DNA of 64,000 bases from an uncultured Acidobacteriia bacterium (GTDB taxonomy: Bacteria; Acidobacteriota; Terriglobia; Bryobacterales; Bryobacteraceae), in assembly GCA_903929755.1 (NCBI GenBank), contig CAIYVZ010000160.1, positions 62,001-126,000 of the forward strand. The letters are read 5' to 3'. The position numbers and the translations under genes are program-made. Below the pieces are notes generated by a model. That model had not been told where the DNA came from, ran no database searches, and saw nothing but the letters and a program-made list of their open reading frames with translations. Of the stretch, positions 1-64,000 are shown in pieces; the first letter of the stretch is position 1; each line of letters opens with the position of its first letter.

Positions 1-396
1 TCCACCGTGGTCGGCCACATTCAGGCCGGCGCTATTGGCTACAACGGCCACGCGGCGAACGGGTTAACCGCCATCTTTATCGCGACCGGCCAGGATGTCG
101 CTAATATCGTCAATTCGGCCCTGGCCATGACGATCTTTGAGCCGCACCCCGAAGGTCTCTACGTCTCCACCACGCTGTCCGCCTTGTCGATTGCCACTAT
201 TGGCGGAGGTACCGGTTTACCCACGCAGCGCGAATGCCTCTCCATCATGGGCTGCGCCGGCAACGGGCACGCAAAGAAATACGCTGAAATCGTGGCTGCC
301 ACCATTCTGGGCGGCGAGATCTCCATGGGCGCGGCCATTGCCTCGCAGGAATTCGTCGGGGCTCACGAACAGTACGGAAGGAACCGGCCCAAATGA
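1..396 (+). CDS. Hydroxymethylglutaryl-CoA reductase, class I type (C-terminal part)
   Basis: This is the C-terminal 131 residues of an HMG-CoA reductase; the start lies outside the window, as the frame is open from base 1. HMG-CoA reductase makes mevalonate from HMG-CoA with two NADPH. Visible marks are the NGHAAN segment, the GQD motif carrying the catalytic Asp, an IGGGTGLPTQ glycine loop, and near the end a His in a GAHEQYG context that matches the catalytic His of class I enzymes. The stop overlaps the next start by four bases (ATGA), so the two are translationally coupled. Many acidobacteria are expected to use the MEP route, so a role in this operon other than bulk isoprenoid supply is possible; that is inference. 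Family call is firm; substrate is not proven. Confidence 0.9.
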   Translation, partial: STVVGHIQAGAIGYNGHAANGLTAIFIATGQDVANIVNSALAMTIFEPHPEGLYVSTTLSALSIATIGGGTGLPTQRECLSIMGCAGNGHAKKYAEIVAATILGGEISMGAAIASQEFVGAHEQYGRNRPK

Positions 397-1169
397 TGGT
401 TGAAGTAACGCCTGCTGAAGTTACGCCTGCTGAAGTAAAGCCGGCTGAAGTAAAACCTGTCGCTTTGGTAACCGGGGGAAGTCGTGGCATCGGCCGCGCA
501 ATCGTGGAGGCGCTGCACGCAGCCGGGTACAAAGTCGCGTTCACCTACGCGTCGAATCCGGATGTCGCCGCTGAACTGCAAACCAAACTCGGGGCCAATG
601 CGCTGGCATTTCAGGCGGATGTGAAAGATTTTGATCGTGCCGCGGCCGTGGTCGCGGAAACGAAAGCCGCGCTCGGCCCTGTCACGGTTCTGGTGAATAA
701 CGCCGGTATCCGGAAAGACGTTTCGCTGGCCCGGATGAGTCCCGACCAATGGAAAGATGTTATTGACACGAATCTGACCGGCGTGTTTAACTACTCCCGT
801 AACGTTATTGGGGGGATGATGCGCAGCGGTGGATCAATCGTCAACGTCACCAGTGTCAGCGGTGTTATCGGTATGGCTGGCCAGACGAACTACAGCGCGT
901 CCAAAGCAGGAGTCATCGGTTTTACGAAGGCGCTGGCAAAGGAAGTTGCCCGGTTCGAAGTGCGGGTCAACGCGATCGCGCCCGGGTTTATTGAGACCGA
1001 TATGACTTCGTCCATCGACGAAGCCACGCGCACCCGCCTCTATGGCGGTATTCCGCTGGGTCGCGCAGGCACCGCGCAGGAAGTCGCAAAGCTCGTCCTG
1101 TATCTTGCCTCCACCGACTCCGGCTACGTAACCGGCCAGGTATGGAATATGGATGGTGGTCTGAGCTAG
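393..1169 (+). CDS. Short-chain dehydrogenase/reductase, FabG-like
   Basis: A 258-residue classical SDR, the family of 3-oxoacyl-ACP reductases. It has the cofactor loop TGGSRGIG (about residues 27-34), the NNAG structural motif, and the catalytic Ser, Tyr and Lys in SVSG followed by NYSASK. The C-terminal GQVWNMDGG resembles FabG. Ahead of the Rossmann fold sits an unusual 20-residue extension made of four V-(T/K)-P-A-E type repeats. The start overlaps the HMG-CoA reductase stop (ATGA). With the following FAD oxidoreductase it suggests ketone/alcohol chemistry on a lipid or polyketide-like intermediate; it may equally be a spare FabG. Family confident, substrate unknown. Confidence 0.9.
   Translation: MMVEVTPAEVTPAEVKPAEVKPVALVTGGSRGIGRAIVEALHAAGYKVAFTYASNPDVAAELQTKLGANALAFQADVKDFDRAAAVVAETKAALGPVTVLVNNAGIRKDVSLARMSPDQWKDVIDTNLTGVFNYSRNVIGGMMRSGGSIVNVTSVSGVIGMAGQTNYSASKAGVIGFTKALAKEVARFEVRVNAIAPGFIETDMTSSIDEATRTRLYGGIPLGRAGTAQEVAKLVLYLASTDSGYVTGQVWNMDGGLS
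399..458 (+). repeat. Four tandem 15-bp units in the SDR 5' coding end
   Basis: Units at 399-413, 414-428, 429-443 and 444-458 share the pattern GCTGAAGTNANNCCT with a few changes. They are in frame and encode VEVTPAEVTPAEVKPAEVKP-like sequence before the SDR fold. The unit length is a multiple of three, so copy number can change without breaking the gene. Confidence 0.9.
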
Positions 1170-1202
1170 TTTTACAACGTCAGCCCGGAATCAAAATGAA
1201 TC

Positions 1203-2816
1203 ATGGCCGCGACACACACCATTTTCGGGCGTCAGTATCCGACAAGCTACGACGCGATTGTGGTTGGCGCCGGAATCGGCGGCTTGTTCTGTGCGAATCT
1301 TCTCGCCAAAGGCGGCATGAAGGTTCTGCTGCTGGAAAAACACTCGGTTCTGGGTGGTTTCTGCTCAGGCTTCCGCCGCAAGGGCTTCCTGTTCGACGCC
1401 GCCACCCACTTCTATCCTCTCCTCGGTAATCCGACAACGCTCTCCGGCCGCCTGCTGAAAGATTTGCAGGTGGAAACCGAATGGATCAAGATGGATCCGG
1501 TGGATCAGTTCCACATCCCCGGCATGAAGACCTTCACGGTCCCCGCCGAATTCGGGCCGTACATTGAGCGGCTCAAAGAATGGTTCCCGGAAGAAGCGCC
1601 GAACGTCGATAACTACTTTCAGGAGCTGAAGAAGGCCCACATGTATGGCCTTCTGTACTACTTCCGCGGTGTCGCGAACGACCAGATGGAGAAGTTCGAG
1701 AAACACACCATCGCGTCCAAACTCGACGAACATTTTAAAGATGCCCGGCTGAAGACCATCCTGATGGGTGACGCGCCGCACTGGGGTTCCTCGCCCAACA
1801 AGACTTCTTACGTTTTCGATGCGATGCTCCGCCTCTCGTACTTCCTCGGGAACTACTACCCCAAGGGAAGTTCGCAGCAATTCGCCAATGATCTGGGAGC
1901 CGCTCTGGAACGCCAGGGCGGCAAAGTTCTGAAATGCGTCGGCGTGGAAAAAATCCTGGTTGACGGCGATAAGTGCGCCGGGGTTCGGGTTGCAACGGTG
2001 TCAAAACGTGCGCCGGAGCACTTCACGTTTCACGCCCCGGTAGTCGTCTCCAACGCCGACGCCATTCACACCTATCGTGACCTCCTGGGTGAAGAAAACG
2101 GTGGTGGCTGGATGACGGACCACCTGAAGTCCCTCAAGACTTCCTACCCCTGTTTCCTGATGCACATCGGCCTGCAGGGGATGGATCCCGACAAACTCGC
2201 GCACTCCGAAGGCTATTACTGGAAACGTTGTGATCCTTCCGACATCATCCCGAACGTCTTCAAAATCTTCGTGCCGACGCGTTTTGATCCGGATATCGCG
2301 CCCCCCGGCTGCCAGATCATCATCACGCAACGCCCCTCGCCCTACATGGCGGGCGATGATATCGACTGGGCCGCCCACAAGGCCGACCTGCAGGCGAAAA
2401 CGCTGGCGCGTGTCCGCGAAGAGCACCCGGATATCGACGATCACATCGTCACCATCTCTTCCGCCACCGCCATGACGTCCCAGCGCTTCACCGGGAACTG
2501 GCAGGGCGGCATGCTGGGCTGGGAAATGTCTCCCGACCAGCTCGGGCCCTCGCGCCTGCCTATTTACACGCCGATCGACAATCTCTATCTCACCGGCCAT
2601 TGGACCCAGCCCGGAGGCGGCATCACCCCTGTCATCGTCTCCGCCCAGCGTGTCGCCAAAGCCATCCTGACGGGCCACGAAGAAGACGCCCGCGAGCTGT
2701 CCGGTTATTATTTCCGCTTTAGCCGGCCCTCCGTAACGCCCGCCGAAGCTGACCTCGGCGCGGCGGTCGAAAGCCTTTCCAACGACGCACTCTTTCGCTC
2801 CGAGCAAATAAAATGA
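1203..2816 (+). CDS. Phytoene desaturase/CrtISO-like FAD-dependent oxidoreductase
   Basis: A 537-residue flavoprotein of the carotenoid desaturase/isomerase and retinol saturase superfamily. The N-terminus carries the FAD dinucleotide fold VVGAGIGGL (about residues 20-28) ending in the acidic LLLEKH strand, then GGFCSGF. The C-terminus has the family signature LYLTGHWTQPGGGITPV, which closes the FAD site, followed by a helix. The length fits the family. It begins 33 bases after the SDR and its stop overlaps the next start by four bases. Such enzymes desaturate or isomerise polyenes, and relatives also occur in lipid clusters with FAS-like enzymes. No phytoene synthase or other carotenoid gene is in view, so a carotenoid role cannot be claimed. 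Confidence 0.88.
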   Translation: MAATHTIFGRQYPTSYDAIVVGAGIGGLFCANLLAKGGMKVLLLEKHSVLGGFCSGFRRKGFLFDAATHFYPLLGNPTTLSGRLLKDLQVETEWIKMDPVDQFHIPGMKTFTVPAEFGPYIERLKEWFPEEAPNVDNYFQELKKAHMYGLLYYFRGVANDQMEKFEKHTIASKLDEHFKDARLKTILMGDAPHWGSSPNKTSYVFDAMLRLSYFLGNYYPKGSSQQFANDLGAALERQGGKVLKCVGVEKILVDGDKCAGVRVATVSKRAPEHFTFHAPVVVSNADAIHTYRDLLGEENGGGWMTDHLKSLKTSYPCFLMHIGLQGMDPDKLAHSEGYYWKRCDPSDIIPNVFKIFVPTRFDPDIAPPGCQIIITQRPSPYMAGDDIDWAAHKADLQAKTLARVREEHPDIDDHIVTISSATAMTSQRFTGNWQGGMLGWEMSPDQLGPSRLPIYTPIDNLYLTGHWTQPGGGITPVIVSAQRVAKAILTGHEEDARELSGYYFRFSRPSVTPAEADLGAAVESLSNDALFRSEQIK

Positions 2817-5173
2817 GCTATCAAATTCCTGGTTTTCTGAAACTACCCGCTGTCCTGATCGAGTCCGGCCTGCACGTTATTCAGGCTGCCGCCGAAACTG
2901 CACAAATCGCTCTTTCGAAAGCCACCGGACAAAAAAACTCGGGAGACATGGGCCCCGCTCCCCTTGCCGGACCTCCGGATATCGATACAGCCCTCTCCGA
3001 TTTCGCGGCGCGTGCGGTGCGCATTATTCGCAGCACTCCGCTCGAAACCGGCGAAATTCCCAGCCTGTCTGCAAACCTGGTCGATGCCGCCCGCCGTGCC
3101 TTCAGTTTCGTGGATCTGAAAGATTCCAATGCCCTGGCCCTGCCCGTCCAGTTGGCGCTTTCCGCCACCAGTCTTGCCGCTCAGTCCTCTCTGCGCGGCC
3201 TTGTCACGCTTGAAGTTCTTGGACCCGACCGAATCGAACCTCTGATTACAGACTTCGTCCAGATGTTTACTGAGCTTCCGGTCTACGTTGGCCTGGAATA
3301 CAAACAGGCCATGGAGAAGTGTAAGGCTCGCCTCGAAGTTGCTCCCGACGACCATAAGACCCGGATGGAACTGGGCGACATGCTGGTCAAATGCGGCCTC
3401 TACGAACAGGCGGTTGAGGAGCTTGCTAAGGTTCCGCGCGAATCCGATGTGTTTGCCGACGCCACCCACGAAGCGGCGGTTGCCCTCTACCGTTCAGGCC
3501 AGCTGGAAAAATGTATGCGCGCGTGCGTCGCTTCTCTGGAAGCCCGCCCCGGCCATGCCCGCACCCGGTCCTGGCTCTGGCTCGCCGCCCAGAAGAACAA
3601 AGGCGTCTTCCCCGATTGGGTTCCCGCCAATTGCCGCATGGTGGTGAAGGTCGGCTGGGAAAAGCCGACGCTCCAGTTCAAAGACATTGCAGCCCAAATC
3701 GGTCTCGATAAGACCAGTGCGGGCCGCGGGATTGCCATCTTCGATTCCACGAACGATGGCTTTCAGGATGTGCTGATTGCCGCCGCCCACGGTGGCTGCA
3801 ACTTTTACCGCAACAACGGCAACGGGACCTTCACCGACGCTTCCATCGCCTCAGGTCTGGACAAGTGCGTGAACGGTTTCGCCATCACCGTCGGCGATTA
3901 CGATAACGACGGTTTCACCGATGTCTTCGTCACCCGCCTCGGCTTCTACGGTGGCGAATGCCAGCTCTTCCACAACAACGGCGACGGCACGTTCACCGAC
4001 GTCACCGCCAAAGCCGGGCTTAAGGTCTGGGGCCCCGCCTTCGCCGCGTCGTGGGTCGATTACGATAACGACGGTAAGCTCGATCTCTTCATCGCCAACA
4101 ACCTGGGTGGCCTCTTTGAACGGAAGACGCCCAACCGCCTCTTCCACAACAATGGCGACGGTACCTTCACTGAAGTTTCGGCCAAAGCGGGAATCCATAC
4201 CCCCTGGCCGACCAACGCCGGAGCTTGGGGCGATTACAACAACGACGGTTTCCCCGACCTTTTTGTCAGCAACGGCATGGGCCATTCCCAGCTCTATCGC
4301 AATAACGGCAACGGTACCTTCACCGACGTCAGCAGCGAAGCCGGCGTGGAGGAATTGTGCTTTGGCAGTCCCGCCTTCTGGTGGGATTTCGATAACGACG
4401 GGTGGCTCGATATCGGCCAGTTCGCCTGGTCCGACCATGACGATGTGATCCACACCATGGAACACGGCCAGGGCCCTGCCGATGGCAACCCGATGCGTAT
4501 CTATAAGAACAATCGTGACGGCACGTTCACCGAAGTTGGCCGCCAGCACGGTATGGTCGGCTGCTGGGGTACGATGAGCGGCAACGCGGGCGACTTCAAT
4601 AACGACGGCAACATGGACGTGGTTCTCGGCAACGGCAGTCCAAAAATGGACCGCATGGAGCCGATGGTTGTTCTGGAGAACGACGGTAAGAAGTTCCATA
4701 ACATCACGTTTGCGGCCGGTTTCCCGTTTCTGGGCAAGAGCCACGGCGTGAACATGGGCGATCTTTTCGGAGACGGCAGAATGTCCATCCTGGTGGCGGC
4801 CGGCGGCGCGTACCCGGGCGATCTGCTCACCACGAACGTGTTCTGCCCTACCGAATTACCTGGAAATTATCTGAACGTGCGGCTGAAAGGCGTGACGTGC
4901 AACCGGTCGGCGATCGGAGCGCGGATTGTTCTGGAAGCGGGCGGCAAGATCCAGATGCGCGAAATCGCCGGCGGTTCCAATTTCGGATGCCTGCCGCTTG
5001 AGCAGCATTTCGGCCTCGCCGACCTGGAAGCGGTCACGTCTGTGACGGTCCGCTGGCCGGGCGGCGCCACCCAGGTGTTCCACAACCTGCCCATCAACAA
5101 GACCCTCGAATTCATCGAAGGCCAGGACGACTGGGCCGATGTCTACGAACGCGCTTACGCGGCGAAGGCTTAA
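2813..5173 (+). CDS. TPR + FG-GAP/VCBS repeat protein with ASPIC/UnbV C-terminus (CRTAC1-like)
   Basis: A 786-residue protein. Residues 1-170 are mostly helical with no recognised domain; about 170-260 look like tetratricopeptide repeats (YEQAVEELAKV, SGQLEKCMRA). From about 285 to 640 there are repeated FG-GAP/VCBS blades with calcium-loop motifs such as DYDNDGFTD and NNGNGTFTD, forming a predicted beta-propeller. The last 130 residues match ASPIC/UnbV (GARIVLEAGG, GLADLEAVTSVTVRWPGG). Most relatives are exported, but this one starts MSYQIPGFLK with no obvious signal peptide. It is coupled to the FAD oxidoreductase by an ATGA overlap. Its role is unknown; a scaffold or binding partner for the operon's enzymes is inference. 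Confidence 0.88.
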   Translation: MSYQIPGFLKLPAVLIESGLHVIQAAAETAQIALSKATGQKNSGDMGPAPLAGPPDIDTALSDFAARAVRIIRSTPLETGEIPSLSANLVDAARRAFSFVDLKDSNALALPVQLALSATSLAAQSSLRGLVTLEVLGPDRIEPLITDFVQMFTELPVYVGLEYKQAMEKCKARLEVAPDDHKTRMELGDMLVKCGLYEQAVEELAKVPRESDVFADATHEAAVALYRSGQLEKCMRACVASLEARPGHARTRSWLWLAAQKNKGVFPDWVPANCRMVVKVGWEKPTLQFKDIAAQIGLDKTSAGRGIAIFDSTNDGFQDVLIAAAHGGCNFYRNNGNGTFTDASIASGLDKCVNGFAITVGDYDNDGFTDVFVTRLGFYGGECQLFHNNGDGTFTDVTAKAGLKVWGPAFAASWVDYDNDGKLDLFIANNLGGLFERKTPNRLFHNNGDGTFTEVSAKAGIHTPWPTNAGAWGDYNNDGFPDLFVSNGMGHSQLYRNNGNGTFTDVSSEAGVEELCFGSPAFWWDFDNDGWLDIGQFAWSDHDDVIHTMEHGQGPADGNPMRIYKNNRDGTFTEVGRQHGMVGCWGTMSGNAGDFNNDGNMDVVLGNGSPKMDRMEPMVVLENDGKKFHNITFAAGFPFLGKSHGVNMGDLFGDGRMSILVAAGGAYPGDLLTTNVFCPTELPGNYLNVRLKGVTCNRSAIGARIVLEAGGKIQMREIAGGSNFGCLPLEQHFGLADLEAVTSVTVRWPGGATQVFHNLPINKTLEFIEGQDDWADVYERAYAAKA

Positions 5174-5310
5174 TCAGCACTGGACGACGCCGGCGGCTTC
5201 CAGCCTGCGGACAAATTCGCGTCGCTGTCGGCAGGCCCAGGCCCCTGCTCTTCCAGCAGGATCCGCCAGGCGTCTCCGAGGTTTTCCTCAAGCTCCGGGA
5301 GCGCGGCGCC
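5174..5310 (-). pseudogene. Possible hicBA toxin-antitoxin relic
   Basis: This 137-base gap reads on the minus strand as two short pieces in different frames. The first gives LPELEENLGDAWRILLEEQ, like the end of a HicB antitoxin. The second gives RREFVRRLEAAG, close to the usual first residues of HicA toxins, and then stops at 5176-5174. Neither has a usable start and most of each gene is missing. The match is by eye to known family consensus only, so a chance resemblance is possible. Confidence 0.3.
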
Positions 5311-6390
5311 CTAATAAGGCTGCGTCACCGTGCAAACCTTCGGAGCATTCACCGGATTACAGCGGACGATTCCTGGAATCGAGACGCTGTATCCGGCGCC
5401 CTCCGCTTTCCAGTCATACGGATAATCTGTGCTCAGAATTTGAGCGCCACTGGTGATGGCCGTATCGCGCCGTTTGGTGTCGCCTTCACGGACAGCCTTC
5501 GCGCCGTCATCGGTCATTGTTCGGATCAGGTAGCCCTTGCGCACCAGGTCCGGAATCTCTTTTGCGAACGGATTGTTCATTTTCACGAACGCCGCGTCCG
5601 GCGTTCCAGGCTTACTCGCCGTAAACACCATCCGTCCCCGCAGTGACGGATGGCCCTCCGTATAGAGCGGGGTCACGCGTTCCTGATCCAGTACGAACAC
5701 GATCTTGCCGCGCGCACTATCGAGCGTCGGCCAGCCATCCTGAAGCACCGCCTCTTCCAGAGTGGTGTGCTTGCCACGAACTTCATCTGGAGTCACCACT
5801 TCCGCGGGACTAAACACCTGCCGGATCTCCAGCTCCATCGCGTCCATCGTGGGTTTCGTAATGGTTTCCGGCTGCACAAAACCCGGCTTCGCCTGCCCGT
5901 CCTTGTTCTCCAGCTGGATATAGATCGGCAAATGCCCCGGGTGCGCTTTCGACCAGGCCCTCACATCCTGCAGGCAGGAAACCAGGGTCCAGCAATGGCT
6001 CCGCACGTCCACATCGCTCACGTGCAGAACCTTGAACCCCGGCTTCGTCATCGCCGCCGCCCAACCTGCGGGCATGGGAGTGGATGTGCCTTCTTTCGCG
6101 GTCATCCGAAGGAACAAAGGATCCGCAAACAAGCCGCCCTTCGTGTCACCATAGATGTCGATTTCCAGCTGACGGGCCCCGGCATCCAACTGCGCCGCCA
6201 GGGGTTGATGCCGGTAATTCAGGCTCTCTGCCGCCTTCGGGTTGTCTCGCTTCAAAATGGCCATTTCGCCCGGCCCCAGACCGGCGTGATAGCTGTTGTG
6301 GGTCCCCACAAACTGAATCTGATTCATCCGCAGGCCGTCCTGAGCAAAACCCGGCAGGCAGCACGCAATAACCAATAGAAAGCGACGCAT
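5311..6390 (-). CDS. Secreted calcium-dependent phosphoinositide phospholipase C-like protein
   Basis: A 359-residue protein starting MRRFLLVIACCLPGFAQ, a signal peptide, so I place the start at 6390 rather than at an upstream in-frame ATG at 6420 that would bury the signal. It fits the bacterial Ca2+-dependent PI-PLC (PI-PLC-C1) family: VGTHNSYH near the mature N-terminus holds the first catalytic His; QLEIDIYGD supplies acidic metal ligands; LHVSDVD may hold the second conserved His; KIVFVLDQ and STDYPYDW are later family-like segments. It would act outside the cytoplasm on inositol- or glycerophospholipid headgroups. It is 26 bases downstream of the AAA ATPase gene, but a functional link is not implied. 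Actual substrate is unknown. Confidence 0.8.
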   Translation of the reverse strand: MRRFLLVIACCLPGFAQDGLRMNQIQFVGTHNSYHAGLGPGEMAILKRDNPKAAESLNYRHQPLAAQLDAGARQLEIDIYGDTKGGLFADPLFLRMTAKEGTSTPMPAGWAAAMTKPGFKVLHVSDVDVRSHCWTLVSCLQDVRAWSKAHPGHLPIYIQLENKDGQAKPGFVQPETITKPTMDAMELEIRQVFSPAEVVTPDEVRGKHTTLEEAVLQDGWPTLDSARGKIVFVLDQERVTPLYTEGHPSLRGRMVFTASKPGTPDAAFVKMNNPFAKEIPDLVRKGYLIRTMTDDGAKAVREGDTKRRDTAITSGAQILSTDYPYDWKAEGAGYSVSIPGIVRCNPVNAPKVCTVTQPY

Positions 6391-6416
6391 CTCTTCGAGC
6401 ATAGTAGCCCAAAGTT

Positions 6417-7589
6417 TCAATAGGATGTGAGCCCGTGCAGTTCCCGAGCCAGCTGCCTCACACTGACCGCCTCGGTGACCTCGTCCAGCCGGTACCTCTC
6501 CTCACCGGGGTACACCACGAACCGCCGCTCCGGCTCCAGATCCGCACACGCCGAATGAAAACTCTTCTCCAGCCGGGGCGCGGAACTCCGCTTCACCTCC
6601 ACCACCCACCGCTTCCCGCCCGGTAGCACCAGCACCAGATCCACCTCGGTCCCGTTCGATGTCCGGTAGTAGTAGGGCTCCGTCCCATCCGGCACCACCG
6701 AAATCAGCGTCTCAATCACGAAACTCTCCCATGTATGCCCCACAATCGGATGCCCCAGCAACTCTTCCTTATCCCGAATCCCCAGCAGCGCATGAGCAAT
6801 CCCGCTGTCCCGCACGTAAACCTTCGGAGCCTTCACCATTCGCTTCCCTGGATTCCCGTGCCACGCCGGAAGTCGACGCACCAGCAGCAGATCCACCATC
6901 AGGTCCAGATACCCGGCCACTGTCTTCGCGTCCACCCCCAGCCCCCGCGCCAGATTCGCACCGTTGTGGACCTGCGCCTGATTGTGCGCCAGCATCGTCC
7001 AAAATCGCCGCAGCGTCTCGGCCGCGATTCGGGGCCCCAATTGCGGAATATCTCGCTCCAGATACGTCTTAATGAAATCCCGCCGCCAAGTCAGGCTGAG
7101 CCCGTCCGACTCAGCCAAAAAACTCCTCGGAAAACCGCCTCGAACCCAAAGCGCCTCCACGTCTTTCTCATCCACCTCCAACGCGTCGAAAGGCCCCAGC
7201 TCCAGGTACGATATTCGCCCCGCCAGACTCTCGCCCGCCTGTTGCATCAGGTCCATCGCCGCTGACCCCAGCAACAGGAACCGGCCATTCGCTTTACCCT
7301 CCCGCCGACCCTGGTCAATCACGCCCCGCAACCTCTGGAACAACTCCGGTGCCCGCTGCACCTCGTCCAGAATCACCAGCTCATCCTCATGATCGGCAAA
7401 GTACAGTGCAGGATTTGTCAGTTTCGCCCGGTCATCCGGGTTTTCCAGATCCAGATAGACCGACCGTCGCCCCGCACCTACCTCGAGAGCCAGCGTCGTC
7501 TTACCCGCCTGGCGTGGCCCCAGCAGGACCACCGCTGGCGAGTGCTGCAACAAGAAATTCAGTAGACTTTGAATATGCCGGGAGTGCAT
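6417..7589 (-). CDS. AAA ATPase with DUF4143 C-terminal domain
   Basis: A 390-residue protein of the widespread AAA_14 + DUF4143 family. Walker A is GPRQAGKTT (about residues 24-32) and Walker B is LVILDEVQ (about 71-78); the sensor-like LLLGSAA follows. The second half carries the DUF4143 features YLERDIPQLG, a winged-helix-like stretch, and near the end the nuclease-like pattern EVDLVLVLPGG...WVVEVK, which resembles a PD-(D/E)XK core (E-x-D and E-x-K). Members are often solitary, laterally moved and scattered near TA genes, as here. Their biochemical role is not settled. The start at 7589 gives the family N-terminus RHIQSLLNFLLQHSPAVVLLGPRQ in order. Confidence 0.88.
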   Translation of the reverse strand: MHSRHIQSLLNFLLQHSPAVVLLGPRQAGKTTLALEVGAGRRSVYLDLENPDDRAKLTNPALYFADHEDELVILDEVQRAPELFQRLRGVIDQGRREGKANGRFLLLGSAAMDLMQQAGESLAGRISYLELGPFDALEVDEKDVEALWVRGGFPRSFLAESDGLSLTWRRDFIKTYLERDIPQLGPRIAAETLRRFWTMLAHNQAQVHNGANLARGLGVDAKTVAGYLDLMVDLLLVRRLPAWHGNPGKRMVKAPKVYVRDSGIAHALLGIRDKEELLGHPIVGHTWESFVIETLISVVPDGTEPYYYRTSNGTEVDLVLVLPGGKRWVVEVKRSSAPRLEKSFHSACADLEPERRFVVYPGEERYRLDEVTEAVSVRQLARELHGLTSY

Positions 7590-7704
7590 ATATGTAATTG
7601 TGGACTAAAACTCCTGATTTGCATGCATGTTAAGTTTCTCGCTGCCATAGCCCCTTCCCACTCACCCCGCGCAGGTCATACAATAAACCCTGACGTACAA
7701 AGTA

Positions 7705-10700
7705 ATGCGGCCCAACTTAATCGTTCTCTGCGCAGGCTTCGCTTTAGCCCTCCCCAGCTTCGCCGCCGTCGATTTCGATCGCGAAATCCGGCCCATTCTC
7801 TCGGAAAACTGCTTTACCTGCCACGGCCCCGACGAGACCAAACGCATGGCGAAGCTGCGCCTTGACATCCCCGATGGCGGTGGTCTCACCAAGGGCATCA
7901 TTACGCCCGGCAACTCCGCGCAGAGTCGCATCCTGCAGCGCGTGTCGGCCTCCAATAACCGGATGCCCCCCGCCGTCACCGGCAAAACGCTCACCCCGAA
8001 GCAGGTTGAGACTCTTACCAGATGGATTGACGAAGGTGCGAAGTGGCAATCCCACTGGGCCTTTACCGCGCCCATTCGCCGCGACCCTCCCGCCATCACC
8101 TCTTCCTGGCCGAAGAACCCCGTCGATAATTTCATTCTGGCCCGCCTCCAGAAAGAGAGCCTGAAACCTTCTCCCGAAGCCGACCGCGCCACTCTCCTCC
8201 GCCGCGTCACCTACGATCTGACCGGCCTCCCGCCAACCCCAACCGAAATCGACTCCTTCCTGGCGGACAAAGCCCCCAATGCCTACGAAAAGCGCGTCGA
8301 CGCCCTCCTCGCCTCCCCCCGCTACGGCGAACGCATGGCCGCCCAGTGGCTCGACCTCGCTCGCTACGCCGACACGCATGGTTATCACATCGACTCCCAC
8401 CGCGAAGCCTGGCACTGGCGCGACTGGGTGGTCTCCGCCTTCAACAGCAACCTTCCCTACGACCAGTTCACCGTCTGGCAACTCGCCGGCGACCTGCTGC
8501 CCAACGCCACCACCGAACAGAAACTCGCCAGCGGCTTCAACCGCAACCACATGATTAACTTCGAGGGAGGTGCCATCCCCGAGGAGTACCAGACCGAATA
8601 CGTGATCGACCGCCTCGAAGCCACCTCCATGACGTGGCTCGGGCTCTCCATGGGCTGCGCCCGCTGCCACGATCACAAATACGACCCCATCCCCCAACGC
8701 GATTTCTATCGCTTCTTCGCCTTCTTCAACAACGTCAGCGAAAAGGGTCTGGATGGCCGCAACGGCAACGCCGAACCTTTCTTACAGTTGCCGACACCCG
8801 AGCAGAAGACTCGGCAGGGCGAACTGAAAGCCGCCATCAAGGCCCACGAAGCATCTCTCCCGGAGCCAGAAATCGCCGCCAAACAGGATAAATGGGAACA
8901 GGCGCAAGCGGCTCTCATGAAGTCGATCGCGCGCAACGGTCTGGTCGCCCACTACGAATTCGACGGCAATCTTGCGGATTCCTCCGGCGGCTACCAGTAC
9001 GGCCGCACCGTCCTCGGTGACCTTACCTTCTCGAACGGTGCGGTTGACCGCGGAGCTGATTTCGATGGGGAGGCCCACGCCGTTCTCGGTCATGCCGCTG
9101 CCTTCGAGCGAGACAAACCCTTCTCCGCCGCCCTCTGGCTCAAGGTCAACTCCAAGCAAAAGGTCCCTGTTTTCCAGCAACTCGAAGGCGGCAAAGGCAT
9201 CAGTGTCTGGCTCGATGATTTCGAACTCTCGGGCGTCCAGCAGCGCGTCCCGCGTCTGTACCTGAAACTCGCCGCCGCCGACACCAACGCTCTCGAAATC
9301 CGCACCACCGACCGGCTCCCCTGGCCCGCCAACATGAACCACGTGGTCCTCAGCTACGACGGTTCGGGAAAAGCGGCAGGCCTTCGCGTGATCGTCAACG
9401 GTACGCAAGTCAAAACCGAAACCCTCCGCGACACCCTGACCGCCGCGACCACCACCGCCACAGCCCCCCTCGAATTCGCCGCTTTCAAGGGCAAGGTGGA
9501 CGACCTCCGCATCTACACCCGCGAACTCACCGCCGCCGAGATCACACACCTCAATAGCCAGGAATCGCTCCGCGCCACCCTGAATATCCCCGCCGCGAAG
9601 CGCTCCACCGACCAGAAAACCTGGATCCGCGACTACTACCTCGTCAACGCCGCCCCCGCCGCCGACCGCAAAGCCTGGGCCGAGCTCAAGACCCTCCGCG
9701 AGGACGACAAGAAGCTGACCGCCGCCATCCCCACCACCATGGTGATGTCCGAACTGACCGATAAACCCCGCGAGTCCTTCATTCTGGCCCGCGGCGACTA
9801 CCGCAACCAGACCGAAAAGGTCACCGCCGGAACCCCCACCGTCCTGCCGCCCATGGCGAAGGATCTCCCGGCCAACCGCCTCGGTCTCGCCCAGTGGTTC
9901 GTCGATCCCAATCACCCCCTCACCTCGCGTGTCGCCGTTAACCGCTTCTGGCAGAACTACTTCGGCACCGGCCTCGTCAAGACTGCGGAGAATTTCGGCT
10001 CCCAGGGCGAGCCCCCCGTCAACCAGGAACTCCTCGACTGGCTTGCCACCGAATTCGTCCGTACTGGCTGGGATGTGAAGGGCATGCAGAAGCTCCTGGT
10101 CACCTCCGCCGCCTACCGTCAGGCTTCAAAGGTCACGCCCGAACTCCTGGAAAAAGATCCCGAAAACCGCCTCGCCTCCCGAGGTCCCCGCTTCCGCCTC
10201 TCCGCCGAAATGGTTCGAGACGGGGAACTCTATCTGTCCGGCATCCTGAAAGAACAGCAGGGCGGGGCACCCGTGAACCCCTATCAGCCCTATGGCGTCT
10301 GGGAAGAAATCGCCTATGGTGACGGCTTCACCTCACAGGCCTACTTACAGGGAAAGGGGGATGAACTCCGCCGCCGGTCGCTGTATACCTTCTGGAAGCG
10401 CACCGCGCCCCCACCAGAGATGACCACCTTCGACGCGCCCGACCGTGAAAAATGCGCCGCGCGCCGGACCCTCACCAATACGCCCCTGCAGGCACTGGTC
10501 CTGCTCAACGACACTACCTATGTGGAAGCTGCCCGCTGGCTCGCCACGCGAATGGTGCTTGACGGCGGCAAGACTCCAGCTGCTCGCCTGGATCTCGGGT
10601 TCCGCCTGGCCACCGCGCGACACCCCTCCGCGAAGGAAGTCGCCATCCTCAAGGAAACGCTCGACGCCCAACTCCTCGACTACAAACGCCACGAGGACAA

Positions 10701-10842
10701 AGCTGACGCCCTTCTGAAGAACGGTGCCACCCCCCTCGATCCCCGGGTCGCCCATGCCAAAATCTCCAATCAGGAGCTAGCCGCCTGGACCACGGTGGCC
10801 AGCATGATCCTCAATCTCGACGAAACGATCACGAAGCAATGA
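7705..10842 (+). CDS. PSCyt1/PSCyt2/PSD1 (DUF1549/DUF1553) secreted protein with LamG insert
   Basis: A 1,045-residue exported protein with signal peptide [20 protein letters not shown]. Domain order: PSCyt1 cytochrome-like domain with CFTCHG (about residues 36-41), PSCyt2/DUF1549 from about 140 to 370 including a second haem-type motif CARCH, then a LamG/concanavalin-like domain (about 405-625; [18 protein letters not shown] at its start), then PSD1/DUF1553 (about 730-1030; [18 protein letters not shown]). This family expanded in planctomycetes and Solibacter-type acidobacteria and is usually paired with a DUF1501 protein, as here with an ATGA overlap. A periplasmic role in polysaccharide breakdown or redox is often suggested but unproven. 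Confidence 0.9.
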
Positions 10843-12254
10843 TGCCCCTCACTTCCACACGCCGCCATTTCTTCGGGAAAGCCGCCGCCGGCATCGGCAT
10901 CCCCGCACTTGCCTCGCTCCTCCAGGCCGATAGCGGTGGTCTCGCAGGCCTTCCCCACTTTCCAGCCAAAGCCAAGCGGGTCATCTATCTCCACCAGTCC
11001 GGCGGACCCTCGCAGCTCGACCTCTTCGACTACAAACCTGGCCTCAACAAGAGCCACGGCATCGAATTACCCGCCTCCGTCCGCAACGGCCAGCGCATCA
11101 CCGGCATGACCTCGGGGCAGGCCTCGTTCCCCGTCACCAAGTCGATCTTCAATTTCAGCCAGCACGGCAAATCCGGCACCTGGCTCAGCGAACTTCTTCC
11201 CCACACCGCCAAAATCGTCGATGACATCGCCATCGTCAAGACCGTCAACACGGAAGCCATTAACCACGACCCCGCCATCACGTTCATCCAGACCGGCAGC
11301 CAGCAGCCCGGCCGCCCCAGTTTCGGCGCGTGGCTCAGCTACGGCCTCGGTAGCGAAAACCAGAATTTGCCGGCGTTCGTCGTGCTCATCGCCCAGTCGT
11401 CCGCCGTCAATACTGACCAGCCCTTGTTCTCCCGCCTCTGGGGCAACGGCTTCCTGCCGTCCAAGTACCAGGGCGTGAACTTCCGCGCTTCGGGCGACCC
11501 CGTCCTCTACCTCTCCGACCCTCCCGGCATCGACCGCGAAGCCCGCCGCCGCATGCTCGACGGCATCGGCAAGCTGAACCACCTCAACGGCGAAACCTAC
11601 GGCGACCCCGAGATTGAAACCCGCATCGCCCAGTACGAAATGGCCTTCCGGATGCAAACCTCGGTGCCGGACCTGATGGACCTCTCGAAGGAACCACAGT
11701 CCACCTTCGATCTCTACGGCCCCGAAGCCCGCAAGCCCGGTTCCTATGCCGCCCACTGCCTCCAGGCCCGCCGCCTGGCGGAACGCGGAGTCCGCTTCAT
11801 CCAGATCTACAAACGAGGTTGGGACCAGCACAACGACCTCCCAAGGGACCTCGCCCTGCAATGCCAAAGCGTAGACCAACCGTCCGCCGCTCTCATCCAG
11901 GATCTCAAACAGCGAGGCCTGCTCGATGACACCCTCGTCATCTGGGGCGGGGAATTCGGCCGAACGGTCTACTGCCAGGGCAAGCTCATGAACGGCAACT
12001 ACGGTAGAGACCACCACCCCCGCTGCTTCAGCATGTGGATGGCGGGCGGAGGCATCAAACCCGGCCTGAGCATGGGAGAAACCGACGACTTCAGCTACAA
12101 CATAGTCGCCGACCCCGTCCACGTCCACGACATCCAGGCGACGGTCTTACGTTGCCTGGGAATTGACCACAAACGCCTCACCTACAAGTTCCAGGGTCGC
12201 GACTTCCGCCTGACCGACGTAGCCGGCAACCTCGTCCCCGCCCTCATGGCATAG
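10839..12254 (+). CDS. DUF1501 family protein
   Basis: A 471-residue member of DUF1501, an alkaline phosphatase/sulfatase superfamily branch. The N-terminus [23 protein letters not shown] looks like a twin-arginine export signal. Family features are [20 protein letters not shown] near the start, [11 protein letters not shown], the central RGWDQHNDL and late in the protein [10 protein letters not shown] and [19 protein letters not shown], which carry the putative metal ligands. Two ATGs lie in tandem at 10839 and 10842; the first overlaps the PSD1 stop. The enzyme pair is a standard module in this lineage; substrate unknown. Confidence 0.9.
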
Positions 12255-12286
12255 ATCGTCTGTAACTACAAAAAGAGTTACGTGAG

Positions 12287-12562
12287 ATGATATTTGAGTG
12301 GGACGACGACAAAGCGGCACAAAACGTCGTCAAACATCGAGTGTTCTTCGAATATGCAATCCGGGTGTTTCTCGATGCCCACCGGCTGGACAGCGAGGAC
12401 GCGCGCCGCGACTACCGTGAGGAACGGCGACTCGTTCTCGGGAGAATTGAGGGACGTATTTTTGCCGTAGCTTACACGCGGAGAGCTACTGCAATCCGGG
12501 TGATTTCCGCAAGGAAAGCGAACGACCGCGAGAGGAGGAAGTATGAAGCGCTATCGACTTGA
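12287..12562 (+). CDS. brnT: BrnT family toxin
   Basis: A 91-residue BrnT ribonuclease-type toxin. It has the family opening FEWDDDKAAQNVVKHRVFFEYA (WD..KA..N..KHxV.F), the central RRLVLGRIEGRIFAVAYTRR and the closing IRVISARKANDRERRKYE. BrnT toxins cleave RNA and are neutralised by BrnA, which follows and overlaps by 20 bases. The pair normally represses its own promoter. A second brnTA pair lies at 57331-57857 on the other strand. Confidence 0.92.
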   Translation: MIFEWDDDKAAQNVVKHRVFFEYAIRVFLDAHRLDSEDARRDYREERRLVLGRIEGRIFAVAYTRRATAIRVISARKANDRERRKYEALST

Positions 12563-12821
12563 TCCCCAGGCACCCCACGAGATGACCGCCGCCGAACTGA
12601 AGGCCCTGGATGCAGCGCCCATCGACTACTCCGACATCCCACCTCTCGGAGATGACTTCTTCGCGAAAGCGAGTGCCGACTGGCCGCCCGCCAAACACCA
12701 GCTCACGATCCGCCTCGATGCCGATGTCCTCGACTGGCTGAAAGCCAACGGCAGGGGCTACCAGACCCGCATCAACCACATCCTGCGCGCTGCCATGGAC
12801 AGCACCCGAGCGACAAGGTAG
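12543..12821 (+). CDS. brnA: BrnA family antitoxin
   Basis: A 92-residue antitoxin of the BrnA_antitoxin family. The C-terminal half shows the DNA-binding ribbon-helix-helix style sequence LTIRLDADVLDWLKANGRGYQTRINHILR typical of BrnA. The N-terminal acidic and flexible part would wrap the toxin. It overlaps brnT by 20 bases, the usual toxin-first order of this system. The RBS AGGAGG-like run lies inside the end of brnT just before 12543. Confidence 0.9.
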   Translation: MKRYRLDPQAPHEMTAAELKALDAAPIDYSDIPPLGDDFFAKASADWPPAKHQLTIRLDADVLDWLKANGRGYQTRINHILRAAMDSTRATR

Positions 12822-12885
12822 TCATGGGGTATTCACCTGTGAATAGTCCTTTCGGAAGTCGTCAAAAAGAACTGAGAGCGCCTGC

Positions 12886-13272
12886 CTAACTTTTGACGCC
12901 AACCCATTTTTCGCGGCACCGCTTTGTATGATTCTGTGCCAGGTCGTCGCCCCCAGAACAATGCTCTGATCCCGCTTTGGTGTCACCATTTCGTGCAGTT
13001 CCAAACTGGCAAAGAATATCGTTAAGCCCTGCGCGGACACCTTCCTCGTTCAGGTTTTCTATCACCGCACGGCAGTCCTTCAGCCCCTGCAATGGCATGG
13101 CACCAACCGCCTGCCCTATTTCTCGAAGCAGCTTTTCCGCAGGGTCCTCTTGCTGGCTTAAGAGTAGACCCGCACTGATAAGTTGACATCCGATGAAAGA
13201 GACAACGGCCCTAAGAAAAAGCCCCGATCTCATTTGTATGAATTGTCTCCTCATCTCGATAAAGATCCTCAT
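12886..13272 (-). CDS. Small protein of unknown function with N-terminal hydrophobic segment
   Basis: A 128-residue protein I do not recognise. Residues about 16-38 (LFLRAVVSFIGCQLISAGLLL) form a possible signal or membrane anchor, followed by a helical, charged middle (EDPAEKLLREIGQAV) and a Cys/His/Gly-rich tail. Its start overlaps the stop of the upstream minus-strand gene by four bases (ATGA), which supports that both are real and co-expressed. The DNA here is visibly less GC-rich than its neighbours, in keeping with acquired DNA between two toxin-antitoxin modules. No function is proposed. Confidence 0.5.
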   Translation of the reverse strand: MRIFIEMRRQFIQMRSGLFLRAVVSFIGCQLISAGLLLSQQEDPAEKLLREIGQAVGAMPLQGLKDCRAVIENLNEEGVRAGLNDILCQFGTARNGDTKAGSEHCSGGDDLAQNHTKRCREKWVGVKS

Positions 13273-13556
13273 TCCGCCTGAGGTCCCGAACTTGACAGGT
13301 TGATTCGGGCCCGGTGCTTGAGTTCAGCAGCAACACCCCAGTGATCCAAACTCGTCGCGAGCCGACTGGGTTGATGATCTGCCAGGCACTCCATCGAAAC
13401 CAGCAACATGTAGACTCTCCCGGCATCGCACACTGTAAAGGTCCATCCGCCTGTTCTCAGGTCTTTCTGGCTGTCGATTTCACCATTGGGAAAGCTCGCC
13501 CTTAGATATTCCACGACTACATCGAAAGTGGTGCGGTCAGGTGTCGTGCCCTTCAC
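13269..13556 (-). CDS. Small protein of unknown function, upstream partner of the 12886-13272 gene
   Basis: A protein of up to 95 residues; the first available start is GTG at 13556, with no clear ribosome-binding site, and an internal in-frame GTG is an alternative. The middle, with VVEYLRASFPNGEID, WTFTVCDAGRVYMLLVS and SLDHWGVAAELKHRARI, reads like a compact alpha/beta fold with alternating strands. I do not recognise the family. It couples to the next gene by an ATGA overlap. Position between brnTA and higBA and the low GC suggest a mobile or defence-associated pair, but that is inference. Confidence 0.5.
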   Translation of the reverse strand: MKGTTPDRTTFDVVVEYLRASFPNGEIDSQKDLRTGGWTFTVCDAGRVYMLLVSMECLADHQPSRLATSLDHWGVAAELKHRARINLSSSGPQAE

Positions 13557-13614
13557 TATAGTGGAAAGTTCTGCGGTCGATCAGACGAAATGGGGCTGCA
13601 AAATCCGCTTTTGC

Positions 13615-14049
13615 CTAAATAAACAGCCCCGCCGACACCCGAAATCTTTCCCCCAGCCGCCGGGCTTGTTCTTTACTAATCGCCCGCCGCCGAGCCAAAA
13701 CATCGGAAACCCGGGCCCGCGACCCGAACAACTCTGCCAAATCCACCGGCCGCAAATCATTCGCCTCCATCAGGAACTGAAGCGCGTCCACTGGGTCCCC
13801 GTTCTCCTTCATCGCGTAAGCCTTCTCTTCGAACCGCTCCGAAAGATTCAGCAGGAGGGCCAGCAATACATCCTCCTCCGCTGTCAACCCGCCCTCGCCC
13901 TTCGACATCAGCGCCTCAATCACCGCAAGCGCCGCATCATTCTCCGCCTCGGTCTCAATTACCTTCGGAGTGAACCGAGCCAGGAGCTTGCCGTACTTGC
14001 GCGTGTCAATCCCACCGGATCCGGCAATCTGTGTGTCGAGCGAGATCAT
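13615..14049 (-). CDS. higA: HigA-type antitoxin (helix-turn-helix)
   Basis: A 144-residue antitoxin of the HigA/COG5499 kind. The N-terminal half is helical with conserved ENDAALAVIEALMS and EEDVLLALLLNLSERFEEKAY-like sequence. The C-terminal half has the Xre-type helix-turn-helix LMEANDLRPVDLAELFGSRARVSDVLARRR. It would bind HigB and the promoter. Its start overlaps the higB stop by four bases (ATGA), giving the higB-higA order usual for this system. Confidence 0.9.
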   Translation of the reverse strand: MISLDTQIAGSGGIDTRKYGKLLARFTPKVIETEAENDAALAVIEALMSKGEGGLTAEEDVLLALLLNLSERFEEKAYAMKENGDPVDALQFLMEANDLRPVDLAELFGSRARVSDVLARRRAISKEQARRLGERFRVSAGLFI

Positions 14050-14330
14050 TTCCAGCCCCCTTTGTCGTATTCCTTGTGCGTGAGAATTGCCTTGATGTAG
14101 ACCGCCTGGTTGCGGAAGTTGATAAACGCAATCAGGCGGTACCGATTTAATACAATGTCGAAGACAGTCTTATCGCCGACAGAGTCTGACTTCGAAAACG
14201 TCTCCTTCACTTCGGCCCCAGTTGTCCACTGTGCCTGCCGAACCACCCGGAACCACGTCTCGAGTGCGGCCCTGGAATCGCTGTGTTTCGCAGCGAACTC
14301 CCGGATAGCCTTGCGGCTAATGATCCTCAC
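14046..14330 (-). CDS. higB: HigB-type mRNA interferase toxin
   Basis: A 94-residue toxin of the HigB superfamily (RelE-like fold), which cleaves mRNA on the ribosome. I chose the GTG at 14330 because it gives the family start VRIISRKAIREF; the longer frame upstream has no family similarity. Other marks are WFRVVRQAQWTTGAEVKETF, DKTVFDIVLNRYRLIAFINF and the C-terminal THKEYDKGGW, where Tyr and Asp/Lys are typical. It is followed by higA with an ATGA overlap. The exact start is uncertain by a few codons. Confidence 0.88.
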   Translation of the reverse strand: MRIISRKAIREFAAKHSDSRAALETWFRVVRQAQWTTGAEVKETFSKSDSVGDKTVFDIVLNRYRLIAFINFRNQAVYIKAILTHKEYDKGGWK

Positions 14331-14426
14331 CTCTCGATGTTGCCAGAATGGCAACCATAACGCAAGGCCCAAATCACGAATCCTGCTGACGCCCCGAGCC
14401 GCCACCCCGCATCCAATAAACCTCAC

Positions 14427-14822
14427 ATGAACCACGCCGTAGTCATCTTCGACGGAGAATGCAGCTTCTGTAACCGCTGGGTGGATTTCCTCCTCCGCTT
14501 CGACCGCAAAGATATCTTCCGTTTCGCCGCGCGTCAGTCCGCCGCCGGAGCTGCCTTCGCCGCTAAAAGCGGCCTCCCCCCGGAAGGTGTCGGCTCCATC
14601 ATCGTCGTCCAGCATGGCCAGGTCCTCCTGCGCTCGGACGCCGTCTTGAGGCTCCTAACCCTCCTCGGCCTCCCCTTCTCGTTCATGGGCGTCTTTCGCC
14701 TGATCCCCACCGGCCTTCGCGATGCAGCCTACGACCTCATCGCCCGCAACCGCCATCGCTGGTCCCGGAAATCCCTCCAGTGCCGCATCCCCTCGCCCGT
14801 CGAACGACACCGATTCCTGTAG
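14427..14822 (+). CDS. DCC family thiol-disulfide oxidoreductase (DUF393)
   Basis: A 131-residue protein of the DCC family. It begins VVIFDGECSFCNRWVDFLLR, giving the DxxCxxC redox motif (Asp10, Cys13, Cys16), and continues with RFAARQS and the IIVVQHGQVLLRSDAVLRLL segment that fixes the family. It is a small thioredoxin-like cytoplasmic or membrane-associated oxidoreductase of unknown partner. It stands alone, divergent from higBA by about 96 bases. Confidence 0.9.
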   Translation: MNHAVVIFDGECSFCNRWVDFLLRFDRKDIFRFAARQSAAGAAFAAKSGLPPEGVGSIIVVQHGQVLLRSDAVLRLLTLLGLPFSFMGVFRLIPTGLRDAAYDLIARNRHRWSRKSLQCRIPSPVERHRFL

Positions 14823-14895
14823 CCCGCCACCGCAACCCAAACCGCTCTTCTCTGCGACTTCTCCACCTCTTCCCCCGCCACCCACTCCACCAGGC

Positions 14896-15071
14896 TATAC
14901 TGATGATGTATAGCTGATCGTTCCTTGGTGCTTGTCCTGAATCGCAATTATGTACAGTAGGGCTGCGCAGCTGAAATCCGCTGTGGCAGCCTTTTTTTGT
15001 TTGTTGTTGCGGTCACAGGAGACGGCCCAGGACGATGGTAGCTTTGATTTTTAAGTAGAGGTTTTTTTAGC
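14896..15071 (+). promoter_or_regulatory. Long structured leader of the cold-shock gene
   Basis: Upstream of the cold-shock gene lies an AT-richer leader. TATACT at 14896-14901 could be a -10 box, though no good -35 is seen. A hairpin with a T-run follows at 14961-14998, then about 70 bases up to the AGAGG ribosome-binding site and start at 15072. Long leaders are usual for cold-shock genes; here termination inside the leader may control expression. The promoter itself is a weak call. Confidence 0.45.
14961..14998 (+). terminator. Intrinsic terminator or attenuator in the cold-shock leader
   Basis: GGCTGC (14961-14966) pairs with GCAGCC (14986-14991), with an inner CAGC/GCTG stem, and seven T follow at 14992-14998. 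It sits 74 bases before the cold-shock start codon and over 130 bases after the DCC gene stop. It could end DCC transcription or act as an attenuator for the cold-shock gene. Confidence 0.7.
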
Positions 15072-15275
15072 ATGAGAGAAAAAGGTACTGTGAAGTGGTT
15101 TAACGCGGCCAAGGGCTTCGGATTCATTCAGCGCGAAACGGGCGAAGACGTCTTCGTTCATTTCTCCGCCATCCAGTCGAACGGTTACCGTTCGCTCGAT
15201 GAAGGTTCGCGAGTTGAGTTCGAAGTGACCCAGGGGCCCAAGGGTCTCCAGGCGTCGAACGTCACCGCAATCTAA
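15072..15275 (+). CDS. Cold-shock protein (CspA family)
   Basis: A 67-residue single cold-shock domain, an RNA chaperone. RNP1 is KGFGFIQ and RNP2 is VFVHFSAI; the start [15 protein letters not shown] and the end [10 protein letters not shown] are canonical. The start is preceded by AGAGG. The unusual point is its leader with a terminator-like hairpin and the strong hairpin just after the stop. Which of the organism's csp genes this is cannot be told. Confidence 0.95.
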
Positions 15276-15286
15276 ATGATCAGTGT

Positions 15287-15323
15287 CGAGCGGGCGGAAG
15301 CATTTCTCGCTTCCGCCCGCTCG
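15287..15323 (+). terminator. Perfect 15-bp hairpin after the cold-shock gene
   Basis: A 15-base arm at 15287-15301 pairs perfectly with 15309-15323 around a 7-base loop (ATTTCTC). It is GC-rich but has no T-run after it, so it may be a 3' stability element or a factor-dependent end point rather than a simple intrinsic terminator. It separates the cold-shock gene from infA. Confidence 0.6.
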
Positions 15324-15366
15324 CACAATAATTGGTCATCAGTAATCAAAATCAAGTTGAGGTGGA

Positions 15367-15585
15367 ATGAGTAAAGAAGACAGTATTGAAGTAACCGGAA
15401 CCGTCCTGGAAAAATTCCCCAGCGGTCTGTTCAGTGTTCAGCTTGAGCATGAACGCATCGTCCTCGCGCACCTCGCCGGCCGTCTCCGCCGCAATCGCAT
15501 CCGCGTGCTCGCGGGTGACAAAGTCACCATGGAGCTGTCCCCATACGATCTAACCAAGGGCCGAATCACCTTCCGCCACCGGTAA
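15367..15585 (+). CDS. infA: Translation initiation factor IF-1
   Basis: A 72-residue OB-fold protein that binds the A-site region of the 30S subunit during initiation. The sequence has [21 protein letters not shown], the [20 protein letters not shown] core and the C-terminal [15 protein letters not shown], all canonical. GAGGTGG just ahead of ATG 15367 is a good ribosome-binding site. It is outside the ribosomal protein operon in which infA is often found, so it may be a second copy. wecB begins right at its stop. Confidence 0.93.
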
Positions 15586-15590
15586 GAGCG

Positions 15591-16703
15591 CTGTTCATCT
15601 TCGGCACGCGCCCCGAAGCCATTAAACTTTCCCCCGTTATCCTCCACATGAAGGCGCGTCCGGACGCCTTCAATGTCCGTGTCGCTGTCACGGCGCAGCA
15701 TCGCCAGATGCTGGACCAGGTTCTGGCAGTCTTCCGAATCACCCCCGATTACGACCTTGACCTGATGCTCCCCGGCCAAACCCTGGCCACCTCCACCTCC
15801 CGCATGCTGGCTGCTCTCGAACCCGTTTTCCGTGACGCCGAACCCGATATCGCCTATGTCCAGGGCGACACCACCTCCACTCTTTGCGGTGCCCTCTCGG
15901 CATTTTACGCAGGTGTGAAAGTTGGCCACATCGAAGCAGGCCTCCGCACCGGCGACATGCTCCAACCGTTTCCCGAAGAAGCCAACCGCGTCCTTACGGG
16001 ACGTCTGGCGGCCCTGCACTTCGCAGCAACAACCGGATCCCGCGACAACTTACTCCGCGAAGGCGTGGCTCCCCAGACCATCCACGTAACAGGCAACTCG
16101 GGCATCGACGCCGTTCTGAATGTCAGCAACCGCCTCGAAGCCAGCGAACTCAGCGGTCCCGACTGGAGCTTCCTGGATGAAACGAAACCTCTGATCCTGG
16201 TCACCGCCCACCGGCGGGAGAGCTTTGGCGAAGGCATGGACTCCATCTGCCGCGCCCTCCTCCGCCTCGCCGCCCGCGGGGACGCCCAGATCGTTTTCCC
16301 CGTCCACCGAAATCCCAACGTCCTTGGCCCCGTCCAGCGCCAGCTCGGCGACGTTCCGGGCCTTCACCTTCTTGAACCCCTCGACTACGTCCCGTTCGTG
16401 GATCTGATGCGACGCGCTGCCATTCTTTTGACCGACTCCGGTGGTGTTCAGGAAGAAGGTCCTTCTCTGGGCAAGCCCGTCCTCGTCATGCGCGAGAAGA
16501 CCGAGCGCCCGGAAGCCGTCGAAGTCGGCACTGTCCGCCTCGTCGGCACCAACGAAGACCGCATTGTCGCCGAGGTCTCACGCCTCCTCGACTCCCCTGA
16601 CGCGCGTGCCGCCATGTGCCGCGTCCACAATCCGTACGGCGACGGCCACGCCAGCGAACGAATCGCTGACGCCACGCTGGATTTCATGCAGTTGTTAAGA
16701 TAA
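15591..16703 (+). CDS. wecB: UDP-N-acetylglucosamine 2-epimerase (non-hydrolysing)
   Basis: About 370 residues. It converts UDP-GlcNAc to UDP-ManNAc for surface polysaccharide synthesis. Family marks include GHIEAGLRTGD, PEEANR, TGNSGIDAVL, ILVTAHRRESFGEG, PVHRNPNV and LTDSGGVQEEGPSLGKPVLVMREKTERPEA. The first ATG (15648) would cut off the conserved N-terminus LFIFGTRPEAIKLSPVI, which is plainly encoded in frame from 15591. No ATG, GTG or TTG exists between the upstream in-frame stop and that segment. I therefore begin at CTG 15591, six bases after the infA stop, as the least bad choice; a sequence error near 15582 is the alternative. Confidence 0.85.
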   Translation: MFIFGTRPEAIKLSPVILHMKARPDAFNVRVAVTAQHRQMLDQVLAVFRITPDYDLDLMLPGQTLATSTSRMLAALEPVFRDAEPDIAYVQGDTTSTLCGALSAFYAGVKVGHIEAGLRTGDMLQPFPEEANRVLTGRLAALHFAATTGSRDNLLREGVAPQTIHVTGNSGIDAVLNVSNRLEASELSGPDWSFLDETKPLILVTAHRRESFGEGMDSICRALLRLAARGDAQIVFPVHRNPNVLGPVQRQLGDVPGLHLLEPLDYVPFVDLMRRAAILLTDSGGVQEEGPSLGKPVLVMREKTERPEAVEVGTVRLVGTNEDRIVAEVSRLLDSPDARAAMCRVHNPYGDGHASERIADATLDFMQLLR

Positions 16704-16716
16704 AGGTCAGAACGTC

Positions 16717-17088
16717 ATGCCAATCTACGAGTACAAATGCCAGGCGTGTGGCAAGGTCTTCGAGCGTATCCAGAAGTTTGCGGATGCCCATCTGACCACG
16801 CACGACGATTGTGGCGGGGCCGTAGATCGATTATTCTCTGCCCCCGCTTTCCACCTCAAAGGGTCCGGTTGGTACGTTACCGACTATGCCAAGGGCGGCA
16901 GTGGCGGCCCAATCAAGCCTGCCGACAAGAGTAGTTCCTCAGCCGCTTCGGACTCGAAGTCCGACTCGAAGTCGGACTCGAAGTCGGAAACCAGGTCTGA
17001 AACGAAGACTGAAACCAAAACGGAGTCCAAACCCACGGCTTCCGAATCTAAACCAACAAGCAGCAGTTCCTCTTCGGACTCGAAGTAG
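16717..17088 (+). CDS. FmdB-type zinc ribbon protein with Ser/Lys-rich tail
   Basis: A 123-residue protein. Residues 1-60 are the FmdB/CxxC_CxxC_SSSS putative regulatory zinc ribbon: MPIYEYKCQACGKVFE, a second cysteine in the DDCGG region, and SAPAFHLKGSGWYVTDY. Only one Cys in the second knuckle is seen, as in many members. The rest is a low-complexity, Ser/Lys/Glu/Thr tail built partly from SDSK units. Function is unknown; it is 13 bases after wecB. Confidence 0.85.
   Translation: MPIYEYKCQACGKVFERIQKFADAHLTTHDDCGGAVDRLFSAPAFHLKGSGWYVTDYAKGGSGGPIKPADKSSSSAASDSKSDSKSDSKSETRSETKTETKTESKPTASESKPTSSSSSSDSK
16951..16986 (+). repeat. Three 12-bp tandem repeats in the FmdB-type gene
   Basis: GACTCGAAGTCC, GACTCGAAGTCG and GACTCGAAGTCG lie head to tail, each encoding Asp-Ser-Lys-Ser. 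They build the disordered tail and could vary in copy number without a frameshift. Confidence 0.9.
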
Positions 17089-17119
17089 ACCGAATCCCGG
17101 CTGCCGGAACGTATCTTTC

Positions 17120-18061
17120 ATGACCGCAGCACCAACCATCGCAGAAGAAATACTCGACCTCAAGCGTCAGCGGCGCGCCATCATCCTGGCGCATCACTAC
17201 CAGGACCACGAGATTCAGGAAATCGCCGATTTCACCGGCGACAGCCTGGAACTCGCCCGTGCCGCACGCGATGCGGAAGGTGATGTTATCGCCTTCTGTG
17301 GCGTTTGGTTTATGGCGGAAACTGCCAAGGTTCTCAACCCGGCGCGAACTGTCATCGTCCCCGATAAAGACGCCAGTTGCAGCCTGGTCGAAGGCTGCCC
17401 CGTTGGGCCCATCCGCGAATACCGCCGACGCAACCCTGACCACGTCATCGTTAGTTACATAAACACTTCCATAGAAGTGAAGGCCGAGTCCGACCTCCTG
17501 TGCACCTCCCGCAACGCGGTCAAAATCGTCAATTCCATCCCGGCCGACAAGACCGTGCTCTTCCTTCCGGACCGGAATCTGGGTAACTACGTCCAGCGTG
17601 AGACCGGTCGCCAGAACCTGAAAATCTGGCAGGGGTCCTGCATCGTCCACAACACCTTCCCGGTCCGCCGCCTGCTCGACGCGAAAGCCGCCCATCCGGA
17701 AGCCATCGTGGTGTCGCACCCCGAATGCCCCGAGGCCGTCCTCGACCATTCCGATTTCATCGGGTCCACGTCGGCTATCGTCGATTATGTGGCGGCCGCT
17801 CACCAGCAACGCCCCGGGTGTGAGTTCATTGTCATGACCGAATCCGGCGTCAACTTCTCTCTGGAGCGCGTGGCCCCCACCAGTCGCTTCTACTACGTCG
17901 CCAACGAGAACTGCAACTGCAGCGAATGCCCTTTCATGCGCCTCAATACGCTTGAAAAGCTTCGTGATTCGCTGCAAACCCTCTCGCCCGTGGTGGAACT
18001 TTCCGCCGACCTCATCGCCCGCGCTCTGTTACCCTTGGAACGGATGTTGGCCATCAAATGA
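17120..18061 (+). CDS. nadA: Quinolinate synthase
   Basis: A 313-residue [4Fe-4S] enzyme that condenses iminoaspartate with dihydroxyacetone phosphate in NAD synthesis. The start at ATG 17120 gives TIAEEILDLKRQRRAIILAHHYQDHEIQEIAD; the open frame extends upstream through the FmdB gene but has no homology there. Motifs are AHHYQ, FCGVWFMAETAKVLNP, DKDASCSLVEGCP, YINTS, the HPEC region, and ENCNCSECPFM near the C-terminus. Three conserved cysteines in FCGV, GSCIVH or HPEC and the NCNCSEC region are the expected cluster ligands. nadB and nadC are not in the window. It overlaps moaA by four bases. Confidence 0.95.
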   Translation: MTAAPTIAEEILDLKRQRRAIILAHHYQDHEIQEIADFTGDSLELARAARDAEGDVIAFCGVWFMAETAKVLNPARTVIVPDKDASCSLVEGCPVGPIREYRRRNPDHVIVSYINTSIEVKAESDLLCTSRNAVKIVNSIPADKTVLFLPDRNLGNYVQRETGRQNLKIWQGSCIVHNTFPVRRLLDAKAAHPEAIVVSHPECPEAVLDHSDFIGSTSAIVDYVAAAHQQRPGCEFIVMTESGVNFSLERVAPTSRFYYVANENCNCSECPFMRLNTLEKLRDSLQTLSPVVELSADLIARALLPLERMLAIK

Positions 18062-19050
18062 CCTCCCTCGTTGACACTTTCGGCCGCGTTCACGACAATC
18101 TGCGGATCAGTGTCACCGACCGTTGCAACATTCGTTGCTTCTACTGCATGCCCGAAGAGGGCGTTAAGTTCTTTGACCGCCACGAAGTCCTGAGTTTTGA
18201 GGAGATCGAACGCTTCGTTCGCGCCTCCGTTCCGCTCGGTATCACCAAGCTCCGCATCACCGGCGGTGAACCCCTTGTTCGCCGCGACCTCCCCGAACTC
18301 ATCCGCAAGCTGGTCGCCATCCCCGGCATTCGCGACATCGCGCTCACCACCAACGCTGTCCTGCTGGAACAGTACGCCCTGCCGCTGCGGGAAGCTGGAC
18401 TGAAGCGCCTGAACGTCCACCTCGACACTCTCGACCGCGAGAAATTCAAACAGATTACCCGTCGTGACGATCTTCCGAAAGTCCTGGCAGGCATCGACGC
18501 CGCAGTAAAAGCTGGTTTCGAGAAGATCAAGATCAACGTAGTCGCCGTGAAAGGTCTGATCGAACCCGACATCGTCCCGATGGCGCGTTATTGCCGGGAA
18601 CGAGGCTTCGAACCGCGTTACATCGAGTTCATGCCCCTCGATTCGCAGTCCCTTTGGGAACGCCGCCAGGTACTCACCGCCGACGAGATGATCGCGTTGA
18701 TCTCCAGCGAGGTCGGGCCCCTCGAAGCCGTCGCCGACGCTGACCCGCGAGCCCCTGCCACCGAGTACCGCTATACGGACGGCGGCGGAGCGGTAGGCTT
18801 CATCGCCTCCATCAGCAAACCCTTCTGTCTGAACTGCAATCGCATCCGTCTCACGTCGGACGGAAAGCTCCGTTACTGCCTTTTCGCGATCGAGGAAATG
18901 GATGTCAAAGGTCTGCTCCGCAACGGAGCGTCCGACGAAGAAATCCAGGCCGCGATTCGGAAGAACGTTGCCGACAAGTGGCTCGGCCACGAGATCAACT
19001 CCCCTAAGTTCGTCCCTCCTCCCAGGCCCATGTACGCCATCGGCGGGTAA
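18058..19050 (+). CDS. moaA: GTP 3',8-cyclase (molybdenum cofactor synthesis)
   Basis: A 330-residue radical SAM enzyme that makes the first molybdopterin intermediate from GTP. The N-terminal cluster motif CNIRCFYC follows RISVTDR. ITGGEPLVRRDL binds SAM, and the C-terminal second cluster is FCLNCNRIRLTSDGKLRYCLF. The protein ends in Gly-Gly, the tail required for catalysis in MoaA. The start overlaps the nadA stop by ATGA, so two iron-sulfur enzymes are translationally coupled. moaC and the other moa genes are not in view. Confidence 0.96.
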   Translation: MTSLVDTFGRVHDNLRISVTDRCNIRCFYCMPEEGVKFFDRHEVLSFEEIERFVRASVPLGITKLRITGGEPLVRRDLPELIRKLVAIPGIRDIALTTNAVLLEQYALPLREAGLKRLNVHLDTLDREKFKQITRRDDLPKVLAGIDAAVKAGFEKIKINVVAVKGLIEPDIVPMARYCRERGFEPRYIEFMPLDSQSLWERRQVLTADEMIALISSEVGPLEAVADADPRAPATEYRYTDGGGAVGFIASISKPFCLNCNRIRLTSDGKLRYCLFAIEEMDVKGLLRNGASDEEIQAAIRKNVADKWLGHEINSPKFVPPPRPMYAIGG

Positions 19051-19163
19051 GCCGGAACTTCCCGCTCCTGCCCGGCGTCTACACCACCGAAATCAATACA
19101 AGCTGCCCTTTCGAGTCGACCGAAAACGCAGCCGCTGCACCGAAAACATGAGGGAGAACAAAC

Positions 19164-19886
19164 ATGTTCGAGCAAACGTTCGTCGACACGCACACCCGCG
19201 CCTGGCAGCCCTGGGCCCTGGCTGCTGCCGCAACCGTCCAAACCGCCCTTGCAGGCCTCTTACTCCTGATTCCGCTCCTGCATCCCGAGGGGCCGCTGAT
19301 GCGCCTCGATGCGCCGCCGGTCATTTACCGGCCCGTCACGGTGATCCAGCCAACCGCGCCAACCGCCAGCGTCACCAGGGCCACCAGAACATCGTCGTTG
19401 GTGTTCTCGGATACGCTCCGGGCCCCGACACACAGCCTGAGGCGGATCGCGAACATCCCAGACGCCCCTGAATTCACCGGGCCGATCACGACATTCCAGG
19501 TGAGTAACCCCTTCATTGGGGCTATTCCCGACCCGGTTGTGCCGCCACCGACTACTCGCGTTGCTCCGGCAATTGTTGAGACACCACCACCGACGGCACC
19601 CTTGCGGGTCAGCACCAGCGTCCAGGCCGCGCTGCTCATCTTCGGCCCCAAACCAGCCTACCCGCCCCTCGCCAAAGCGGCACGCGTACAAGGCACCGTC
19701 CGCCTCCAGGCCATCATCGCGACCGACGGAAATATCCGCAATCTTCGTCTCATGAGCGGTCCCCCGTTACTGGTGAAATCCGCTCTGGACGCCGTCCAGC
19801 GCTGGCGTTACCGTGCAACGGTGCTCAACGGGAACCCCGTGGAAGTAAGCACTGAAGTGGAAGTGAATTTCACCCTAACGCAATAG
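19164..19886 (+). CDS. TonB family energy-transducer-like protein
   Basis: A 240-residue protein with one N-terminal membrane helix (about residues 17-38, ALAAAATVQTALAGLLLLIPLL), a Pro/Thr-rich periplasmic spacer (about 45-145), and a C-terminal TonB domain (about 155-240: YPPLAKAARVQGTVRLQAII, ALDAVQRWRYRATVLNG). GAGGGAGA precedes the start. TonB proteins couple the proton gradient to outer-membrane receptors through ExbB/ExbD; none of these partners is in the window. Confidence 0.88.
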   Translation: MFEQTFVDTHTRAWQPWALAAAATVQTALAGLLLLIPLLHPEGPLMRLDAPPVIYRPVTVIQPTAPTASVTRATRTSSLVFSDTLRAPTHSLRRIANIPDAPEFTGPITTFQVSNPFIGAIPDPVVPPPTTRVAPAIVETPPPTAPLRVSTSVQAALLIFGPKPAYPPLAKAARVQGTVRLQAIIATDGNIRNLRLMSGPPLLVKSALDAVQRWRYRATVLNGNPVEVSTEVEVNFTLTQ

Positions 19887-19918
19887 CCCAAAGCAGCCGA
19901 TAGTAACGTAACTCGAAA

Positions 19919-19964
19919 CCGCGCTGCCTTGATCACACCTCGGTCTGGGGTGAGGGCAGCGCGG
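19919..19964. other. Long GC-rich hairpin between TonB-like gene and TA module
   Basis: CCGCGCTGCC (19919-19928) pairs with GGCAGCGCGG (19955-19964), with a second inner helix CACACC/GGGTGAG-like around a loop. No T-run follows on either strand. It lies 33 bases after the TonB-like stop and 44 bases before the antitoxin start, so it may mark a 3' end or be an operator of the TA pair. Confidence 0.5.
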
Positions 19965-20008
19965 CGAGCTCGATCTGACAGTTCCAACTCAGCAATAATA
20001 AAAGAGCT

Positions 20009-20233
20009 ATGCTCGACCGAATCACCTGGAACCCAGATCAAATGAACGGCCAGCCCTGTGTTCGGGGAATGCGCCTGACGGTCCGCCGGGTGGTCTCCGC
20101 CGTTGCCGCTTACCCGGACCGTGCCGAACTCCTCCGTAACTATCCGGACCTCGACGACGAAGACGTCCGGCAGGCCCTCGAATTTGCCGCCGCAAGCCTC
20201 GGTGATGAAGTCACCGAAATGTCCGCAGCGTGA
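20009..20233 (+). CDS. DUF433 family antitoxin-like protein
   Basis: A 74-residue DUF433 protein, the usual partner of DUF5615 PIN-like proteins. It shows RITWNPDQMNGQPCVRGMRLTVRRVV, close to the family signature (I..dp...gGkPvirGtRi.V), and YPDLDDEDVRQALEFAA. DUF433 carries a helix-turn-helix and likely represses the pair. It overlaps the next gene by four bases (GTGA). Confidence 0.9.
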   Translation: MLDRITWNPDQMNGQPCVRGMRLTVRRVVSAVAAYPDRAELLRNYPDLDDEDVRQALEFAAASLGDEVTEMSAA

Positions 20234-20616
20234 TCAGATTCCCATTACTGCTGGATCAGGGCGTTCCGGTTGACGCGGCCGGCATGTTCCGCAAGCTCGG
20301 CTATCTCGCAACGCACCTTTCGGAACTTGGGATGAAATCCCACTCCGATGCCGAGATCATCAAGGTTGCCGTTGAACGCCACTCCGCAATCCTCACGCTG
20401 GACGCAGACTTCCACGCTCTCATCGCGGTTCAGCGTCTTGCCCGGCCCTCAGTAATTCGTTTGAGAATAGAAGGATGCCGCGCCGAAGCCTTCGTTAAAA
20501 TTCTGGAACCCGTTCTCGAACGCTTCGATTCGGAGATCCTCGCTGGGGCCCTCATCTCCGTCCGGGGAACCCGCGTCACCTGCCGCCTGCTTCCCGTCAC
20601 CCGGGCGATTTTCTAA
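20230..20616 (+). CDS. DUF5615 PIN-like toxin protein
   Basis: A 128-residue Mut7-C/PIN-like protein. It starts at GTG 20230 within the antitoxin stop. Signs of the family are the early Asp in LLLDQGVP, the LGYLATHLSELGMKSHSDAEIIKVA stretch and the ILTLDADFHAL acidic motif, which would form the metal site of a nuclease. Together with the DUF433 gene it forms a type II TA-like module, for which activity has been little tested. Its last four bases overlap the convergent hpnK-like gene. Confidence 0.88.
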   Translation: MIRFPLLLDQGVPVDAAGMFRKLGYLATHLSELGMKSHSDAEIIKVAVERHSAILTLDADFHALIAVQRLARPSVIRLRIEGCRAEAFVKILEPVLERFDSEILAGALISVRGTRVTCRLLPVTRAIF

Positions 20617-21410
20617 AACGTCCGGTAATTCCCCAACTCAATCCCCAACTCCTGAACCACAGCCCGAGTCTCCGGGGCCACCAGCGCAGCCAGTTCCACC
20701 GCCCGGCTCTCCTTCAGTCGCGTGGCCGCAGCCTGCAACTCGGGCCCTAAAATCCCCGGATGGCACATGAACTCCGTCACGCCTTCGGGCAGTCGCCGCA
20801 AAGTCCGAGCCAGGCTTCCCGCATCCAAAGTGCCGGTAATCTGGAATCCGGCAAAGTAATCCGTCATGCGCAGACCCGCGAACTCCCGCGCAAAGCCAGG
20901 CGCCATCACCCGCATTCCCACAGCGACCGCCCGCTTCTGCCACTTGACCGAGCCATCCACCCCAAAATCAAACGGCCGTCGAACCCACGGAATCCTAAAC
21001 TCCCGCGCCACTCTGGCCACCGCTTTCAGCACCGGAGGCAGCAAATGCGTATGTTTATGCGTATCGATATGGCTCGGACGAATCCCCGCCGCCACAATCT
21101 TGCTCACCTGCGCGCGGGCCTCTTCATAAACCGCCAACTCCCCGCGCCACAGCGTCTTTATCAGGTCACCCAGGGTAGCCGGTAACTCGCGCGAGGGGTC
21201 CAGCACACTCATCCCCTGCACCATCACCAAATGAACGCCCACGTCCAGACTCGGCACCGCCCGGGCCAACGCAACCGCGTCCTCAAACGCATCGCCATTT
21301 GCCATCAAAGTAGTTGCCGTCAGAATGCCCTGGGTATGCGCCTCAATAATCCCCGCATTCACATCCCGGGTGAATCCGAAATCATCGGCATTCACAATCA
21401 GGCGCCGCAT
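20613..21410 (-). CDS. HpnK/YdjC-like carbohydrate (N-acetyl) deacetylase
   Basis: A 265-residue protein of the YdjC/ChbG family, in the branch called hopanoid biosynthesis associated protein HpnK. Metal and catalytic motifs are VNADDFGFT (Asp-Asp pair), DVGVHLVMV, SHIDTHKHTHLLPP (two metal His) and EFMCHPGI. It would deacetylate an N-acetylated sugar, in hopanoid contexts the glucosamine headgroup. Its start overlaps the stop of the MCE gene by one base (TGATG), placing it as last gene of a lipid transport operon, which supports a lipid-linked role. No squalene-hopene cyclase is in view. Confidence 0.85.
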   Translation of the reverse strand: MRRLIVNADDFGFTRDVNAGIIEAHTQGILTATTLMANGDAFEDAVALARAVPSLDVGVHLVMVQGMSVLDPSRELPATLGDLIKTLWRGELAVYEEARAQVSKIVAAGIRPSHIDTHKHTHLLPPVLKAVARVAREFRIPWVRRPFDFGVDGSVKWQKRAVAVGMRVMAPGFAREFAGLRMTDYFAGFQITGTLDAGSLARTLRRLPEGVTEFMCHPGILGPELQAAATRLKESRAVELAALVAPETRAVVQELGIELGNYRTF

Positions 21411-22483
21411 CAGAAAATCGCGAGCTTAATACTCAGGAATTTTTTGGGACTCTTGTGCACGTCCGTCAGCAAACTGTGCAGCTCGCGAGTGGTGCCATTC
21501 AGCGCGTCGTAAAGCTGCGGATTCACCATCAACTGCCCGATGGTGCCCTGGCCGGAATTAATCTTCTCCAGTGCCGTATTCACCTTGGTTGCCACCAGGT
21601 TCAGCTGCTGATAAATCTCGTCATCCTTCAGCAACTTTCCCGCCGTGCCCTTGCCCGCGTTCAGATCTGCCAGGATCTTCTTCGCTTCGGTGATACTGGC
21701 GCGAGCCTCGTCATACAACTGCGCGTCGTACAGCAGCTTGCCGGCCGACCCCTTACCCTGCTGCACCTGCGCCAGCATCTCGTCCAGCCTCTGAATTGGC
21801 TTGCGGATATCGTTGTACAGGTCGTCGTCGTACAGCAAATGGCTCACGGTGCCGTTGCTGTTCCGAACGTCTTTCACAATCTGCGCCACTTCCGCCGCCG
21901 TCGCGTTCAGGCGGTCGTACAGCGAGTCATCCTTCAGCAGTTTCCCCAGGTTGCCTTTACCCTGGTCCACCACCTCCAGCAACCCGTCCACGCGGCCCAG
22001 AATCGTCTGCAATTGCGCCAGCAGTAAAGACGCCTGGCTCAGCAATTCCGGAATATCCTGCGTCATCACCGCCCCAATCTCGTCGCCCTCGTGAATCGGC
22101 TTCGGGTGGGTGCCGCGGGTTATGTTGATGTACTTATCCCCCAGCAGGTTCGACGCGCTGATCGCTGCTTTCGAATCCTCCGGAATCTGACTCAGGAAAG
22201 TCCGGTTGATCTTCATCTCAATTGCGACTGTCCGCTTCTGGTCATGCGACCCAGACAGTTTCACACTCGAAATATGGCCCGCGAAGATTCCGTTCAGCCG
22301 TACCGGCGCATTCTCCGCCATGCCGGCTGAATCGCTCATGTACGTGCGCAGCCTGAAGTCACCCGAAATTAAATTGCTCTGGCTCGTCAGCAAAAAGATC
22401 AGAATCGCCGCAATCACCATAGCGACTGCTGTTAAGATTCCCACCCGTAACTGCGCCCATTCAACTCGTTTTTGCGATGGCAT
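21410..22483 (-). CDS. MlaD-like MCE domain protein with five C-terminal repeats
   Basis: A 357-residue MCE protein. A single N-terminal membrane helix (about residues 12-32) anchors it in the inner membrane; the MCE domain follows (about 40-120: AGMAENAPVRLNGIFAGHISSVKL, NLLGDKYINITRG). After it come five repeats of about 40-50 residues around a GKGxxGKLLxDxxLYD core (QGKGNLGKLL, SNGTVSHLL, QGKGSAGKLL, AGKGTAGKLL, SGQGTIGQLM). MCE proteins form hexameric lipid channels; the repeats probably lengthen the tube or helical needle. It follows mlaF by 20 bases and is coupled to the HpnK-like gene. Confidence 0.9.
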   Translation of the reverse strand: MPSQKRVEWAQLRVGILTAVAMVIAAILIFLLTSQSNLISGDFRLRTYMSDSAGMAENAPVRLNGIFAGHISSVKLSGSHDQKRTVAIEMKINRTFLSQIPEDSKAAISASNLLGDKYINITRGTHPKPIHEGDEIGAVMTQDIPELLSQASLLLAQLQTILGRVDGLLEVVDQGKGNLGKLLKDDSLYDRLNATAAEVAQIVKDVRNSNGTVSHLLYDDDLYNDIRKPIQRLDEMLAQVQQGKGSAGKLLYDAQLYDEARASITEAKKILADLNAGKGTAGKLLKDDEIYQQLNLVATKVNTALEKINSGQGTIGQLMVNPQLYDALNGTTRELHSLLTDVHKSPKKFLSIKLAIF

Positions 22484-22503
22484 CCCTGATCCGTATCTTG
22501 CGC

Positions 22504-23322
22504 TTACGCCGCCATTTCCGGCTTCTTTACAAACTTCCCTACGTATTCGTCGGAACAGGCTTCCAGTTCCGTCTGCGTGCCTTCAAATACCAATCTTCCC
22601 TCACGCAGCACCATGAACACCGTATTGGTTGCCTTTTCGCTCGCCGGATCCAGCGTCCCATTGTCTGGATTGTAGCGAAAGTTGGCCACCAGATTCCCAT
22701 CCTGATACCGATGCGTCACCACAAGGGCGGTTGTATTGTCCATATCGCGCTCCTTGATGATGAGCGCCATAATCGTGTGCGCTGTAATCGGGTCCAGCCC
22801 CGCGGTCGGTGAATCGTAGAGCAGCAACGGAGGCCCGGTGACAACCGCACGGGCAATCGCCGCCCGCCGCCGCATGCCGCCCGAAAGTTCGCTCGGGTAC
22901 TTCGTGATCGCCTGCTCCAGTTCCACGAATCGCAGCGACTCCCGCACCTTATCCTCCATCTTGTCGCGCGGAATCTGAATCGACTTCTGATTTAGCAGGG
23001 GATAGGCTACATTCTGCGCCACCGTCATGGAATCAAACAACGCGGAATCCTGAAAGAGCATGCCCACCCGGGCGCGTATCTCGAAAAGCTGATTTTCCGG
23101 CTTATGCGTAATGTCCTCGCCCAGCAATCGGACACTCCCGCCGCACGCCCGGTTCAGGCCCATGGCCGTCTTCAGCAGGACCGTCTTGCCGCTCCCGGCC
23201 GCACCCATAATGATGCGCGTCTGGCCTTCGGGAACGGCAAAGGATACCTCGTTCAGCACACGAACTCCCGCCTCAAACTCCACGCTTACCTTGTCAAACT
23301 CCAGCAGGTTCGTCGCCGCCAT
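22504..23322 (-). CDS. mlaF: Mla-type ABC transporter ATP-binding protein
   Basis: A 272-residue ATPase that powers phospholipid movement with the MlaE permease. I start at 23322 (MAATNLLEFDKVSVEFEAG), two bases after the mlaE stop; the longer frame reads into mlaE. Walker A is MGAAGSGKT, the signature is LSGGMRRRAAIARAV and Walker B LLLYDSPTAGLDP, with Ser where Glu of the Walker B often reads DEPT; here it is DSPT, so the usual catalytic Glu is replaced by Ser. That substitution is odd and might affect hydrolysis. The H-loop VVTHRYQD is intact. The C-terminal segment resembles MlaF. Confidence 0.92.
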   Translation of the reverse strand: MAATNLLEFDKVSVEFEAGVRVLNEVSFAVPEGQTRIIMGAAGSGKTVLLKTAMGLNRACGGSVRLLGEDITHKPENQLFEIRARVGMLFQDSALFDSMTVAQNVAYPLLNQKSIQIPRDKMEDKVRESLRFVELEQAITKYPSELSGGMRRRAAIARAVVTGPPLLLYDSPTAGLDPITAHTIMALIIKERDMDNTTALVVTHRYQDGNLVANFRYNPDNGTLDPASEKATNTVFMVLREGRLVFEGTQTELEACSDEYVGKFVKKPEMAA

Positions 23323-23324
23323 TG

Positions 23325-24107
23325 CTAGGTGCCCGAATACTTTACAAAGATCAGGCCCATAAACAGGTTCAGGATCAGAATCGTCACCGATGCTGCCACC
23401 ATCGCCTGCGTCGTCGCCCGCCCTACGCCCTGTGTACCGCCACTGGCGCGCAGGCCATAAAAACACCCAATCAGCGAGATCACAAACGAGTACACAAACG
23501 GCTTCAGCAGGCCCTGCGCCACGTCGCTCCACACCAGCGCGTGCCACGTCTGCGACCAGTATTGCAGCGCGTCCAGGTCATATAGAAGCTTGCCAATAAT
23601 CCAGCCGCCCACCATGCCCACGAAGTCGTCAATTACCGTGAGGCACGGCAGCATCACGCCGGTCGCGATCATCCGCGGAGTCACCAGTTTCTGAATCGGA
23701 TCCGTTCCCAGCGCCCGCATCGCGTCGATCTGCTCGGTCACTTTCATTGACCCCAGTTCGCTCGCAATGCCCGACGCATTCCGCCCCGCCACCATCAGCG
23801 ACGTCAGCACTGGCCCCAGTTCGCGTACCAGAATAATGGAGACCACCGTCCCCGTGCGTCCCGTTTGCCCGTACTGCTGCAGCGCGCGCCCCATCTGCAG
23901 CGCCATCACGGCCCCCGAGAAGAACCCCGTCAGCAGGACAATCGGAATACTGCCCACACCGATGGAGTCCATCTGCAGCTTGATGTCGTCGGAATAGTGC
24001 GGTTGTCGGGTGACGTTCCGCATCGCCCGACCCGTGAGCAGGCAGAAATCTTGCAGCGCGAGCGTCGGGCCCTTGAGAAAATCCAGCACGAACCCCGATG
24101 CTAGCAT
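23325..24107 (-). CDS. mlaE: MlaE family lipid ABC transporter permease
   Basis: A 260-residue integral membrane permease. I start at ATG 24107 because it gives MLASGFVLDFLKG and family similarity; the frame upstream overlaps the divergent peptidase gene and is not similar. Marks are IPIVLLTGFFSGAVMALQM, VRELGPVLTSLMVAGR (the MlaE coupling helix), ELGSMKVTEQIDAMRALGTDP and the C-terminal GGTQGVGRATTQAMVAAS. About five membrane helices. First gene of mlaE-mlaF-MCE-hpnK-like; its start is only 25 bases from the divergent peptidase start, so its promoter must overlap that gene. Confidence 0.94.
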   Translation of the reverse strand: MLASGFVLDFLKGPTLALQDFCLLTGRAMRNVTRQPHYSDDIKLQMDSIGVGSIPIVLLTGFFSGAVMALQMGRALQQYGQTGRTGTVVSIILVRELGPVLTSLMVAGRNASGIASELGSMKVTEQIDAMRALGTDPIQKLVTPRMIATGVMLPCLTVIDDFVGMVGGWIIGKLLYDLDALQYWSQTWHALVWSDVAQGLLKPFVYSFVISLIGCFYGLRASGGTQGVGRATTQAMVAASVTILILNLFMGLIFVKYSGT

Positions 24108-24132
24108 ACGAAGGCGACCTCGAAAGGCAACA

Positions 24133-25086
24133 ATGAAGGGACTAACTGACGTACCAGGAATTCGAGTTGGCCATGCGTCCGATTTTGAGGCGCTGACCGG
24201 CTGTACCGTAATTCTCTGTGGCCCCGGAGCCATCGGCGGCGTAGACGTTCGGGGTTCCGCCACCGGCTCCTGCGAACTGGAGACGCTCAACCCCGGCCAT
24301 GTTGCCGCGAATGTGGACGCTATTGTTCTGGCTGGCGGTTCCGCGTTCGGCCTCGAAGCGTCCTCCGGCACCCGCCGAATTCTGGAAAAACAGGGTATCG
24401 GCTTCAAGACCGGAGTCGCTGTAGTCCCCATCGTCCCCGGAGCGATCCTCTTTGATCTCGGCATCGGCAGGGCTGACGTCCGCCCCACCCGCGAGATGGG
24501 CGAGAAAGCCACCCTGGCCGCAACCGACGCTGCCGTGGAAGAGGGCAACATCGGCGCCGGTATCGGAGCCACCGTGGGCAAAATCTTCGGCATGCGTCAG
24601 GCCATGAAAAGCGGCATCGGCAGCGCCTCGCTCTCGCTCGGCAATGGCGTCATCGTCGCCGCCCTGGTAGCGGTGAATGCGTATGGCGATGTCATCTCCC
24701 CCACCACCGGAAAAGTTGTGGCCGGAGCCCGCGTCTCCCCCACCAGCAGCGATTTCGTCGATTCCGCAGCCGCTCTTCGACACGGAATCCCCGAAACCCG
24801 CCCCTTTCGAGGCAACACCACGCTGGCCGTAGTCGCCACCAACGCCGCTTTCGATAAAGTCCAGACCAACAAACTAGCTGCCCTCGCCAGCTTGGGCGTC
24901 GCCCGAACCATCTCTCCCGTCAACACCATGGCTGACGGAGATATCACCTTCGCTATCTCGCAGGGTAAAGAGAAGGCGTCCGTCGATGCCGTAGGTTCCG
25001 CCGCTGCCGAGGTCCTTGCCCAGGCAGTCCTCCGAGCGGTGCGCGCCGCCAGAACAGTCGGCGGCGTCCCCGGCCTCGCCAGCTAA
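24133..25086 (+). CDS. P1 family peptidase (DmpA-like, S58)
   Basis: A 317-residue N-terminal-nucleophile hydrolase of the DmpA/BapA family, aminopeptidases that self-cleave into two chains. It opens LTDVPGIRVGHASD and has DVRGSATGSCE, GGSAFGLEASSG, GIGATVGK, and the cleavage region RGNTTLAVVATNA, in which the first Thr after Asn is the expected nucleophile. No signal peptide is seen. The start ATG 24133 is chosen over an upstream frame that lies antisense to mlaE. Divergent from mlaE; substrate unknown. Confidence 0.9.
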   Translation: MKGLTDVPGIRVGHASDFEALTGCTVILCGPGAIGGVDVRGSATGSCELETLNPGHVAANVDAIVLAGGSAFGLEASSGTRRILEKQGIGFKTGVAVVPIVPGAILFDLGIGRADVRPTREMGEKATLAATDAAVEEGNIGAGIGATVGKIFGMRQAMKSGIGSASLSLGNGVIVAALVAVNAYGDVISPTTGKVVAGARVSPTSSDFVDSAAALRHGIPETRPFRGNTTLAVVATNAAFDKVQTNKLAALASLGVARTISPVNTMADGDITFAISQGKEKASVDAVGSAAAEVLAQAVLRAVRAARTVGGVPGLAS

Positions 25087-25202
25087 CCTGGAACTCCTCC
25101 CCCGCAACCTGAATAATCAGCCCGCGACCGTCGCGGTCGATGAAGATATCTATGAAAGTGCGCCGCGCGGCGCTGAATGTTAATAAAAAATGAATCACGG
25201 TA

Positions 25203-25231
25203 TTGCCGTGCGTGCAATTCTCCGGTATAGT
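25203..25231 (+). promoter_or_regulatory. Sigma-70-like promoter for the dihaem protein gene
   Basis: TTGCCG (25203-25208), 17 bases, then TATAGT (25226-25231) fits a housekeeping promoter. It stands 41 bases before the GTG start at 25273. A short ACGG/CCGT inverted repeat overlaps the -35. Confidence 0.65.
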
Positions 25232-25272
25232 CGAACCCGGTCCAAAATTTACTTGCTGTTCCTGGAAATACC

Positions 25273-27039
25273 GTGCTCAAAAAACTTCTGATTGCCCTCC
25301 TCGTCATCGGTGCCATCGCTGGCGGGGCCCTCTATTACGTCTCCCATTCCCCGACTTTCACGGTGGAACTCCCCGAATACCAAAAGCCCGGCGAACTCGT
25401 CCAGCTCCAGCAGGGCTGGTCGGACGCACAACGCGTCCAGTTCCACTACACCTCCCAGGGAACCCGCCTGGTCCCCTATCCCTGGCTCATGGCCCTCGAA
25501 CAGCCATGCTTCTCCCTGGGAGCTTGTGATTCCTTCGTTGAACCCCAGTACCTTGGTCGCTTCGGCTTCCTCGCGGGCACGGCTGATCCCAACCTGAACC
25601 CCGGCAATCTGCCCGTCGGGTTTGCCTACCAAAAAGACTTCTTTGACCCCACCACCGGCCAGACCGGGGAAGCCGTCGGCCTCACCTGCGCCGCCTGTCA
25701 CACGGGGGAGCTCTACTACGGCAAGTACGCGGTCCGCGTGGATGGGGCCCCGGCCATGGTCGATGTCACCGCTTTCCAGAAGGCCCTCGGCCTCTCCGTC
25801 GTCTTCACCAAATATGTGCCCTTCCGGTACGCCCGTTTTGAGGACAAGGTTCTCGGCGCCAACGCGAGCGACGCCGACAAGGCAAAACTCAAAGCCGCCT
25901 TCAATGGCTTTCTCGACGCCGCGAAAGCCGAGGTTGCTACCACCGACAAACTCAACATCTATCCCCACTCGGCCGGCTTTATTCGCACCGATGCCCTTAC
26001 CCGTATCGGCAACCAGGTCTTCGCCGTCGATATGAAAGTCGATGCCAACTTCGCCGTCGCCAATGCCCCCGTCCGTTTCCCGCAAATTTGGGACGCCTCC
26101 TGGTTCAACTGGGTACAGTACAACTCGTCTATCTCCGACCCCACCGTCCGCAACGTCGGCGAAGCTCTTGGCGTACGCGCCATGCTCAAGGCCTACGGCC
26201 CTGATGCCGCTAAGTTCGAGAACAGTGTCCACATCGAAGGCCTGCGCACCCTGGAAGGCCTGCTGCGCGGCGACGCGCCCTACAAGGGCCTCACCTCTCC
26301 GGCCTGGCCTTCTGTCTTTCCCGCCATCGACAAAGCGAAGGCTGACAAAGGCGCCGCGCTCTACAAACAGCACTGCCAGGGCTGCCACTTCCCCTCAATT
26401 CCTGAACTCGTTGCGGATCTCAATTCCCCCAAACCGCTGTACTGGGGCAGTTCCGAAGGCAATAAATACCTGATGGTGCACGACATTCCCGTCGAAAAGG
26501 TCGCCACCGACCCCCATGAAGCAATGGACTTCATCGCCCGCACCGCTGACACGGGAGATCTGAAGCTCGGTCGCCTCTCCGCCGCCCTCGGTCTGCAGAC
26601 CGTTACCGAAGCCATCGCCAGCAAGTTCTATACCAAGGCGGGCTACTCCACTGAACAGGGCAACGCGCAGAACGGCTATAAGGATCCGAACTACAAGCCC
26701 GTCCGAGCCCTGCCCATCTACAAAGCCCGGCCTTTGAATGGGATCTGGGCTGTGGCTCCGTACCTCCACAACGGCTCCGTTCCGAACCTGGATCTGCTCC
26801 TCTCTGAGCAAAAGGAGCGTCCCGCGAAGTTCTACCTCGGAACCCGCACTTACGACCCCGTCAAAGTGGGCTATGACTATTCCGCGCTAAAGGGCGGCTA
26901 CGAGTTCGACGTGACCCTGCCCGGCAACAATAACGCTGGCCACGAATTCACCAACGACAAGTCGAAAAAGGGAGTCCTCGGCCCTGCCTTCTCCGCCGAA
27001 GACCGCGCCGCCCTCATCGAGTATCTGAAGACTCTGTAG
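25273..27039 (+). CDS. Dihaem cytochrome c protein, RoxA/RoxB-like (MauG/CcpA superfamily)
   Basis: A 588-residue exported protein starting at GTG; residues 3-23 form the signal or anchor (LKKLLIALLVIGAIAGGALYY). Two haem-binding motifs are CAACH (about 139-143) and CQGCH (368-372). Family features are GLTCAACHTG, FPQIWDASWFNWVQYNSS, RNVGEALGV, and APYLHNGSVPNLDLLL (MauG/peroxidase motif with a likely distal His or Met region). This fits the RoxA/RoxB rubber oxygenase-like branch of dihaem peroxidase relatives, which cleave polyisoprene or do unknown oxidations in the periplasm. Whether it is an oxygenase or a peroxidase cannot be told. A good promoter lies just upstream. Confidence 0.8.
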   Translation: MLKKLLIALLVIGAIAGGALYYVSHSPTFTVELPEYQKPGELVQLQQGWSDAQRVQFHYTSQGTRLVPYPWLMALEQPCFSLGACDSFVEPQYLGRFGFLAGTADPNLNPGNLPVGFAYQKDFFDPTTGQTGEAVGLTCAACHTGELYYGKYAVRVDGAPAMVDVTAFQKALGLSVVFTKYVPFRYARFEDKVLGANASDADKAKLKAAFNGFLDAAKAEVATTDKLNIYPHSAGFIRTDALTRIGNQVFAVDMKVDANFAVANAPVRFPQIWDASWFNWVQYNSSISDPTVRNVGEALGVRAMLKAYGPDAAKFENSVHIEGLRTLEGLLRGDAPYKGLTSPAWPSVFPAIDKAKADKGAALYKQHCQGCHFPSIPELVADLNSPKPLYWGSSEGNKYLMVHDIPVEKVATDPHEAMDFIARTADTGDLKLGRLSAALGLQTVTEAIASKFYTKAGYSTEQGNAQNGYKDPNYKPVRALPIYKARPLNGIWAVAPYLHNGSVPNLDLLLSEQKERPAKFYLGTRTYDPVKVGYDYSALKGGYEFDVTLPGNNNAGHEFTNDKSKKGVLGPAFSAEDRAALIEYLKTL

Positions 27040-27121
27040 TCGCCTCGAAACATCGATCACAGAAAAATAAAAATATTTTCGGCTTGTTTTCAACAAGTTG
27101 CGAGCAGCGCTGCCAGATCCT

Positions 27122-27300
27122 GCAAACTCCCGCTCGTAAAGTTAGGGCAGAAGAGACGAGCGCCTCGGTGGGTTGCTGATCCGCGAAAGCGATTTTGCAA
27201 CTCTGCCGGGTTGATTAGCCGTCTCCTCCGCAGCGTCAGGTTGGGCGACCAGACACGCGGAGTTTGCCGGTACGGGGGTTATTGGGCCCCCCGTACCGGC
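27122..27300 (+). ncRNA. Candidate structured non-coding RNA, family not recognised
   Basis: A gene-free 300-base stretch between the dihaem gene and a convergent small gene holds many nested pairings. GCAAACTCCCGC (27122-27133) can pair with GCGGAGTTTGC (27257-27267), closing the whole element. Inside, GTTGC/GCAAC encloses CGC-GAAA-GCG, a GNRA tetraloop hairpin (about 27173-27201); GAAGAGACG (27150s) can pair with CGTCTCCTC (27220s); and CTCCGC (27226-27231) pairs with GCGGAG (27257-27262) around GTC-GGT...ACC-GAC. The last helix competes with the closing one. A strong terminator follows directly. I could not match it to 6S, SRP, tmRNA, RNase P or common riboswitch consensus by eye. Confidence 0.55.
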
Positions 27301-27312
27301 CCTTTTCTTTTT
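27266..27312 (+). terminator. Strong intrinsic terminator
   Basis: GCCGGTACGGGGG (27266-27278) pairs perfectly with CCCCCGTACCGGC (27288-27300) around a 9-base loop, followed by CCTTTTCTTTTT (27301-27312). It ends plus-strand transcription between the dihaem gene or the candidate RNA and the convergent minus-strand genes. Confidence 0.9.
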
Positions 27313-27340
27313 CCCGCCTCTTTGGCTAAGGCATCCCGGC

Positions 27341-27553
27341 CTAAGAGGGTATCCCGCGATTCGCAGCCCACCGCAAATACCGCAGTAATTCGGCGCGGTG
27401 TTGCCACGTGAACTCCACAAACTGCTTCGGCGTTAGCGACTCCGCCTCAAGCCCCGACCACGTCTCCACCCGCCACTTCAGATACGGACTGTCCCAGAAG
27501 TGCAGGCGATAACCCTTCGTCAGCCGCCAGGCCGTCCGCAGCAGCCTGAACAT
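27341..27553 (-). CDS. Small basic, Trp/Arg-rich protein of unknown function
   Basis: A 70-residue protein rich in Trp, Arg and Tyr (LRTAWRLTKGYRLHFWDSPYLKWRVETWSG, WQHRAELLRYLRWA). It starts two bases after the VWFA gene stop, so it is in the same transcript. The composition and even reading frame suggest a real protein, possibly a small conserved acidobacterial protein, but I do not recognise a family. Confidence 0.65.
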   Translation of the reverse strand: MFRLLRTAWRLTKGYRLHFWDSPYLKWRVETWSGLEAESLTPKQFVEFTWQHRAELLRYLRWAANRGIPS

Positions 27554-27555
27554 GC

Positions 27556-28515
27556 TTACTTCTTCGCTCCGCGATCTTTCGTCGCATAATAACCCATGCG
27601 AGTTCGGGCAACCGGGGCGTTGCGGCCCTTCACCACTACCTTGATGGTGCGGAAAGTTCCGTCCAAAACATTGTTCGAAGGCGTGTACGCAATCGTGTAC
27701 TGGCTGCGGATATCCCGCGCCACTTCCTTCGCAATCCCTTCCACTTCGGTTACCGAATTCGGGTAGAAAACCTGCCCCCCCGTGCTCGTCACCAGCAGAT
27801 CCAAAGCCCTTTTCGCTGACCGGGCTTCTTTCCGCTCTTCCTGGCTCAGCAGGCCAATCGCGTAGATCAGAACATCGCTCTGCTGCGCATCCCGGACCAC
27901 CGCTTCCAGAGTTTCCGTGCTGGCGTTGTCGTTGCCGTCGGTCACCACCAGCAGGACCTTCTTATCCCGCTTGGCCTTCTTCCGCAGCTCATCCATCGAC
28001 ATCCGCAGCGCATCCCGCATCGCGGTACCGCCCTTGGCGTTGATCTTCGTCAGCGCCTGCTCCAGGACACTGATATCGCTTGTCAGATCCGGCGTATCCA
28101 GATACGCCTCGTCGTTGAAATTAACAACAAATGCCTCGTCCTGCGGATTCGAAGACTTCACCAGCGTCAGCGCGGCCGATTCCACCGCCTGCCGCTTATC
28201 CCGCATACTGCCGCTGTTGTCGATGATCAAACCAATCGACACCGGCACGTCTTCGCTCTTGAAAATCTTGATCGTCTGCGGCGCGCCGTTCTCCAGCACC
28301 GTAAACGCCGATTGCGGCAGATTCGTCACCAGATGCCCCGATTTCTCGGTCACCGTGACGTTCAGCGGCACCAGGCGCGTGTCCGACGAGAACACCGCAT
28401 CCTGTTCCGCTTCCTTAGACGGAGTTTTCTCCTGAGCCGCTACATAAACTGGAACCGCCAGCAGAACCGCCGCGGCTGAAATTGCCCAAAATGTCGTTTT
28501 ACTGCGTCGGCGCAT
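27556..28515 (-). CDS. VWFA-related secreted protein (acidobacterial type, second copy)
   Basis: A 319-residue exported protein of the acidobacterial VWFA-related family (TIGR03436-like). I start at 28515, giving MRRRSKTTFWAISAAAVLLAVPVYVAAQ, a signal peptide; an upstream frame to 28599 lies inside the previous gene. An N-terminal strand-rich part (LVPLNVTVTEKSGHLVTNL, FTVLENGAPQTIKIF) precedes the VWA domain with a complete MIDAS motif: DNSGSM, a Thr in GGTAMRDAL, and the Asp in VVTDGNDN. Its start overlaps the upstream paralogue by 17 bases. Exact role unknown; VWA domains bind proteins via a metal. Confidence 0.88.
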   Translation of the reverse strand: MRRRSKTTFWAISAAAVLLAVPVYVAAQEKTPSKEAEQDAVFSSDTRLVPLNVTVTEKSGHLVTNLPQSAFTVLENGAPQTIKIFKSEDVPVSIGLIIDNSGSMRDKRQAVESAALTLVKSSNPQDEAFVVNFNDEAYLDTPDLTSDISVLEQALTKINAKGGTAMRDALRMSMDELRKKAKRDKKVLLVVTDGNDNASTETLEAVVRDAQQSDVLIYAIGLLSQEERKEARSAKRALDLLVTSTGGQVFYPNSVTEVEGIAKEVARDIRSQYTIAYTPSNNVLDGTFRTIKVVVKGRNAPVARTRMGYYATKDRGAKK

Positions 28516-29521
28516 AATAGCCGGTTCTCCAGAAAGCATGAAGTGCGGGCAGTCCCCTCGGCTGGATGATCTTGACCGCAACTTTGCGGTACTTGCCATC
28601 GCGGGCCGGATTCATGGGGCTGTAACCAAGAACGTACTGGTTTCGCAGTTCGATGCCGATTTTCGCGGCTACGTCGGGAAGCTCATTCAGATTTTCAACA
28701 ATGAAGTGCCGGCCACCGGTCGGTTCCGAGATATCGGTCAGCAAACCGGGGCCGGAAAGCTCTTCCGGCGTCCGGCCACGCGCGGAGTAGGGCTCATAGA
28801 TACCTATCGCGTAGATCTGGACGTCGGCTTCTTTCACGAAATTCTTCAGTTCGGATTCTGTGTAGCGGCTGCTGTTATCGCCGCCGTCTGAAATTACTAC
28901 GAGTGCCTTGCGCGGGTTGTGCGCTTTCTTCATTGTACGAAGCGCCAGCAGTACGCCGTCCAACAGGGCCGTCCGGCCCTTCGACTGCGTAAACGTCAGC
29001 CGCGTCCGGATCTCGTCCAGATTGTGCGTCAGCGGCGTCACCAGCTGCGGCCGGTCGTTGAATTCCACCAGAAACGCCTCGTCCTCGGGGTTCGCCGTCT
29101 TAAAGAACTCCGCCACCGACTGCCGGGATTTTTCCAGCTTGGGCCCCATGCTGCCACTGGTATCGAAAACGATTCCCACCGTGAGCGGCGCGTCTTCACT
29201 GCCGAACGAGATGATCTTCTGCTTGACCTTGTCTTCGGAAATCTCGAAAACTTCCTGGTCGAGGCCCGTCACGAAACGATTCAGAGGGTCGGTGACCGTT
29301 ACGGGAATCAGCACCGTATTTACGTCCACCCGGATATTCGCCTTCGGCTGCGCCACCGCCGGTTCGCCCGCTTTGGTGCGCGGGACAATGCTCGCCTGGC
29401 TGCCGGTCTCCTGCGCCAGTCCAATCCCCACCAGCCCCGCCGTCGCCAGCAAAGCAAGCACAATACCTGTTTTTACAGGCCGATCTACCTTCTGGATACG
29501 CCCTTGGACACGGGATGGCAT
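28499..29521 (-). CDS. VWFA-related secreted protein (acidobacterial type, first copy)
   Basis: A 340-residue paralogue of the following gene. The start at 29521 (MPSRVQGRIQKVDRPVKTGIVLALLATAGLVGIGLAQ) is chosen because AGAGGGA precedes it and a signal helix follows. The same plan is present: NTVLIPVTVTDPLNRFVTGLDQEVFEISEDKV, then MIDAS motif DTSGSM, GRTALLDGV and ISDGGDNSS, and the shared end YVLGYSPMNPARDGKYRKVAVKI...GYYAPT. The two genes overlap by 17 bases and probably arose by tandem duplication. It is divergent from kdsB by about 40 bases. Confidence 0.88.
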   Translation of the reverse strand: MPSRVQGRIQKVDRPVKTGIVLALLATAGLVGIGLAQETGSQASIVPRTKAGEPAVAQPKANIRVDVNTVLIPVTVTDPLNRFVTGLDQEVFEISEDKVKQKIISFGSEDAPLTVGIVFDTSGSMGPKLEKSRQSVAEFFKTANPEDEAFLVEFNDRPQLVTPLTHNLDEIRTRLTFTQSKGRTALLDGVLLALRTMKKAHNPRKALVVISDGGDNSSRYTESELKNFVKEADVQIYAIGIYEPYSARGRTPEELSGPGLLTDISEPTGGRHFIVENLNELPDVAAKIGIELRNQYVLGYSPMNPARDGKYRKVAVKIIQPRGLPALHAFWRTGYYAPTQ

Positions 29522-29562
29522 GGACTGCTTCCCTCTCTGCTCGGAGTCTAGCATAATCCGCT

Positions 29563-30342
29563 GTGCTAAGATCACGTGTGCCTCCCAGAATCCTGGCAGT
29601 CATACCCGCCCGCTACGACTCCTCCCGGTTCCCCGGCAAAGCCCTTGCCAACCTTGATTCACGAACCATGCTGGAGCACGTTTGGGAGCGCGTGTCAATG
29701 GCTCGCTATCCATCTTCAGTAATTATTGCGACGGACGATCCCCGCATCCAGCAGGAAGCCCGCCGCTTCGGCGCCCGCGTCGTCATGACGCGATCCGATC
29801 ACCTTTCCGGTACCGATCGCGTGGCCGAAGTGGCTTCTTTTGTTGAGGATGCTCAACTCATCATTAATATCCAGGGCGACGAGCCCCTCCTCGACCCCGA
29901 CGCCATCGATGCCGCCATCATGCCTCTCCTCGAAGAGCCGTCCATCCCGATGGCGACCCTGAAAAAGAAAATCGAGAACCCTGACGAGATCAATGATCCC
30001 AACGTGGTCAAAGTGGTAACCGACCGTTTCGAGAACGCGATCTACTTTTCACGGGCTACAATTCCTTACGTTCGCGGAACAGAAGCCCATACCTGGTTCA
30101 AACACATCGGTCTCTACGTCTACCGCAGGGACTTCCTCCTCCGCTACTCCAGTCTCCACGTCGGCCCTCTCGAGCAAGCCGAGCGCCTGGAACAACTTAG
30201 AGCTCTCGAAAACGGTTTCAAAATCCGCGTTGTCGAAACCGAATACGAGTCCGTGGGCGTCGATACGCCCGAAGATCTCGAACGCGTGCAACGCTTAATT
30301 CAGGCGGGTCGTGCCGCCGTAATCTCAGGCGATTCCAACTAA
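29563..30342 (+). CDS. kdsB: 3-deoxy-manno-octulosonate cytidylyltransferase
   Basis: A protein of up to 259 residues that activates KDO with CTP to CMP-KDO for lipopolysaccharide core synthesis. Motifs are VIPARYDSSRFPGKALA, IIATDDPRI, MTRSDHLSGTDRVAE, INIQGDEPLLDP, HIGLYVYRRDFLL and ESVGVDTPEDLERV. Either GTG 29563 or GTG 29578 may be the start; the second gives VPPRILAVIPAR directly. It is the first of three adjacent genes that together supply CTP, KDO-8-phosphate and CMP-KDO. Presence argues for a KDO-containing outer membrane. Confidence 0.95.
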   Translation: MLRSRVPPRILAVIPARYDSSRFPGKALANLDSRTMLEHVWERVSMARYPSSVIIATDDPRIQQEARRFGARVVMTRSDHLSGTDRVAEVASFVEDAQLIINIQGDEPLLDPDAIDAAIMPLLEEPSIPMATLKKKIENPDEINDPNVVKVVTDRFENAIYFSRATIPYVRGTEAHTWFKHIGLYVYRRDFLLRYSSLHVGPLEQAERLEQLRALENGFKIRVVETEYESVGVDTPEDLERVQRLIQAGRAAVISGDSN

Positions 30343-31995
30343 ATGGCAAAACACATCTTCGTCACCGGCGGCGTGGTCTCCTCCCTTGGCAAGGGAATTG
30401 CGGCCGCCTCCATCGGCTGTCTCCTTGAAAACAGGGGCCTTAAGGTCACCCTCCAGAAGTTCGACCCCTATCTCAACGTCGACCCCGGCACCATGAGTCC
30501 CTACCAGCACGGGGAAGTCTTCGTCACCGACGATGGAGCCGAAACCGACCTCGACCTCGGCCACTACGAGCGGTACACCCACGCTCACCTCACCCGGGCC
30601 AACAACCTCACCAGCGGCCGCATCTACGAACAGATCATCCAGCGTGAGCGCCGTGGCGACTATCTGGGCAAGACCGTCCAGGTCATCCCCCACGTCACCA
30701 ACGAGATCAAGGCTGCCATCAAGAAGGTGTCCGCCGATGTCGACGTCGTCATCTGCGAAATCGGCGGTACCGTCGGCGATATCGAATCGCTGCCGTTCCT
30801 CGAAGCCATCCGCCAGGTCCGCCACGAAGTTGGCCGCAAGAACTGCATCTTCGTGCACGTCACCCTCGTCCCCTGGATCGCTGCCGCGCAGGAGCTGAAG
30901 ACCAAGCCCACCCAGCACAGTGTGAAGGAACTCCGCGCCCTGGGCATCCAGCCTGATATCCTCCTCTGCCGCGCTGAGCGCCCTATCCCGCTGGAAATGA
31001 AGGACAAGATCGCCCTCTTCTGCGATGTGGACCCCGAAGCTGTTATAACCGCCAGGGACGTGGTGTCCGTCTACGAAATTCCCCTTGTTTTCGCCGAGGA
31101 GAAGGTCGACGAGATCATCCTGAACCACCTGCAGCTCGACGCCACAGGCCCCCGCAATCTGGAACGCTGGGCTGCCATGCTCCATCGCATGCAGAACCCG
31201 GTCGATGCGGTCGATATCGCGCTCGTTGGCAAATACGTCGAATATGAGGATTCCTACAAGAGCCTCAAGGAAGCCCTGCTCCACGGCGGCATCGCCCACA
31301 ACGTGAAGGTCAACATCCACTGGATTGAGGCCGAAAAGTTCGAAAAGGCGAAGCTCGATACCGAACTCGAGAACTATGACGGCATCCTGGTCCCCGGTGG
31401 CTTCGGCAACCGCGGCGTCGAGGGCATGATCAACGCCATCGAATACGCCCGCGTCGAAAAAGTGCCCTACTTCGGCATCTGCCTCGGCATGCAGGCCATG
31501 GTCATCGAGTACGCCCGCAACGTCTGCGGCCTCGCCGGTGCGAATTCCACCGAATTCGACCCCGACACCCCCGCCCGCGTCATCTACAAACTCCGCGAAC
31601 TCAAGGGTGTGGACGAACTCGGCGGCACCATGCGTCTCGGAGCCTGGCCCTGCGTCCTGAAACCCGGCACCTTCGCCCACAAGTCCTACGCCGCCGCCGA
31701 AATCAGCGAGCGCCACCGCCACCGCTACGAATTCAACCGCGACTTCGAAGACATCCTGGTCTCCAACGGCCTCCGGATCACCGGCGAAACCAAGAACGGC
31801 ACCTACGTCGAGATCTGCGAGATCGAAGACCACCCCTACTATCTCGGCTGCCAGTTCCATCCCGAATTCAAGTCGAAGCCTATGGAGCCCCACCCTCTGT
31901 TCTCGTCGTTCGTCGGCGCGGCCCGCAAGTACCGCGCTCACCGTTTCGCCCAGCAGATGGCCCCGCTCCTGCCTGAACCTGAATTCGCCGAATAA
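30343..31995 (+). CDS. pyrG: CTP synthase
   Basis: A 550-residue enzyme making CTP from UTP, ATP and glutamine. The N-terminal amidoligase has [34 protein letters not shown] and [22 protein letters not shown]. The C-terminal class I glutaminase has GGFGNRG, the nucleophile Cys in YFGICLGMQ, and the His/Glu pair in FHPEFKS. It starts at the base after the kdsB stop. Its CTP product is the co-substrate of KdsB, which makes the gene order functionally sensible. Confidence 0.98.
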
Positions 31996-32841
31996 ATGGC
32001 CACCATTCAATTCGCGGATTTTAAGAGGCCCGGCCTGGTGCTGATCGCCGGGCCCTGCGTCATCGAAAGCGAAGAGCACGTCCATCGTATGGGCAAAGCC
32101 ATCGCCTCCGCCGCTGCGGCCGAAGGCTTCCCCTACGTCTTCAAGGCCTCTTTCGATAAGGCCAATCGCACGTCAGTCCAGAATTTTCGCGGTCCAGGCC
32201 TGAAAGAAGGCCTCCGCATCCTCGCCGGCATGAAGGCGGAAGGGTATTCTGTCGTCACTGATATCCACGAACCTTCCCAGGCTGCTCCGGCTGCCGAAGT
32301 CGTCGATATCCTGCAAATCCCGGCCTTCCTCTGCCGCCAAACCGACCTTCTTGTCGAAGCCGGCCGCACCGGCCGCATCATCAACGTGAAGAAGGGCCAG
32401 TTCGTCGCCCCGCACGATATTCGCCACGCTGCCGACAAAGTCGCCTCCACCGGCAACACGCAGGTCGTCCTCACCGAGCGCGGCTCGTCGTTTGGCTACA
32501 ACAACCTGGTCGTCGATATGCGCGGCCTCCGCATCATGGCCGATACCGGCTACCCCGTCGTTTTCGATGCCACTCACAGCGTCCAGATCCCCTCGGGCGC
32601 GGGCGGAGTTTCCGGCGGTCAACCCCGCTTCATCGAACCCCTCGCTTCGGCCGCCGTTGCGGTCGGCATCAATGGAATTTTCGTCGAAGTGCATGACGAC
32701 CCGGCCAACGCGCTCTCTGACGGCGCCAACGCCCTGCATCTGAATCTGCTCCCTGCCTTCCTCCGCCGCCTGCGCCTTTTCAACGAGGCGCGCCAGGCCG
32801 CCGATTCCTTCTCAACGCACAACCCGCCCGCTACGTCTTAA
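31996..32841 (+). CDS. kdsA: 3-deoxy-8-phosphooctulonate synthase
   Basis: A 281-residue TIM-barrel enzyme that condenses phosphoenolpyruvate with arabinose-5-phosphate to KDO-8-phosphate. Marks: LIAGPCVIESEEH, FKASFDKANRTS, VTDIHEPSQA, DILQIPAFLCRQTDLL, VKKGQF, TERGSSFGYNNLVVDMR and FDATHSVQIPSGAGGVSGGQ. It begins directly after the pyrG stop. The phosphatase and isomerase of the pathway are elsewhere. Confidence 0.97.
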   Translation: MATIQFADFKRPGLVLIAGPCVIESEEHVHRMGKAIASAAAAEGFPYVFKASFDKANRTSVQNFRGPGLKEGLRILAGMKAEGYSVVTDIHEPSQAAPAAEVVDILQIPAFLCRQTDLLVEAGRTGRIINVKKGQFVAPHDIRHAADKVASTGNTQVVLTERGSSFGYNNLVVDMRGLRIMADTGYPVVFDATHSVQIPSGAGGVSGGQPRFIEPLASAAVAVGINGIFVEVHDDPANALSDGANALHLNLLPAFLRRLRLFNEARQAADSFSTHNPPATS

Positions 32842-32858
32842 ACTAAGAGGTGTAAATT

Positions 32859-33392
32859 ATGCTCGAACTCCGGCGTTGTTCCAAACGAGGCTCCAACCGC
32901 AAAAGATCCCTCGCGGGCTTCTCTCTAATCGAACTTCTGATTGTTATCGCGATCATCCTGATCATTCTCGGTGTCGCCCTCCCGAAACTGACCAAGTCGC
33001 GCACCTTCGCCCAGGAAATGGCGGCCCAGAAGGCGATCTCCACCCTTCATACCGCGCAGACGCAATATTATTCCCAGTACGGCGGCTACGCGACCTCACT
33101 CACCCAGCTTGGCCCCCCCACGAACGGTGCCCCCGGCCCCAACGGTGCCGAACTGATTGACCGCGACCTCGCCAGCGGCGAAAAGGGTGGCTTCAAGTTC
33201 ACCTTGCAGCAGACCTCCACCGGTTACGCCATCTCCGCCGTGCCCACGCAGTACGGCACCTCCGGCAACCATACCTATTTCTCTGACCAAAGCATGGCCA
33301 CCCACCAGCACAGCGGCCCGGAACCGGCAACCCCGAACGATCCCCTGATGGGAGAAAGCCAGCAGCAACAGCAAAACCAGGGCGGCAAGTAG
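32859..33392 (+). CDS. Type IV pilin-like/pseudopilin protein with prepilin leader
   Basis: A 177-residue protein with a prepilin peptidase site: a basic leader (KRGSNRKRSLAG) then FSLIELLIVIAIILIILGVALP, with cleavage expected after Gly21 and the conserved Glu at +5. After the helix comes a globular part with YYSQYGGYATSLTQLGPP, typical of type II secretion or pilin major subunits, and a Gln-rich tail. Seventeen bases follow kdsA. No secretion or pilus assembly gene is adjacent, so which machine it serves is unknown. Confidence 0.88.
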   Translation: MLELRRCSKRGSNRKRSLAGFSLIELLIVIAIILIILGVALPKLTKSRTFAQEMAAQKAISTLHTAQTQYYSQYGGYATSLTQLGPPTNGAPGPNGAELIDRDLASGEKGGFKFTLQQTSTGYAISAVPTQYGTSGNHTYFSDQSMATHQHSGPEPATPNDPLMGESQQQQQNQGGK

Positions 33393-33396
33393 GCTC

Positions 33397-34347
33397 ATGA
33401 CCGCCCGCCGGCGACCGCAACTCCTGTTCCTGTCGCTGGCCCTCTTCGTCAACCTCGCTGCTACCCTGGCGGTTCGTGCCTTCCCGTCACCGAAAGTTCA
33501 GTTCGGGGCCATTCTGGACATGACCTTCACGGTCACCGGCCTCTACTACTGGCTCCTTGTCCGGCCCGGCCACCGGGGCAAACTCAGTCTCTCGTTCATC
33601 TTCCTGCTCGGCCTGCTCCGGGCTTCGTTCGCCTTTCCCCGAGTCATCCCCGGACGCGAACTCATAGTCGGCGCTTTCGAAGTCGCCCTCGCCGCAGCCA
33701 TCTTCACCGCCTGGCGCAAAAGCCGTGCACTTACCGAAACCGACCCCGTCGCCCGACTCCGCCAGATCCTTCGCGGAATCCTGCCCTCCGAAACCGCCGC
33801 CCGAGCCCTGGCCGCCGAATTCGCCGTCCTCTACTACGGCTTCGCCTGGCGAGCCAAACCCCACGTCCCCGAAAATGCCAAACCCTTCACGCTCCACCAG
33901 CGTTCCGGCTTCGGCGACATCCTGCTCTTCGTCGGTCTGGCCTCGCTGCTGGAAATCGTCCCGGTCCACCTGGTCGCCGCCCGCTGGAGCCATACGGCAG
34001 CGTGGATTCTGACCGCGCTGAGCCTCTACGGAGCCCTCTGGGTAGTCGCCATCGCCCGCTCCCTCACCTTGCGCCCTGCGCTGCTGACAGCCGAAGCGCT
34101 AACCCTCCGCTTCGGCCTGCTCTTCAGCCTTGAAATTCCGCGCGAAGCGATCCTGTCCGTCTCCGCAGCGCCACTGGAAGGCGCAACGCGAATCCCGCGC
34201 CGGACCGAAGCGAATCTCTACTTGCACCTCAACCGCCCGCTCCGAGCCGAACGAATCCTGGGCCTCGGCAAAACCGTCCAGACCCTCGGCATCTGCGCCG
34301 ATGAGCCCGAAGCCTTTCTGGCCGCCCTTAAGCTTCCAGCGGCGTAA
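33397..34347 (+). CDS. Integral membrane protein of unknown function
   Basis: A 316-residue protein with about six hydrophobic helices (LLFLSLALFVNLAATLAVRAF; MTFTVTGLYYWLLV; SLSFIFLLGLLRASFAF; GAFEVALAAAIF; DILLFVGLASLLEIVPVHLV; WILTALSLYGALWVVAI) and a soluble C-terminal part that resembles a PH-like sheet (LLTAEALTLRFGLLFSLEIPREAI). I do not recognise the family. It begins 4 bases after the pilin-like gene and may be co-transcribed. Its end overlaps the convergent peptidoglycan-binding gene by 20 bases. Confidence 0.75.
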   Translation: MTARRRPQLLFLSLALFVNLAATLAVRAFPSPKVQFGAILDMTFTVTGLYYWLLVRPGHRGKLSLSFIFLLGLLRASFAFPRVIPGRELIVGAFEVALAAAIFTAWRKSRALTETDPVARLRQILRGILPSETAARALAAEFAVLYYGFAWRAKPHVPENAKPFTLHQRSGFGDILLFVGLASLLEIVPVHLVAARWSHTAAWILTALSLYGALWVVAIARSLTLRPALLTAEALTLRFGLLFSLEIPREAILSVSAAPLEGATRIPRRTEANLYLHLNRPLRAERILGLGKTVQTLGICADEPEAFLAALKLPAA

Positions 34348-35287
34348 GCCCGATCCCGAACTCCCCTTCCAGGTCGTACTTCATGCCGTGGACCGTCCCC
34401 TGCCCATTCGCAATGCAGAGTTTCCGCGTCCGCACATCCTCCACAAACTTCGGATTCGAAGCCTCCGCCCGCCGGTTCGCAATAATCTGCAACCGCGCCA
34501 CCTCAATCTCCATCGGATCCGTAGCTGTAATCTGATCAAAATCACCCCGAATCAGAGTCTCCGTCGCCGCCGAGATCGATCCGTTCTGCGTCACGATATC
34601 GAACATCAAAGCCTGAGCCCGAACCGTGGTCAAACCATACTCCTGACACAACTGCGTCGCTTTGGAGCTGGTACTCTCCACATGGTCGGCCTGAATCGCC
34701 TGAAACTCCGGAGTCTGCCCCAGCGCATGGAACATTCCGGCCCATGGTTCCAGAAAATGAAAGCGCGCATCCTGAACCGAATTCGCCCAAGCCAACTGCT
34801 CCGCCTTCGGCTGCGCCAGCATGTCCCGCAGCGCCTGCAAATTCTCTCCGAAGATCCCCGAGATCACATCCGCATGCTCCGCAATCATCTGCTGCAGTAA
34901 GGGCTGCAAGCTCCCCTGCCCAAGATTCCACTGCAGAGCCCCAAAGCTCATCCCCATCCCGTCAAAATTGCCCGTCAACCCGCTAAAGCAACCCGGAGGC
35001 GGCGTGGATGTCTCAAACGTCCCGGTAAGCGCGAGGCACCGCGCTGTAACCGGAGCCGACAACAACGGACTAGCCAGCGCCGGAGCCCCAGGAAACAAGA
35101 GGGACCACGTGTGCGGGCCCACAATCCCGTCCACCGTGAGCCCGTTAGCACTCTGGAAAGCCTTTACGGCAGCCTGCACGCCATTGCCGAAAACGCCATC
35201 CACGCCCCCGGAATAAAGCCCCAAATCCGTAAGCCGCTGTTCCAGTTGCCGAACGTCATCGCCAGTAGATCCAGGCTGAAGAGTCAT
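34328..35287 (-). CDS. Peptidoglycan-binding domain protein with unassigned C-terminal domain
   Basis: A 319-residue protein. Residues 1-65 are a PG_binding_1 domain: QPGSTGDDVRQLEQRLTDLGLY, GNGVQAAVKAFQSANGLTVDGIVGPHTWSLL. The C-terminal 240 residues (LTGTFETSTPPPGCFSGLTGNFDGMGMSFGALQWNLGQGSL...) have the look of a lysozyme/chitosanase-like fold with an early Glu in TFET and a later FGALQWN, but the catalytic pattern cannot be confirmed. No signal peptide is visible, so export would need another route, or the protein acts on cell lysis. Divergent from the following TA module. Confidence 0.7.
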   Translation of the reverse strand: MTLQPGSTGDDVRQLEQRLTDLGLYSGGVDGVFGNGVQAAVKAFQSANGLTVDGIVGPHTWSLLFPGAPALASPLLSAPVTARCLALTGTFETSTPPPGCFSGLTGNFDGMGMSFGALQWNLGQGSLQPLLQQMIAEHADVISGIFGENLQALRDMLAQPKAEQLAWANSVQDARFHFLEPWAGMFHALGQTPEFQAIQADHVESTSSKATQLCQEYGLTTVRAQALMFDIVTQNGSISAATETLIRGDFDQITATDPMEIEVARLQIIANRRAEASNPKFVEDVRTRKLCIANGQGTVHGMKYDLEGEFGIGLTPLEA

Positions 35288-35341
35288 GTTGAAATCCTCT
35301 CACAAATGGAACGTTCAAAAAATCGTGAGATAATCAACTCG

Positions 35342-35605
35342 ATGGACGCGATCCTGCAATTGCCCGAAGCTCTGGCCCATCGGCTGCAAAGTCTCGCAGC
35401 CGAGGAGCAAACCAGTCTGGATGGTCTTCTGCGGCGTCTCGTTTCTGAGCATGTCGAGCGGCGGGGCGTTCAGCCCAGCCACCGTTCCATACCTCGCCGA
35501 GATGTCAGCTTCCCTCTCGTCTCCGAGGACCACACCGGAGTAATCCATCCCGTCACAGGCCCGGACCTGGACGAAATGTTCGCCCTTGATGACATCACTT
35601 CCTGA
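35342..35605 (+). CDS. Antitoxin-like protein of a PIN module
   Basis: An 87-residue protein; ATG 35342 is preferred, since upstream residues are antisense to the peptidoglycan-binding gene. The N-terminus MDAILQLPEALAHRLQSLAAEEQTSLDGLLRRLVSEHVERR reads as a ribbon-helix-helix or short helical antitoxin, with an acidic C-terminal end (GPDLDEMFALDD) suited to cover a toxin. It overlaps the PIN gene by 17 bases. Family identity rests on context and composition. Confidence 0.7.
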   Translation: MDAILQLPEALAHRLQSLAAEEQTSLDGLLRRLVSEHVERRGVQPSHRSIPRRDVSFPLVSEDHTGVIHPVTGPDLDEMFALDDITS

Positions 35606-36020
35606 TGTGAATGTCCTGCTGGCGCTGGTCGCAGGAGGACACGAACACCACCTTCCAGCCAAGGCCTGGTTCATCGCACAAGGTGCCGATTCAGTGGCCA
35701 TCTGTCGGGTTACTCAGATGGGGCTCCTGCGCCTCCTGACAAATCCCAAAGTACTCCCCGCCGGCGCATTCACGATTCGCAATTCATGGGATATCTCCCA
35801 TGAATTGCTCGCGGATAGACGCGTCTTCTTTGAGTACGAGCCCCCGGAGTTGGAATCCACTTGGGCAAACATGATGAACCGTCCCAACATAGGACCATCC
35901 AGTTGGACCGATGCTTACCTGGCCGCCTTCGCCCGCAAATCCGACTACGAGTTAGTTACCTTTGATCAGGGCTTCCGTCGCTGGAGCGATGCAACCCGTA
36001 CGCTACTCCTCCACGCGTAG
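35589..36020 (+). CDS. VapC-like PIN domain toxin
   Basis: A 143-residue PIN domain ribonuclease. ATG 35589 gives MTSLPDVNVLLALVAGGHEHHLPAKAWF; a TTG three bases earlier is possible. Acidic site residues are Asp6 in PDVNVLLAL, the Asp in SWTDAYLAAFA and the Asp in ELVTFDQGFRRW. The branch (P-D-V-N-V-L, TQMGLLRLLTN) is a common TA PIN family. Overlap with the antitoxin and its position after a short gene support a TA pair. Convergent to the sulfatase gene, 12 bases apart. Confidence 0.88.
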   Translation: MTSLPDVNVLLALVAGGHEHHLPAKAWFIAQGADSVAICRVTQMGLLRLLTNPKVLPAGAFTIRNSWDISHELLADRRVFFEYEPPELESTWANMMNRPNIGPSSWTDAYLAAFARKSDYELVTFDQGFRRWSDATRTLLLHA

Positions 36021-36032
36021 CCACCAGCATCC

Positions 36033-37532
36033 CTACTTCCTCCGAATTCGCCCCAATTCCCCCAACATCCGCGCCACCACCTCCGGATACTCCGCCGCCC
36101 GGTTCGTCGTCTCCCCCGGATCCAGCTTGATGTCGTACAACTGCGGCGTCGGCTCATTCCCCAACTCCGTCGCCGTATTCCGGTCCACCCGGGCCCCCTT
36201 GCCGCCCTCAATCACCTTCCAGTTCCCCTCAACCAGCGACAAAACGCCGGCATGCTCCACCACGCTCGTCCGCGCCGTCTTTGATTTCCCCAGCAACGCC
36301 GGCAGCACATTCACGCCATCCGGACTGGCCCCCGCCGGAACTGGTTGCCCCACTAAAGCCGCCATCGTCGCCAGCAAATCCACCTGACTCACCAGCGCCT
36401 CTGACCGCGTGTCCTTACGAATCTGCCCCGGCCACCGCGCCAGCAGCGGAATCCGTGTCCCGCCATCGAAATTGCTGTACTTCCCGCCCCGATACCGGCC
36501 CGCCGGACGATGCCCGTTCAGCTTCTCCACCGCCTGGTCCTGATACCCGTCATCCACCACAGGTCCGTTATCGCTCGAAAACATCACCAGCGTCTTCTTC
36601 GCCAAACCCAACTGGTCTAACTTATCCAGAATCCGCCCCACTGACCAATCCAGCTCCGCAATCGAATCCCCCCGCGGCCCCATCCCGGTCTTCCCCACAA
36701 ATCGCGAATTCGGCATCCGCGGCACATGGATATCGTGCGTCGCAAAGTACAGGAAAAACGGCCCGGCCTTCTCCCGTTCCAGAAAAGCCTCCGCCTTCCC
36801 GGTAATCGTCCCGGCCATGTCCTCATCCACCCAGAGCGCCTTCTTCCCGCCCTTCATGTACCCGATCCGGCTGACCCCGTTCACAATCGTCTGGTCATGC
36901 CCATGGCTCGGATGCATCTTCAGTAATTCGGGATTCGCCTTGCCCGTAGGCTCCCCCGGAAACGGGTCTTTGTAACTAACCTGAATCGGATCTGCCGGAT
37001 CCAGATTCACCACCCGCCCGTTCTCCACATACACGCACGGAACACGATCCCCCGTAGCGGGAATCAGAAAGGAATAATCGAACCCAAGCTCACGGGGCCC
37101 CGGAGTAATTTCCTGGTTCCAGTCGACCTTGCCGTTGCCCAGACCTAAGTGCCACTTACCCACCACCCCGCACTGATACCCCTTCTGCTTCATCACCGAA
37201 GCCACCGTCGGAGTCCCCGCCGGAATAATCATCGCCGCATCGCCCGGCAGCACCCCGGTCCCCGGCTTGCGCCACGCATACTCGCCCGTAAGCATCGAGT
37301 ACCGCGATGGCGTGCACGTTGCAGACGTCGCATGAGCGTTCGAAAACTGCAGGCCGGCGGCAGCCAGACGATCCAGATTCGGCGTCTTCACCTGAGTCGC
37401 GCCATAGCAACTCAGGTCGCCATAACCCACGTCATCGGCGTAAATCAGGACCACGTTCGGCGGGCGTGCCGCAGCAGAAACGGGAGCGGCCAAAGCCGCC
37501 CCCGCCACACTTAGAAACTCTCGCCGCCTCAT
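36033..37532 (-). CDS. Secreted sulfatase (arylsulfatase A type)
   Basis: A 499-residue type I sulfatase. The N-terminus RRREFLSVAGAALAAPVSA is a twin-arginine-like export signal. Metal ligands are in NVVLIYADDVGYGDLSCYG; the formylglycine site is Cys73 in CTPSR; GKWHLG, FFLYFATHDIHVPR and MFSSDNGPVVDDGYQ complete the active site. The Cys needs a formylglycine-generating enzyme, which is not in this window. The start overlaps the stop of an upstream esterase/propeller gene by four bases, so the two are co-translated, which points to a shared sulfated or esterified substrate. Confidence 0.93.
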   Translation of the reverse strand: MRRREFLSVAGAALAAPVSAAARPPNVVLIYADDVGYGDLSCYGATQVKTPNLDRLAAAGLQFSNAHATSATCTPSRYSMLTGEYAWRKPGTGVLPGDAAMIIPAGTPTVASVMKQKGYQCGVVGKWHLGLGNGKVDWNQEITPGPRELGFDYSFLIPATGDRVPCVYVENGRVVNLDPADPIQVSYKDPFPGEPTGKANPELLKMHPSHGHDQTIVNGVSRIGYMKGGKKALWVDEDMAGTITGKAEAFLEREKAGPFFLYFATHDIHVPRMPNSRFVGKTGMGPRGDSIAELDWSVGRILDKLDQLGLAKKTLVMFSSDNGPVVDDGYQDQAVEKLNGHRPAGRYRGGKYSNFDGGTRIPLLARWPGQIRKDTRSEALVSQVDLLATMAALVGQPVPAGASPDGVNVLPALLGKSKTARTSVVEHAGVLSLVEGNWKVIEGGKGARVDRNTATELGNEPTPQLYDIKLDPGETTNRAAEYPEVVARMLGELGRIRRK

Positions 37533-39181
37533 CTTACGAAGTCAATGCTGGCAATCGTCCGCGAACCCGTCCGCCACTGAGCCACCATCTTGCCCTTGCC
37601 ATCCACTTCGATCAACCGCCGCCCCGTATAGTCATTGATCAGCAAATTTCCGTTCGGCAACTGCGTGAAGCCCGAAGTCCACCCCATCCGAATCGCCGGA
37701 TCCGTCCCGCCAATCGACCGCACAATCTTCCCGGCCGGATCCACTTCCACCAGCTCACCAGGGTTCGACAAACTCATCAGCGTATTCCCGTTTGCCAGCC
37801 GGCGTCCCATATACAGGCGACGAGCTTTTCCATTCGGAGCCTGCCACTGCCAAATAATCTTCCCCGCCTGGTCGACCTCAATAATCCGACCCTCAATCTC
37901 TACCGCAATCAGCGTCGTGCCCGCGTCGGTGCGGTGCGAATTCCGGCTCCGCATCTTCGCCAGGTCGGCGCTCTCATACTTCCAGACCACCTTCTTGTCC
38001 GGCGTCACTTCAATCACTTTGCCCAGCTGCGCATCGCCGATCAGCGTATTCCCGTTCGCCAGCCGTTGCGCCGCCAGAGGATGCTCCACGCCGTCCGAAA
38101 ACTCCCAAACTACCTTGTGGTTCTCATCCAGCTCCACTACCTTCTTCGCCGGATTCCGCGTATACAGAACATGCCCGTTCGGCAGAGCCTGCACATCGTG
38201 GCCGTGGTCATTCGGAGCCGTCCAAAGCACCTTCGCCGAAGGCCACTCAATCTCCGCAATCTCCCCATTCGGACCATGATCCGAAATCAGGATGTGATAC
38301 TTCACCGGCACCGGCTTCAGGTACTTGTCGAACCACGCAATAGCTTTCTCATCAGCCCGCGCCGCGTCCGCGCCCTTGAACCCATGCCCTGCGCCCGACA
38401 TCGTTTCCAGTTCCGCCGTCGCGCCCGCCGCAATCATCTTCTCCACCAGCCAGAGCGACTGCTCATAAGCCACATAGTTATCCGCCGTGCCATGCATCGC
38501 CAGCGTGGGAGCCGCATTCGGATTCACCCAGCTCAGAGGGCTCGACTTGATGTGGTCAATCCGGTTATGGTCCAGATCCCCACCGAGGAACATCGGCAGA
38601 ACTTCCGCCGCGTCCACTGACTTCGAATACGACTGCGTAAAGTCCGTGGGGCCATACTCATCCACCACCGCCTGGACCGCACTCGATTGCTCCGGATGCC
38701 CGCCCGTACCCTCAAACTCCGCCACGCCCGCCGTCAACCCCAGCATCAGCACCAAATGCGCGCCCGCACTCCCGCCCAACGCTCCAATGTGCTCCGTATC
38801 AATCCCGTATTTCCCGGCATTCGCCCGCAGGAACCGAACCGCCGCCTTCACGTCATGCACCGGGGCAGGGAACTGATTCCCCGGAGACAGCCGGTAATTC
38901 GCCGTCGCCGCCACATACCCGTGCTCCGCCAGCTTCACCGCCAGCGCAATGTAGCCCTCTTTCGTGCCGGCGCGGAACCCGCCGCCATGCACCAGCAGAA
39001 CCGCCGGGCGCGGCTTGTCAGAAACCTCTTTCGGACGGATAATGTCCATCGTCTGCCGTCCGCCGACGTTCGTATAAGCAACGTCGCGGTCGGCAATTAC
39101 CGTGGCCGGAACAGGCGGAGCAGCGGGAGCCTGAGCCAACATGGCCGAGGCAACAATCAGAAATAAAGCTGGAAGACGCAT
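37529..39181 (-). CDS. Secreted alpha/beta-hydrolase fused to a PQQ-like beta-propeller
   Basis: A 550-residue protein with signal peptide MRLPALFLIVASAMLAQAPAA. Residues about 35-290 are a BD-FAE/esterase-lipase fold: oxyanion HGGG (65-68), nucleophile Ser138 in GGSAG, Asp in the HGTADNYV region and His in GAGHGF. From about 295 to 550 there are repeats such as GHDVQALPNGHVLYTR, RLANGNTLIGDAQLG, RLANGNTLMSLSNPG and QLPNGNLLINDYTGRRLIEVD, a propeller like that of arylsulfotransferase/PQQ-repeat proteins. Such a fusion is uncommon. It is coupled to the sulfatase by ATGA; together they may process decorated polysaccharides. Substrate unknown. Confidence 0.85.
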   Translation of the reverse strand: MRLPALFLIVASAMLAQAPAAPPVPATVIADRDVAYTNVGGRQTMDIIRPKEVSDKPRPAVLLVHGGGFRAGTKEGYIALAVKLAEHGYVAATANYRLSPGNQFPAPVHDVKAAVRFLRANAGKYGIDTEHIGALGGSAGAHLVLMLGLTAGVAEFEGTGGHPEQSSAVQAVVDEYGPTDFTQSYSKSVDAAEVLPMFLGGDLDHNRIDHIKSSPLSWVNPNAAPTLAMHGTADNYVAYEQSLWLVEKMIAAGATAELETMSGAGHGFKGADAARADEKAIAWFDKYLKPVPVKYHILISDHGPNGEIAEIEWPSAKVLWTAPNDHGHDVQALPNGHVLYTRNPAKKVVELDENHKVVWEFSDGVEHPLAAQRLANGNTLIGDAQLGKVIEVTPDKKVVWKYESADLAKMRSRNSHRTDAGTTLIAVEIEGRIIEVDQAGKIIWQWQAPNGKARRLYMGRRLANGNTLMSLSNPGELVEVDPAGKIVRSIGGTDPAIRMGWTSGFTQLPNGNLLINDYTGRRLIEVDGKGKMVAQWRTGSRTIASIDFVR

Positions 39182-39259
39182 CGTGGCGAATATAACGCAT
39201 CTGAAGGCCTCCGTGCCAACTTATCTGCGCTGGTACTCCAAATGCACTTGGGCGTACCT

Positions 39260-40030
39260 ATGGAATTCGCAGCTGCGCTCGCCCTGATGCTCCTCAGCCA
39301 GCAACCCGTTACAGACGGTACCTGGCTTGCCCCCGTCTACAGCAACGAAGTAACCCGCCCTCTCGACCCGCCCCTCCACGAGCAGCACTACTACGCAGAC
39401 CTCGCCCTGAAACTTCTCATTGACGACCCCCTCCCCGCCCAGTACATCCTCATCGTCGACCGCAACAAAAACGTGCAGGCCATCTTCACCTACTGGATCT
39501 CCCCGGCTCGCCAGGCCCATTTCATAGGAGCCTCGCCCGTTTCCACCGGCAAACCCGGCCGCTTCGATTACTTCACCACCCCCACTGGCGTCTTCGCTCA
39601 CACCCTTGATAATCCCGACTTCCGCGCCGAGGGCACACCGAACGAAAATGGCATCCGGGGCTACGGCAGTAAAGGCATGCGCGTTTTTGACTTCGGCTGG
39701 CAAACTGCCGAGCGCGGCTGGGGACGCGGCGGCACCAGCCTGCTTCGCCTCCAGCTCCACGCCACAGATCCTGACTTGCTGGAATCCCGCCTCGGCACCC
39801 CACAATCCAAAGGCTGCATCCGCATTCCCGCCACCCTGAACATGTTCCTCGACCACTACGGCATTCTCGACGCCGAGTATGATCGGGCCCTGCACGAAGG
39901 CAGGAGTCTCTGGATCCTCTCCAACACCCGCCAGCCAACGGCGTGGTCCGGTCGTTATCTCGTCGTCGTCGATAGCGACCGAACCACCCGGCCGGCCTGG
40001 GCGCTGCCCACTAAAGCCCCAATAAAGTAA
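39260..40030 (+). CDS. L,D-transpeptidase (YkuD family), secreted
   Basis: A 256-residue protein starting MEFAAALALMLLSQQPV; I prefer ATG 39260 to 39242 as it gives a compact signal peptide. The catalytic motif LGTPQSKGCIRIP holds the nucleophile Cys, with the conserved His in LRLQLHATD upstream. The segment ILIVDRNKNVQAIFTYW and FTTPTGVFAHT are typical of the fold. It would make 3-3 peptidoglycan crosslinks or attach proteins in the periplasm. A hairpin terminator lies about 50 bases downstream. Confidence 0.88.
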   Translation: MEFAAALALMLLSQQPVTDGTWLAPVYSNEVTRPLDPPLHEQHYYADLALKLLIDDPLPAQYILIVDRNKNVQAIFTYWISPARQAHFIGASPVSTGKPGRFDYFTTPTGVFAHTLDNPDFRAEGTPNENGIRGYGSKGMRVFDFGWQTAERGWGRGGTSLLRLQLHATDPDLLESRLGTPQSKGCIRIPATLNMFLDHYGILDAEYDRALHEGRSLWILSNTRQPTAWSGRYLVVVDSDRTTRPAWALPTKAPIK

Positions 40031-40078
40031 GCCCCAACAAGAAGCGCCGCCAGCGCCGCAATTCACACATCCGCATCC

Positions 40079-40109
40079 CGCTCTCCAGGCTTGGCCTCCA
40101 GAGCGTTTT
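40079..40109 (+). terminator. Hairpin terminator after the L,D-transpeptidase gene
   Basis: CGCTCT (40079-40084) pairs with AGAGCG (40100-40105), with an inner AGG/CCT helix, and TTTT at 40106-40109. The T-run overlaps the stop codon of the convergent giant gene. Confidence 0.55.
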
Positions 40110-43100
40110 ACTTCTGTACCGGCAACAGTCCTGAGTTACTCGCTACCCCAGCCTGCTGCAGCGTCAGCGCCAGATTGCCGTTCTTCGCCGTTGCCGGCAC
40201 CGTCATGTTGATCTGATACACCCCGACCAACCCCGGCGTCAGCCCCGCAAAGGTATAACTTACCGCCAGCCCGTCCAGCGTGATGGAAGGCGGATTCGCC
40301 ACCGCCGCCGGATCCGTCGGACTCGCCGCCCCGCTCGCCACCGCGGTCTGCGTCAACCCCATCCCGGCCAGGTAGATCACGATTGCTTCCCCAGGTTTCG
40401 CAGGGCTCGCCTCCGTCACCACGCCACCTGCCTGATGCGTAGCGTTCACGAACCCCGTCGGCAACAACGAAAGCCCCGGAGCCGCATCCGCCATCTGCAA
40501 CCCGTCCGGGGTCGTCAGCGCGCCATTTGCGCTGATCACCACCTGATACGGTTGCCCCGTCACCAGTTCCGCCGGAACCTGCACGTTCACCTGGCTCGGC
40601 GTTACCGAAGCGATCGGCGCTTTCAGGCCCCCAATGAACACCGAAGTCCCGCCCAGAATTGTCGGTAGCGGAATTATGGTATTCGTCACTGCCTGGCTCG
40701 CCAAATACTGCCCCTTAATGGAGACCAGCGTTCCCGGAGCGGCTGGCACGCCACCCACCGGATTGTAAATATTCAGCACGGCGTCCCTGTTCAACACAGG
40801 GGCATTATTCGGCGTCACCACGCCCCCAAACTTCACCGTCGCTCCCGCGTATCCGGGCGCGTTCGCCAGCACCGTAATGGTGATCTGCCCCGAAGTTTTC
40901 CGCGGCGTCCAGGTTCCCGCATACCGGCCCGAAGTCGGGTCCAGCGCTACCAGCGGCAGCGGCGGATCTCCGTTTGAGAACGTCGTCACCAGTTGCCCCG
41001 AAGTTACCGGATCTCCGCAATCGCTGGTCAGCGTAATCTCCATCGGTACCGGCCATGAGGCGGGGGCGGAGAAGTTCGTCACCAGCCCCGTCTGCGTCGG
41101 CACAACCTGCTTTGCCACACAGCCCGCAGCTTTCGGCTTCAGCAGTGATGTTGCCACCGCGGGCTGCACAATCAGCGTTACGTTCACGCTGCGCACCCCC
41201 ATCGCCTCAAACGCGTAGTTCACCAGCCCGCGGTAAACCCCCGGCGTCAGCTTCGAAGTATCAATCGCAACAGCTGTTTCCTCTGGCTGTGCAGCCGATG
41301 TGGTCCGCGTCCCCGGCGTCACCACAATCCACGGAATGCCGTCTTCTGTCCACGCCGACCACTGGAACGGCACCGGTACTTTCGAGCCCGTGTATACCTT
41401 CACGCTTTGCGTTGCCGGTTTCCCTCCCACAGAACTGAAGAACACCAGGCCCGCCGGAGCTACGGTCGGTTTCTGTCGCTCCGTTGCCGGAGTTACCGTC
41501 AAAACCACCGTGTAATCCTGCGGGGAATTCGCCACGCCATTCGCCGCCACGCGAATCGTGCCGTAGTAAGTCCCCGCGTTCAGGGCCCCCACCGCCGTCT
41601 CGTCCAGCGAATAATCGATTCGTCCTGGCAGTCCTGGCGATGCCGTCCCGCTCGCCGTCCCCAGCCGCAGAAAATTCCCCTGCGCGACAGACGCCGTCCA
41701 CGTCACCGGTCCACCGTTCTGTGCCGTCACCAGGAACGACGGCGTCGGCCCGGAATAAGCCCCGCCTGCCGGTACTGAAGTCGTCAGCCCTGCCGGAGCC
41801 AGCGTCACCGTTGGGCTTCCCGCTATGTAGTAAGTCACAGGTACGGAAACGCGCCCGCCCGATGTCGTCATGTCGATCTGGCTGTAGTAATACCCCGCCG
41901 CCAGCGAATCCACCGTGACCGTAATCGCCGCCGAAGTTCCAGCCGTCAGAGTCGCGGGAACGTCGCTCACATGGCACCACGGTGCCCCGCAGGAAATGGA
42001 ACCGATCCCCAGGGTGCCGCCTCCTGAATTCGAAATAGTAATACTCTGGCTTAACGCGCCCGGAGCGCTGGATGAACCCGTGAACGCCACTGAGCCCGTG
42101 CCCACCGTAAGCTGCGGCGGGCGTCCCTGCACCAGCGCCGTCACCCCCACCGTCTGGCTCCGGCCCGCACAGGGAGCCGTCGCACACGTCACCGTTACCA
42201 CTCCTGCGTAAGCAGTCGTCGAGCTAACCAGTGCCGCCGCCCCGCTGTTCGGCGCAATATTGAAACTCCCCGGCGTGTTCCCTCGTCCGCCCGTAATATC
42301 CAGCCACGGGACGCTCGCCGTAGCCGTCCAGGCCAGATTCCTGTTCACATCCGTCGATTGCACTCGCACCGTGGCACCTGCCGGCAGCGACGTTGTTCCC
42401 GCCGCCAGCGAAAAAGCCAGCGCGCCGTCCGAGAGAATAATGTCGCCCGTCAAAGGCCGGACTTCCAGCGTGAAACCCGCACTCGCCTTCAGCCCGGTCG
42501 TATCCGTCGCCGTCACCGTGAAACCAAAGTTCCCGGTCGCCGTCGGCGTGCCTCCAATGGCCCCGATCGGCGAGACAGTAATGCCGCCCGGCAGGCTCCC
42601 GTCCGTCACCCCGTACGTGTAGGGCCCAAGCCCTCCCTGGGCCAGCAGCGTCTGTGCCGGATAATCCACCGTCACCATGCCCGCCGGAAGCGCCGAGGGC
42701 GTCAGAATCGTTATCGGCGGAGCTGCAATCACGATACTGAAAGTTCCCGTTACCGCTGTCCCGCTACTGTCCGTCACCCGCCCCGTGAACGTAAATGTCC
42801 CCGTCGTTGTCGGCGTGCCGCTAAAAGATCCCAAACTCGACATCCGCACGCCCTCCGGCAATGCGCCGCCCGCAAGCGAGAAAACATAGGGTGACCCGCC
42901 CCCGGTTGCGCTCAATGACGCGGAGTAGGGTGTATTCACTAAGCCCGTCGGCATCGTCCCCGTCAACGTCAGTACCGGCGCCGGACCGATCAGCAGCGTC
43001 GTGTTTCCCGACGCCGTGTTCCCCAGGGCATCGGACACTGTTACCGAAATCACGTAAGTCCCCGCGCGCTGCGGAATTCCCAACACCAGCCCCTCCGAGG

Positions 43101-45159
43101 TAACTCCCAGCCCCGCTGGCACCCCCGTCACCCGGAATGAATAAGGAGGCGCTCCGCCAACCGCCGGCAAGCTTCCCGCATAACTCGCGAACGCCGTGCC
43201 ATCCGGCAGATTCGCCCCCGTCAGCCCCAGCACCGAGACCGACCCGATTGCCGAAGCCCGAAGCCCCTGCGCATCCGATACCGTCACCGAGAACGTGAAC
43301 ACGCCCGCCTGCTGCGGCGTCCCGCTCACCGTCGCGCCCGTGCCGCTCACCAAAAGCGAAATGCCTGCAGGCGCCCCCGCCAGATTCCACGAATACGGCG
43401 CCTTGCCCCCGCTCGCCGAGAAGCTCCCGCTCCCCGCCGGTTTCCCCACTGCCGTGGTACCCAGGTTCCCAAAGCCTGTAATGTACAGCGGAATCAGGTT
43501 CGATACCACCGTGAGCGAAAACGTCTTCGTCCCGGACGCGCTTGCCGAATCTACCACCCGCACCACAACGGAAAAGGTTCCGCTCACCGACGGACTTCCC
43601 GAAAGTAGCCCTCCCGTTGATAAACTCAGCCCCGCCGGCAGCCCGGTCGCGGACCATGTATAGGGCGTGGCCCCGTTAACCGCCGTCAACGCGAGTGAGT
43701 AAGAAGAACCCTGTGTCGCGTTTCCCAGGCTGCTCGTCGTTATCGAGACCGGAATCCCCGTCAGCTGGTCGAAAGTAATCGCGCCAATGCCATTCGGTGT
43801 CGGCGACTGTGTGTCGAGGGCAGCGTTGGTCCCGGAAATGACAAAAACGTCCCCCGGATTCGCTGTTACGTCGAAAAAGTACCAGTCTCCAGTGCGGGCC
43901 AAATTTAGTGGAGTTGCAATCAAACGGCTATCAGCCGAGCCTCCCACAGTTTGCCGGATTCTTAGGTTGTCCGGGGTCGAATCCGCAGCGTCCGCGTGCC
44001 CCACCAGAATTCCCACCCGCGTCTTCACGATTTCCGAAAAACTAATGCTGGCGATATCGTCCTCCGACCCCAGCGCTGAGGTTTGGTACCAGAGTCCGGT
44101 TCCGATCAGCCCAACGCTTTGCGGGTTGTCAATCTGCAAAAAGTTGTTATTTCCTGGATTCGTGTAAGTTAGCTCCAGCGGTGTTACGGTTGCGTAAGGT
44201 GGAAACAAGCTTGTTGGGTTACTACCTGTCACTACATACCCGTCTGTGCCGTAGATATTGTTCGCATCCCCATCGAACGGCTTGGTTTTGCCGGGAGTCC
44301 GCCACCCACCATGCGTCGTCAAATCCGAACCTGCGAATGATACGCCCGATGTCGGAAGCTGGCCAGCGAAGAAATCTTTGACAGTCTGTGCTTTTGGCGT
44401 GCTGTTGCCGGGGTTTCCTGCAAACACGCCCGCAACCAGATTGGTGGTCGGAATCGTCGGCGGCGTAATCGTGACCACACCGGAAAGTTGCGGATGTGTC
44501 TTGTTTTCGACATAAAATAACCATTGCCCGGACGGCCCCGGAAGCCGCACCATCGTCATGGTCAGCGTGTCGCCCGCCGTCACTGCCGGCCCGATTACCA
44601 GCCCCGTGTCGAGGCCGCTGCCGTCGTTGACAGTCAGCACGGTGAACAGCGTCGCGTTTGTCGACATCCGAACTCCGGCCCGAACAATATTCTCCGCGTC
44701 GACACCCACAAACACTCCGAACTGGTCATAGTTATCAGAGACCTGAATATTCGCGAATGTCGCATGGACCACGAAAGCGCTGTCCGCGGAGATGCCTTGC
44801 GGCGCCAGCGGCACCCCCACAAACTCGGCCGCACCGAGCAGTTGGCTCCCATTTACATCCGCCGCTGTACTCCGCAATGTCAGCGACTTAGCCCCGGTGT
44901 TGAGCGTCAGGTTCGGGTCGTTACCCGTATAGTTTCCGCCCGTTCCTGGCAGGCGGGTGATAAAACCCGTTCCCTGCCCGGTTGAGTCCGGAATCGAACC
45001 AGCCGTTGCAGTGCTGAAGTCGAGTACCACGCCCCCCTGCCCCTGCGCCTGCCCCGTCGCGGTTGCACTGAAAAACGCGGCGCAAATGCAGAGCACCATG
45101 GCTCTCCGTGCCTGCCTGCCAACTGAATTCACTGCTGTCTCAATCCGCATTTTCTTCAT
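40108..45159 (-). CDS. Giant secreted Ig-like repeat protein with Solibacter-type C-terminal domain
   Basis: A 1,683-residue protein. The start at 45159 (MKKMRIETAVNSVGRQARRAMVLCICAAFFSATATGQAQ) gives a signal peptide. About residues 30-465 are an uncharacterised beta-rich region. About 470-910 hold five putative-Ig (He_PIG-like) repeats with the pattern PYTWSATGLPAGLSLS...GTFSVVVRVVDS. About 925-1290 contain BACON-like segments (GNLAWTATASVPWLDI). The last 230 residues match the Solibacter-type C-terminal domain (GTLVSIKGQYLA, SVTPSQVNVQVPAEL, IVIYLAGMGLTQ, GVYQINMTVPA). It is probably surface bound; an adhesion role is inference. Confidence 0.9.
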   Translation of the reverse strand: MKKMRIETAVNSVGRQARRAMVLCICAAFFSATATGQAQGQGGVVLDFSTATAGSIPDSTGQGTGFITRLPGTGGNYTGNDPNLTLNTGAKSLTLRSTAADVNGSQLLGAAEFVGVPLAPQGISADSAFVVHATFANIQVSDNYDQFGVFVGVDAENIVRAGVRMSTNATLFTVLTVNDGSGLDTGLVIGPAVTAGDTLTMTMVRLPGPSGQWLFYVENKTHPQLSGVVTITPPTIPTTNLVAGVFAGNPGNSTPKAQTVKDFFAGQLPTSGVSFAGSDLTTHGGWRTPGKTKPFDGDANNIYGTDGYVVTGSNPTSLFPPYATVTPLELTYTNPGNNNFLQIDNPQSVGLIGTGLWYQTSALGSEDDIASISFSEIVKTRVGILVGHADAADSTPDNLRIRQTVGGSADSRLIATPLNLARTGDWYFFDVTANPGDVFVISGTNAALDTQSPTPNGIGAITFDQLTGIPVSITTSSLGNATQGSSYSLALTAVNGATPYTWSATGLPAGLSLSTGGLLSGSPSVSGTFSVVVRVVDSASASGTKTFSLTVVSNLIPLYITGFGNLGTTAVGKPAGSGSFSASGGKAPYSWNLAGAPAGISLLVSGTGATVSGTPQQAGVFTFSVTVSDAQGLRASAIGSVSVLGLTGANLPDGTAFASYAGSLPAVGGAPPYSFRVTGVPAGLGVTSEGLVLGIPQRAGTYVISVTVSDALGNTASGNTTLLIGPAPVLTLTGTMPTGLVNTPYSASLSATGGGSPYVFSLAGGALPEGVRMSSLGSFSGTPTTTGTFTFTGRVTDSSGTAVTGTFSIVIAAPPITILTPSALPAGMVTVDYPAQTLLAQGGLGPYTYGVTDGSLPGGITVSPIGAIGGTPTATGNFGFTVTATDTTGLKASAGFTLEVRPLTGDIILSDGALAFSLAAGTTSLPAGATVRVQSTDVNRNLAWTATASVPWLDITGGRGNTPGSFNIAPNSGAAALVSSTTAYAGVVTVTCATAPCAGRSQTVGVTALVQGRPPQLTVGTGSVAFTGSSSAPGALSQSITISNSGGGTLGIGSISCGAPWCHVSDVPATLTAGTSAAITVTVDSLAAGYYYSQIDMTTSGGRVSVPVTYYIAGSPTVTLAPAGLTTSVPAGGAYSGPTPSFLVTAQNGGPVTWTASVAQGNFLRLGTASGTASPGLPGRIDYSLDETAVGALNAGTYYGTIRVAANGVANSPQDYTVVLTVTPATERQKPTVAPAGLVFFSSVGGKPATQSVKVYTGSKVPVPFQWSAWTEDGIPWIVVTPGTRTTSAAQPEETAVAIDTSKLTPGVYRGLVNYAFEAMGVRSVNVTLIVQPAVATSLLKPKAAGCVAKQVVPTQTGLVTNFSAPASWPVPMEITLTSDCGDPVTSGQLVTTFSNGDPPLPLVALDPTSGRYAGTWTPRKTSGQITITVLANAPGYAGATVKFGGVVTPNNAPVLNRDAVLNIYNPVGGVPAAPGTLVSIKGQYLASQAVTNTIIPLPTILGGTSVFIGGLKAPIASVTPSQVNVQVPAELVTGQPYQVVISANGALTTPDGLQMADAAPGLSLLPTGFVNATHQAGGVVTEASPAKPGEAIVIYLAGMGLTQTAVASGAASPTDPAAVANPPSITLDGLAVSYTFAGLTPGLVGVYQINMTVPATAKNGNLALTLQQAGVASNSGLLPVQK

Positions 45160-45224
45160 GTCTCCGTCGGCCAAGCCCATCCTGCGCCACTTCACTAAGC
45201 AAGTCGCTCGCCACTTGCTCTGAC

Positions 45225-45326
45225 ATTAACGCAAAATTCGGTTCCTGGCGCTTCCGTTGGGTCTAGTCGTACTGGGCCGGTGAGGCGGATTAAAATTAAC
45301 GAAAAATCCGGTTCCAGGCTTTTCCG
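45225..45326 (+). repeat. Pair of 32-bp direct repeats in a divergent intergenic region
   Basis: Copies at 45225-45256 and 45295-45326 agree at 27 of 32 positions, both starting ATTAACG and ending TTCCG, with a period of 70 bases. They lie between the divergent starts of the giant protein (45159) and the GH57 gene (45386). They could be operator half-sites or promoter duplicates; no known box was recognised. Confidence 0.8.
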
Positions 45327-45385
45327 GTTCCCCACTGGTAACTTGAGTGGAGGCCCCCGGGGCGATTCGCGCACGAACGAACACC

Positions 45386-47440
45386 ATGCCAAAAATCCAC
45401 CTGTGCTTCCTCTGGCACATGCACCAGCCCTTCTATAAGGACCTCGCCTCCGGGGAGTATCGCCTCCCCTGGACTCGCATGCATGCCCTCAAGGATTACT
45501 ACGGCATGGTCAAAATCCTGGAAGAGTTCCCCACCGTCCGTCAAACCTTCAATCTCGTCCCGTCCATGATCGTTCAGGTGGAGGAATACGCCCGCGGCGA
45601 AGCCAACGACCCTCTCCTCCACCTCGCTCTCAAGCCCGCCGAAGACCTTACCGACGACGACAAATCCCGCATTCTCCGCAACTTCTTCTTCGCCAACCCC
45701 GACCGCATGATCCGCCGCTTCCCCCGCTATGCCGAGATCCACGACGCCTGGCGTCAGCAGGATCAGTCCGGTATCGCCCGCGGCGTCTTCGGCCCCCAGG
45801 AATTCCGCGATCTCCAAATCCTCTCCCAACTCGCCTGGTTCGACGAAGAGTATCTCGACAAGGACCCCGAAGTTATCGCCCTCGTCAACAAAGAGCGCGG
45901 TTACTCTCTCGAAGATCAGGCCCTCATGGGACGCAAGCAGCGCGAGATCTGCGCCGCCGTCATCCCCCAGTACCGGAAACTTGCCGCCACCGGCCAGGTG
46001 GAAATTTCCACCACGCCGTTCTACCACCCCATCCTGCCCCTCCTCTGCGATACCGACATCGCCTCCGTCGCCCACCCCGGCGTCCCCCTCCCACCCCGTT
46101 TCCGCTACCCCGAAGATGCGCGCCTCCAGCTCACCCGCGCCTACACCTACATTCAGGACACCTTCGGCGTCGCCCCCGCTGGCCTCTGGCCCTCCGAAGG
46201 TTCCGTTTCCGACGAAGCCCTCACCCTCGCCGCCGACGTCGGCTTCCGCTGGGCCGCCACCGATAACGGTGTCCTCGCCCGCACTCTCAACCAAAATGCC
46301 GGCACCGACCAGACCTACAAGACCTACCTCTGGCAGCAAAACTCCCGCAGCCTGGGCATGATCTTCCGTGACCACCTCCTCAGTGATCTCATCGGCTTCG
46401 TCTACTCCGGCATGAACCCGCAGGATGCCGCCAACGACTTCCTTCGCCGGATTCGCGAAAACTGCGCCTCCATCCTTGCCCGCGGTGAGGACGCCATGGT
46501 CCCCGTCATCCTTGATGGTGAAAACGCCTGGGAATATTACGAACGCGGTGGCCGTCCCTTCTTCCGCGCCCTCTACGGCGGCATCGAAGCCGACCCCGCC
46601 ATGGAGGCCATCACCGTCTCCGAAGCTCACTCGCGCCTCAAAGCCACCCCGCTCAGCCACATCGCCCCCGGCTCCTGGATCAACGCCAACTTCGATATCT
46701 GGCTCGGCGCCGAGGAAGACAATAAATCCTGGCGCTTCCTTCTTGCCGCCCGCGAAGCCTATGAGGCTCACGCCGATAAGGTCTCCGAAGCCCAACGCAA
46801 TCAGGCCATGGAAGAGATCCTCATCTCCGAAGGCAGCGACTGGAACTGGTGGTATGGTCCCGAACACTCCACCGACCAGGCCGTCGAGTTCGACCAGCTC
46901 TACCGCGAACACCTCGCCAACGTCTATCGGGCTCTGAACCTCGCACCCCCCGCCGAACTCTCCAAACCGATCATCGAAATCCACCACGAAGAGCCCCTGC
47001 ATGAGCCCCTGGGGCCCATCTCGCCCACCGTGAACGGAACCGTCGATTCGTATTTCGAATGGCTCGGTGCCGGAGTTATTCGCGTCGATGCCCGGCAGGG
47101 CTCCATGCACGGCAAACGAGTGCTGGTGAAGGAAGTTCACTACGGAGCCGACGCGCAGGCCGTCGCTTTAAGGGTCGACTTCGCCGAAACTCCGGAAGCC
47201 CTCAATGGCCTCGAAGTTCGCGTCACCCTCAACGGTGCGGATAGCCAGATCCTGCTCCATCCGGGCGGTGCCACCACCCAATCCGGCAGCGCAACAGCCG
47301 CTTTTGGGAGGATCCTCGAAATTACCCTCCCCACCACCCTGCAGAACAACGAACTGGCGATTACTTTCTGGCAGGAAGGTCTCCCCCTCGAAGCCATCCC
47401 CCGGAACGGAACCCTCCGAATCACTGCCGCCAGGCATTAA
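45386..47440 (+). CDS. Glycoside hydrolase family 57 protein
   Basis: A 684-residue GH57 member, a retaining amylase/glucanotransferase family. The start ATG 45386 gives MPKIHLCFLWHMHQPFY with the family's HMHQP motif; the open frame upstream has no similarity. Further motifs: RQTFNLVPSMI, PFYHPILPLL, GLWPSEGSVSDEAL (nucleophile region with Glu) and VILDGENAWEYY (acid/base region). The C-terminal 200 residues are beta-rich. No signal peptide, so it acts on intracellular alpha-glucan, most likely glycogen or maltodextrin. The substrate specificity cannot be told from sequence. Confidence 0.92.
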   Translation: MPKIHLCFLWHMHQPFYKDLASGEYRLPWTRMHALKDYYGMVKILEEFPTVRQTFNLVPSMIVQVEEYARGEANDPLLHLALKPAEDLTDDDKSRILRNFFFANPDRMIRRFPRYAEIHDAWRQQDQSGIARGVFGPQEFRDLQILSQLAWFDEEYLDKDPEVIALVNKERGYSLEDQALMGRKQREICAAVIPQYRKLAATGQVEISTTPFYHPILPLLCDTDIASVAHPGVPLPPRFRYPEDARLQLTRAYTYIQDTFGVAPAGLWPSEGSVSDEALTLAADVGFRWAATDNGVLARTLNQNAGTDQTYKTYLWQQNSRSLGMIFRDHLLSDLIGFVYSGMNPQDAANDFLRRIRENCASILARGEDAMVPVILDGENAWEYYERGGRPFFRALYGGIEADPAMEAITVSEAHSRLKATPLSHIAPGSWINANFDIWLGAEEDNKSWRFLLAAREAYEAHADKVSEAQRNQAMEEILISEGSDWNWWYGPEHSTDQAVEFDQLYREHLANVYRALNLAPPAELSKPIIEIHHEEPLHEPLGPISPTVNGTVDSYFEWLGAGVIRVDARQGSMHGKRVLVKEVHYGADAQAVALRVDFAETPEALNGLEVRVTLNGADSQILLHPGGATTQSGSATAAFGRILEITLPTTLQNNELAITFWQEGLPLEAIPRNGTLRITAARH

Positions 47441-47461
47441 GATAGAAACCAGAGAGGCCAC

Positions 47462-47590
47462 ATGGCAGACGGTAAAGAAGAGCGCGCGGAACGCGAAGCC
47501 CGTATTCAACAACAGAAGCAGGAAAAGGGGGACGACCGCCTCCAGCCGGAAGATCCGGACTACTGGGAACCGGAACGTCGCGAATCCTGA
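47462..47590 (+). CDS. 42-residue highly charged small protein
   Basis: A short frame of 42 codons with an AGAGAGG ribosome-binding site 6 bases before ATG 47462. The product (MADGKEERAERE..., ending DPDYWEPERRES) is over half Glu, Asp, Arg, Lys and Gln, so a soluble, possibly disordered protein. It lies 21 bases after the GH57 stop and is likely co-transcribed. The good RBS and coding-like composition argue that it is real; no function is known. Confidence 0.6.
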   Translation: MADGKEERAEREARIQQQKQEKGDDRLQPEDPDYWEPERRES

Positions 47591-47640
47591 TCATCCCCCC
47601 TGCAGCTTCGCGGCAGCCCGCACGTAATACAATGCGCTGG

Positions 47641-49560
47641 CTAGAGGTTTGAGCCCAGCCACTCCACCAGGCGCCCCGTGTACTCGCTGCTCACTCGCGT
47701 CGGCGACTTCGGGTCCACCTTAGCCAGCCCCGCGATCTGTCCCTTCAGCGGTGCCGCTTTCTTCCCCAGCGCATCTATCGCATTCAGCGCCTGGATCGCA
47801 ATGTAGCTGTTGCTCTTCACCGAATCCGCCAGCCCAATCAACAGGGGCAGGGAAGCCTGCAGGTCCTCCTCGCTCCCATACCGCCCCAGCGCTTCCGCCG
47901 CCGCGATCCGCACATACGGCGACTCGTCCGCCATCGCCTTCCGCAGCGAACCCTGCATCTTCTGCACTTCCCCCGCCCCCCGAACCAGAGCCCCCATCGC
48001 GCCCCAGTACCGCACCCCCGAGTCCCCATCCTTCAGCGCCGCTTCCAGCTGCTTCGTCGCATTCGCCGTGCCCGAACTCGCCAGCTCCGCCGCGTTCAAA
48101 ATCCGCTCCACCGGGAACTTCTTCGCGTCATGCCCCATCTCGTAAGGCGTCGTCCCCGCTGCGCGAGCATGCATCTCGCCCTCCGGCAGCAGCCCGATGT
48201 CCTTCACTTCCAATTCATACGCCCGGTGCGCCTTCCGGAACCGCTCCAGCGTGGCCTTGTGCGCCGCCGACCCCACAAGATTCCGCACCTCGCTCCGGTC
48301 CGTCTGCAGATCGTACAACTCCTCCGCCGGCTTCGTCTCCCAGAACTTCGCTTGAGCCGGCGTCACCTTCCCCGCTTTGTACAGCTTTTCCCAAACCGGC
48401 GTCGAAGCCAGTGACCACGCATACGTCACATGCTGCCCGTAAATCTTGTGCGGATTGTAATTCCGGATGTACACATACCTCTTGTCCCGCGTCGACCGAA
48501 TCAGGTCGATCCGCTCATCCATCCGTCCCCGCATCCCGTGGATATACTGCCGCGGAGCCGCCTCGTGTTTCCCCGCAAACGGCTTCCCGTGCTGGAACGC
48601 CGGCGGCTGGAGCCCCGCCAGGCTCATTGTGGTTGGCCCCAGATCAATGGTCCCGATCAGCCGGTCGCTGTGCCCGCCCGGAACGTAATCCTTCGGCGCC
48701 AAATGCCGGAACTTCTCCGGGAAATACACCACCAGCGGCACATGCAGCCCCGAGTCGTAAGGCATCCTCTTATAGCGAGCCACGCCCGTCCCGTGATCGC
48801 TGCTCACGATGATGATCGTGTTCTCCAGCAGCCCGTCCTGCTTCAGCTCCTCCAGGCGAACCTGATGTCGCGCGTCTAACTCTGTCATCAGGTCGTGATA
48901 CTGCGCCCAGTCCCGCCGTATCTCCGGCGTATCCGGCTGAAACTCCGCCAGCCACGCCTTCGCCGGATCATGCCGCAGCTTCTGGTTCGTCGCGCTCAGA
49001 AAAATCTGGCTCTCATGCGTCCGCATGTCATTGAAGACCGCAAAGAACGGCTGCCCCGCCTTCCGGTCCCGCCAGTGACCCTTCTTCGGATCCAGCGGCA
49101 GCGCCGGCGACCCCGCCGACGACACATCCCATGTCCCCTCCGGCTTTTCCAGGTTGTAATCTTCCTTGCCGTTGTTCACGCAGTAATACCCCGCGTCCCG
49201 CAGATATTCGGGGAACATTTTCCACCCCGCCGGCATCGGACTCATCGACCGCATATGGTCCGCCCCGCAAGAGGTCGGGCAAACGCCCGTGATGATCGCA
49301 CTCCGCGCCGGAGCACAAACCGGCGCGCTGCCCCACACGTTGTCGTAGACGCAGCCCATCTTTGCCAACTGGTCCACGAACGGAGTCACTGCATAAGGAT
49401 TCCCGCAGCACCCAAAATGAGGCCCCGTATCCTCCCAGAAAAGCCAGAGAATATTCGGCCGCTCCGGCTCAGCACCCAAGAGCAGCGAAGCCGCAGCCGC
49501 CCCAGCGGCACCTTTCACAAAATGACGTCGATTCAAAGGTACAGAAAGATCCTGGGACAT
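47641..49560 (-). CDS. Secreted sulfatase with C-terminal HEAT-like repeats
   Basis: A 639-residue type I sulfatase. NRRHFVKGAAGAAAASLLLG is a twin-arginine signal. The active-site Cys82 lies in CAPARS, a formylglycine motif; metal site residues are in ILWLFWEDTGPHFGCCGNP and IIVSSDHGTGVARYK. The C-terminal 150 residues (about 490-620) are helical with HEAT-like pattern (YVRIAAAEALGRYGSEEDLQASLPLLIGLADS). This sulfatase plus repeats layout is seen in planctomycetes and Solibacter-like bacteria. Different from the first sulfatase at 36033-37532 and not in an operon. Substrate unknown. Confidence 0.92.
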   Translation of the reverse strand: MSQDLSVPLNRRHFVKGAAGAAAASLLLGAEPERPNILWLFWEDTGPHFGCCGNPYAVTPFVDQLAKMGCVYDNVWGSAPVCAPARSAIITGVCPTSCGADHMRSMSPMPAGWKMFPEYLRDAGYYCVNNGKEDYNLEKPEGTWDVSSAGSPALPLDPKKGHWRDRKAGQPFFAVFNDMRTHESQIFLSATNQKLRHDPAKAWLAEFQPDTPEIRRDWAQYHDLMTELDARHQVRLEELKQDGLLENTIIIVSSDHGTGVARYKRMPYDSGLHVPLVVYFPEKFRHLAPKDYVPGGHSDRLIGTIDLGPTTMSLAGLQPPAFQHGKPFAGKHEAAPRQYIHGMRGRMDERIDLIRSTRDKRYVYIRNYNPHKIYGQHVTYAWSLASTPVWEKLYKAGKVTPAQAKFWETKPAEELYDLQTDRSEVRNLVGSAAHKATLERFRKAHRAYELEVKDIGLLPEGEMHARAAGTTPYEMGHDAKKFPVERILNAAELASSGTANATKQLEAALKDGDSGVRYWGAMGALVRGAGEVQKMQGSLRKAMADESPYVRIAAAEALGRYGSEEDLQASLPLLIGLADSVKSNSYIAIQALNAIDALGKKAAPLKGQIAGLAKVDPKSPTRVSSEYTGRLVEWLGSNL

Positions 49561-49663
49561 GGTGATTCCCGGATGCTATCACGCCGCCCCCAAACAGACG
49601 CAGCCTGGCCGGTAGCCAGTCCGCCTGCCCATGCCGCCATATTTTGCTGTTCCGCAGGTGCCG

Positions 49664-50382
49664 CTAACGAAAGCGACGTCTGGTCCCCGCGGCCCCAGCC
49701 AAACCAAACAGGAGCAAGATAACGCTCCCGGGTTCCGGCGCCGGGGGCGCGGTCGCGGTCTCGGCATAGAATCCCATCTGGGTGCTCGCGTGCGTCTGCC
49801 AGTCATGCCCCCACGCGCTCTCCGAAAGGTGAACCGTGAACGAACTCACGCCCTGAAAAGTCAAAGGTGCCCCCAAAAACGGCTCGTTCAAACCCGTCGC
49901 CGTCCCGCCGGACCCGGCCCACGGATTCCAGTAATACGCTCGGCCCCCAACGCCCAGAGAATCCGGAGTGATCAGACGCCACCGATTGGCGTCCAGATCG
50001 ACCCGCGGTGGCCCTGCGTAATTGGCGTCCGATACGTGCCACAGAATGTCCCACAACTGATACCCGCCGTTGTACCAGGTGAAGTCGGCAATCCCGATCC
50101 CGGCAAGACATACCCCTCATCCGCAACGAACGTGGCGTCGAACGTCCCCCCGTCCGAACCTCGCGGAAGGCCGTACTCCGTATTGAACGGTGGCGTAAAT
50201 ACAAAACCACCAACCGTCCCCGAGCAGCCATTAAAACTCATCCAGTCGTCATATATCGTGCTGCTGCCGCTGATGTTGATCGTGTAGTGGCAATACGGAG
50301 CGTGGCCGCTCAGTGCGCCCGCCCATCCCACCTGCAAAAAAGGTACAACCATTCCCACCAGGAAAAGTCCCAACTGTTTCAT
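49664..50382 (-). pseudogene. PEP-CTERM protein gene with an internal frameshift
   Basis: The first part (from ATG 50382) has a signal peptide (MKQLGLFLVGMVVPFLQVGWAGA) and runs in one frame to about 50100, ending ...EGYVLPGSG. The second frame then reads IADFTWYNGGYQLWDILWHVSDANYAG and continues to 49664 with an intact sorting tail: PEPGSVILLLFGLAGAAG followed by RRRFR. The two pieces join sensibly if one base is lost or gained near 50095-50100, where the first frame runs on as out-of-frame sequence. This is one PEP-CTERM/exosortase-type substrate gene broken by a frameshift, or a sequencing error. Exosortase is not in view. Confidence 0.78.
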
Positions 50383-50589
50383 GAATCGCTCCTTCAGGGC
50401 AGCGCTTCGAGACGGCTGGCCAGTGGCGATGCAGGGCAGGAAGTATGCCCACCTTCGACGGTCAATAATGGTTCGCGCAGCCGCCTTGCCCGCTTTAGGC
50501 GCGGATTCTCCGCTCGGGCTGCCAGCCGGCTACGCGGTTCTGGTCTGTGCGCTACTTGGCCTCTCGAAGCTTGCAATCGTCTCTCCACC

Positions 50590-50856
50590 CTTCGTGCATG
50601 GCGGGATTCACCATTTTCCCGCACATTTTTCGCATGCTCCAGGTTTTGCTCCTGCGCCTGAACCAACTCCCGGCCCGTCCGGAAGTGCGCCTTCTAACCC
50701 GATCTTCGAACGCAGCTGCGCTTCCCAGCTCGATTTCCGCGTCAAATACCGCAGTAAGGCGTGCAAAAGCTCGATATCTTCTTCCTCAAGTCCCGGCGTC
50801 CAGGGTCGCCACCGGCTCTTCAGCCCCTGCGAATGGACAACGGTTGGAACTTCCGC
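50590..50856 (-). pseudogene. Possible decayed protein-coding remnant in a gene-poor stretch
   Basis: The 534-base stretch 50383-50916 has no intact gene. On the minus strand a frame from 50856 reads SRWRPWTPGLEEEDIELLH...SWEAQLRSKIG with protein-like composition but begins at a stop codon and breaks near 50698; a second frame from 50684 continues FRTGRELVQAQEQNLEH...VREN. The two join plausibly into one helical protein after a shift. I do not recognise it and the call is tentative. Confidence 0.25.
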
Positions 50857-50916
50857 TCACAGTTTCCACCAGTGCAGGCAAACCATGCCGCCTGCATTAC
50901 TTGCTACCATGCAGGC

Positions 50917-51174
50917 ATGAACAGGCCATCAGATTCGCCCGTCCACTACACCATCCGAGGCGTTCCTCCCGAAGTGGATCGAGCCCTTCGCCAGAAGGCC
51001 GCCCGGCAAAAACTGAGCCTGAATCGAGTAGTTCTCGACGAACTAACCCGAGCCTCCATCGGGAATACTGCGAAAGCCGACTTCTCCGACCTCGTTGGAA
51101 AATGGCAGCCCGACCCCGGCTTTGACGAGGTGATCGCGTCCCAACGGCAGATCGACCTCGACAAGTGGAAGTAG
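50917..51174 (+). CDS. FitA/VapB-type ribbon-helix-helix antitoxin
   Basis: An 85-residue antitoxin. The N-terminal part VHYTIRGVPPEVDRALRQKAARQKLSLNRVVLDELTRA is a clear ribbon-helix-helix (FitA-like: I.nvp..v...l...A...g.s....v...L). The rest (FSDLVGKWQPDPGFDEVI) is the toxin-binding tail. ATG 50917 is chosen; upstream frame belongs to the decayed stretch. It is 12 bases before the PIN toxin. Confidence 0.87.
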   Translation: MNRPSDSPVHYTIRGVPPEVDRALRQKAARQKLSLNRVVLDELTRASIGNTAKADFSDLVGKWQPDPGFDEVIASQRQIDLDKWK

Positions 51175-51186
51175 CCTGGTCGCCTC

Positions 51187-51570
51187 ATGAGAGTTGCCAT
51201 CGACACCAACCGCCTGACTGATCTCTTTAAGGGCGATGCCGACCTTGCCTCTTACCTTGGTACCTGCGACGAAGTCTGGCTTCCGTTCGTGGTTCTTGGC
51301 GAGATAAAGGCAGGTTTCTACGGCGGCACACGGCAGGCTCAGAACGAACTCCTGCTTTCACGACTCCAGAGTCGTGAGACGGTGCGCATCCTCTACGCCA
51401 GCCGCGAAACCGCGGAGCAATACGCCCGCCTTTTCGCGCAGCTAAAGCGCGCAGGCAAACCCGTACCGGACAACGATCTGTGGATTGCGGCTCTGGCGCT
51501 GGAAAACGACCTGGCGCTCCTCACTCGCGACGGTCATTTTAACCAGATACCTCAGTTGCGGAGAATCTAA
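51187..51570 (+). CDS. VapC-type PIN toxin
   Basis: A 127-residue PIN domain ribonuclease of the VapC family. The acid quartet is visible: Asp6 in AIDTNRLTDLF, Glu in VLGEIKAGF, Asp in VPDNDLWIAALAL and Asp in LALLTRDGHFNQI. It forms a TA pair with the preceding antitoxin. It is distinct in sequence from the PIN protein at 35589-36020. Confidence 0.92.
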   Translation: MRVAIDTNRLTDLFKGDADLASYLGTCDEVWLPFVVLGEIKAGFYGGTRQAQNELLLSRLQSRETVRILYASRETAEQYARLFAQLKRAGKPVPDNDLWIAALALENDLALLTRDGHFNQIPQLRRI

Positions 51571-51595
51571 ACCGTATAACATGCAGGGAGCCATC

Positions 51596-52438
51596 ATGAC
51601 TCCAACCGGCACGTATCTGCGCATCGGGTTCCTGCTCCTCCTCCCCTGCCTGGCCCCCGCGCAACTCGCGCCACCGAACCCTGCCGGCCTCCGCATGGGC
51701 CACGTCCACCTCAACGTCACCAGCATCCCCGCCCAGCGCAAATTCTGGCTCGATCAGTTCGACGCCAAACCCTTCAACCACAAGGGCCTCGAAGGCGTCA
51801 TCGTCCCAGGCATGATGATCCTCTTCACCCAACAAGCCCCCACCCAAGGCAGCGAAGGCACCGTCCTCGACCACTTCGGCTTCAAAGTTCGCAGCCGGGA
51901 CGAAATGGTCAAATCCGCCCTCGCCGCCGGCTTCAGCGTCCCCCGCGTTTTCACGGGCTCCGAAGGTTTCCCCAATGCCTATATCACCGGTCCCGACGGC
52001 GTCAAAGTCGAACTCCAGGAAGAAGCCGCACAAACCCTCCGGGCCGTAATCCAGCACTTCCACTACCTGCTGCCCGACCCCTTAAAACTCCGCAACTGGT
52101 ATGTGGACCAATTCTCCCTTCTGCCCTCTACCCGGGGCCCCTACAACAGCGCCGACATCCCCGGCGTCAACCTCACCTTCGCCCCCAACCGAAACCCCGT
52201 CGGAGTCAGCATGAAGGGAGGCATCCTCGACCACATAGGCTTCGAAGTCACCAACCTGGAAGCTTTCTGTAAGAAACTCCAGGCCGCCGGTATCAAACTC
52301 GACATCCCGTATCACCACGACCCCGCCCTCGGCCTCGCCAGCGCCTTCCTGACCGACCCCGCCGGAGTCTACATAGAACTCACCGAAGGCCTCGCGCCGC
52401 CAGCCTTACCATCCCCCACCCTGCCCCAGCTGAAATAG
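51596..52438 (+). CDS. Secreted VOC (glyoxalase-fold) protein with two VOC modules
   Basis: A 280-residue protein. The start ATG 51596 gives MTPTGTYLRIGFLLLLPCLAPAQ, a signal peptide, and has GGGAG-like sequence ahead. Two VOC halves are seen: MGHVHLNVTSIPAQRKFWLDQF...HFGFKVRSRDEM...GPDGVKVELQE (about 33-145) and HFHYLLPDPLKLRNWYVDQFSLL...HIGFEVTNLEAF...DPAGVYIELTE (about 150-265). The metal residues His (HVHL, HFHY) and Glu (VELQE, IELTE) are present. Exported VOC proteins are frequent in this lineage, with unknown substrates. Confidence 0.85.
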   Translation: MTPTGTYLRIGFLLLLPCLAPAQLAPPNPAGLRMGHVHLNVTSIPAQRKFWLDQFDAKPFNHKGLEGVIVPGMMILFTQQAPTQGSEGTVLDHFGFKVRSRDEMVKSALAAGFSVPRVFTGSEGFPNAYITGPDGVKVELQEEAAQTLRAVIQHFHYLLPDPLKLRNWYVDQFSLLPSTRGPYNSADIPGVNLTFAPNRNPVGVSMKGGILDHIGFEVTNLEAFCKKLQAAGIKLDIPYHHDPALGLASAFLTDPAGVYIELTEGLAPPALPSPTLPQLK

Positions 52439-52476
52439 AGCCCTCCGCCTCCGCACCGAACTGTCCAGCACAGTAC

Positions 52477-52676
52477 TCAAGGCCGACCCACGTCCCGCTC
52501 TGCCTTCATCTCAGTCCAGTCGAACGTCTCCGCCCCGAGTGTTTTCGCTCCATCCCGAATCCGATCTGCGGCAGCCTGCGACCGCGCCCGGTCGACCGCC
52601 CCTGCATTCGCCACAAGGCGCGCTCAAGCAACGCGCCAAGCGTGTTCTTCGCTTCGAATGCCCCAACTTCCAGCAC
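52477..52676 (-). pseudogene. Collapsed Phd/YefM-type antitoxin gene
   Basis: In the 338-base stretch 52439-52776 the minus strand has AAAGGAG, then GTG 52676 and VLEVGAFEAKNTLGALLERA, the typical Phd/YefM start. The usual middle (…TRHGKPVARLVP…) is gone, and after a frame change the typical C-terminal half resumes: AGAVDRARSQAAADRIRDGAKTLGAETF to a TGA at 52479-52477. The total length, 200 bases, is not a multiple of three. No toxin gene follows, as the adjacent gene is on the other strand. A 10-bp tandem repeat (52687-52706) lies at the upstream edge. Confidence 0.65.
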
Positions 52677-52776
52677 AGGATCTCCTTTAAGCCAGCTTAA
52701 GCCAGCTTCTCAGAGGCGGAACTCCTCAGCACGCCGCCCCCCCACCCCACCCCACCTGAAATAATGAACCAGAATC

Positions 52777-55700
52777 ATGTGGATTGTCCGTCTAGCTCTT
52801 GGCCGCCCCTATACCTTCGTCGTAATGGCCATCCTCATCGCCATCCTCGGCGGTACCGCCATCACCACCATGCCCGTCGATATCTTCCCCTATATCGACA
52901 TCCCCATCGTCTCTGTCCTCTGGGTTTACAACGGCCTCTCCCCCGAGGAAATGGAAAAACGCGTCGTCACCAACTTCGAACGCTCCATCACCTCCAACGT
53001 CAATGACATCGAGCACATCGAGTCCCAGGCCTACAACGGCTACGCCGTCATCCGCATCTTCTTCCACCCCAACGTAAAAATCGACATGGCCGTGGCCCAA
53101 ACCACCGCCACCATGCAAACCTCCCTCCGCCAGATGCCCCCGGGCATGTTCCCCGCCAACATCCTCAAATACGACGCCGCCTCCGTCCCCATCCTCCAGC
53201 TCGGCCTCTCCTCCAAAACCCTCAAGGAACAGGAAATTTTCGACATCGCCAACTCCTTCATCCGTACCCCCCTCGGTACCGTGCAGGGAGCCTCCGTCTC
53301 CTACCCCCTCGGCGGCAAACAACGCTCCGTCATGGTCGACCTCAATCAGGACGAGCTCTTCGCCCGGCAGCTCTCCCCCATCGATGTCTCCAACGCCCTC
53401 AACCTCCAGAACCTCATCCTCCCCGCCGGTACCGCCAAAATGGCGAAGACCGAATACCAGGTCCGCGTCAACTCCAGCCCCATCGCCCTCGCTGACCTCA
53501 ACCTCCTCCCCATCAAAACCGTCAACGGCGCCACCGTCTTTATGAAGGATGTCGCCCAGGTCCGCGACGGCTTCTCCCCGCAAAACAACATCGTCCGCAC
53601 CAACGGCTCCCGCGGCGTCCTCATCACCATCACCCGCTCCGGCCAGGCCTCCACGCTCTCCATCGTGAACGCCGTTAAAGCCGCCCTCCCCCGCATCCTG
53701 TCCACCGTCCCCCCGGAACTAAAAGTCACCGCCCTCGCTGACCAGTCCATCTTCGTCCGCTCCGCCATCGAAGGCGTCGTCCGCGAAGCCGTCATCGCCG
53801 CCATCCTCACCGGCCTCATGATCCTGCTCTTCCTCGGATCCTGGCGCAGTACCCTCATCGTCTGCATCTCCATCCCGCTCTCCATCCTCGTCTCGCTCTG
53901 CATCATGAGCCTCCTCGGCATGACCATCAACGTCATGACCCTCGGCGGTCTCGCCCTCGCCGTCGGCATCTTAGTCGATGACGCCACCGTCGAAATCGAG
54001 AACACCCACCGCAACATCGCCATGGGCAAACCTCTCGTCCGCGCCGTCCTCGACGGAGCCCAGCAGATCGCAGTCCCCACCCTCGTGGCGACCATGTCCA
54101 TCTGCATCGTCTTCGTCCCCGTCCTCCTCTTAACCGGCACCGCCAGCTACCTCTTCACGCCCCTCGCCCTGGCCGTAGTCTTCGCCATGGCGGCCTCCTA
54201 CTTCCTCTCCCGAACCCTCGTGCCCACCATGATGTCCTACCTGCTGGGCAGCGAAATGGCCATGCACAGACAAGGCGCGAATTTATCACAGGAGAGCCGC
54301 AAAAGCCTGCTCTCAAAAGTCCACCAGCTTTTCAATCGAGCTTTCGAGAAACTCCGCTACATCTACATGGGCCTGCTCCACTGGTCCCTCTACCACCGCG
54401 GCCGCGTCGTCCTCGCCTTCATGGCGTTTTCGATAGCCTCTCTCGGCCTCGCCTCCCTCATCGGCCAGGACTTCTTCCCCGCCGTCGATTCCGGCCAGCT
54501 GCGCCTCCACGCCCGCTGCGCCCCCGGCACCCGCATCGAAGAAACCGAAGCCCGCTTCGTCGCCCTCGAAAACGAAATCCGCTCCATCATCCCCCCCGCC
54601 GAAGTCGACATGCTCATCGATAACATCGGCATCCCCAACTCCTGGCCCATCATCGCCCAGGGCGACAACCCCACCATCTCCGCAGCCGACGGCGAAATCC
54701 TCATCTCGCTCAACAAGGAAAAGCACGGCTCCACCCGCGACTACGAAGTCCTCCTCCGCAAGCGCCTCCGCCAGGACTTCCCCGACATGAGCTTCTTCTT
54801 CCAGCCCGCCGACATCACCAGCCAGATCGTCAACTTCGGCATCCCCGCCCCAATCGATCTCCAGATCGTCGGCCGCAACGTCGAGGCCAACTATAAGGTC
54901 GCCACCCGCCTCGCCGAGCGCATCAGCCACATCCCCGGAGCCGCCGACGTCCACGTCCACCAGGTCGTCGCCCAGCCTGAAATCCGCGTCAATGTCGATC
55001 GGGCCAAAGCCAACCAGGTCGGCCTCACCCAGCGCGACGTTACCAGCAGCATGCTCATCGCCCTCAGCGGCAACTCCGGCATCGCGCCCAGCTACTGGAT
55101 GAACTGGGCCAATGGCGTGAACTACAACGTCGGCGTCATGACCCCGCAATACAAAATCGATTCCATGGACGCGCTCCTCCGCACCCCCGTCTCCGCTGCC
55201 ACCAACCAGGTTCTTGCAGCAGGCGTAAACTCCCCCGTCTCCGCCGCCCCCAGCGCCAGTACCCAGGCCTACGGCAGCGCCGGAACCGCCATCGGAACCA
55301 CCCAGCTTCTGTCAAATCTCGCCAGCACCGGTCGCGCTCACACGCCCGTCATCATCAACCACTACAACGTCTGGCCCGTCTTCGACGTTTACGCCAACGT
55401 GGACCGCCGCGACCTCGGTGGTCTCGGTGCCGATGTCCGCAAAATCATGGCCGAAGAAGAACCCAAACTCCCGCGCGGCACCACTTTCAATCTCCGCGGC
55501 CAGGTCGAGACCATGCAGTCTTCCTTCGCCCGCCTCACCCTCGGCATGATCTTCGCCGTCGCCCTCGTCTACTTACTCATCACCGTCAACTTTCAGTCCT
55601 GGGTCGATCCCTTCATCATCCTGATGGCCCTCCCCGGAGCCATGGCCGGTATCTTGTGGATGCTCTTCCTCACCCACACCACGCTCTCCGTCCCGTCGCT

Positions 55701-56073
55701 GATGGGCTCCATCATGTGTATCGGAGTCGCCACCGCCAACTCCATCCTGATGGTCACGTTCGCCAACGACGAACGACCCCACCAGCCTGACGCTCGCGAA
55801 GCCATGTTATCCGCCGGTTTCGCCCGCATGCGCCCCGTCCTCATGACCGCCACCGCCATGATCCTCGGCATGCTCCCCATGGCCCTCGGCCTCGGCGAAG
55901 GCGGCGAGCAAAACGCGCCCCTCGGTCGCGCCGTCATCGGTGGCCTCCTCATGGCCACTGTTACCACCCTTTTCGTCGTGCCCATCATCTACACTTACTT
56001 GCGAACCAAGCCCCCCATCGACCACCAGCACTTACTCGAACAAAGAGAACAGGAGGCCGACTATGCAGGATAA
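52777..56073 (+). CDS. RND efflux permease (AcrB/HAE1-like)
   Basis: A 1,098-residue inner-membrane drug/proton antiporter-type subunit. N-terminal helix (RPYTFVVMAILIAILGGTAI), porter domains, and transmembrane motif GILVDDATVEIENTHR, whose paired Asp residues (AcrB D407/D408 equivalents) are intact, so proton coupling is likely. The second half repeats the fold (LSLSVPSLMGSIMCIGVATANSILMVTFA). An Ala/Ser/Gly-rich insert, about 1,000 bases before the stop (ASTQAYGSAGTAIGTTQLL), lies in a periplasmic loop and is unusual. The adaptor follows with 11-base overlap; no outer-membrane channel gene is near. Substrate unknown. Confidence 0.93.
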   Translation: MWIVRLALGRPYTFVVMAILIAILGGTAITTMPVDIFPYIDIPIVSVLWVYNGLSPEEMEKRVVTNFERSITSNVNDIEHIESQAYNGYAVIRIFFHPNVKIDMAVAQTTATMQTSLRQMPPGMFPANILKYDAASVPILQLGLSSKTLKEQEIFDIANSFIRTPLGTVQGASVSYPLGGKQRSVMVDLNQDELFARQLSPIDVSNALNLQNLILPAGTAKMAKTEYQVRVNSSPIALADLNLLPIKTVNGATVFMKDVAQVRDGFSPQNNIVRTNGSRGVLITITRSGQASTLSIVNAVKAALPRILSTVPPELKVTALADQSIFVRSAIEGVVREAVIAAILTGLMILLFLGSWRSTLIVCISIPLSILVSLCIMSLLGMTINVMTLGGLALAVGILVDDATVEIENTHRNIAMGKPLVRAVLDGAQQIAVPTLVATMSICIVFVPVLLLTGTASYLFTPLALAVVFAMAASYFLSRTLVPTMMSYLLGSEMAMHRQGANLSQESRKSLLSKVHQLFNRAFEKLRYIYMGLLHWSLYHRGRVVLAFMAFSIASLGLASLIGQDFFPAVDSGQLRLHARCAPGTRIEETEARFVALENEIRSIIPPAEVDMLIDNIGIPNSWPIIAQGDNPTISAADGEILISLNKEKHGSTRDYEVLLRKRLRQDFPDMSFFFQPADITSQIVNFGIPAPIDLQIVGRNVEANYKVATRLAERISHIPGAADVHVHQVVAQPEIRVNVDRAKANQVGLTQRDVTSSMLIALSGNSGIAPSYWMNWANGVNYNVGVMTPQYKIDSMDALLRTPVSAATNQVLAAGVNSPVSAAPSASTQAYGSAGTAIGTTQLLSNLASTGRAHTPVIINHYNVWPVFDVYANVDRRDLGGLGADVRKIMAEEEPKLPRGTTFNLRGQVETMQSSFARLTLGMIFAVALVYLLITVNFQSWVDPFIILMALPGAMAGILWMLFLTHTTLSVPSLMGSIMCIGVATANSILMVTFANDERPHQPDAREAMLSAGFARMRPVLMTATAMILGMLPMALGLGEGGEQNAPLGRAVIGGLLMATVTTLFVVPIIYTYLRTKPPIDHQHLLEQREQEADYAG

Positions 56074-57319
56074 TCAGACCCCAAACACCTATTGGAAGCC
56101 CTCCTCCCTGTCCATCTGGGTCATCTTCTTAGCCCTGACCATCATCATCGTTGTCGCCTTCGTCGCCGGCTATCTCCCCAATCAGGAGCGCCGCCAGGTC
56201 ATAGCCGCGGAAGCGAAAGCGGGTCTGCACGCCGCGCCCAGAGTCGAGACCATCGTGGTCGCCCGTTCTGACCGTAAGTCCGGCCTCACCCTCCCCGGCA
56301 ACATCCAGCCCATCGCCGAAGCCCCCATCCTCGCCCGCGCCGACGGCTACATCAAAAAGCGCCTTGTCGACATCGGAGACCGCGTCAAAGCCGGTCAGCC
56401 CGTTGCCGAACTCGAAGCCCCCGAACTCGCTGACCAGATCACGCAGGCCAAAGCCGTAGCTCAGCAAGCCCAGGCCGCCATCGATCAGGCGCAGGCCAAC
56501 TACCAGCAGGGCAAGACAGAAATGGAGTTGACCCGGCTAACCGCCGATCGCTACAAAGCTCTGGTATCGAAAGGTGCCGTCTCCCGTCAGGACGACGACC
56601 AGGCCCAAGCCCAATACCAGGCGAAACTGGCCGCCGTTCAGGCTCTCGACAAAGGCATCAACGTGCAGCGCGCCAACCTCGCCGCAGCCCAGTCCAGCGT
56701 TGCCCGCCTCGAAAAACTCCTCGGCTACCAGATCGTCCGTGCCCCCTTCGACGGAGTCATCACCCAACGCAACATAGACGCCGGAGCCCTGGTCACCACC
56801 GGAACCACCCTCTTATTCCGCATCGCCCAAACCAACACGCTGCGGACTTATCTCAACGTTCCCCAAAACTTCGCCAACTCCGTGAAACCGGGCCAGGAAG
56901 CGATCCTCACCGTCTCCAACCTCCCCGGCCGCAAATTCAAAGGCAAGGTCGCCCGAACCACTAACTCCCTCGACCCCGCCAGCCGAACCCTCCTGGTCGA
57001 AGTCCAGCTCCCCAACGCCAACAACGAACTCATGCCCGGAATGTACGCCGACGTCGAACTCTCCAGCATCAAAGCCGACCCGCCCCTCGTAGTCCCCAGC
57101 GAAGCCCTAATCGTAAGAGCCGACGGAACCCAGGTAGCCGTAGTCCGCCCCGACAAAACCGTCCACCTCCAGAAAATCACCGCTGGAAGAGACTACGGAG
57201 ACCGCCTCGAAGTCCTCACCGGCTTAGACGAAGGCGACACCCTGATCGCCAACCCCGGAGACGTCAGCGAAGGCCTGAAAGTAGACCCCGTCCTCGCCGC
57301 CGTCCCCGCGAAACCCTGA
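56063..57319 (+). CDS. RND efflux periplasmic adaptor (MFP) subunit
   Basis: A 418-residue membrane fusion protein. I start at ATG 56063, with AGGAGG eight bases ahead, giving a short cytoplasmic tail then the helix LSIWVIFLALTIIIVVAFVAGYL. Lipoyl halves flank a hairpin: LPGNIQPIAEAPILARADGYIKKRLVDIGDRVKAGQPVAELEAPEL, then Gln-rich coiled-coil from about 130 to 225, then IVRAPFDGVITQRNIDAGALV, and beta-barrel and membrane-proximal domains to the end. Partner of the preceding permease, which it overlaps. The permease-first order is the reverse of many RND operons. Confidence 0.93.
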   Translation: MQDNQTPNTYWKPSSLSIWVIFLALTIIIVVAFVAGYLPNQERRQVIAAEAKAGLHAAPRVETIVVARSDRKSGLTLPGNIQPIAEAPILARADGYIKKRLVDIGDRVKAGQPVAELEAPELADQITQAKAVAQQAQAAIDQAQANYQQGKTEMELTRLTADRYKALVSKGAVSRQDDDQAQAQYQAKLAAVQALDKGINVQRANLAAAQSSVARLEKLLGYQIVRAPFDGVITQRNIDAGALVTTGTTLLFRIAQTNTLRTYLNVPQNFANSVKPGQEAILTVSNLPGRKFKGKVARTTNSLDPASRTLLVEVQLPNANNELMPGMYADVELSSIKADPPLVVPSEALIVRADGTQVAVVRPDKTVHLQKITAGRDYGDRLEVLTGLDEGDTLIANPGDVSEGLKVDPVLAAVPAKP

Positions 57320-57330
57320 GATCCGGCGGC

Positions 57331-57570
57331 TTATTTTGCTGCTGTTGCCTTCGGATCTCCAGGCTCCCACTGGATCACCGGTTGACGTTTCTGAACCGCG
57401 CAATCCCGCAGAAACAAATTGATCAGGTTCTGATACGGCATTCCCATCTCAACCGCCAGGCCCTTGAAATAATCCACCGAAGCAACGTCCAGCCGAATCG
57501 TCACCTGACGCTTCAGCTTGCTCGCGTAAGGGTTCTTGCGCGATGTCGAAAAATCGTACTCTTTTCTCAT
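57331..57570 (-). CDS. BrnA/CopG-like antitoxin (second brnTA module)
   Basis: A 79-residue antitoxin. Start ATG 57570 gives MRKEYDFSTSRKNPYASKLKRQVTIRLDVASVDYFKGLAVEMGMPYQNLINLFLRDCA, the CopG/BrnA ribbon-helix-helix pattern. The start overlaps the brnT stop by four bases (ATGA). It shares little beyond pattern with the BrnA at 12543-12821, so the two modules are independent. Confidence 0.87.
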   Translation of the reverse strand: MRKEYDFSTSRKNPYASKLKRQVTIRLDVASVDYFKGLAVEMGMPYQNLINLFLRDCAVQKRQPVIQWEPGDPKATAAK

Positions 57571-57857
57571 CGAAATCTCCAGTAATCCGCTTCTTCTGTG
57601 GGCGTGGCACGCCTGGCCGAAATCAGGCGGATCATCGTGTCGTCCTGGCGGTAGCAGTGGCTTACGATCAGGCACCGCGCCTCGAAGCTATATCCCAGCA
57701 ACACAAACCGCTCTTCATCCTCCGAATGGTCCGGGTCGTCGAGCAATCGAGCATGCTCGTCCAGAAAAGCGGTCTGCGCTTCGGGGAACGATACGCCGTG
57801 CTTCGTGATGTTAGCCCGAGCTTTTTTCGGGTCCCAGGCAAAGGCGATATTGCCCAT
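57567..57857 (-). CDS. BrnT family toxin (second brnTA module)
   Basis: A 96-residue BrnT toxin. FAWDPKKARANITKHGVSFPEAQTAFLD is the family start (WD..KA..N..KHGVSF.EA...F.D), followed by DDPDHSEDEERFVLLGYSFEARCLIVSHCYR and the close of IRLISARRATPTEEADYW. It is followed by its antitoxin with an ATGA overlap, toxin first, as in the brnTA at 12287-12821. Confidence 0.9.
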   Translation of the reverse strand: MGNIAFAWDPKKARANITKHGVSFPEAQTAFLDEHARLLDDPDHSEDEERFVLLGYSFEARCLIVSHCYRQDDTMIRLISARRATPTEEADYWRFR

Positions 57858-57971
57858 AGCATTATGTTAGCAATACGTCAACCTTGTCTCTGAGGCCCCG
57901 CAACAGGTCGATGGCTTCCACCCGCAATCCACGTCTGGATGCAGGCATTGGCCTACTGGTACTAAAGTCCG

Positions 57972-57985
57972 ATCACAATCGTGAT
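57972..57985. promoter_or_regulatory. Inverted repeat upstream of the hybrid kinase gene
   Basis: ATCAC (57972-57976) and GTGAT (57981-57985) form a 5+4+5 palindrome, with TAAAAT six bases further on (57991-57996) as a possible -10. It lies 33 bases before the kinase start and 114 bases before the brnT start on the other strand. A regulator binding site is possible; the factor is unknown. Confidence 0.4.
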
Positions 57986-58017
57986 ACCCTTAAAATGCAA
58001 CACAGGAGCCTGAAGTT

Positions 58018-61000
58018 TTGCTGCTCTCAAATCAGCGCCCAATCAAGAATCCACCTTCCGAAATGCCCCGGGGAACCTCTGAACTGATTCCTATAGTGGG
58101 GGTCGGTTTCTCCTCGGATAGTCTCCACGCTCTTAAGCAACTCCTCGCAGCCCTGCCACCTAATACCGGCTTCGCCTTCGTCTGCGTTCCGTGCCTCGAA
58201 TCCGATCACCCCGGCATTCTCGCTCAGATCCTCTCGCACGAGACGACCATGCCCGTCCTCGAAGCCTCCGATGGTCTCTTCGTAAACGCCAATCACGTCT
58301 ACGTCATCCCCGCGGCCCTCATCCTCGCCAACGGAGTCCTCTGCCGGGCCCAGCGCAGCTTAACCGCCGGGCTCCAGATGCCAATTGACCACTTTTTCAG
58401 CTCCCTCGCCGATCATTCAGGCAGCGAGGCTGTTGGCGTCGTCCTTTCCGGCGTCGGTTCCGATGGCTCCGCCGGTGTTCGCGCCATCCATGCCATCGGT
58501 GGTTTCACCCTCGCGCAGGACGTGGCCACCCGCTTTCCCGCGATGCCCCATGCCGCCCTCGACGCCGACTGCGTGGACTGTGTTCTTTCCCCCGAGGGCA
58601 TCGCCGCCGAGTTGGCTCGGATCGCGCCACTCCCGAATTGTGAGCCCCGGCCCGGTCTGCTGCCGGATCTCTCCCACGCAGACGAAGCAGCTCAGTTTGC
58701 TTCCATTTTCGCCATCGTCCTCGAAGCGACCTCCATCAATTTGTCGTTCTACCGGGAACAGTCTGTCCGTCGCCGCATTCTAAGAAGAATGGCCTTGCAC
58801 AACCTTGCTTCCCTTGAGGCATATGCTGACCTCCTCCGGCAAGATCCCACTGAGCTGGCCGCACTTCATGGTGATTTACTCATCCGTGTGACCCGTTTCT
58901 TTCGCGATCCGGGCACATTTGCCGCGTTGAACCATTCCATCCTTCCTGCCTTGTTTCGCGCCAGGCCCTTCGGCAAGACCCTTCGCATCTGGTCTGCGGG
59001 CTGTGCCACCGGAGAAGAGGCGTTCTCCCTTGCCATCCTGTTTCAGGAATACATGGCCGAAAAGGGGACAGCATTCACCCTGCAGGTCTTCGCTTCAGAC
59101 CTCAGCGTTTCAGCCATAGAAACCGCCCGGGCCGCCCGGTACCCCGATACCATCGCGGAAGACGTTTCTCCCGAGAGACTCAAACGCTTCTTTACCAAAA
59201 CCGACGAAGGATACCAGGTCAACCGCGAAATTCGCAAAACCTGTTTTTTCGTTCCCCATGACCTCATCTCGGATCCGCCGTTCCTGAATATCGACCTCGT
59301 TAGTTGTCGCAACGTCCTCATCTATATTGGCTCCGTACAACAGGAAATTCTACGAACTTTTAACCACGCCCTCAAGCCCTCCGGCATCCTTCTTCTTGGC
59401 TCCGCGGAAGCCTCCCCGCCCGAGTCACTGTTTACTCTCCATGATCACGAGCATGGCTTCTATAAGCCGCGCGGAGTGGTGCCAAAACCCCTCCATTTCT
59501 ATGCCCGCAGCTTGCAGCGCGAGTCGTTCTCCGTTGTTGCCGACGGCGATAAGGCACCGCTGTCGGTTTCTGTGCCAACGCCTCGTGATCAGGTGGATCG
59601 CATTCTGCTCAATCGCTACAATCCTGCCGGTGTCGTCATCGACGCAGACTTGCAAATCGTTGAAATTCGCGGTAATGCCGCCCGATATCTGGCCCTGCAA
59701 TCCGGCGCGGTTACTTTGCGTTTCGCCCGCCTCATCCCGGATGTCGGTTTATTCCTTGAAGTCGAACTCCTTCTTCGAAAAGCTCGTCTCACCGGGGAAT
59801 CCGCACGCCGTGAGGGCTTCTACTCTGAGCGCGACGGAACGTTCCTGAATCTCGAAGCCATTCCCCTCGACTCCACGAAACGCCTGGTCCTGGTTTTGTT
59901 TGAACCGGCTGAGCCCCCTCCCGTCGAAGTCCTGCAATCCGCCAGCTCCCCCACTGCGGTCAGCTTTCACGCGCACCAGGTCGTCCGCCTCAAAAAACAA
60001 CTCGAAGATCTGCGCCTGCGCCTCCTCCAGGCGCTTGAAGAGAACCAGTTATCCCTCGAGAAGAGTCAGGTCAGCACCGAAGATGCCTTGTCTTCCCGGG
60101 AGGAATTGCTCAGTTTCAACGTGGAACTCGAAACAGCCAAAGAAGAACTCCAGTTCAGCAATCAAGAACTACTCTCGGTAAACCATGAATTACGGGTCAA
60201 GAATACGTCGATGCAGCTTGCTCGGGATGTTGCCGTCGCCGTCGTCGAAACTATTCCAAGACCTCTTGTCGTCCTCGAACCCGATCTTCGTATCCGCACC
60301 GCCAATAGACTGTTTTGTCAGCAGTTGCAACTCTCGCAGATGGATTTGGCCGGCCAGTTGATCTATTCGCTCTCCCTCGGCAGTTGGAACATTCCAGGTC
60401 TTCGCACCGCTCTCGATAGCCTTCTTTTGGGCGCCACTTCATTCCCCGAGTTTGAAGTCGAGCAGGACTTTCCCGGCCTGGGGCACAGGACTCTCCGGAT
60501 TGGTGGCGGGCGCGTCATGTTATCCAACATGATCGTCCTCTCTGTCGATGACGTCACCCAGGCAAGAGTCGCTCGTCAACTCCTCCGGGAAGCCGAAGAT
60601 CGTCTGCGCCAGAGCCAGAAAATGGAGGCCCTCGGACGGCTCGCCGGTGGCGTCGCTCACGAATTTAACAATCTCCTCACCGTCATCCTCAGCTCCAGCG
60701 GGCTGCTGCAGGAAAGCCTGCCCGCCGACGACACAGCCCAACTCCCCCTGTCCCAAATCGGCCAGGCCGCCGAGACCGCCGCTTCTCTTACCCAACAGTT
60801 ATTGTCTTTCAGTCGCCAGCAGGTAATTCATCCCGAAGTCCTCCTCCTGAACTCCATCCTTGCCGATTCCGATGTCATGCTCCGGCGTCTTATGGGCGAG
60901 CGAATAACCGTCGTCGCCAAATATGCGCCGGATCTCTGGTCCACTATCGCTGATGCCGGTGAAATATTGCGCGCTGTAGTAAATCTCTGCCTGAACGCCC

Positions 61001-61752
61001 GCGACGCCATGCCAGATGGCGGCATCCTCACCCTCGAAACCACGAACGTTACGTTCGAGGACCCTGCCAGCCCCGGGCATCTTCTCGCACCCGGCCCTTA
61101 CGTTACACTCACCGTTCGGGATACCGGCACTGGTATCGAGGCGGAAACCCTGACCCGTATCTTCGAACCCTTCTTCACCACCAAAGAGGTTGGCAAAGGC
61201 TCCGGTATCGGCCTCGCGGCGGTCCGCGGTGTCGTCGAGCAGTGCGGCGGCGAAATCCGCTGTGTCTCCAAACCTGGTGAAGGCTCTTCGTTCATCGTCC
61301 AGCTGCCGGCAGTGGCCACCCCGGTCAAACTCCCCTCCGTTCTGCTTGCCGCCACCACCGCCACCGGTGGTCTGCAGTCCATCCTGCTCGTGGAAGATCA
61401 GGACATGGTCCGCAAAGTCACCGCCGCCATTCTCCTGAAATATGGCTACGTCGTCCATCAGGCTTCCAACGCAGCCGAGGGGCTCGTTTTCGTAGAGACC
61501 CACCAGGGTCCGCTTGACCTGCTTATCTCCGATGTCGTCATGCCCGGCCTGGGCGGTCGCATCTTCGCCGAAAGGGCCGTCGTGCTGCGGCCCGATTTGC
61601 GAGTCCTCTTTGTCTCCGGACACACCGAGGACATTCTTCTCAAAGAAGGCATCAAGACCGGCCTGCCTTTCCTTCAAAAACCCTACACGCCCGCCGTCCT
61701 CGCCAAAAAGGTTCGCGAAACCCTCCATTGCGAGCCCGCCCTCCTCGTCTAA
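58018..61752 (+). CDS. CheB-like/CheR/PAS/histidine kinase/receiver hybrid protein
   Basis: A 1,244-residue fusion. I favour TTG 58018, since AGGAG lies nine bases ahead; ATG 58063 is an alternative. CheB-like domain about 24-205, CheR about 225-480 (HINFS-like SINLSFYREQSVRRR, TRFFRDP, WSAGCATGEEAFSLAI, LVSCRNVLIYI intact), PAS about 520-620, coiled coil about 645-735, PAS about 740-840, HisKA with His881 in AHEFNN, HATPase (NARDAM, DTGTGI, FEPFF, GSGIGLA), then a receiver with Asp1172 in LISDVVMPG. CheB keeps Ser32 (GFS) and Asp149 but has Cys59 where the catalytic His (VQHL) belongs. Likely a signalling protein with a non-catalytic CheB part. Confidence 0.93.
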   Translation: MLLSNQRPIKNPPSEMPRGTSELIPIVGVGFSSDSLHALKQLLAALPPNTGFAFVCVPCLESDHPGILAQILSHETTMPVLEASDGLFVNANHVYVIPAALILANGVLCRAQRSLTAGLQMPIDHFFSSLADHSGSEAVGVVLSGVGSDGSAGVRAIHAIGGFTLAQDVATRFPAMPHAALDADCVDCVLSPEGIAAELARIAPLPNCEPRPGLLPDLSHADEAAQFASIFAIVLEATSINLSFYREQSVRRRILRRMALHNLASLEAYADLLRQDPTELAALHGDLLIRVTRFFRDPGTFAALNHSILPALFRARPFGKTLRIWSAGCATGEEAFSLAILFQEYMAEKGTAFTLQVFASDLSVSAIETARAARYPDTIAEDVSPERLKRFFTKTDEGYQVNREIRKTCFFVPHDLISDPPFLNIDLVSCRNVLIYIGSVQQEILRTFNHALKPSGILLLGSAEASPPESLFTLHDHEHGFYKPRGVVPKPLHFYARSLQRESFSVVADGDKAPLSVSVPTPRDQVDRILLNRYNPAGVVIDADLQIVEIRGNAARYLALQSGAVTLRFARLIPDVGLFLEVELLLRKARLTGESARREGFYSERDGTFLNLEAIPLDSTKRLVLVLFEPAEPPPVEVLQSASSPTAVSFHAHQVVRLKKQLEDLRLRLLQALEENQLSLEKSQVSTEDALSSREELLSFNVELETAKEELQFSNQELLSVNHELRVKNTSMQLARDVAVAVVETIPRPLVVLEPDLRIRTANRLFCQQLQLSQMDLAGQLIYSLSLGSWNIPGLRTALDSLLLGATSFPEFEVEQDFPGLGHRTLRIGGGRVMLSNMIVLSVDDVTQARVARQLLREAEDRLRQSQKMEALGRLAGGVAHEFNNLLTVILSSSGLLQESLPADDTAQLPLSQIGQAAETAASLTQQLLSFSRQQVIHPEVLLLNSILADSDVMLRRLMGERITVVAKYAPDLWSTIADAGEILRAVVNLCLNARDAMPDGGILTLETTNVTFEDPASPGHLLAPGPYVTLTVRDTGTGIEAETLTRIFEPFFTTKEVGKGSGIGLAAVRGVVEQCGGEIRCVSKPGEGSSFIVQLPAVATPVKLPSVLLAATTATGGLQSILLVEDQDMVRKVTAAILLKYGYVVHQASNAAEGLVFVETHQGPLDLLISDVVMPGLGGRIFAERAVVLRPDLRVLFVSGHTEDILLKEGIKTGLPFLQKPYTPAVLAKKVRETLHCEPALLV

Positions 61753-61861
61753 AACGCCGCCACCCTCCACACCCGGCCAGAATCCCCCTGTCCATAAGAA
61801 CCAGGAAACCTCCACCGTCGTCCCCGCTCTCCCGGCACCCTCGCGGATATCATAGGGACTC

Positions 61862-63169
61862 ATGACGCCACGCGCCTCCGGTCCCCGCGAACCCGTCGCC
61901 CTCCTCCGCACCTTCGGCCGCGCCGACCTCATCGCCGTCACCATCAACGCCGTCGTCGGAGCCGGTATCTTCGGCCTCCCCTCCAAAGTCTTCGCCCTCA
62001 TCGGCACCTTCAGCCTCGTCGCCTTCCTGGTCTGCGCCCTCTTCGCCGGCCTCATTGTCCTCTGTTTCGCCGAAGTCGGCAGCCGCTTCAGCGGCACCGG
62101 CGGACCCTACCTCTACGTCCGCGAAGCCTTCGGCCCCACCGCCGGTTTCGGTGCCGGCTGGCTCATGTGGCTCGCCCGCGTCAGCGCCTTCGCAGCCAAC
62201 AGCAACCTCCTCGTGGGCTATGCCGCCTGGTTCTACCCGCCAATCGCCTCCCCCATGGGTCGCAATGTCTTTCTCTGCGCCGTCACTCTCTTTCTCGTCG
62301 CCGTCAACACCACCGGAGTCCGCCACGCCGCCCGCCTCAACAACCTCTTCACCGCCGGCAAACTCATCCCCCTCGCCGTCCTCATCGCCGTCGGACTCTG
62401 GTTCGTCAACTGGCCCCAAATCTCCTTCCCCGTCACCCCCTCCTGGGCCCCCTTCTCCTCCTCCGTCCTCCTCCTCGTCTACGCCTTCACCGGCTTTGAA
62501 ATGGCCGTCATCCCCGGCGGCGAAATCCGCGATCCCCGCCGCACCATCCCCGTCGCCCTCATCACCGCCATCGCCGTCATCGCCGTTCTCTATATCCTTC
62601 TCCAGATCGTCTGCATCGGCGTCCTCCCCGGCCTCGCCGCCTCCCAGCGCCCCGTCGCCGACGCCGCCGCCCGCATCCTCGGCCCCACCGGAGCCGCCTT
62701 CATCTCCGCCGGCATCGTCATCTCCATCACCGGCAACCTCCACATCACCCTCCTCTCCGCCTCGCGCATCCCCTTCGCCATGGGCGAACGCGCCGAACTC
62801 CCCTCCTGGCTCGGCAAGGCCCACCCCCGCTTCCGTACCCCGCACCTCGCCCTTCTCCTCACCGGCTGCGTCGTCCTCGCCCTCTCCCTGTCGGGGACTT
62901 TTGTCTACGCCGTCACCATCAGCAGCCTCGCCCGCCTCGCCACCTACAGCGCCGTCGCCGCCTCCCTGGTCATCCTCCGCAGCCAGCCCGGAGCTCCCGC
63001 CGCCGCGCTCCGCCTCCCGGGCGGTCCCCTCATCCCTGGAGCCGCCATCCTCCTCGCCCTCTGGCTCCTCTCCAACAGCACCTGGCGCGAAGCTCGCGAT
63101 ACCGCCCTCGCCGCCGCCCTCGGCTTCGCCATCTACTTCTGCACGCGCCTCAAAAATGCAGTAGCATAG
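61862..63169 (+). CDS. APC family amino acid/polyamine permease-like transporter
   Basis: A 435-residue transporter with about 12 membrane helices, APC superfamily. It opens with the substrate-site helix INAVVGAGIFGLPSKVFALIG, then AEVGSRFSGTGGPYLYVREAFG, GTGGPY being the family loop, and the central LLLVYAFTGFEMAVIPGGEIRDPRRTIP. Cargo could be an amino acid; not determined. Gene coding is strongly C-rich at third positions, producing long shadow frames. It starts at ATG 61862, 109 bases after the kinase stop, and it stands alone. Confidence 0.9.
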   Translation: MTPRASGPREPVALLRTFGRADLIAVTINAVVGAGIFGLPSKVFALIGTFSLVAFLVCALFAGLIVLCFAEVGSRFSGTGGPYLYVREAFGPTAGFGAGWLMWLARVSAFAANSNLLVGYAAWFYPPIASPMGRNVFLCAVTLFLVAVNTTGVRHAARLNNLFTAGKLIPLAVLIAVGLWFVNWPQISFPVTPSWAPFSSSVLLLVYAFTGFEMAVIPGGEIRDPRRTIPVALITAIAVIAVLYILLQIVCIGVLPGLAASQRPVADAAARILGPTGAAFISAGIVISITGNLHITLLSASRIPFAMGERAELPSWLGKAHPRFRTPHLALLLTGCVVLALSLSGTFVYAVTISSLARLATYSAVAASLVILRSQPGAPAAALRLPGGPLIPGAAILLALWLLSNSTWREARDTALAAALGFAIYFCTRLKNAVA

Positions 63170-63333
63170 ACTCCATGCGGTTACTTCCCGTCTTCTTCCC
63201 GGACCCCGCCCGGCGCCATCTCCCCCACCCCAAAAGATCGTTCCTTACATGTGAGCCAGTTGCCGGACCAATTGCGCTACTCTCTCACGGGCTCAAGCGA
63301 AACAAGAGACGGGTACCCCAACCAGGAGGCACC
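63170..63333. other. Intergenic stretch with no gene seen
   Basis: These 164 bases between the APC gene and the PEP-CTERM gene show only the ribosome-binding site at the right end. No clear promoter, terminator or RNA fold was seen. Confidence 0.6.
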
Positions 63334-64000
63334 ATGAACACCAACTCGAACTTTATTCACGCAGGCTTACTTCGGCAGTTCCTTGCCACGGTGGGCGCAG
63401 TAGCCATTTTCGCCGGAATCTCTGCGCCCGCAGCATCCGCCGGTTATCTCAACATCTTCGTCACATCAACCTCGGTTAGCGTCTCCACCGACCTTCCCGT
63501 ACCTTCATTCAATGGAGATTTTGCCATTACCGACGGCTCCTTCTACTACCCGGGGGCCGGCTATGGCGGCACTCCAGGCACTCGGCAGGCAGTAACAATA
63601 CAAGGCCCGGTGAATTATGGACGTTGGAGCCTCGGCACCCTCCCCCTCGGCGGACTGGACGGTTATGCCTTTCTCAATTGGTACGTCCCCGGCGTCGGAT
63701 ACGATACCGTCGGTATCACCGGCGACGCCTCGGGCCCGTTCATCTCATTCGATATCGGCAACGGCTTTAAGGATTTCGGAACGGACTCGGCCCAAAACCC
63801 GGGCTTCCCAAGCCGCTGCCTCATCGGCGGAGTCCATGACGATTGCCCCGTCCTCGCAAATGGCCAGGGGTTTGACACCACTTACTTCGTGAACGACTTG
63901 CATGGCGCGGTCACCGTTACGCTGACCGATGTTTCTCAAACCCCGGAACCCGCCTCCGGGTTGATAGGCGCATGCGGTCTCGCCGCGCTTGCCGCGTTCC
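63334..64000 (+). CDS. PEP-CTERM sorting domain protein (C-terminus cut by window edge)
   Basis: At least 222 residues; the frame is still open at the edge. AGGAGG at 63324-63329 precedes ATG 63334. A long signal peptide (about 1-40, with VGAVAIFAGISAPAASA) is followed by a beta-rich Gly/Thr/Ser-rich body and, near the edge, TPEPASGLIGACGLAALAAF, the start of a PEP-CTERM anchor. The motif is then expected to end in a basic cluster just past the window. These proteins are handled by exosortase and displayed at the surface or in EPS. It resembles the broken PEP-CTERM gene at 49664-50382 only in this sorting tail. Confidence 0.85.
   Translation, partial: MNTNSNFIHAGLLRQFLATVGAVAIFAGISAPAASAGYLNIFVTSTSVSVSTDLPVPSFNGDFAITDGSFYYPGAGYGGTPGTRQAVTIQGPVNYGRWSLGTLPLGGLDGYAFLNWYVPGVGYDTVGITGDASGPFISFDIGNGFKDFGTDSAQNPGFPSRCLIGGVHDDCPVLANGQGFDTTYFVNDLHGAVTVTLTDVSQTPEPASGLIGACGLAALAAF

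What the first reader, a model, noticed from the sequence alone, without database searches (positions are those of the whole stretch)
1..5173. HMGR-SDR-CrtISO-CRTAC1 operon of unknown purpose
Four genes, three of the four joints with ATGA overlap or short spacing, put a class I HMG-CoA reductase next to a FabG-like reductase, a CrtI/CrtISO-like flavoenzyme and a TPR/FG-GAP/ASPIC-UnbV protein lacking a signal peptide. This mix is odd: no mevalonate, phytoene synthase or carotenoid genes are in view. The set could make a lipid or polyene whose carbon comes partly through HMG-like chemistry.
Basis: partly seen in the sequence, partly recalled or inferred. Interest (0 to 1): 0.72.

Follow-up and report, generated by a model that had tools for sequence, protein, structure and literature searches.

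The report
Lipid-making operon with repurposed HMGR enzyme
An acidobacterium carries a twelve-gene operon in which a relative of the statin-target enzyme HMG-CoA reductase sits inside a ladderane-like fatty-chain assembly line, where it probably cuts finished chains loose as alcohols instead of making isoprenoids.

Summary
The DNA to the left shows a 12-gene operon: five FG-GAP/TPR proteins, then ACP, ketosynthase (KS), a Cys-less chain-length-factor-like KS (CLF), the HMGR homologue, SDR, CrtI-like flavoenzyme and the last FG-GAP/UnbV protein. The genome has IspG of the MEP route and no HMG synthase. In 61 non-identical HMGRs of this clade the four catalytic residues are invariant, but residues that grip HMG are lost (Lys735 kept in 1 of 61, Arg590 in 0 of 61). 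KS+CLF precede HMGR in 41 of 50 testable loci; CrtI follows within 1.8 kb in 48 of 53; most are Acidobacteriota. Nearest known: the anammox ladderane-candidate module (ACP-FabZ-KS-CLF-CrtI-radical SAM), without HMGR, and FcrA, a published HMGR homologue that reduces fatty acyl-CoA, not HMG-CoA. Best reading: a ladderane-type type II fatty-acid/polyketide system whose chain is released as an alcohol by an FcrA-like enzyme. "Lipid or polyene" is supported; "HMG-like chemistry" is not. The product is unknown; nothing was tested at the bench.

The parts
1..396 (+). 3' end of the HMGR homologue (P0001, 408 aa; whole gene L002:18170-19396, i.e. from 830 bases left of base 1): catalytic residues kept, HMG-binding residues lost; proposed acyl-thioester reductase. 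Left of it, outside the window on the same strand in L002 (window position = L002 position - 19000): FG1 5666-8026, FG2 8023-9732, TPR 9729-10526, FG3 10511-12280, TPR/FG-GAP 12277-15498, ACP 15503-15775, KS 15772-16989, CLF 16986-18182
   Evidence: KS and CLF starts chosen by me at the ATGA overlaps, 30 and 21 bases inside the listed ORFs
393..1169 (+). FabG-like SDR, 258 aa, with GxxxGxG, NNAG and YxxxK
1203..2816 (+). CrtI/CrtISO-like FAD oxidoreductase, 537 aa, with GxGxxG
2813..5173 (+). TPR/FG-GAP/UnbV protein FG4, 786 aa, last gene of the operon

Best explanation
The operon is a dedicated type II fatty-acid/polyketide assembly line of the anammox ladderane-candidate type. ACP carries the chain, the KS/CLF pair extends it with malonyl units, the FabG-like SDR reduces the beta-keto groups, and a housekeeping dehydratase probably removes water, giving an unsaturated or polyene chain. 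The CrtI-like flavoenzyme then desaturates or isomerises the chain. The HMGR homologue does not make mevalonate: with two NADPH it reduces the finished acyl thioester to a free alcohol and so releases it. The alcohol is then probably acylated or built into a membrane or storage lipid, perhaps by the PlsC-type acyltransferase that many relatives carry in the cluster, and the FG-GAP/UnbV proteins handle or display it. Shown here: gene content, operon order, conservation, residue pattern, phylogeny, no HMG synthase found. Inferred: substrate (acyl-ACP or acyl-CoA), product, order of steps, role of the FG-GAP proteins.
For: Left flank gives ACP, KS, CLF in one operon of 12 genes, seven of eleven joints 4-base overlaps. 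Conservation in L076-L139 (64 loci): KS+CLF upstream in 41 of 50, ACP in 34 of 43, CrtI within 1.8 kb in 48 of 53 with enough flanking DNA. HMGR clade: Glu559, Lys691, Asp767, His866 equivalents 61 of 61; Lys735 kept 1 of 61, Arg590 0 of 61, Asp690 is Glu in 61 of 61, Leu862 is Phe in 58 of 61. Lys735 forms the salt bridge to the HMG carboxylate (PMC9500038, passages). Own genome: one HMGR, no HMG synthase, IspG. Among 40 searched genomes with the cluster, 26 have IspG and no HMG synthase. Precedent: FcrA, an HMGR homologue shown to reduce fatty acyl-CoA to alcohol and not HMG-CoA; some bacterial FcrA are fused to an ACP domain (PMC11948995, abstract and sections 18-20). The 24 acidobacterial HMGRs of the 42-49% group carry Glu684, Trp862 and no Lys735 as described for FcrA (24 of 24), and the cluster clade plus this group form one side of a branch against canonical HMGRs (SH-aLRT 98). 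KS and CLF best PDB hits are 9s5h chains B and C; 9s5h_C is 81-94% identical to the CLF of 12 of 14 fetched planctomycete loci with the ACP-KS-CLF-CrtI order, and 12 of those 14 genomes hold hydrazine synthase.
Against: No product or activity is known. The cluster HMGRs have Phe, not Glu, at 684, so FcrA activity cannot be assumed. Position 735 is Arg in 9 and His in 20 of 61, which could still meet a negative group in those members. Loss of a binding residue shows an altered substrate, not which one. No dehydratase or enoyl reductase is in the operon. SDR directly behind HMGR is found in only 16 of 58 loci, so it is not part of the universal core. Nine of 50 loci with enough upstream DNA lack KS or CLF within the distance searched. 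Nine of 40 cluster genomes do have an HMG synthase. The larger KS set that unites cluster, anammox and ishigamide KSs has only 80 support.
Confidence: 0.6

Rival explanations
1. A true HMG-CoA reductase feeds mevalonate into a hybrid polyketide/isoprenoid or a mevalonate-starter product.
For: The protein is over the Pfam PF00368 cut-off (362.6 bits against 27) and all catalytic residues are present; it sits next to a CrtI-like enzyme.
Against: No HMG synthase, no mevalonate kinase over cut-off, Lys735, Arg590 and Asp690 not conserved, score below the HMGR equivalog cut-off (319.6 against 441.8). Three genomes (G015, G246, G238) carry a canonical-type HMGR as well as the cluster one, which speaks for separate jobs; but this is weakened by the one traced case: the G015 contig is the L121 contig (G325), and G325 shows no HMG synthase.
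Confidence: 0.08
2. The HMGR homologue is a reductase of soluble fatty acyl-CoA (FcrA proper) that supplies alcohols for wax or ether lipids, and its place beside KS/CLF/ACP is co-regulation only.
For: FcrA precedent, including a suggested role in ether lipids beside PlsC-like genes (PMC11948995); the cluster enzymes share the lost lysine and a bulky residue at 862; the 42-49% group lies near an ABC1-kinase family in 10 of 25, a patatin family in 8 of 25 and a WS/DGAT family in 4 of 25 loci (Pfam checks on 2, 1 and 4 of them); a PlsC-type acyltransferase is a frequent neighbour of the cluster (37 of 67 loci).
Against: The cluster clade has Phe in place of the FcrA Glu at 684, is a separate clade, and is tied to KS/CLF/ACP/CrtI in most testable loci.
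Confidence: 0.17
3. The operon makes an aryl polyene or flexirubin-type pigment bound to the outer membrane.
For: KS/CLF/ACP/KR set; the SDR scores 241 bits with the flexirubin SDR FlxB model.
Against: The FlxB cut-off is 340; Pfam shows no ammonia lyase, dehydratase, AMP ligase or glycosyltransferase in the 12 genes; HMGR and CrtI homologues are not parts of aryl polyene clusters as I recall them.
Confidence: 0.08
4. The CrtI-like enzyme and the RPE65 homologues of some relatives act on real carotenoids, and the KS/CLF part is a separate neighbour.
For: CrtI family hit (TIGR02734, 175.5 bits); RPE65-family gene in 12 of 67 loci (tblastn; Pfam on two of them).
Against: Below the CrtI family cut-off of 238.1; the own genome's two SQS_PSY genes are a tandem pair that matches HpnC/HpnD best (HpnC over its cut-off, HpnD just under: 261.1 against 278.6), so no clear phytoene synthase; CrtI-like enzymes also sit in the anammox ACP-KS-CLF module, and two anammox ones failed to make lycopene in E. 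coli (PMC4790861, passages).
Confidence: 0.07

Closest known systems
Anammox ladderane-candidate cluster kuste3603-3608 (Kuenenia stuttgartiensis; PMC2649909, PMC4790861, passages of each)
   Same: ACP, FabF, non-canonical FabF with the same kind of active-site loss (His333 to Glu) and a CrtI-like enzyme in the same order; own KS is 51-55% identical to the listed anammox-type KSs.
   Different: Here HMGR and SDR stand between CLF and CrtI; no FabZ and no radical SAM gene in the operon, while Pfam finds both in the two anammox-type loci checked for both; large FG-GAP/UnbV genes added; CLF and CrtI only 32-38% identical.
FcrA, HMGR-related fatty acyl-CoA reductase (PMC11948995)
   Same: Class I HMGR fold, catalytic Glu/Lys/Asp/His kept, HMG-binding lysine lost, bulky residue at 862; genomes mostly without HMG synthase.
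   Different: Phe in place of Glu at 684 (and Phe where N. pharaonis FcrA has Trp at 862); separate clade from the acidobacterial 42-49% group; partner genes are KS/CLF/ACP/CrtI, not WS/DGAT. The main text holds no 'polyketide', 'ketosynthase', 'phytoene' or 'Acidobacteri' (find), though it names one Holophagaceae FcrA next to WS/DGAT; figures and supplements were not seen, so this clade could lie in their 'putative FcrA'.
Class I HMG-CoA reductase of the mevalonate pathway
   Same: Fold and catalytic residues.
   Different: HMG-binding residues lost; HMG synthase not found in the genome.
Ishigamide-type polyene KS/CLF (PDB 6kxd)
   Same: Second-best PDB hit of the KS; KS/CLF pair that makes a polyene (recalled; entry title seen).
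   Different: Very long branch in the KS tree; no HMGR in that cluster that I recall.

Membership tests
Class I HMG-CoA reductase (mevalonate pathway) | Catalytic Glu559, Lys691, Asp767, His866 | tested here: met
   61 of 61 non-identical cluster sequences
Class I HMG-CoA reductase (mevalonate pathway) | HMG-binding residues (Arg590, Ser684, Asp690, Lys692, Lys735) | tested here: not met
   Arg590 0 of 61, Ser684 0 of 61, Asp690 0 of 61, Lys692 5 of 61 (Arg in 52), Lys735 1 of 61 (Arg in 9, His in 20); canonical acidobacterial HMGRs keep all five, 8 of 8
Class I HMG-CoA reductase (mevalonate pathway) | Over the curated cut-off of TIGR00533 | tested here: not met
   P0001 319.6 against 441.8; cluster 0 of 4, FcrA-like 0 of 2, canonical 2 of 4 over the cut-off (except P0001, sequences were trimmed to the matched stretch, which may lower their scores)
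Class I HMG-CoA reductase (mevalonate pathway) | HMG synthase and mevalonate kinase in the genome | tested here: not met
   PF08540 none; TIGR00549 three weak matches, none over cut-off
FcrA (fatty acyl-CoA reductase) | Loss of the HMG-binding lysine | tested here: met
   60 of 61; the paper prints Lys795, which I take to be Lys735
FcrA (fatty acyl-CoA reductase) | Bulky residue at 862 (Trp in N. pharaonis) | tested here: met
   Phe in 58 of 61, not Trp; the 42-49% group has Trp in 24 of 24
FcrA (fatty acyl-CoA reductase) | Glu in place of Ser684 | tested here: not met
   Phe in 57 of 61, Leu 3, Ile 1; alignment at this position is less sure than at 735
FcrA (fatty acyl-CoA reductase) | Reduces long-chain acyl-CoA, not HMG-CoA | not testable with these tools
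   needs enzyme assay
Ladderane-candidate KS/CLF module | ACP, KS, Cys-less CLF and CrtI-like gene in one operon | tested here: met
   home operon; relatives; anammox comparators:
Ladderane-candidate KS/CLF module | FabZ and radical SAM enzyme in the operon | tested here: not met
   none of the 12 genes; both present in anammox-type loci L172 and L177, FabA-like domain also in L183
Ladderane-candidate KS/CLF module | Makes ladderane lipids | not testable with these tools
   needs lipid analysis
Aryl polyene / flexirubin cluster | Aryl starter enzymes and dehydratase; SDR over the FlxB cut-off (features recalled) | tested here: not met
Phytoene desaturase CrtI | Over the TIGR02734 cut-off | tested here: not met
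   175.5 against 238.1

The most novel reading that the evidence does not exclude
A widespread and so far undescribed class of acidobacterial lipids: polyene or even ladderane-like ring-bearing fatty alcohols, built by a ladderane-type KS/CLF/CrtI module and released by an HMGR-derived acyl-ACP reductase, which would be a new kind of off-loading enzyme for a type II fatty-acid/polyketide line.
Probability: 0.3. Interest if true: 0.88.

Novelty: new variant of a known kind. Interest (0 to 1): 0.7.

Why it matters
It would show that the HMGR fold has been recruited as a chain-releasing reductase in a fatty-acid/polyketide line, extending the FcrA discovery from wax esters to a biosynthetic cluster. 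It also places the ladderane-type KS/CLF/CrtI module, whose product chemistry is an old open question, in many Acidobacteriota. Genes annotated as HMG-CoA reductase in such genomes are likely misnamed, so mevalonate-pathway calls made from them alone would be wrong.

Tried and rejected
Ordinary mevalonate pathway: rejected. Carotenoid operon: the genome's SQS_PSY pair looks like HpnC/HpnD. Chance neighbourhood: rejected.

Foldseek of a predicted CLF (L077; mean pLDDT 84.1) against PDB gave mostly general FabF/KS matches, with ishigamide KS/CLF at ranks 18 and 31 of the 50 shown; PDB 9s5h was not among the 50 shown, so its title was not seen. That 9s5h comes from an anammox ladderane-candidate cluster is inferred: its CLF letters agree at six positions with those printed for Kuste3606 in PMC2649909, and it is 94% identical to the CLF of L177, whose genome G553 holds hydrazine synthase. 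A paper search for 9S5H gave one unrelated listing.

Promoter/terminator scan after the operon showed nothing useful. Paper searches listed no paper that I recognised as describing this cluster; only open-licence PMC papers are held, only the top of each list was seen, and most listed papers were not opened, so this does not prove that none exists.

The genome-contig scan used two exact peptide patterns, so its 67 loci are a lower bound and lean towards sequences with those motifs. The 64 loci L076-L139 come from 61 record sets, since L111/L126, L112/L124 and L131/L138 share a record prefix (titles). Rows dropped: eight short HMGRs of the cluster set (L140 counted with it) and one short odd hit before the residue table; identical rows counted once, which removed four duplicates, so and not one search is the figure to use; L140-L142 left out of the synteny counts. 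The alignment at Ser684 is ungapped in MAFFT, but HMMER sets it differently against human HMGR, so that position is less sure than Lys735. In the 25 loci, L043 and L067 overlap on one contig and L056 is a 38% outlier.
Full report
What is in the window. The four genes are as described: the 3' end of an HMGR homologue (1-396), a FabG-like SDR (393-1169), a CrtI-like flavoenzyme (1203-2816) and a TPR/FG-GAP/UnbV protein (2813-5173), all on the + strand. The window is G000:C160:62001-126000 of a 6.86 Mb assembly, 97.89% complete and 1.75% contaminated. Closest relatives by HMGR are a Bryobacterales and a Terriglobia MAG at 95-96% identity.

What lies left of base 1. Fetched DNA (L002; window position = L002 position - 19000) shows eight further complete genes and the rest of HMGR on the same strand: FG-GAP/UnbV (5666-8026), FG-GAP/UnbV (8023-9732), TPR (9729-10526), FG-GAP/UnbV (10511-12280), TPR+FG-GAP (12277-15498), ACP (15503-15775), KS (15772-16989), CLF (16986-18182), HMGR (18170-19396). 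Of the eleven joints between the twelve genes seven are 4-base overlaps, one is a 4-base gap, and three are -16, -13 and +33 (start codons as chosen there). The ACP carries DSL, the KS keeps Cys/His/His, and the CLF has Leu for Cys and Glu for the second His. SDR and CrtI-like protein keep their cofactor motifs.

It is a conserved cluster. One scan of the species-genome collection with an alignment of six HMGRs of the clade gave 67 loci. Of L076-L139 (64 loci), those with enough flanking DNA show KS and CLF upstream in 41 of 50, ACP in 34 of 43, CrtI within 1.8 kb downstream in 48 of 53, SDR in 16 of 58, FG-GAP within 4.5 kb downstream in 17 of 49. By record titles 55 of the 64 are Acidobacteriota, the rest Planctomycetota (2), Verrucomicrobiota (2), Latescibacterota (2), Poribacteria, Zixiibacteriota and Myxococcota (1 each); MAG labels may be wrong. 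Extra genes found by tblastn anywhere in the 67 loci: PlsC-type acyltransferase 37, ABC1 kinase 17, tryptophan-halogenase-like flavoenzyme 14, RPE65-family oxygenase 12, TetR 11, phasin-like 9, cNMP-binding/patatin protein 7 (Pfam families of representatives; 'phasin-like' is my own label, Pfam gave no family). In the home genome TetR (L198:5054-5671) and the acyltransferase (L198:5677-7242) lie on the same contig, about 3 kb past the right edge of the window.

The HMGR homologue is not a mevalonate enzyme by its context and residues. The home genome has one HMGR, IspG (the only MEP gene I searched), no HMG synthase and no mevalonate kinase over cut-off. I searched the genomes of 40 of the 67 loci: 26 have IspG and no HMG synthase over cut-off, 7 HMG synthase and no IspG, 2 both, 5 neither (completeness of these genomes is not given). 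In 61 non-identical cluster sequences, P0001 among them, the four catalytic residues are invariant, Arg590 is kept in 0, Asp690 is Glu in 61, Lys692 is Arg in 52, and Lys735 is kept in 1, with His in 20, Ser in 19 and Arg in 9. In PMC9500038 (passages) Lys735 makes the salt bridge to the HMG carboxylate, and Arg590, Ser684, Asp690, Lys691, Lys692 and Asn755 make polar contacts.

Three HMGR clades in Acidobacteriota. In a phylum search 45 of 297 genomes, the home genome among them, have an HMGR homologue. The cluster clade, a 42-49% group (24 sequences) and canonical HMGRs (8) each form one side of a branch (100, 99, 99 SH-aLRT, quick tree), and the first two together against canonical plus human and archaeal (98). 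The 42-49% group has Glu at 684, Trp at 862 and Val or Ile at 735 in 24 of 24. These are the changes described for FcrA, an HMGR homologue shown by Grossi et al. to reduce fatty acyl-CoA to alcohol and not HMG-CoA (PMC11948995: abstract, sections 18-20 read in full, other passages). Families near that group: ABC1 kinase in 10 of 25 loci, patatin in 8 of 25, WS/DGAT in 4 of 25 (Pfam checks on 2, 1 and 4 of them). I had reached 'acyl-thioester reductase' from the residues before finding that paper (then 92). The cluster clade shares the lost lysine and a bulky 862 residue (Phe) but has Phe, not Glu, at 684, so it is FcrA-like rather than FcrA by the published description. Genomes G015 and G246 carry all three types and G238 the cluster and canonical types.

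The KS/CLF part is ladderane-like. Best PDB hits are 9s5h_B for KS (E 1.4e-144) and 9s5h_C for CLF (E 7.5e-62). The 9s5h_C letters at six active-site positions match Kuste3606 as printed in PMC2649909. A search of 343 genomes of the planctomycete phylum found a KS match at E up to 1e-100 in 31. I fetched 14 of these loci: all 14 show ACP, KS, a second KS-type gene and CrtI in that order, and none has an HMGR hit. Pfam finds a FabA/FabZ-like domain in the three I checked and a B12/radical SAM protein in the two checked for it. Hydrazine synthase is in 12 of these 14 genomes, so most or all are anammox bacteria. PMC4790861 (passages) lists kuste3603-3608 as ACP, FabZ, FabF, non-canonical FabF, phytoene desaturase and radical SAM enzyme. 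In the KS tree the 45 cluster KSs form one clade (99), inside a set with the anammox-type and ishigamide KSs that has only 80 support.

Mechanism. Chain assembly by ACP/KS/CLF with the SDR is well supported by family membership. Dehydration must come from elsewhere, since no dehydratase is in the operon. CrtI-like desaturation or isomerisation of the acyl chain is inferred from its place in both cluster types. Reductive release by the HMGR homologue is inferred from residues, phylogeny, FcrA and gene order. Whether the donor is acyl-ACP or acyl-CoA, and whether the product is a polyene, a ring-bearing chain or an ether or ester lipid, is open. FG-GAP/UnbV proteins recur beside part of the clusters, but their role is a guess.

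Verdict. I rate it a new variant of a known kind: a ladderane-type type II chain-building module with a built-in FcrA-like reductase.

Noticed in passing
L043-L055, L057, L062, L066, L067, L069-L075 (42-49% HMGR group): These acidobacterial 'HMG-CoA reductases' carry all three residue changes described for FcrA in 24 of 24 and are probably misannotated fatty acyl-CoA reductases; four loci have a WS/DGAT wax synthase gene nearby.
   Followed up: partly
L098, L103, L105 and others, downstream of HMGR: Some clusters add a tryptophan-halogenase-like flavoenzyme followed by an RPE65-family (carotenoid-cleavage type) oxygenase, which hints at a polyene substrate. Pfam was run on L105 (both genes) and L098 (RPE65) only.
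   Followed up: partly
L198:5054-7242 (about 3 kb right of the window's last base): TetR plus PlsC-type acyltransferase, cluster genes in relatives, are about 62 kb away from the operon in this genome, with phasin-like (26% identity) and DinB-like genes on the other strand.
   Followed up: partly
L002:750-5320, minus strand (left of the window): A cytochrome c554/TPR protein and another FG-GAP/UnbV protein are divergent from the operon; in seven relatives (L082-L088) a cytochrome/TPR gene family lies upstream on the same strand as the cluster (Pfam run on the L082 member).
   Followed up: no
L042:1956-5843 and L109:4354-9126: ABC1 kinase, a weakly UbiB-like protein and phasin-like proteins (my label) next to the cluster suggest a lipid-granule context.
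   Followed up: no
window 7705-10842: Large protein with a 'CFTCHG' haem-binding stretch near its start, like planctomycete-type cytochrome/DUF1549-DUF1553 proteins (recalled, not searched).
   Followed up: no
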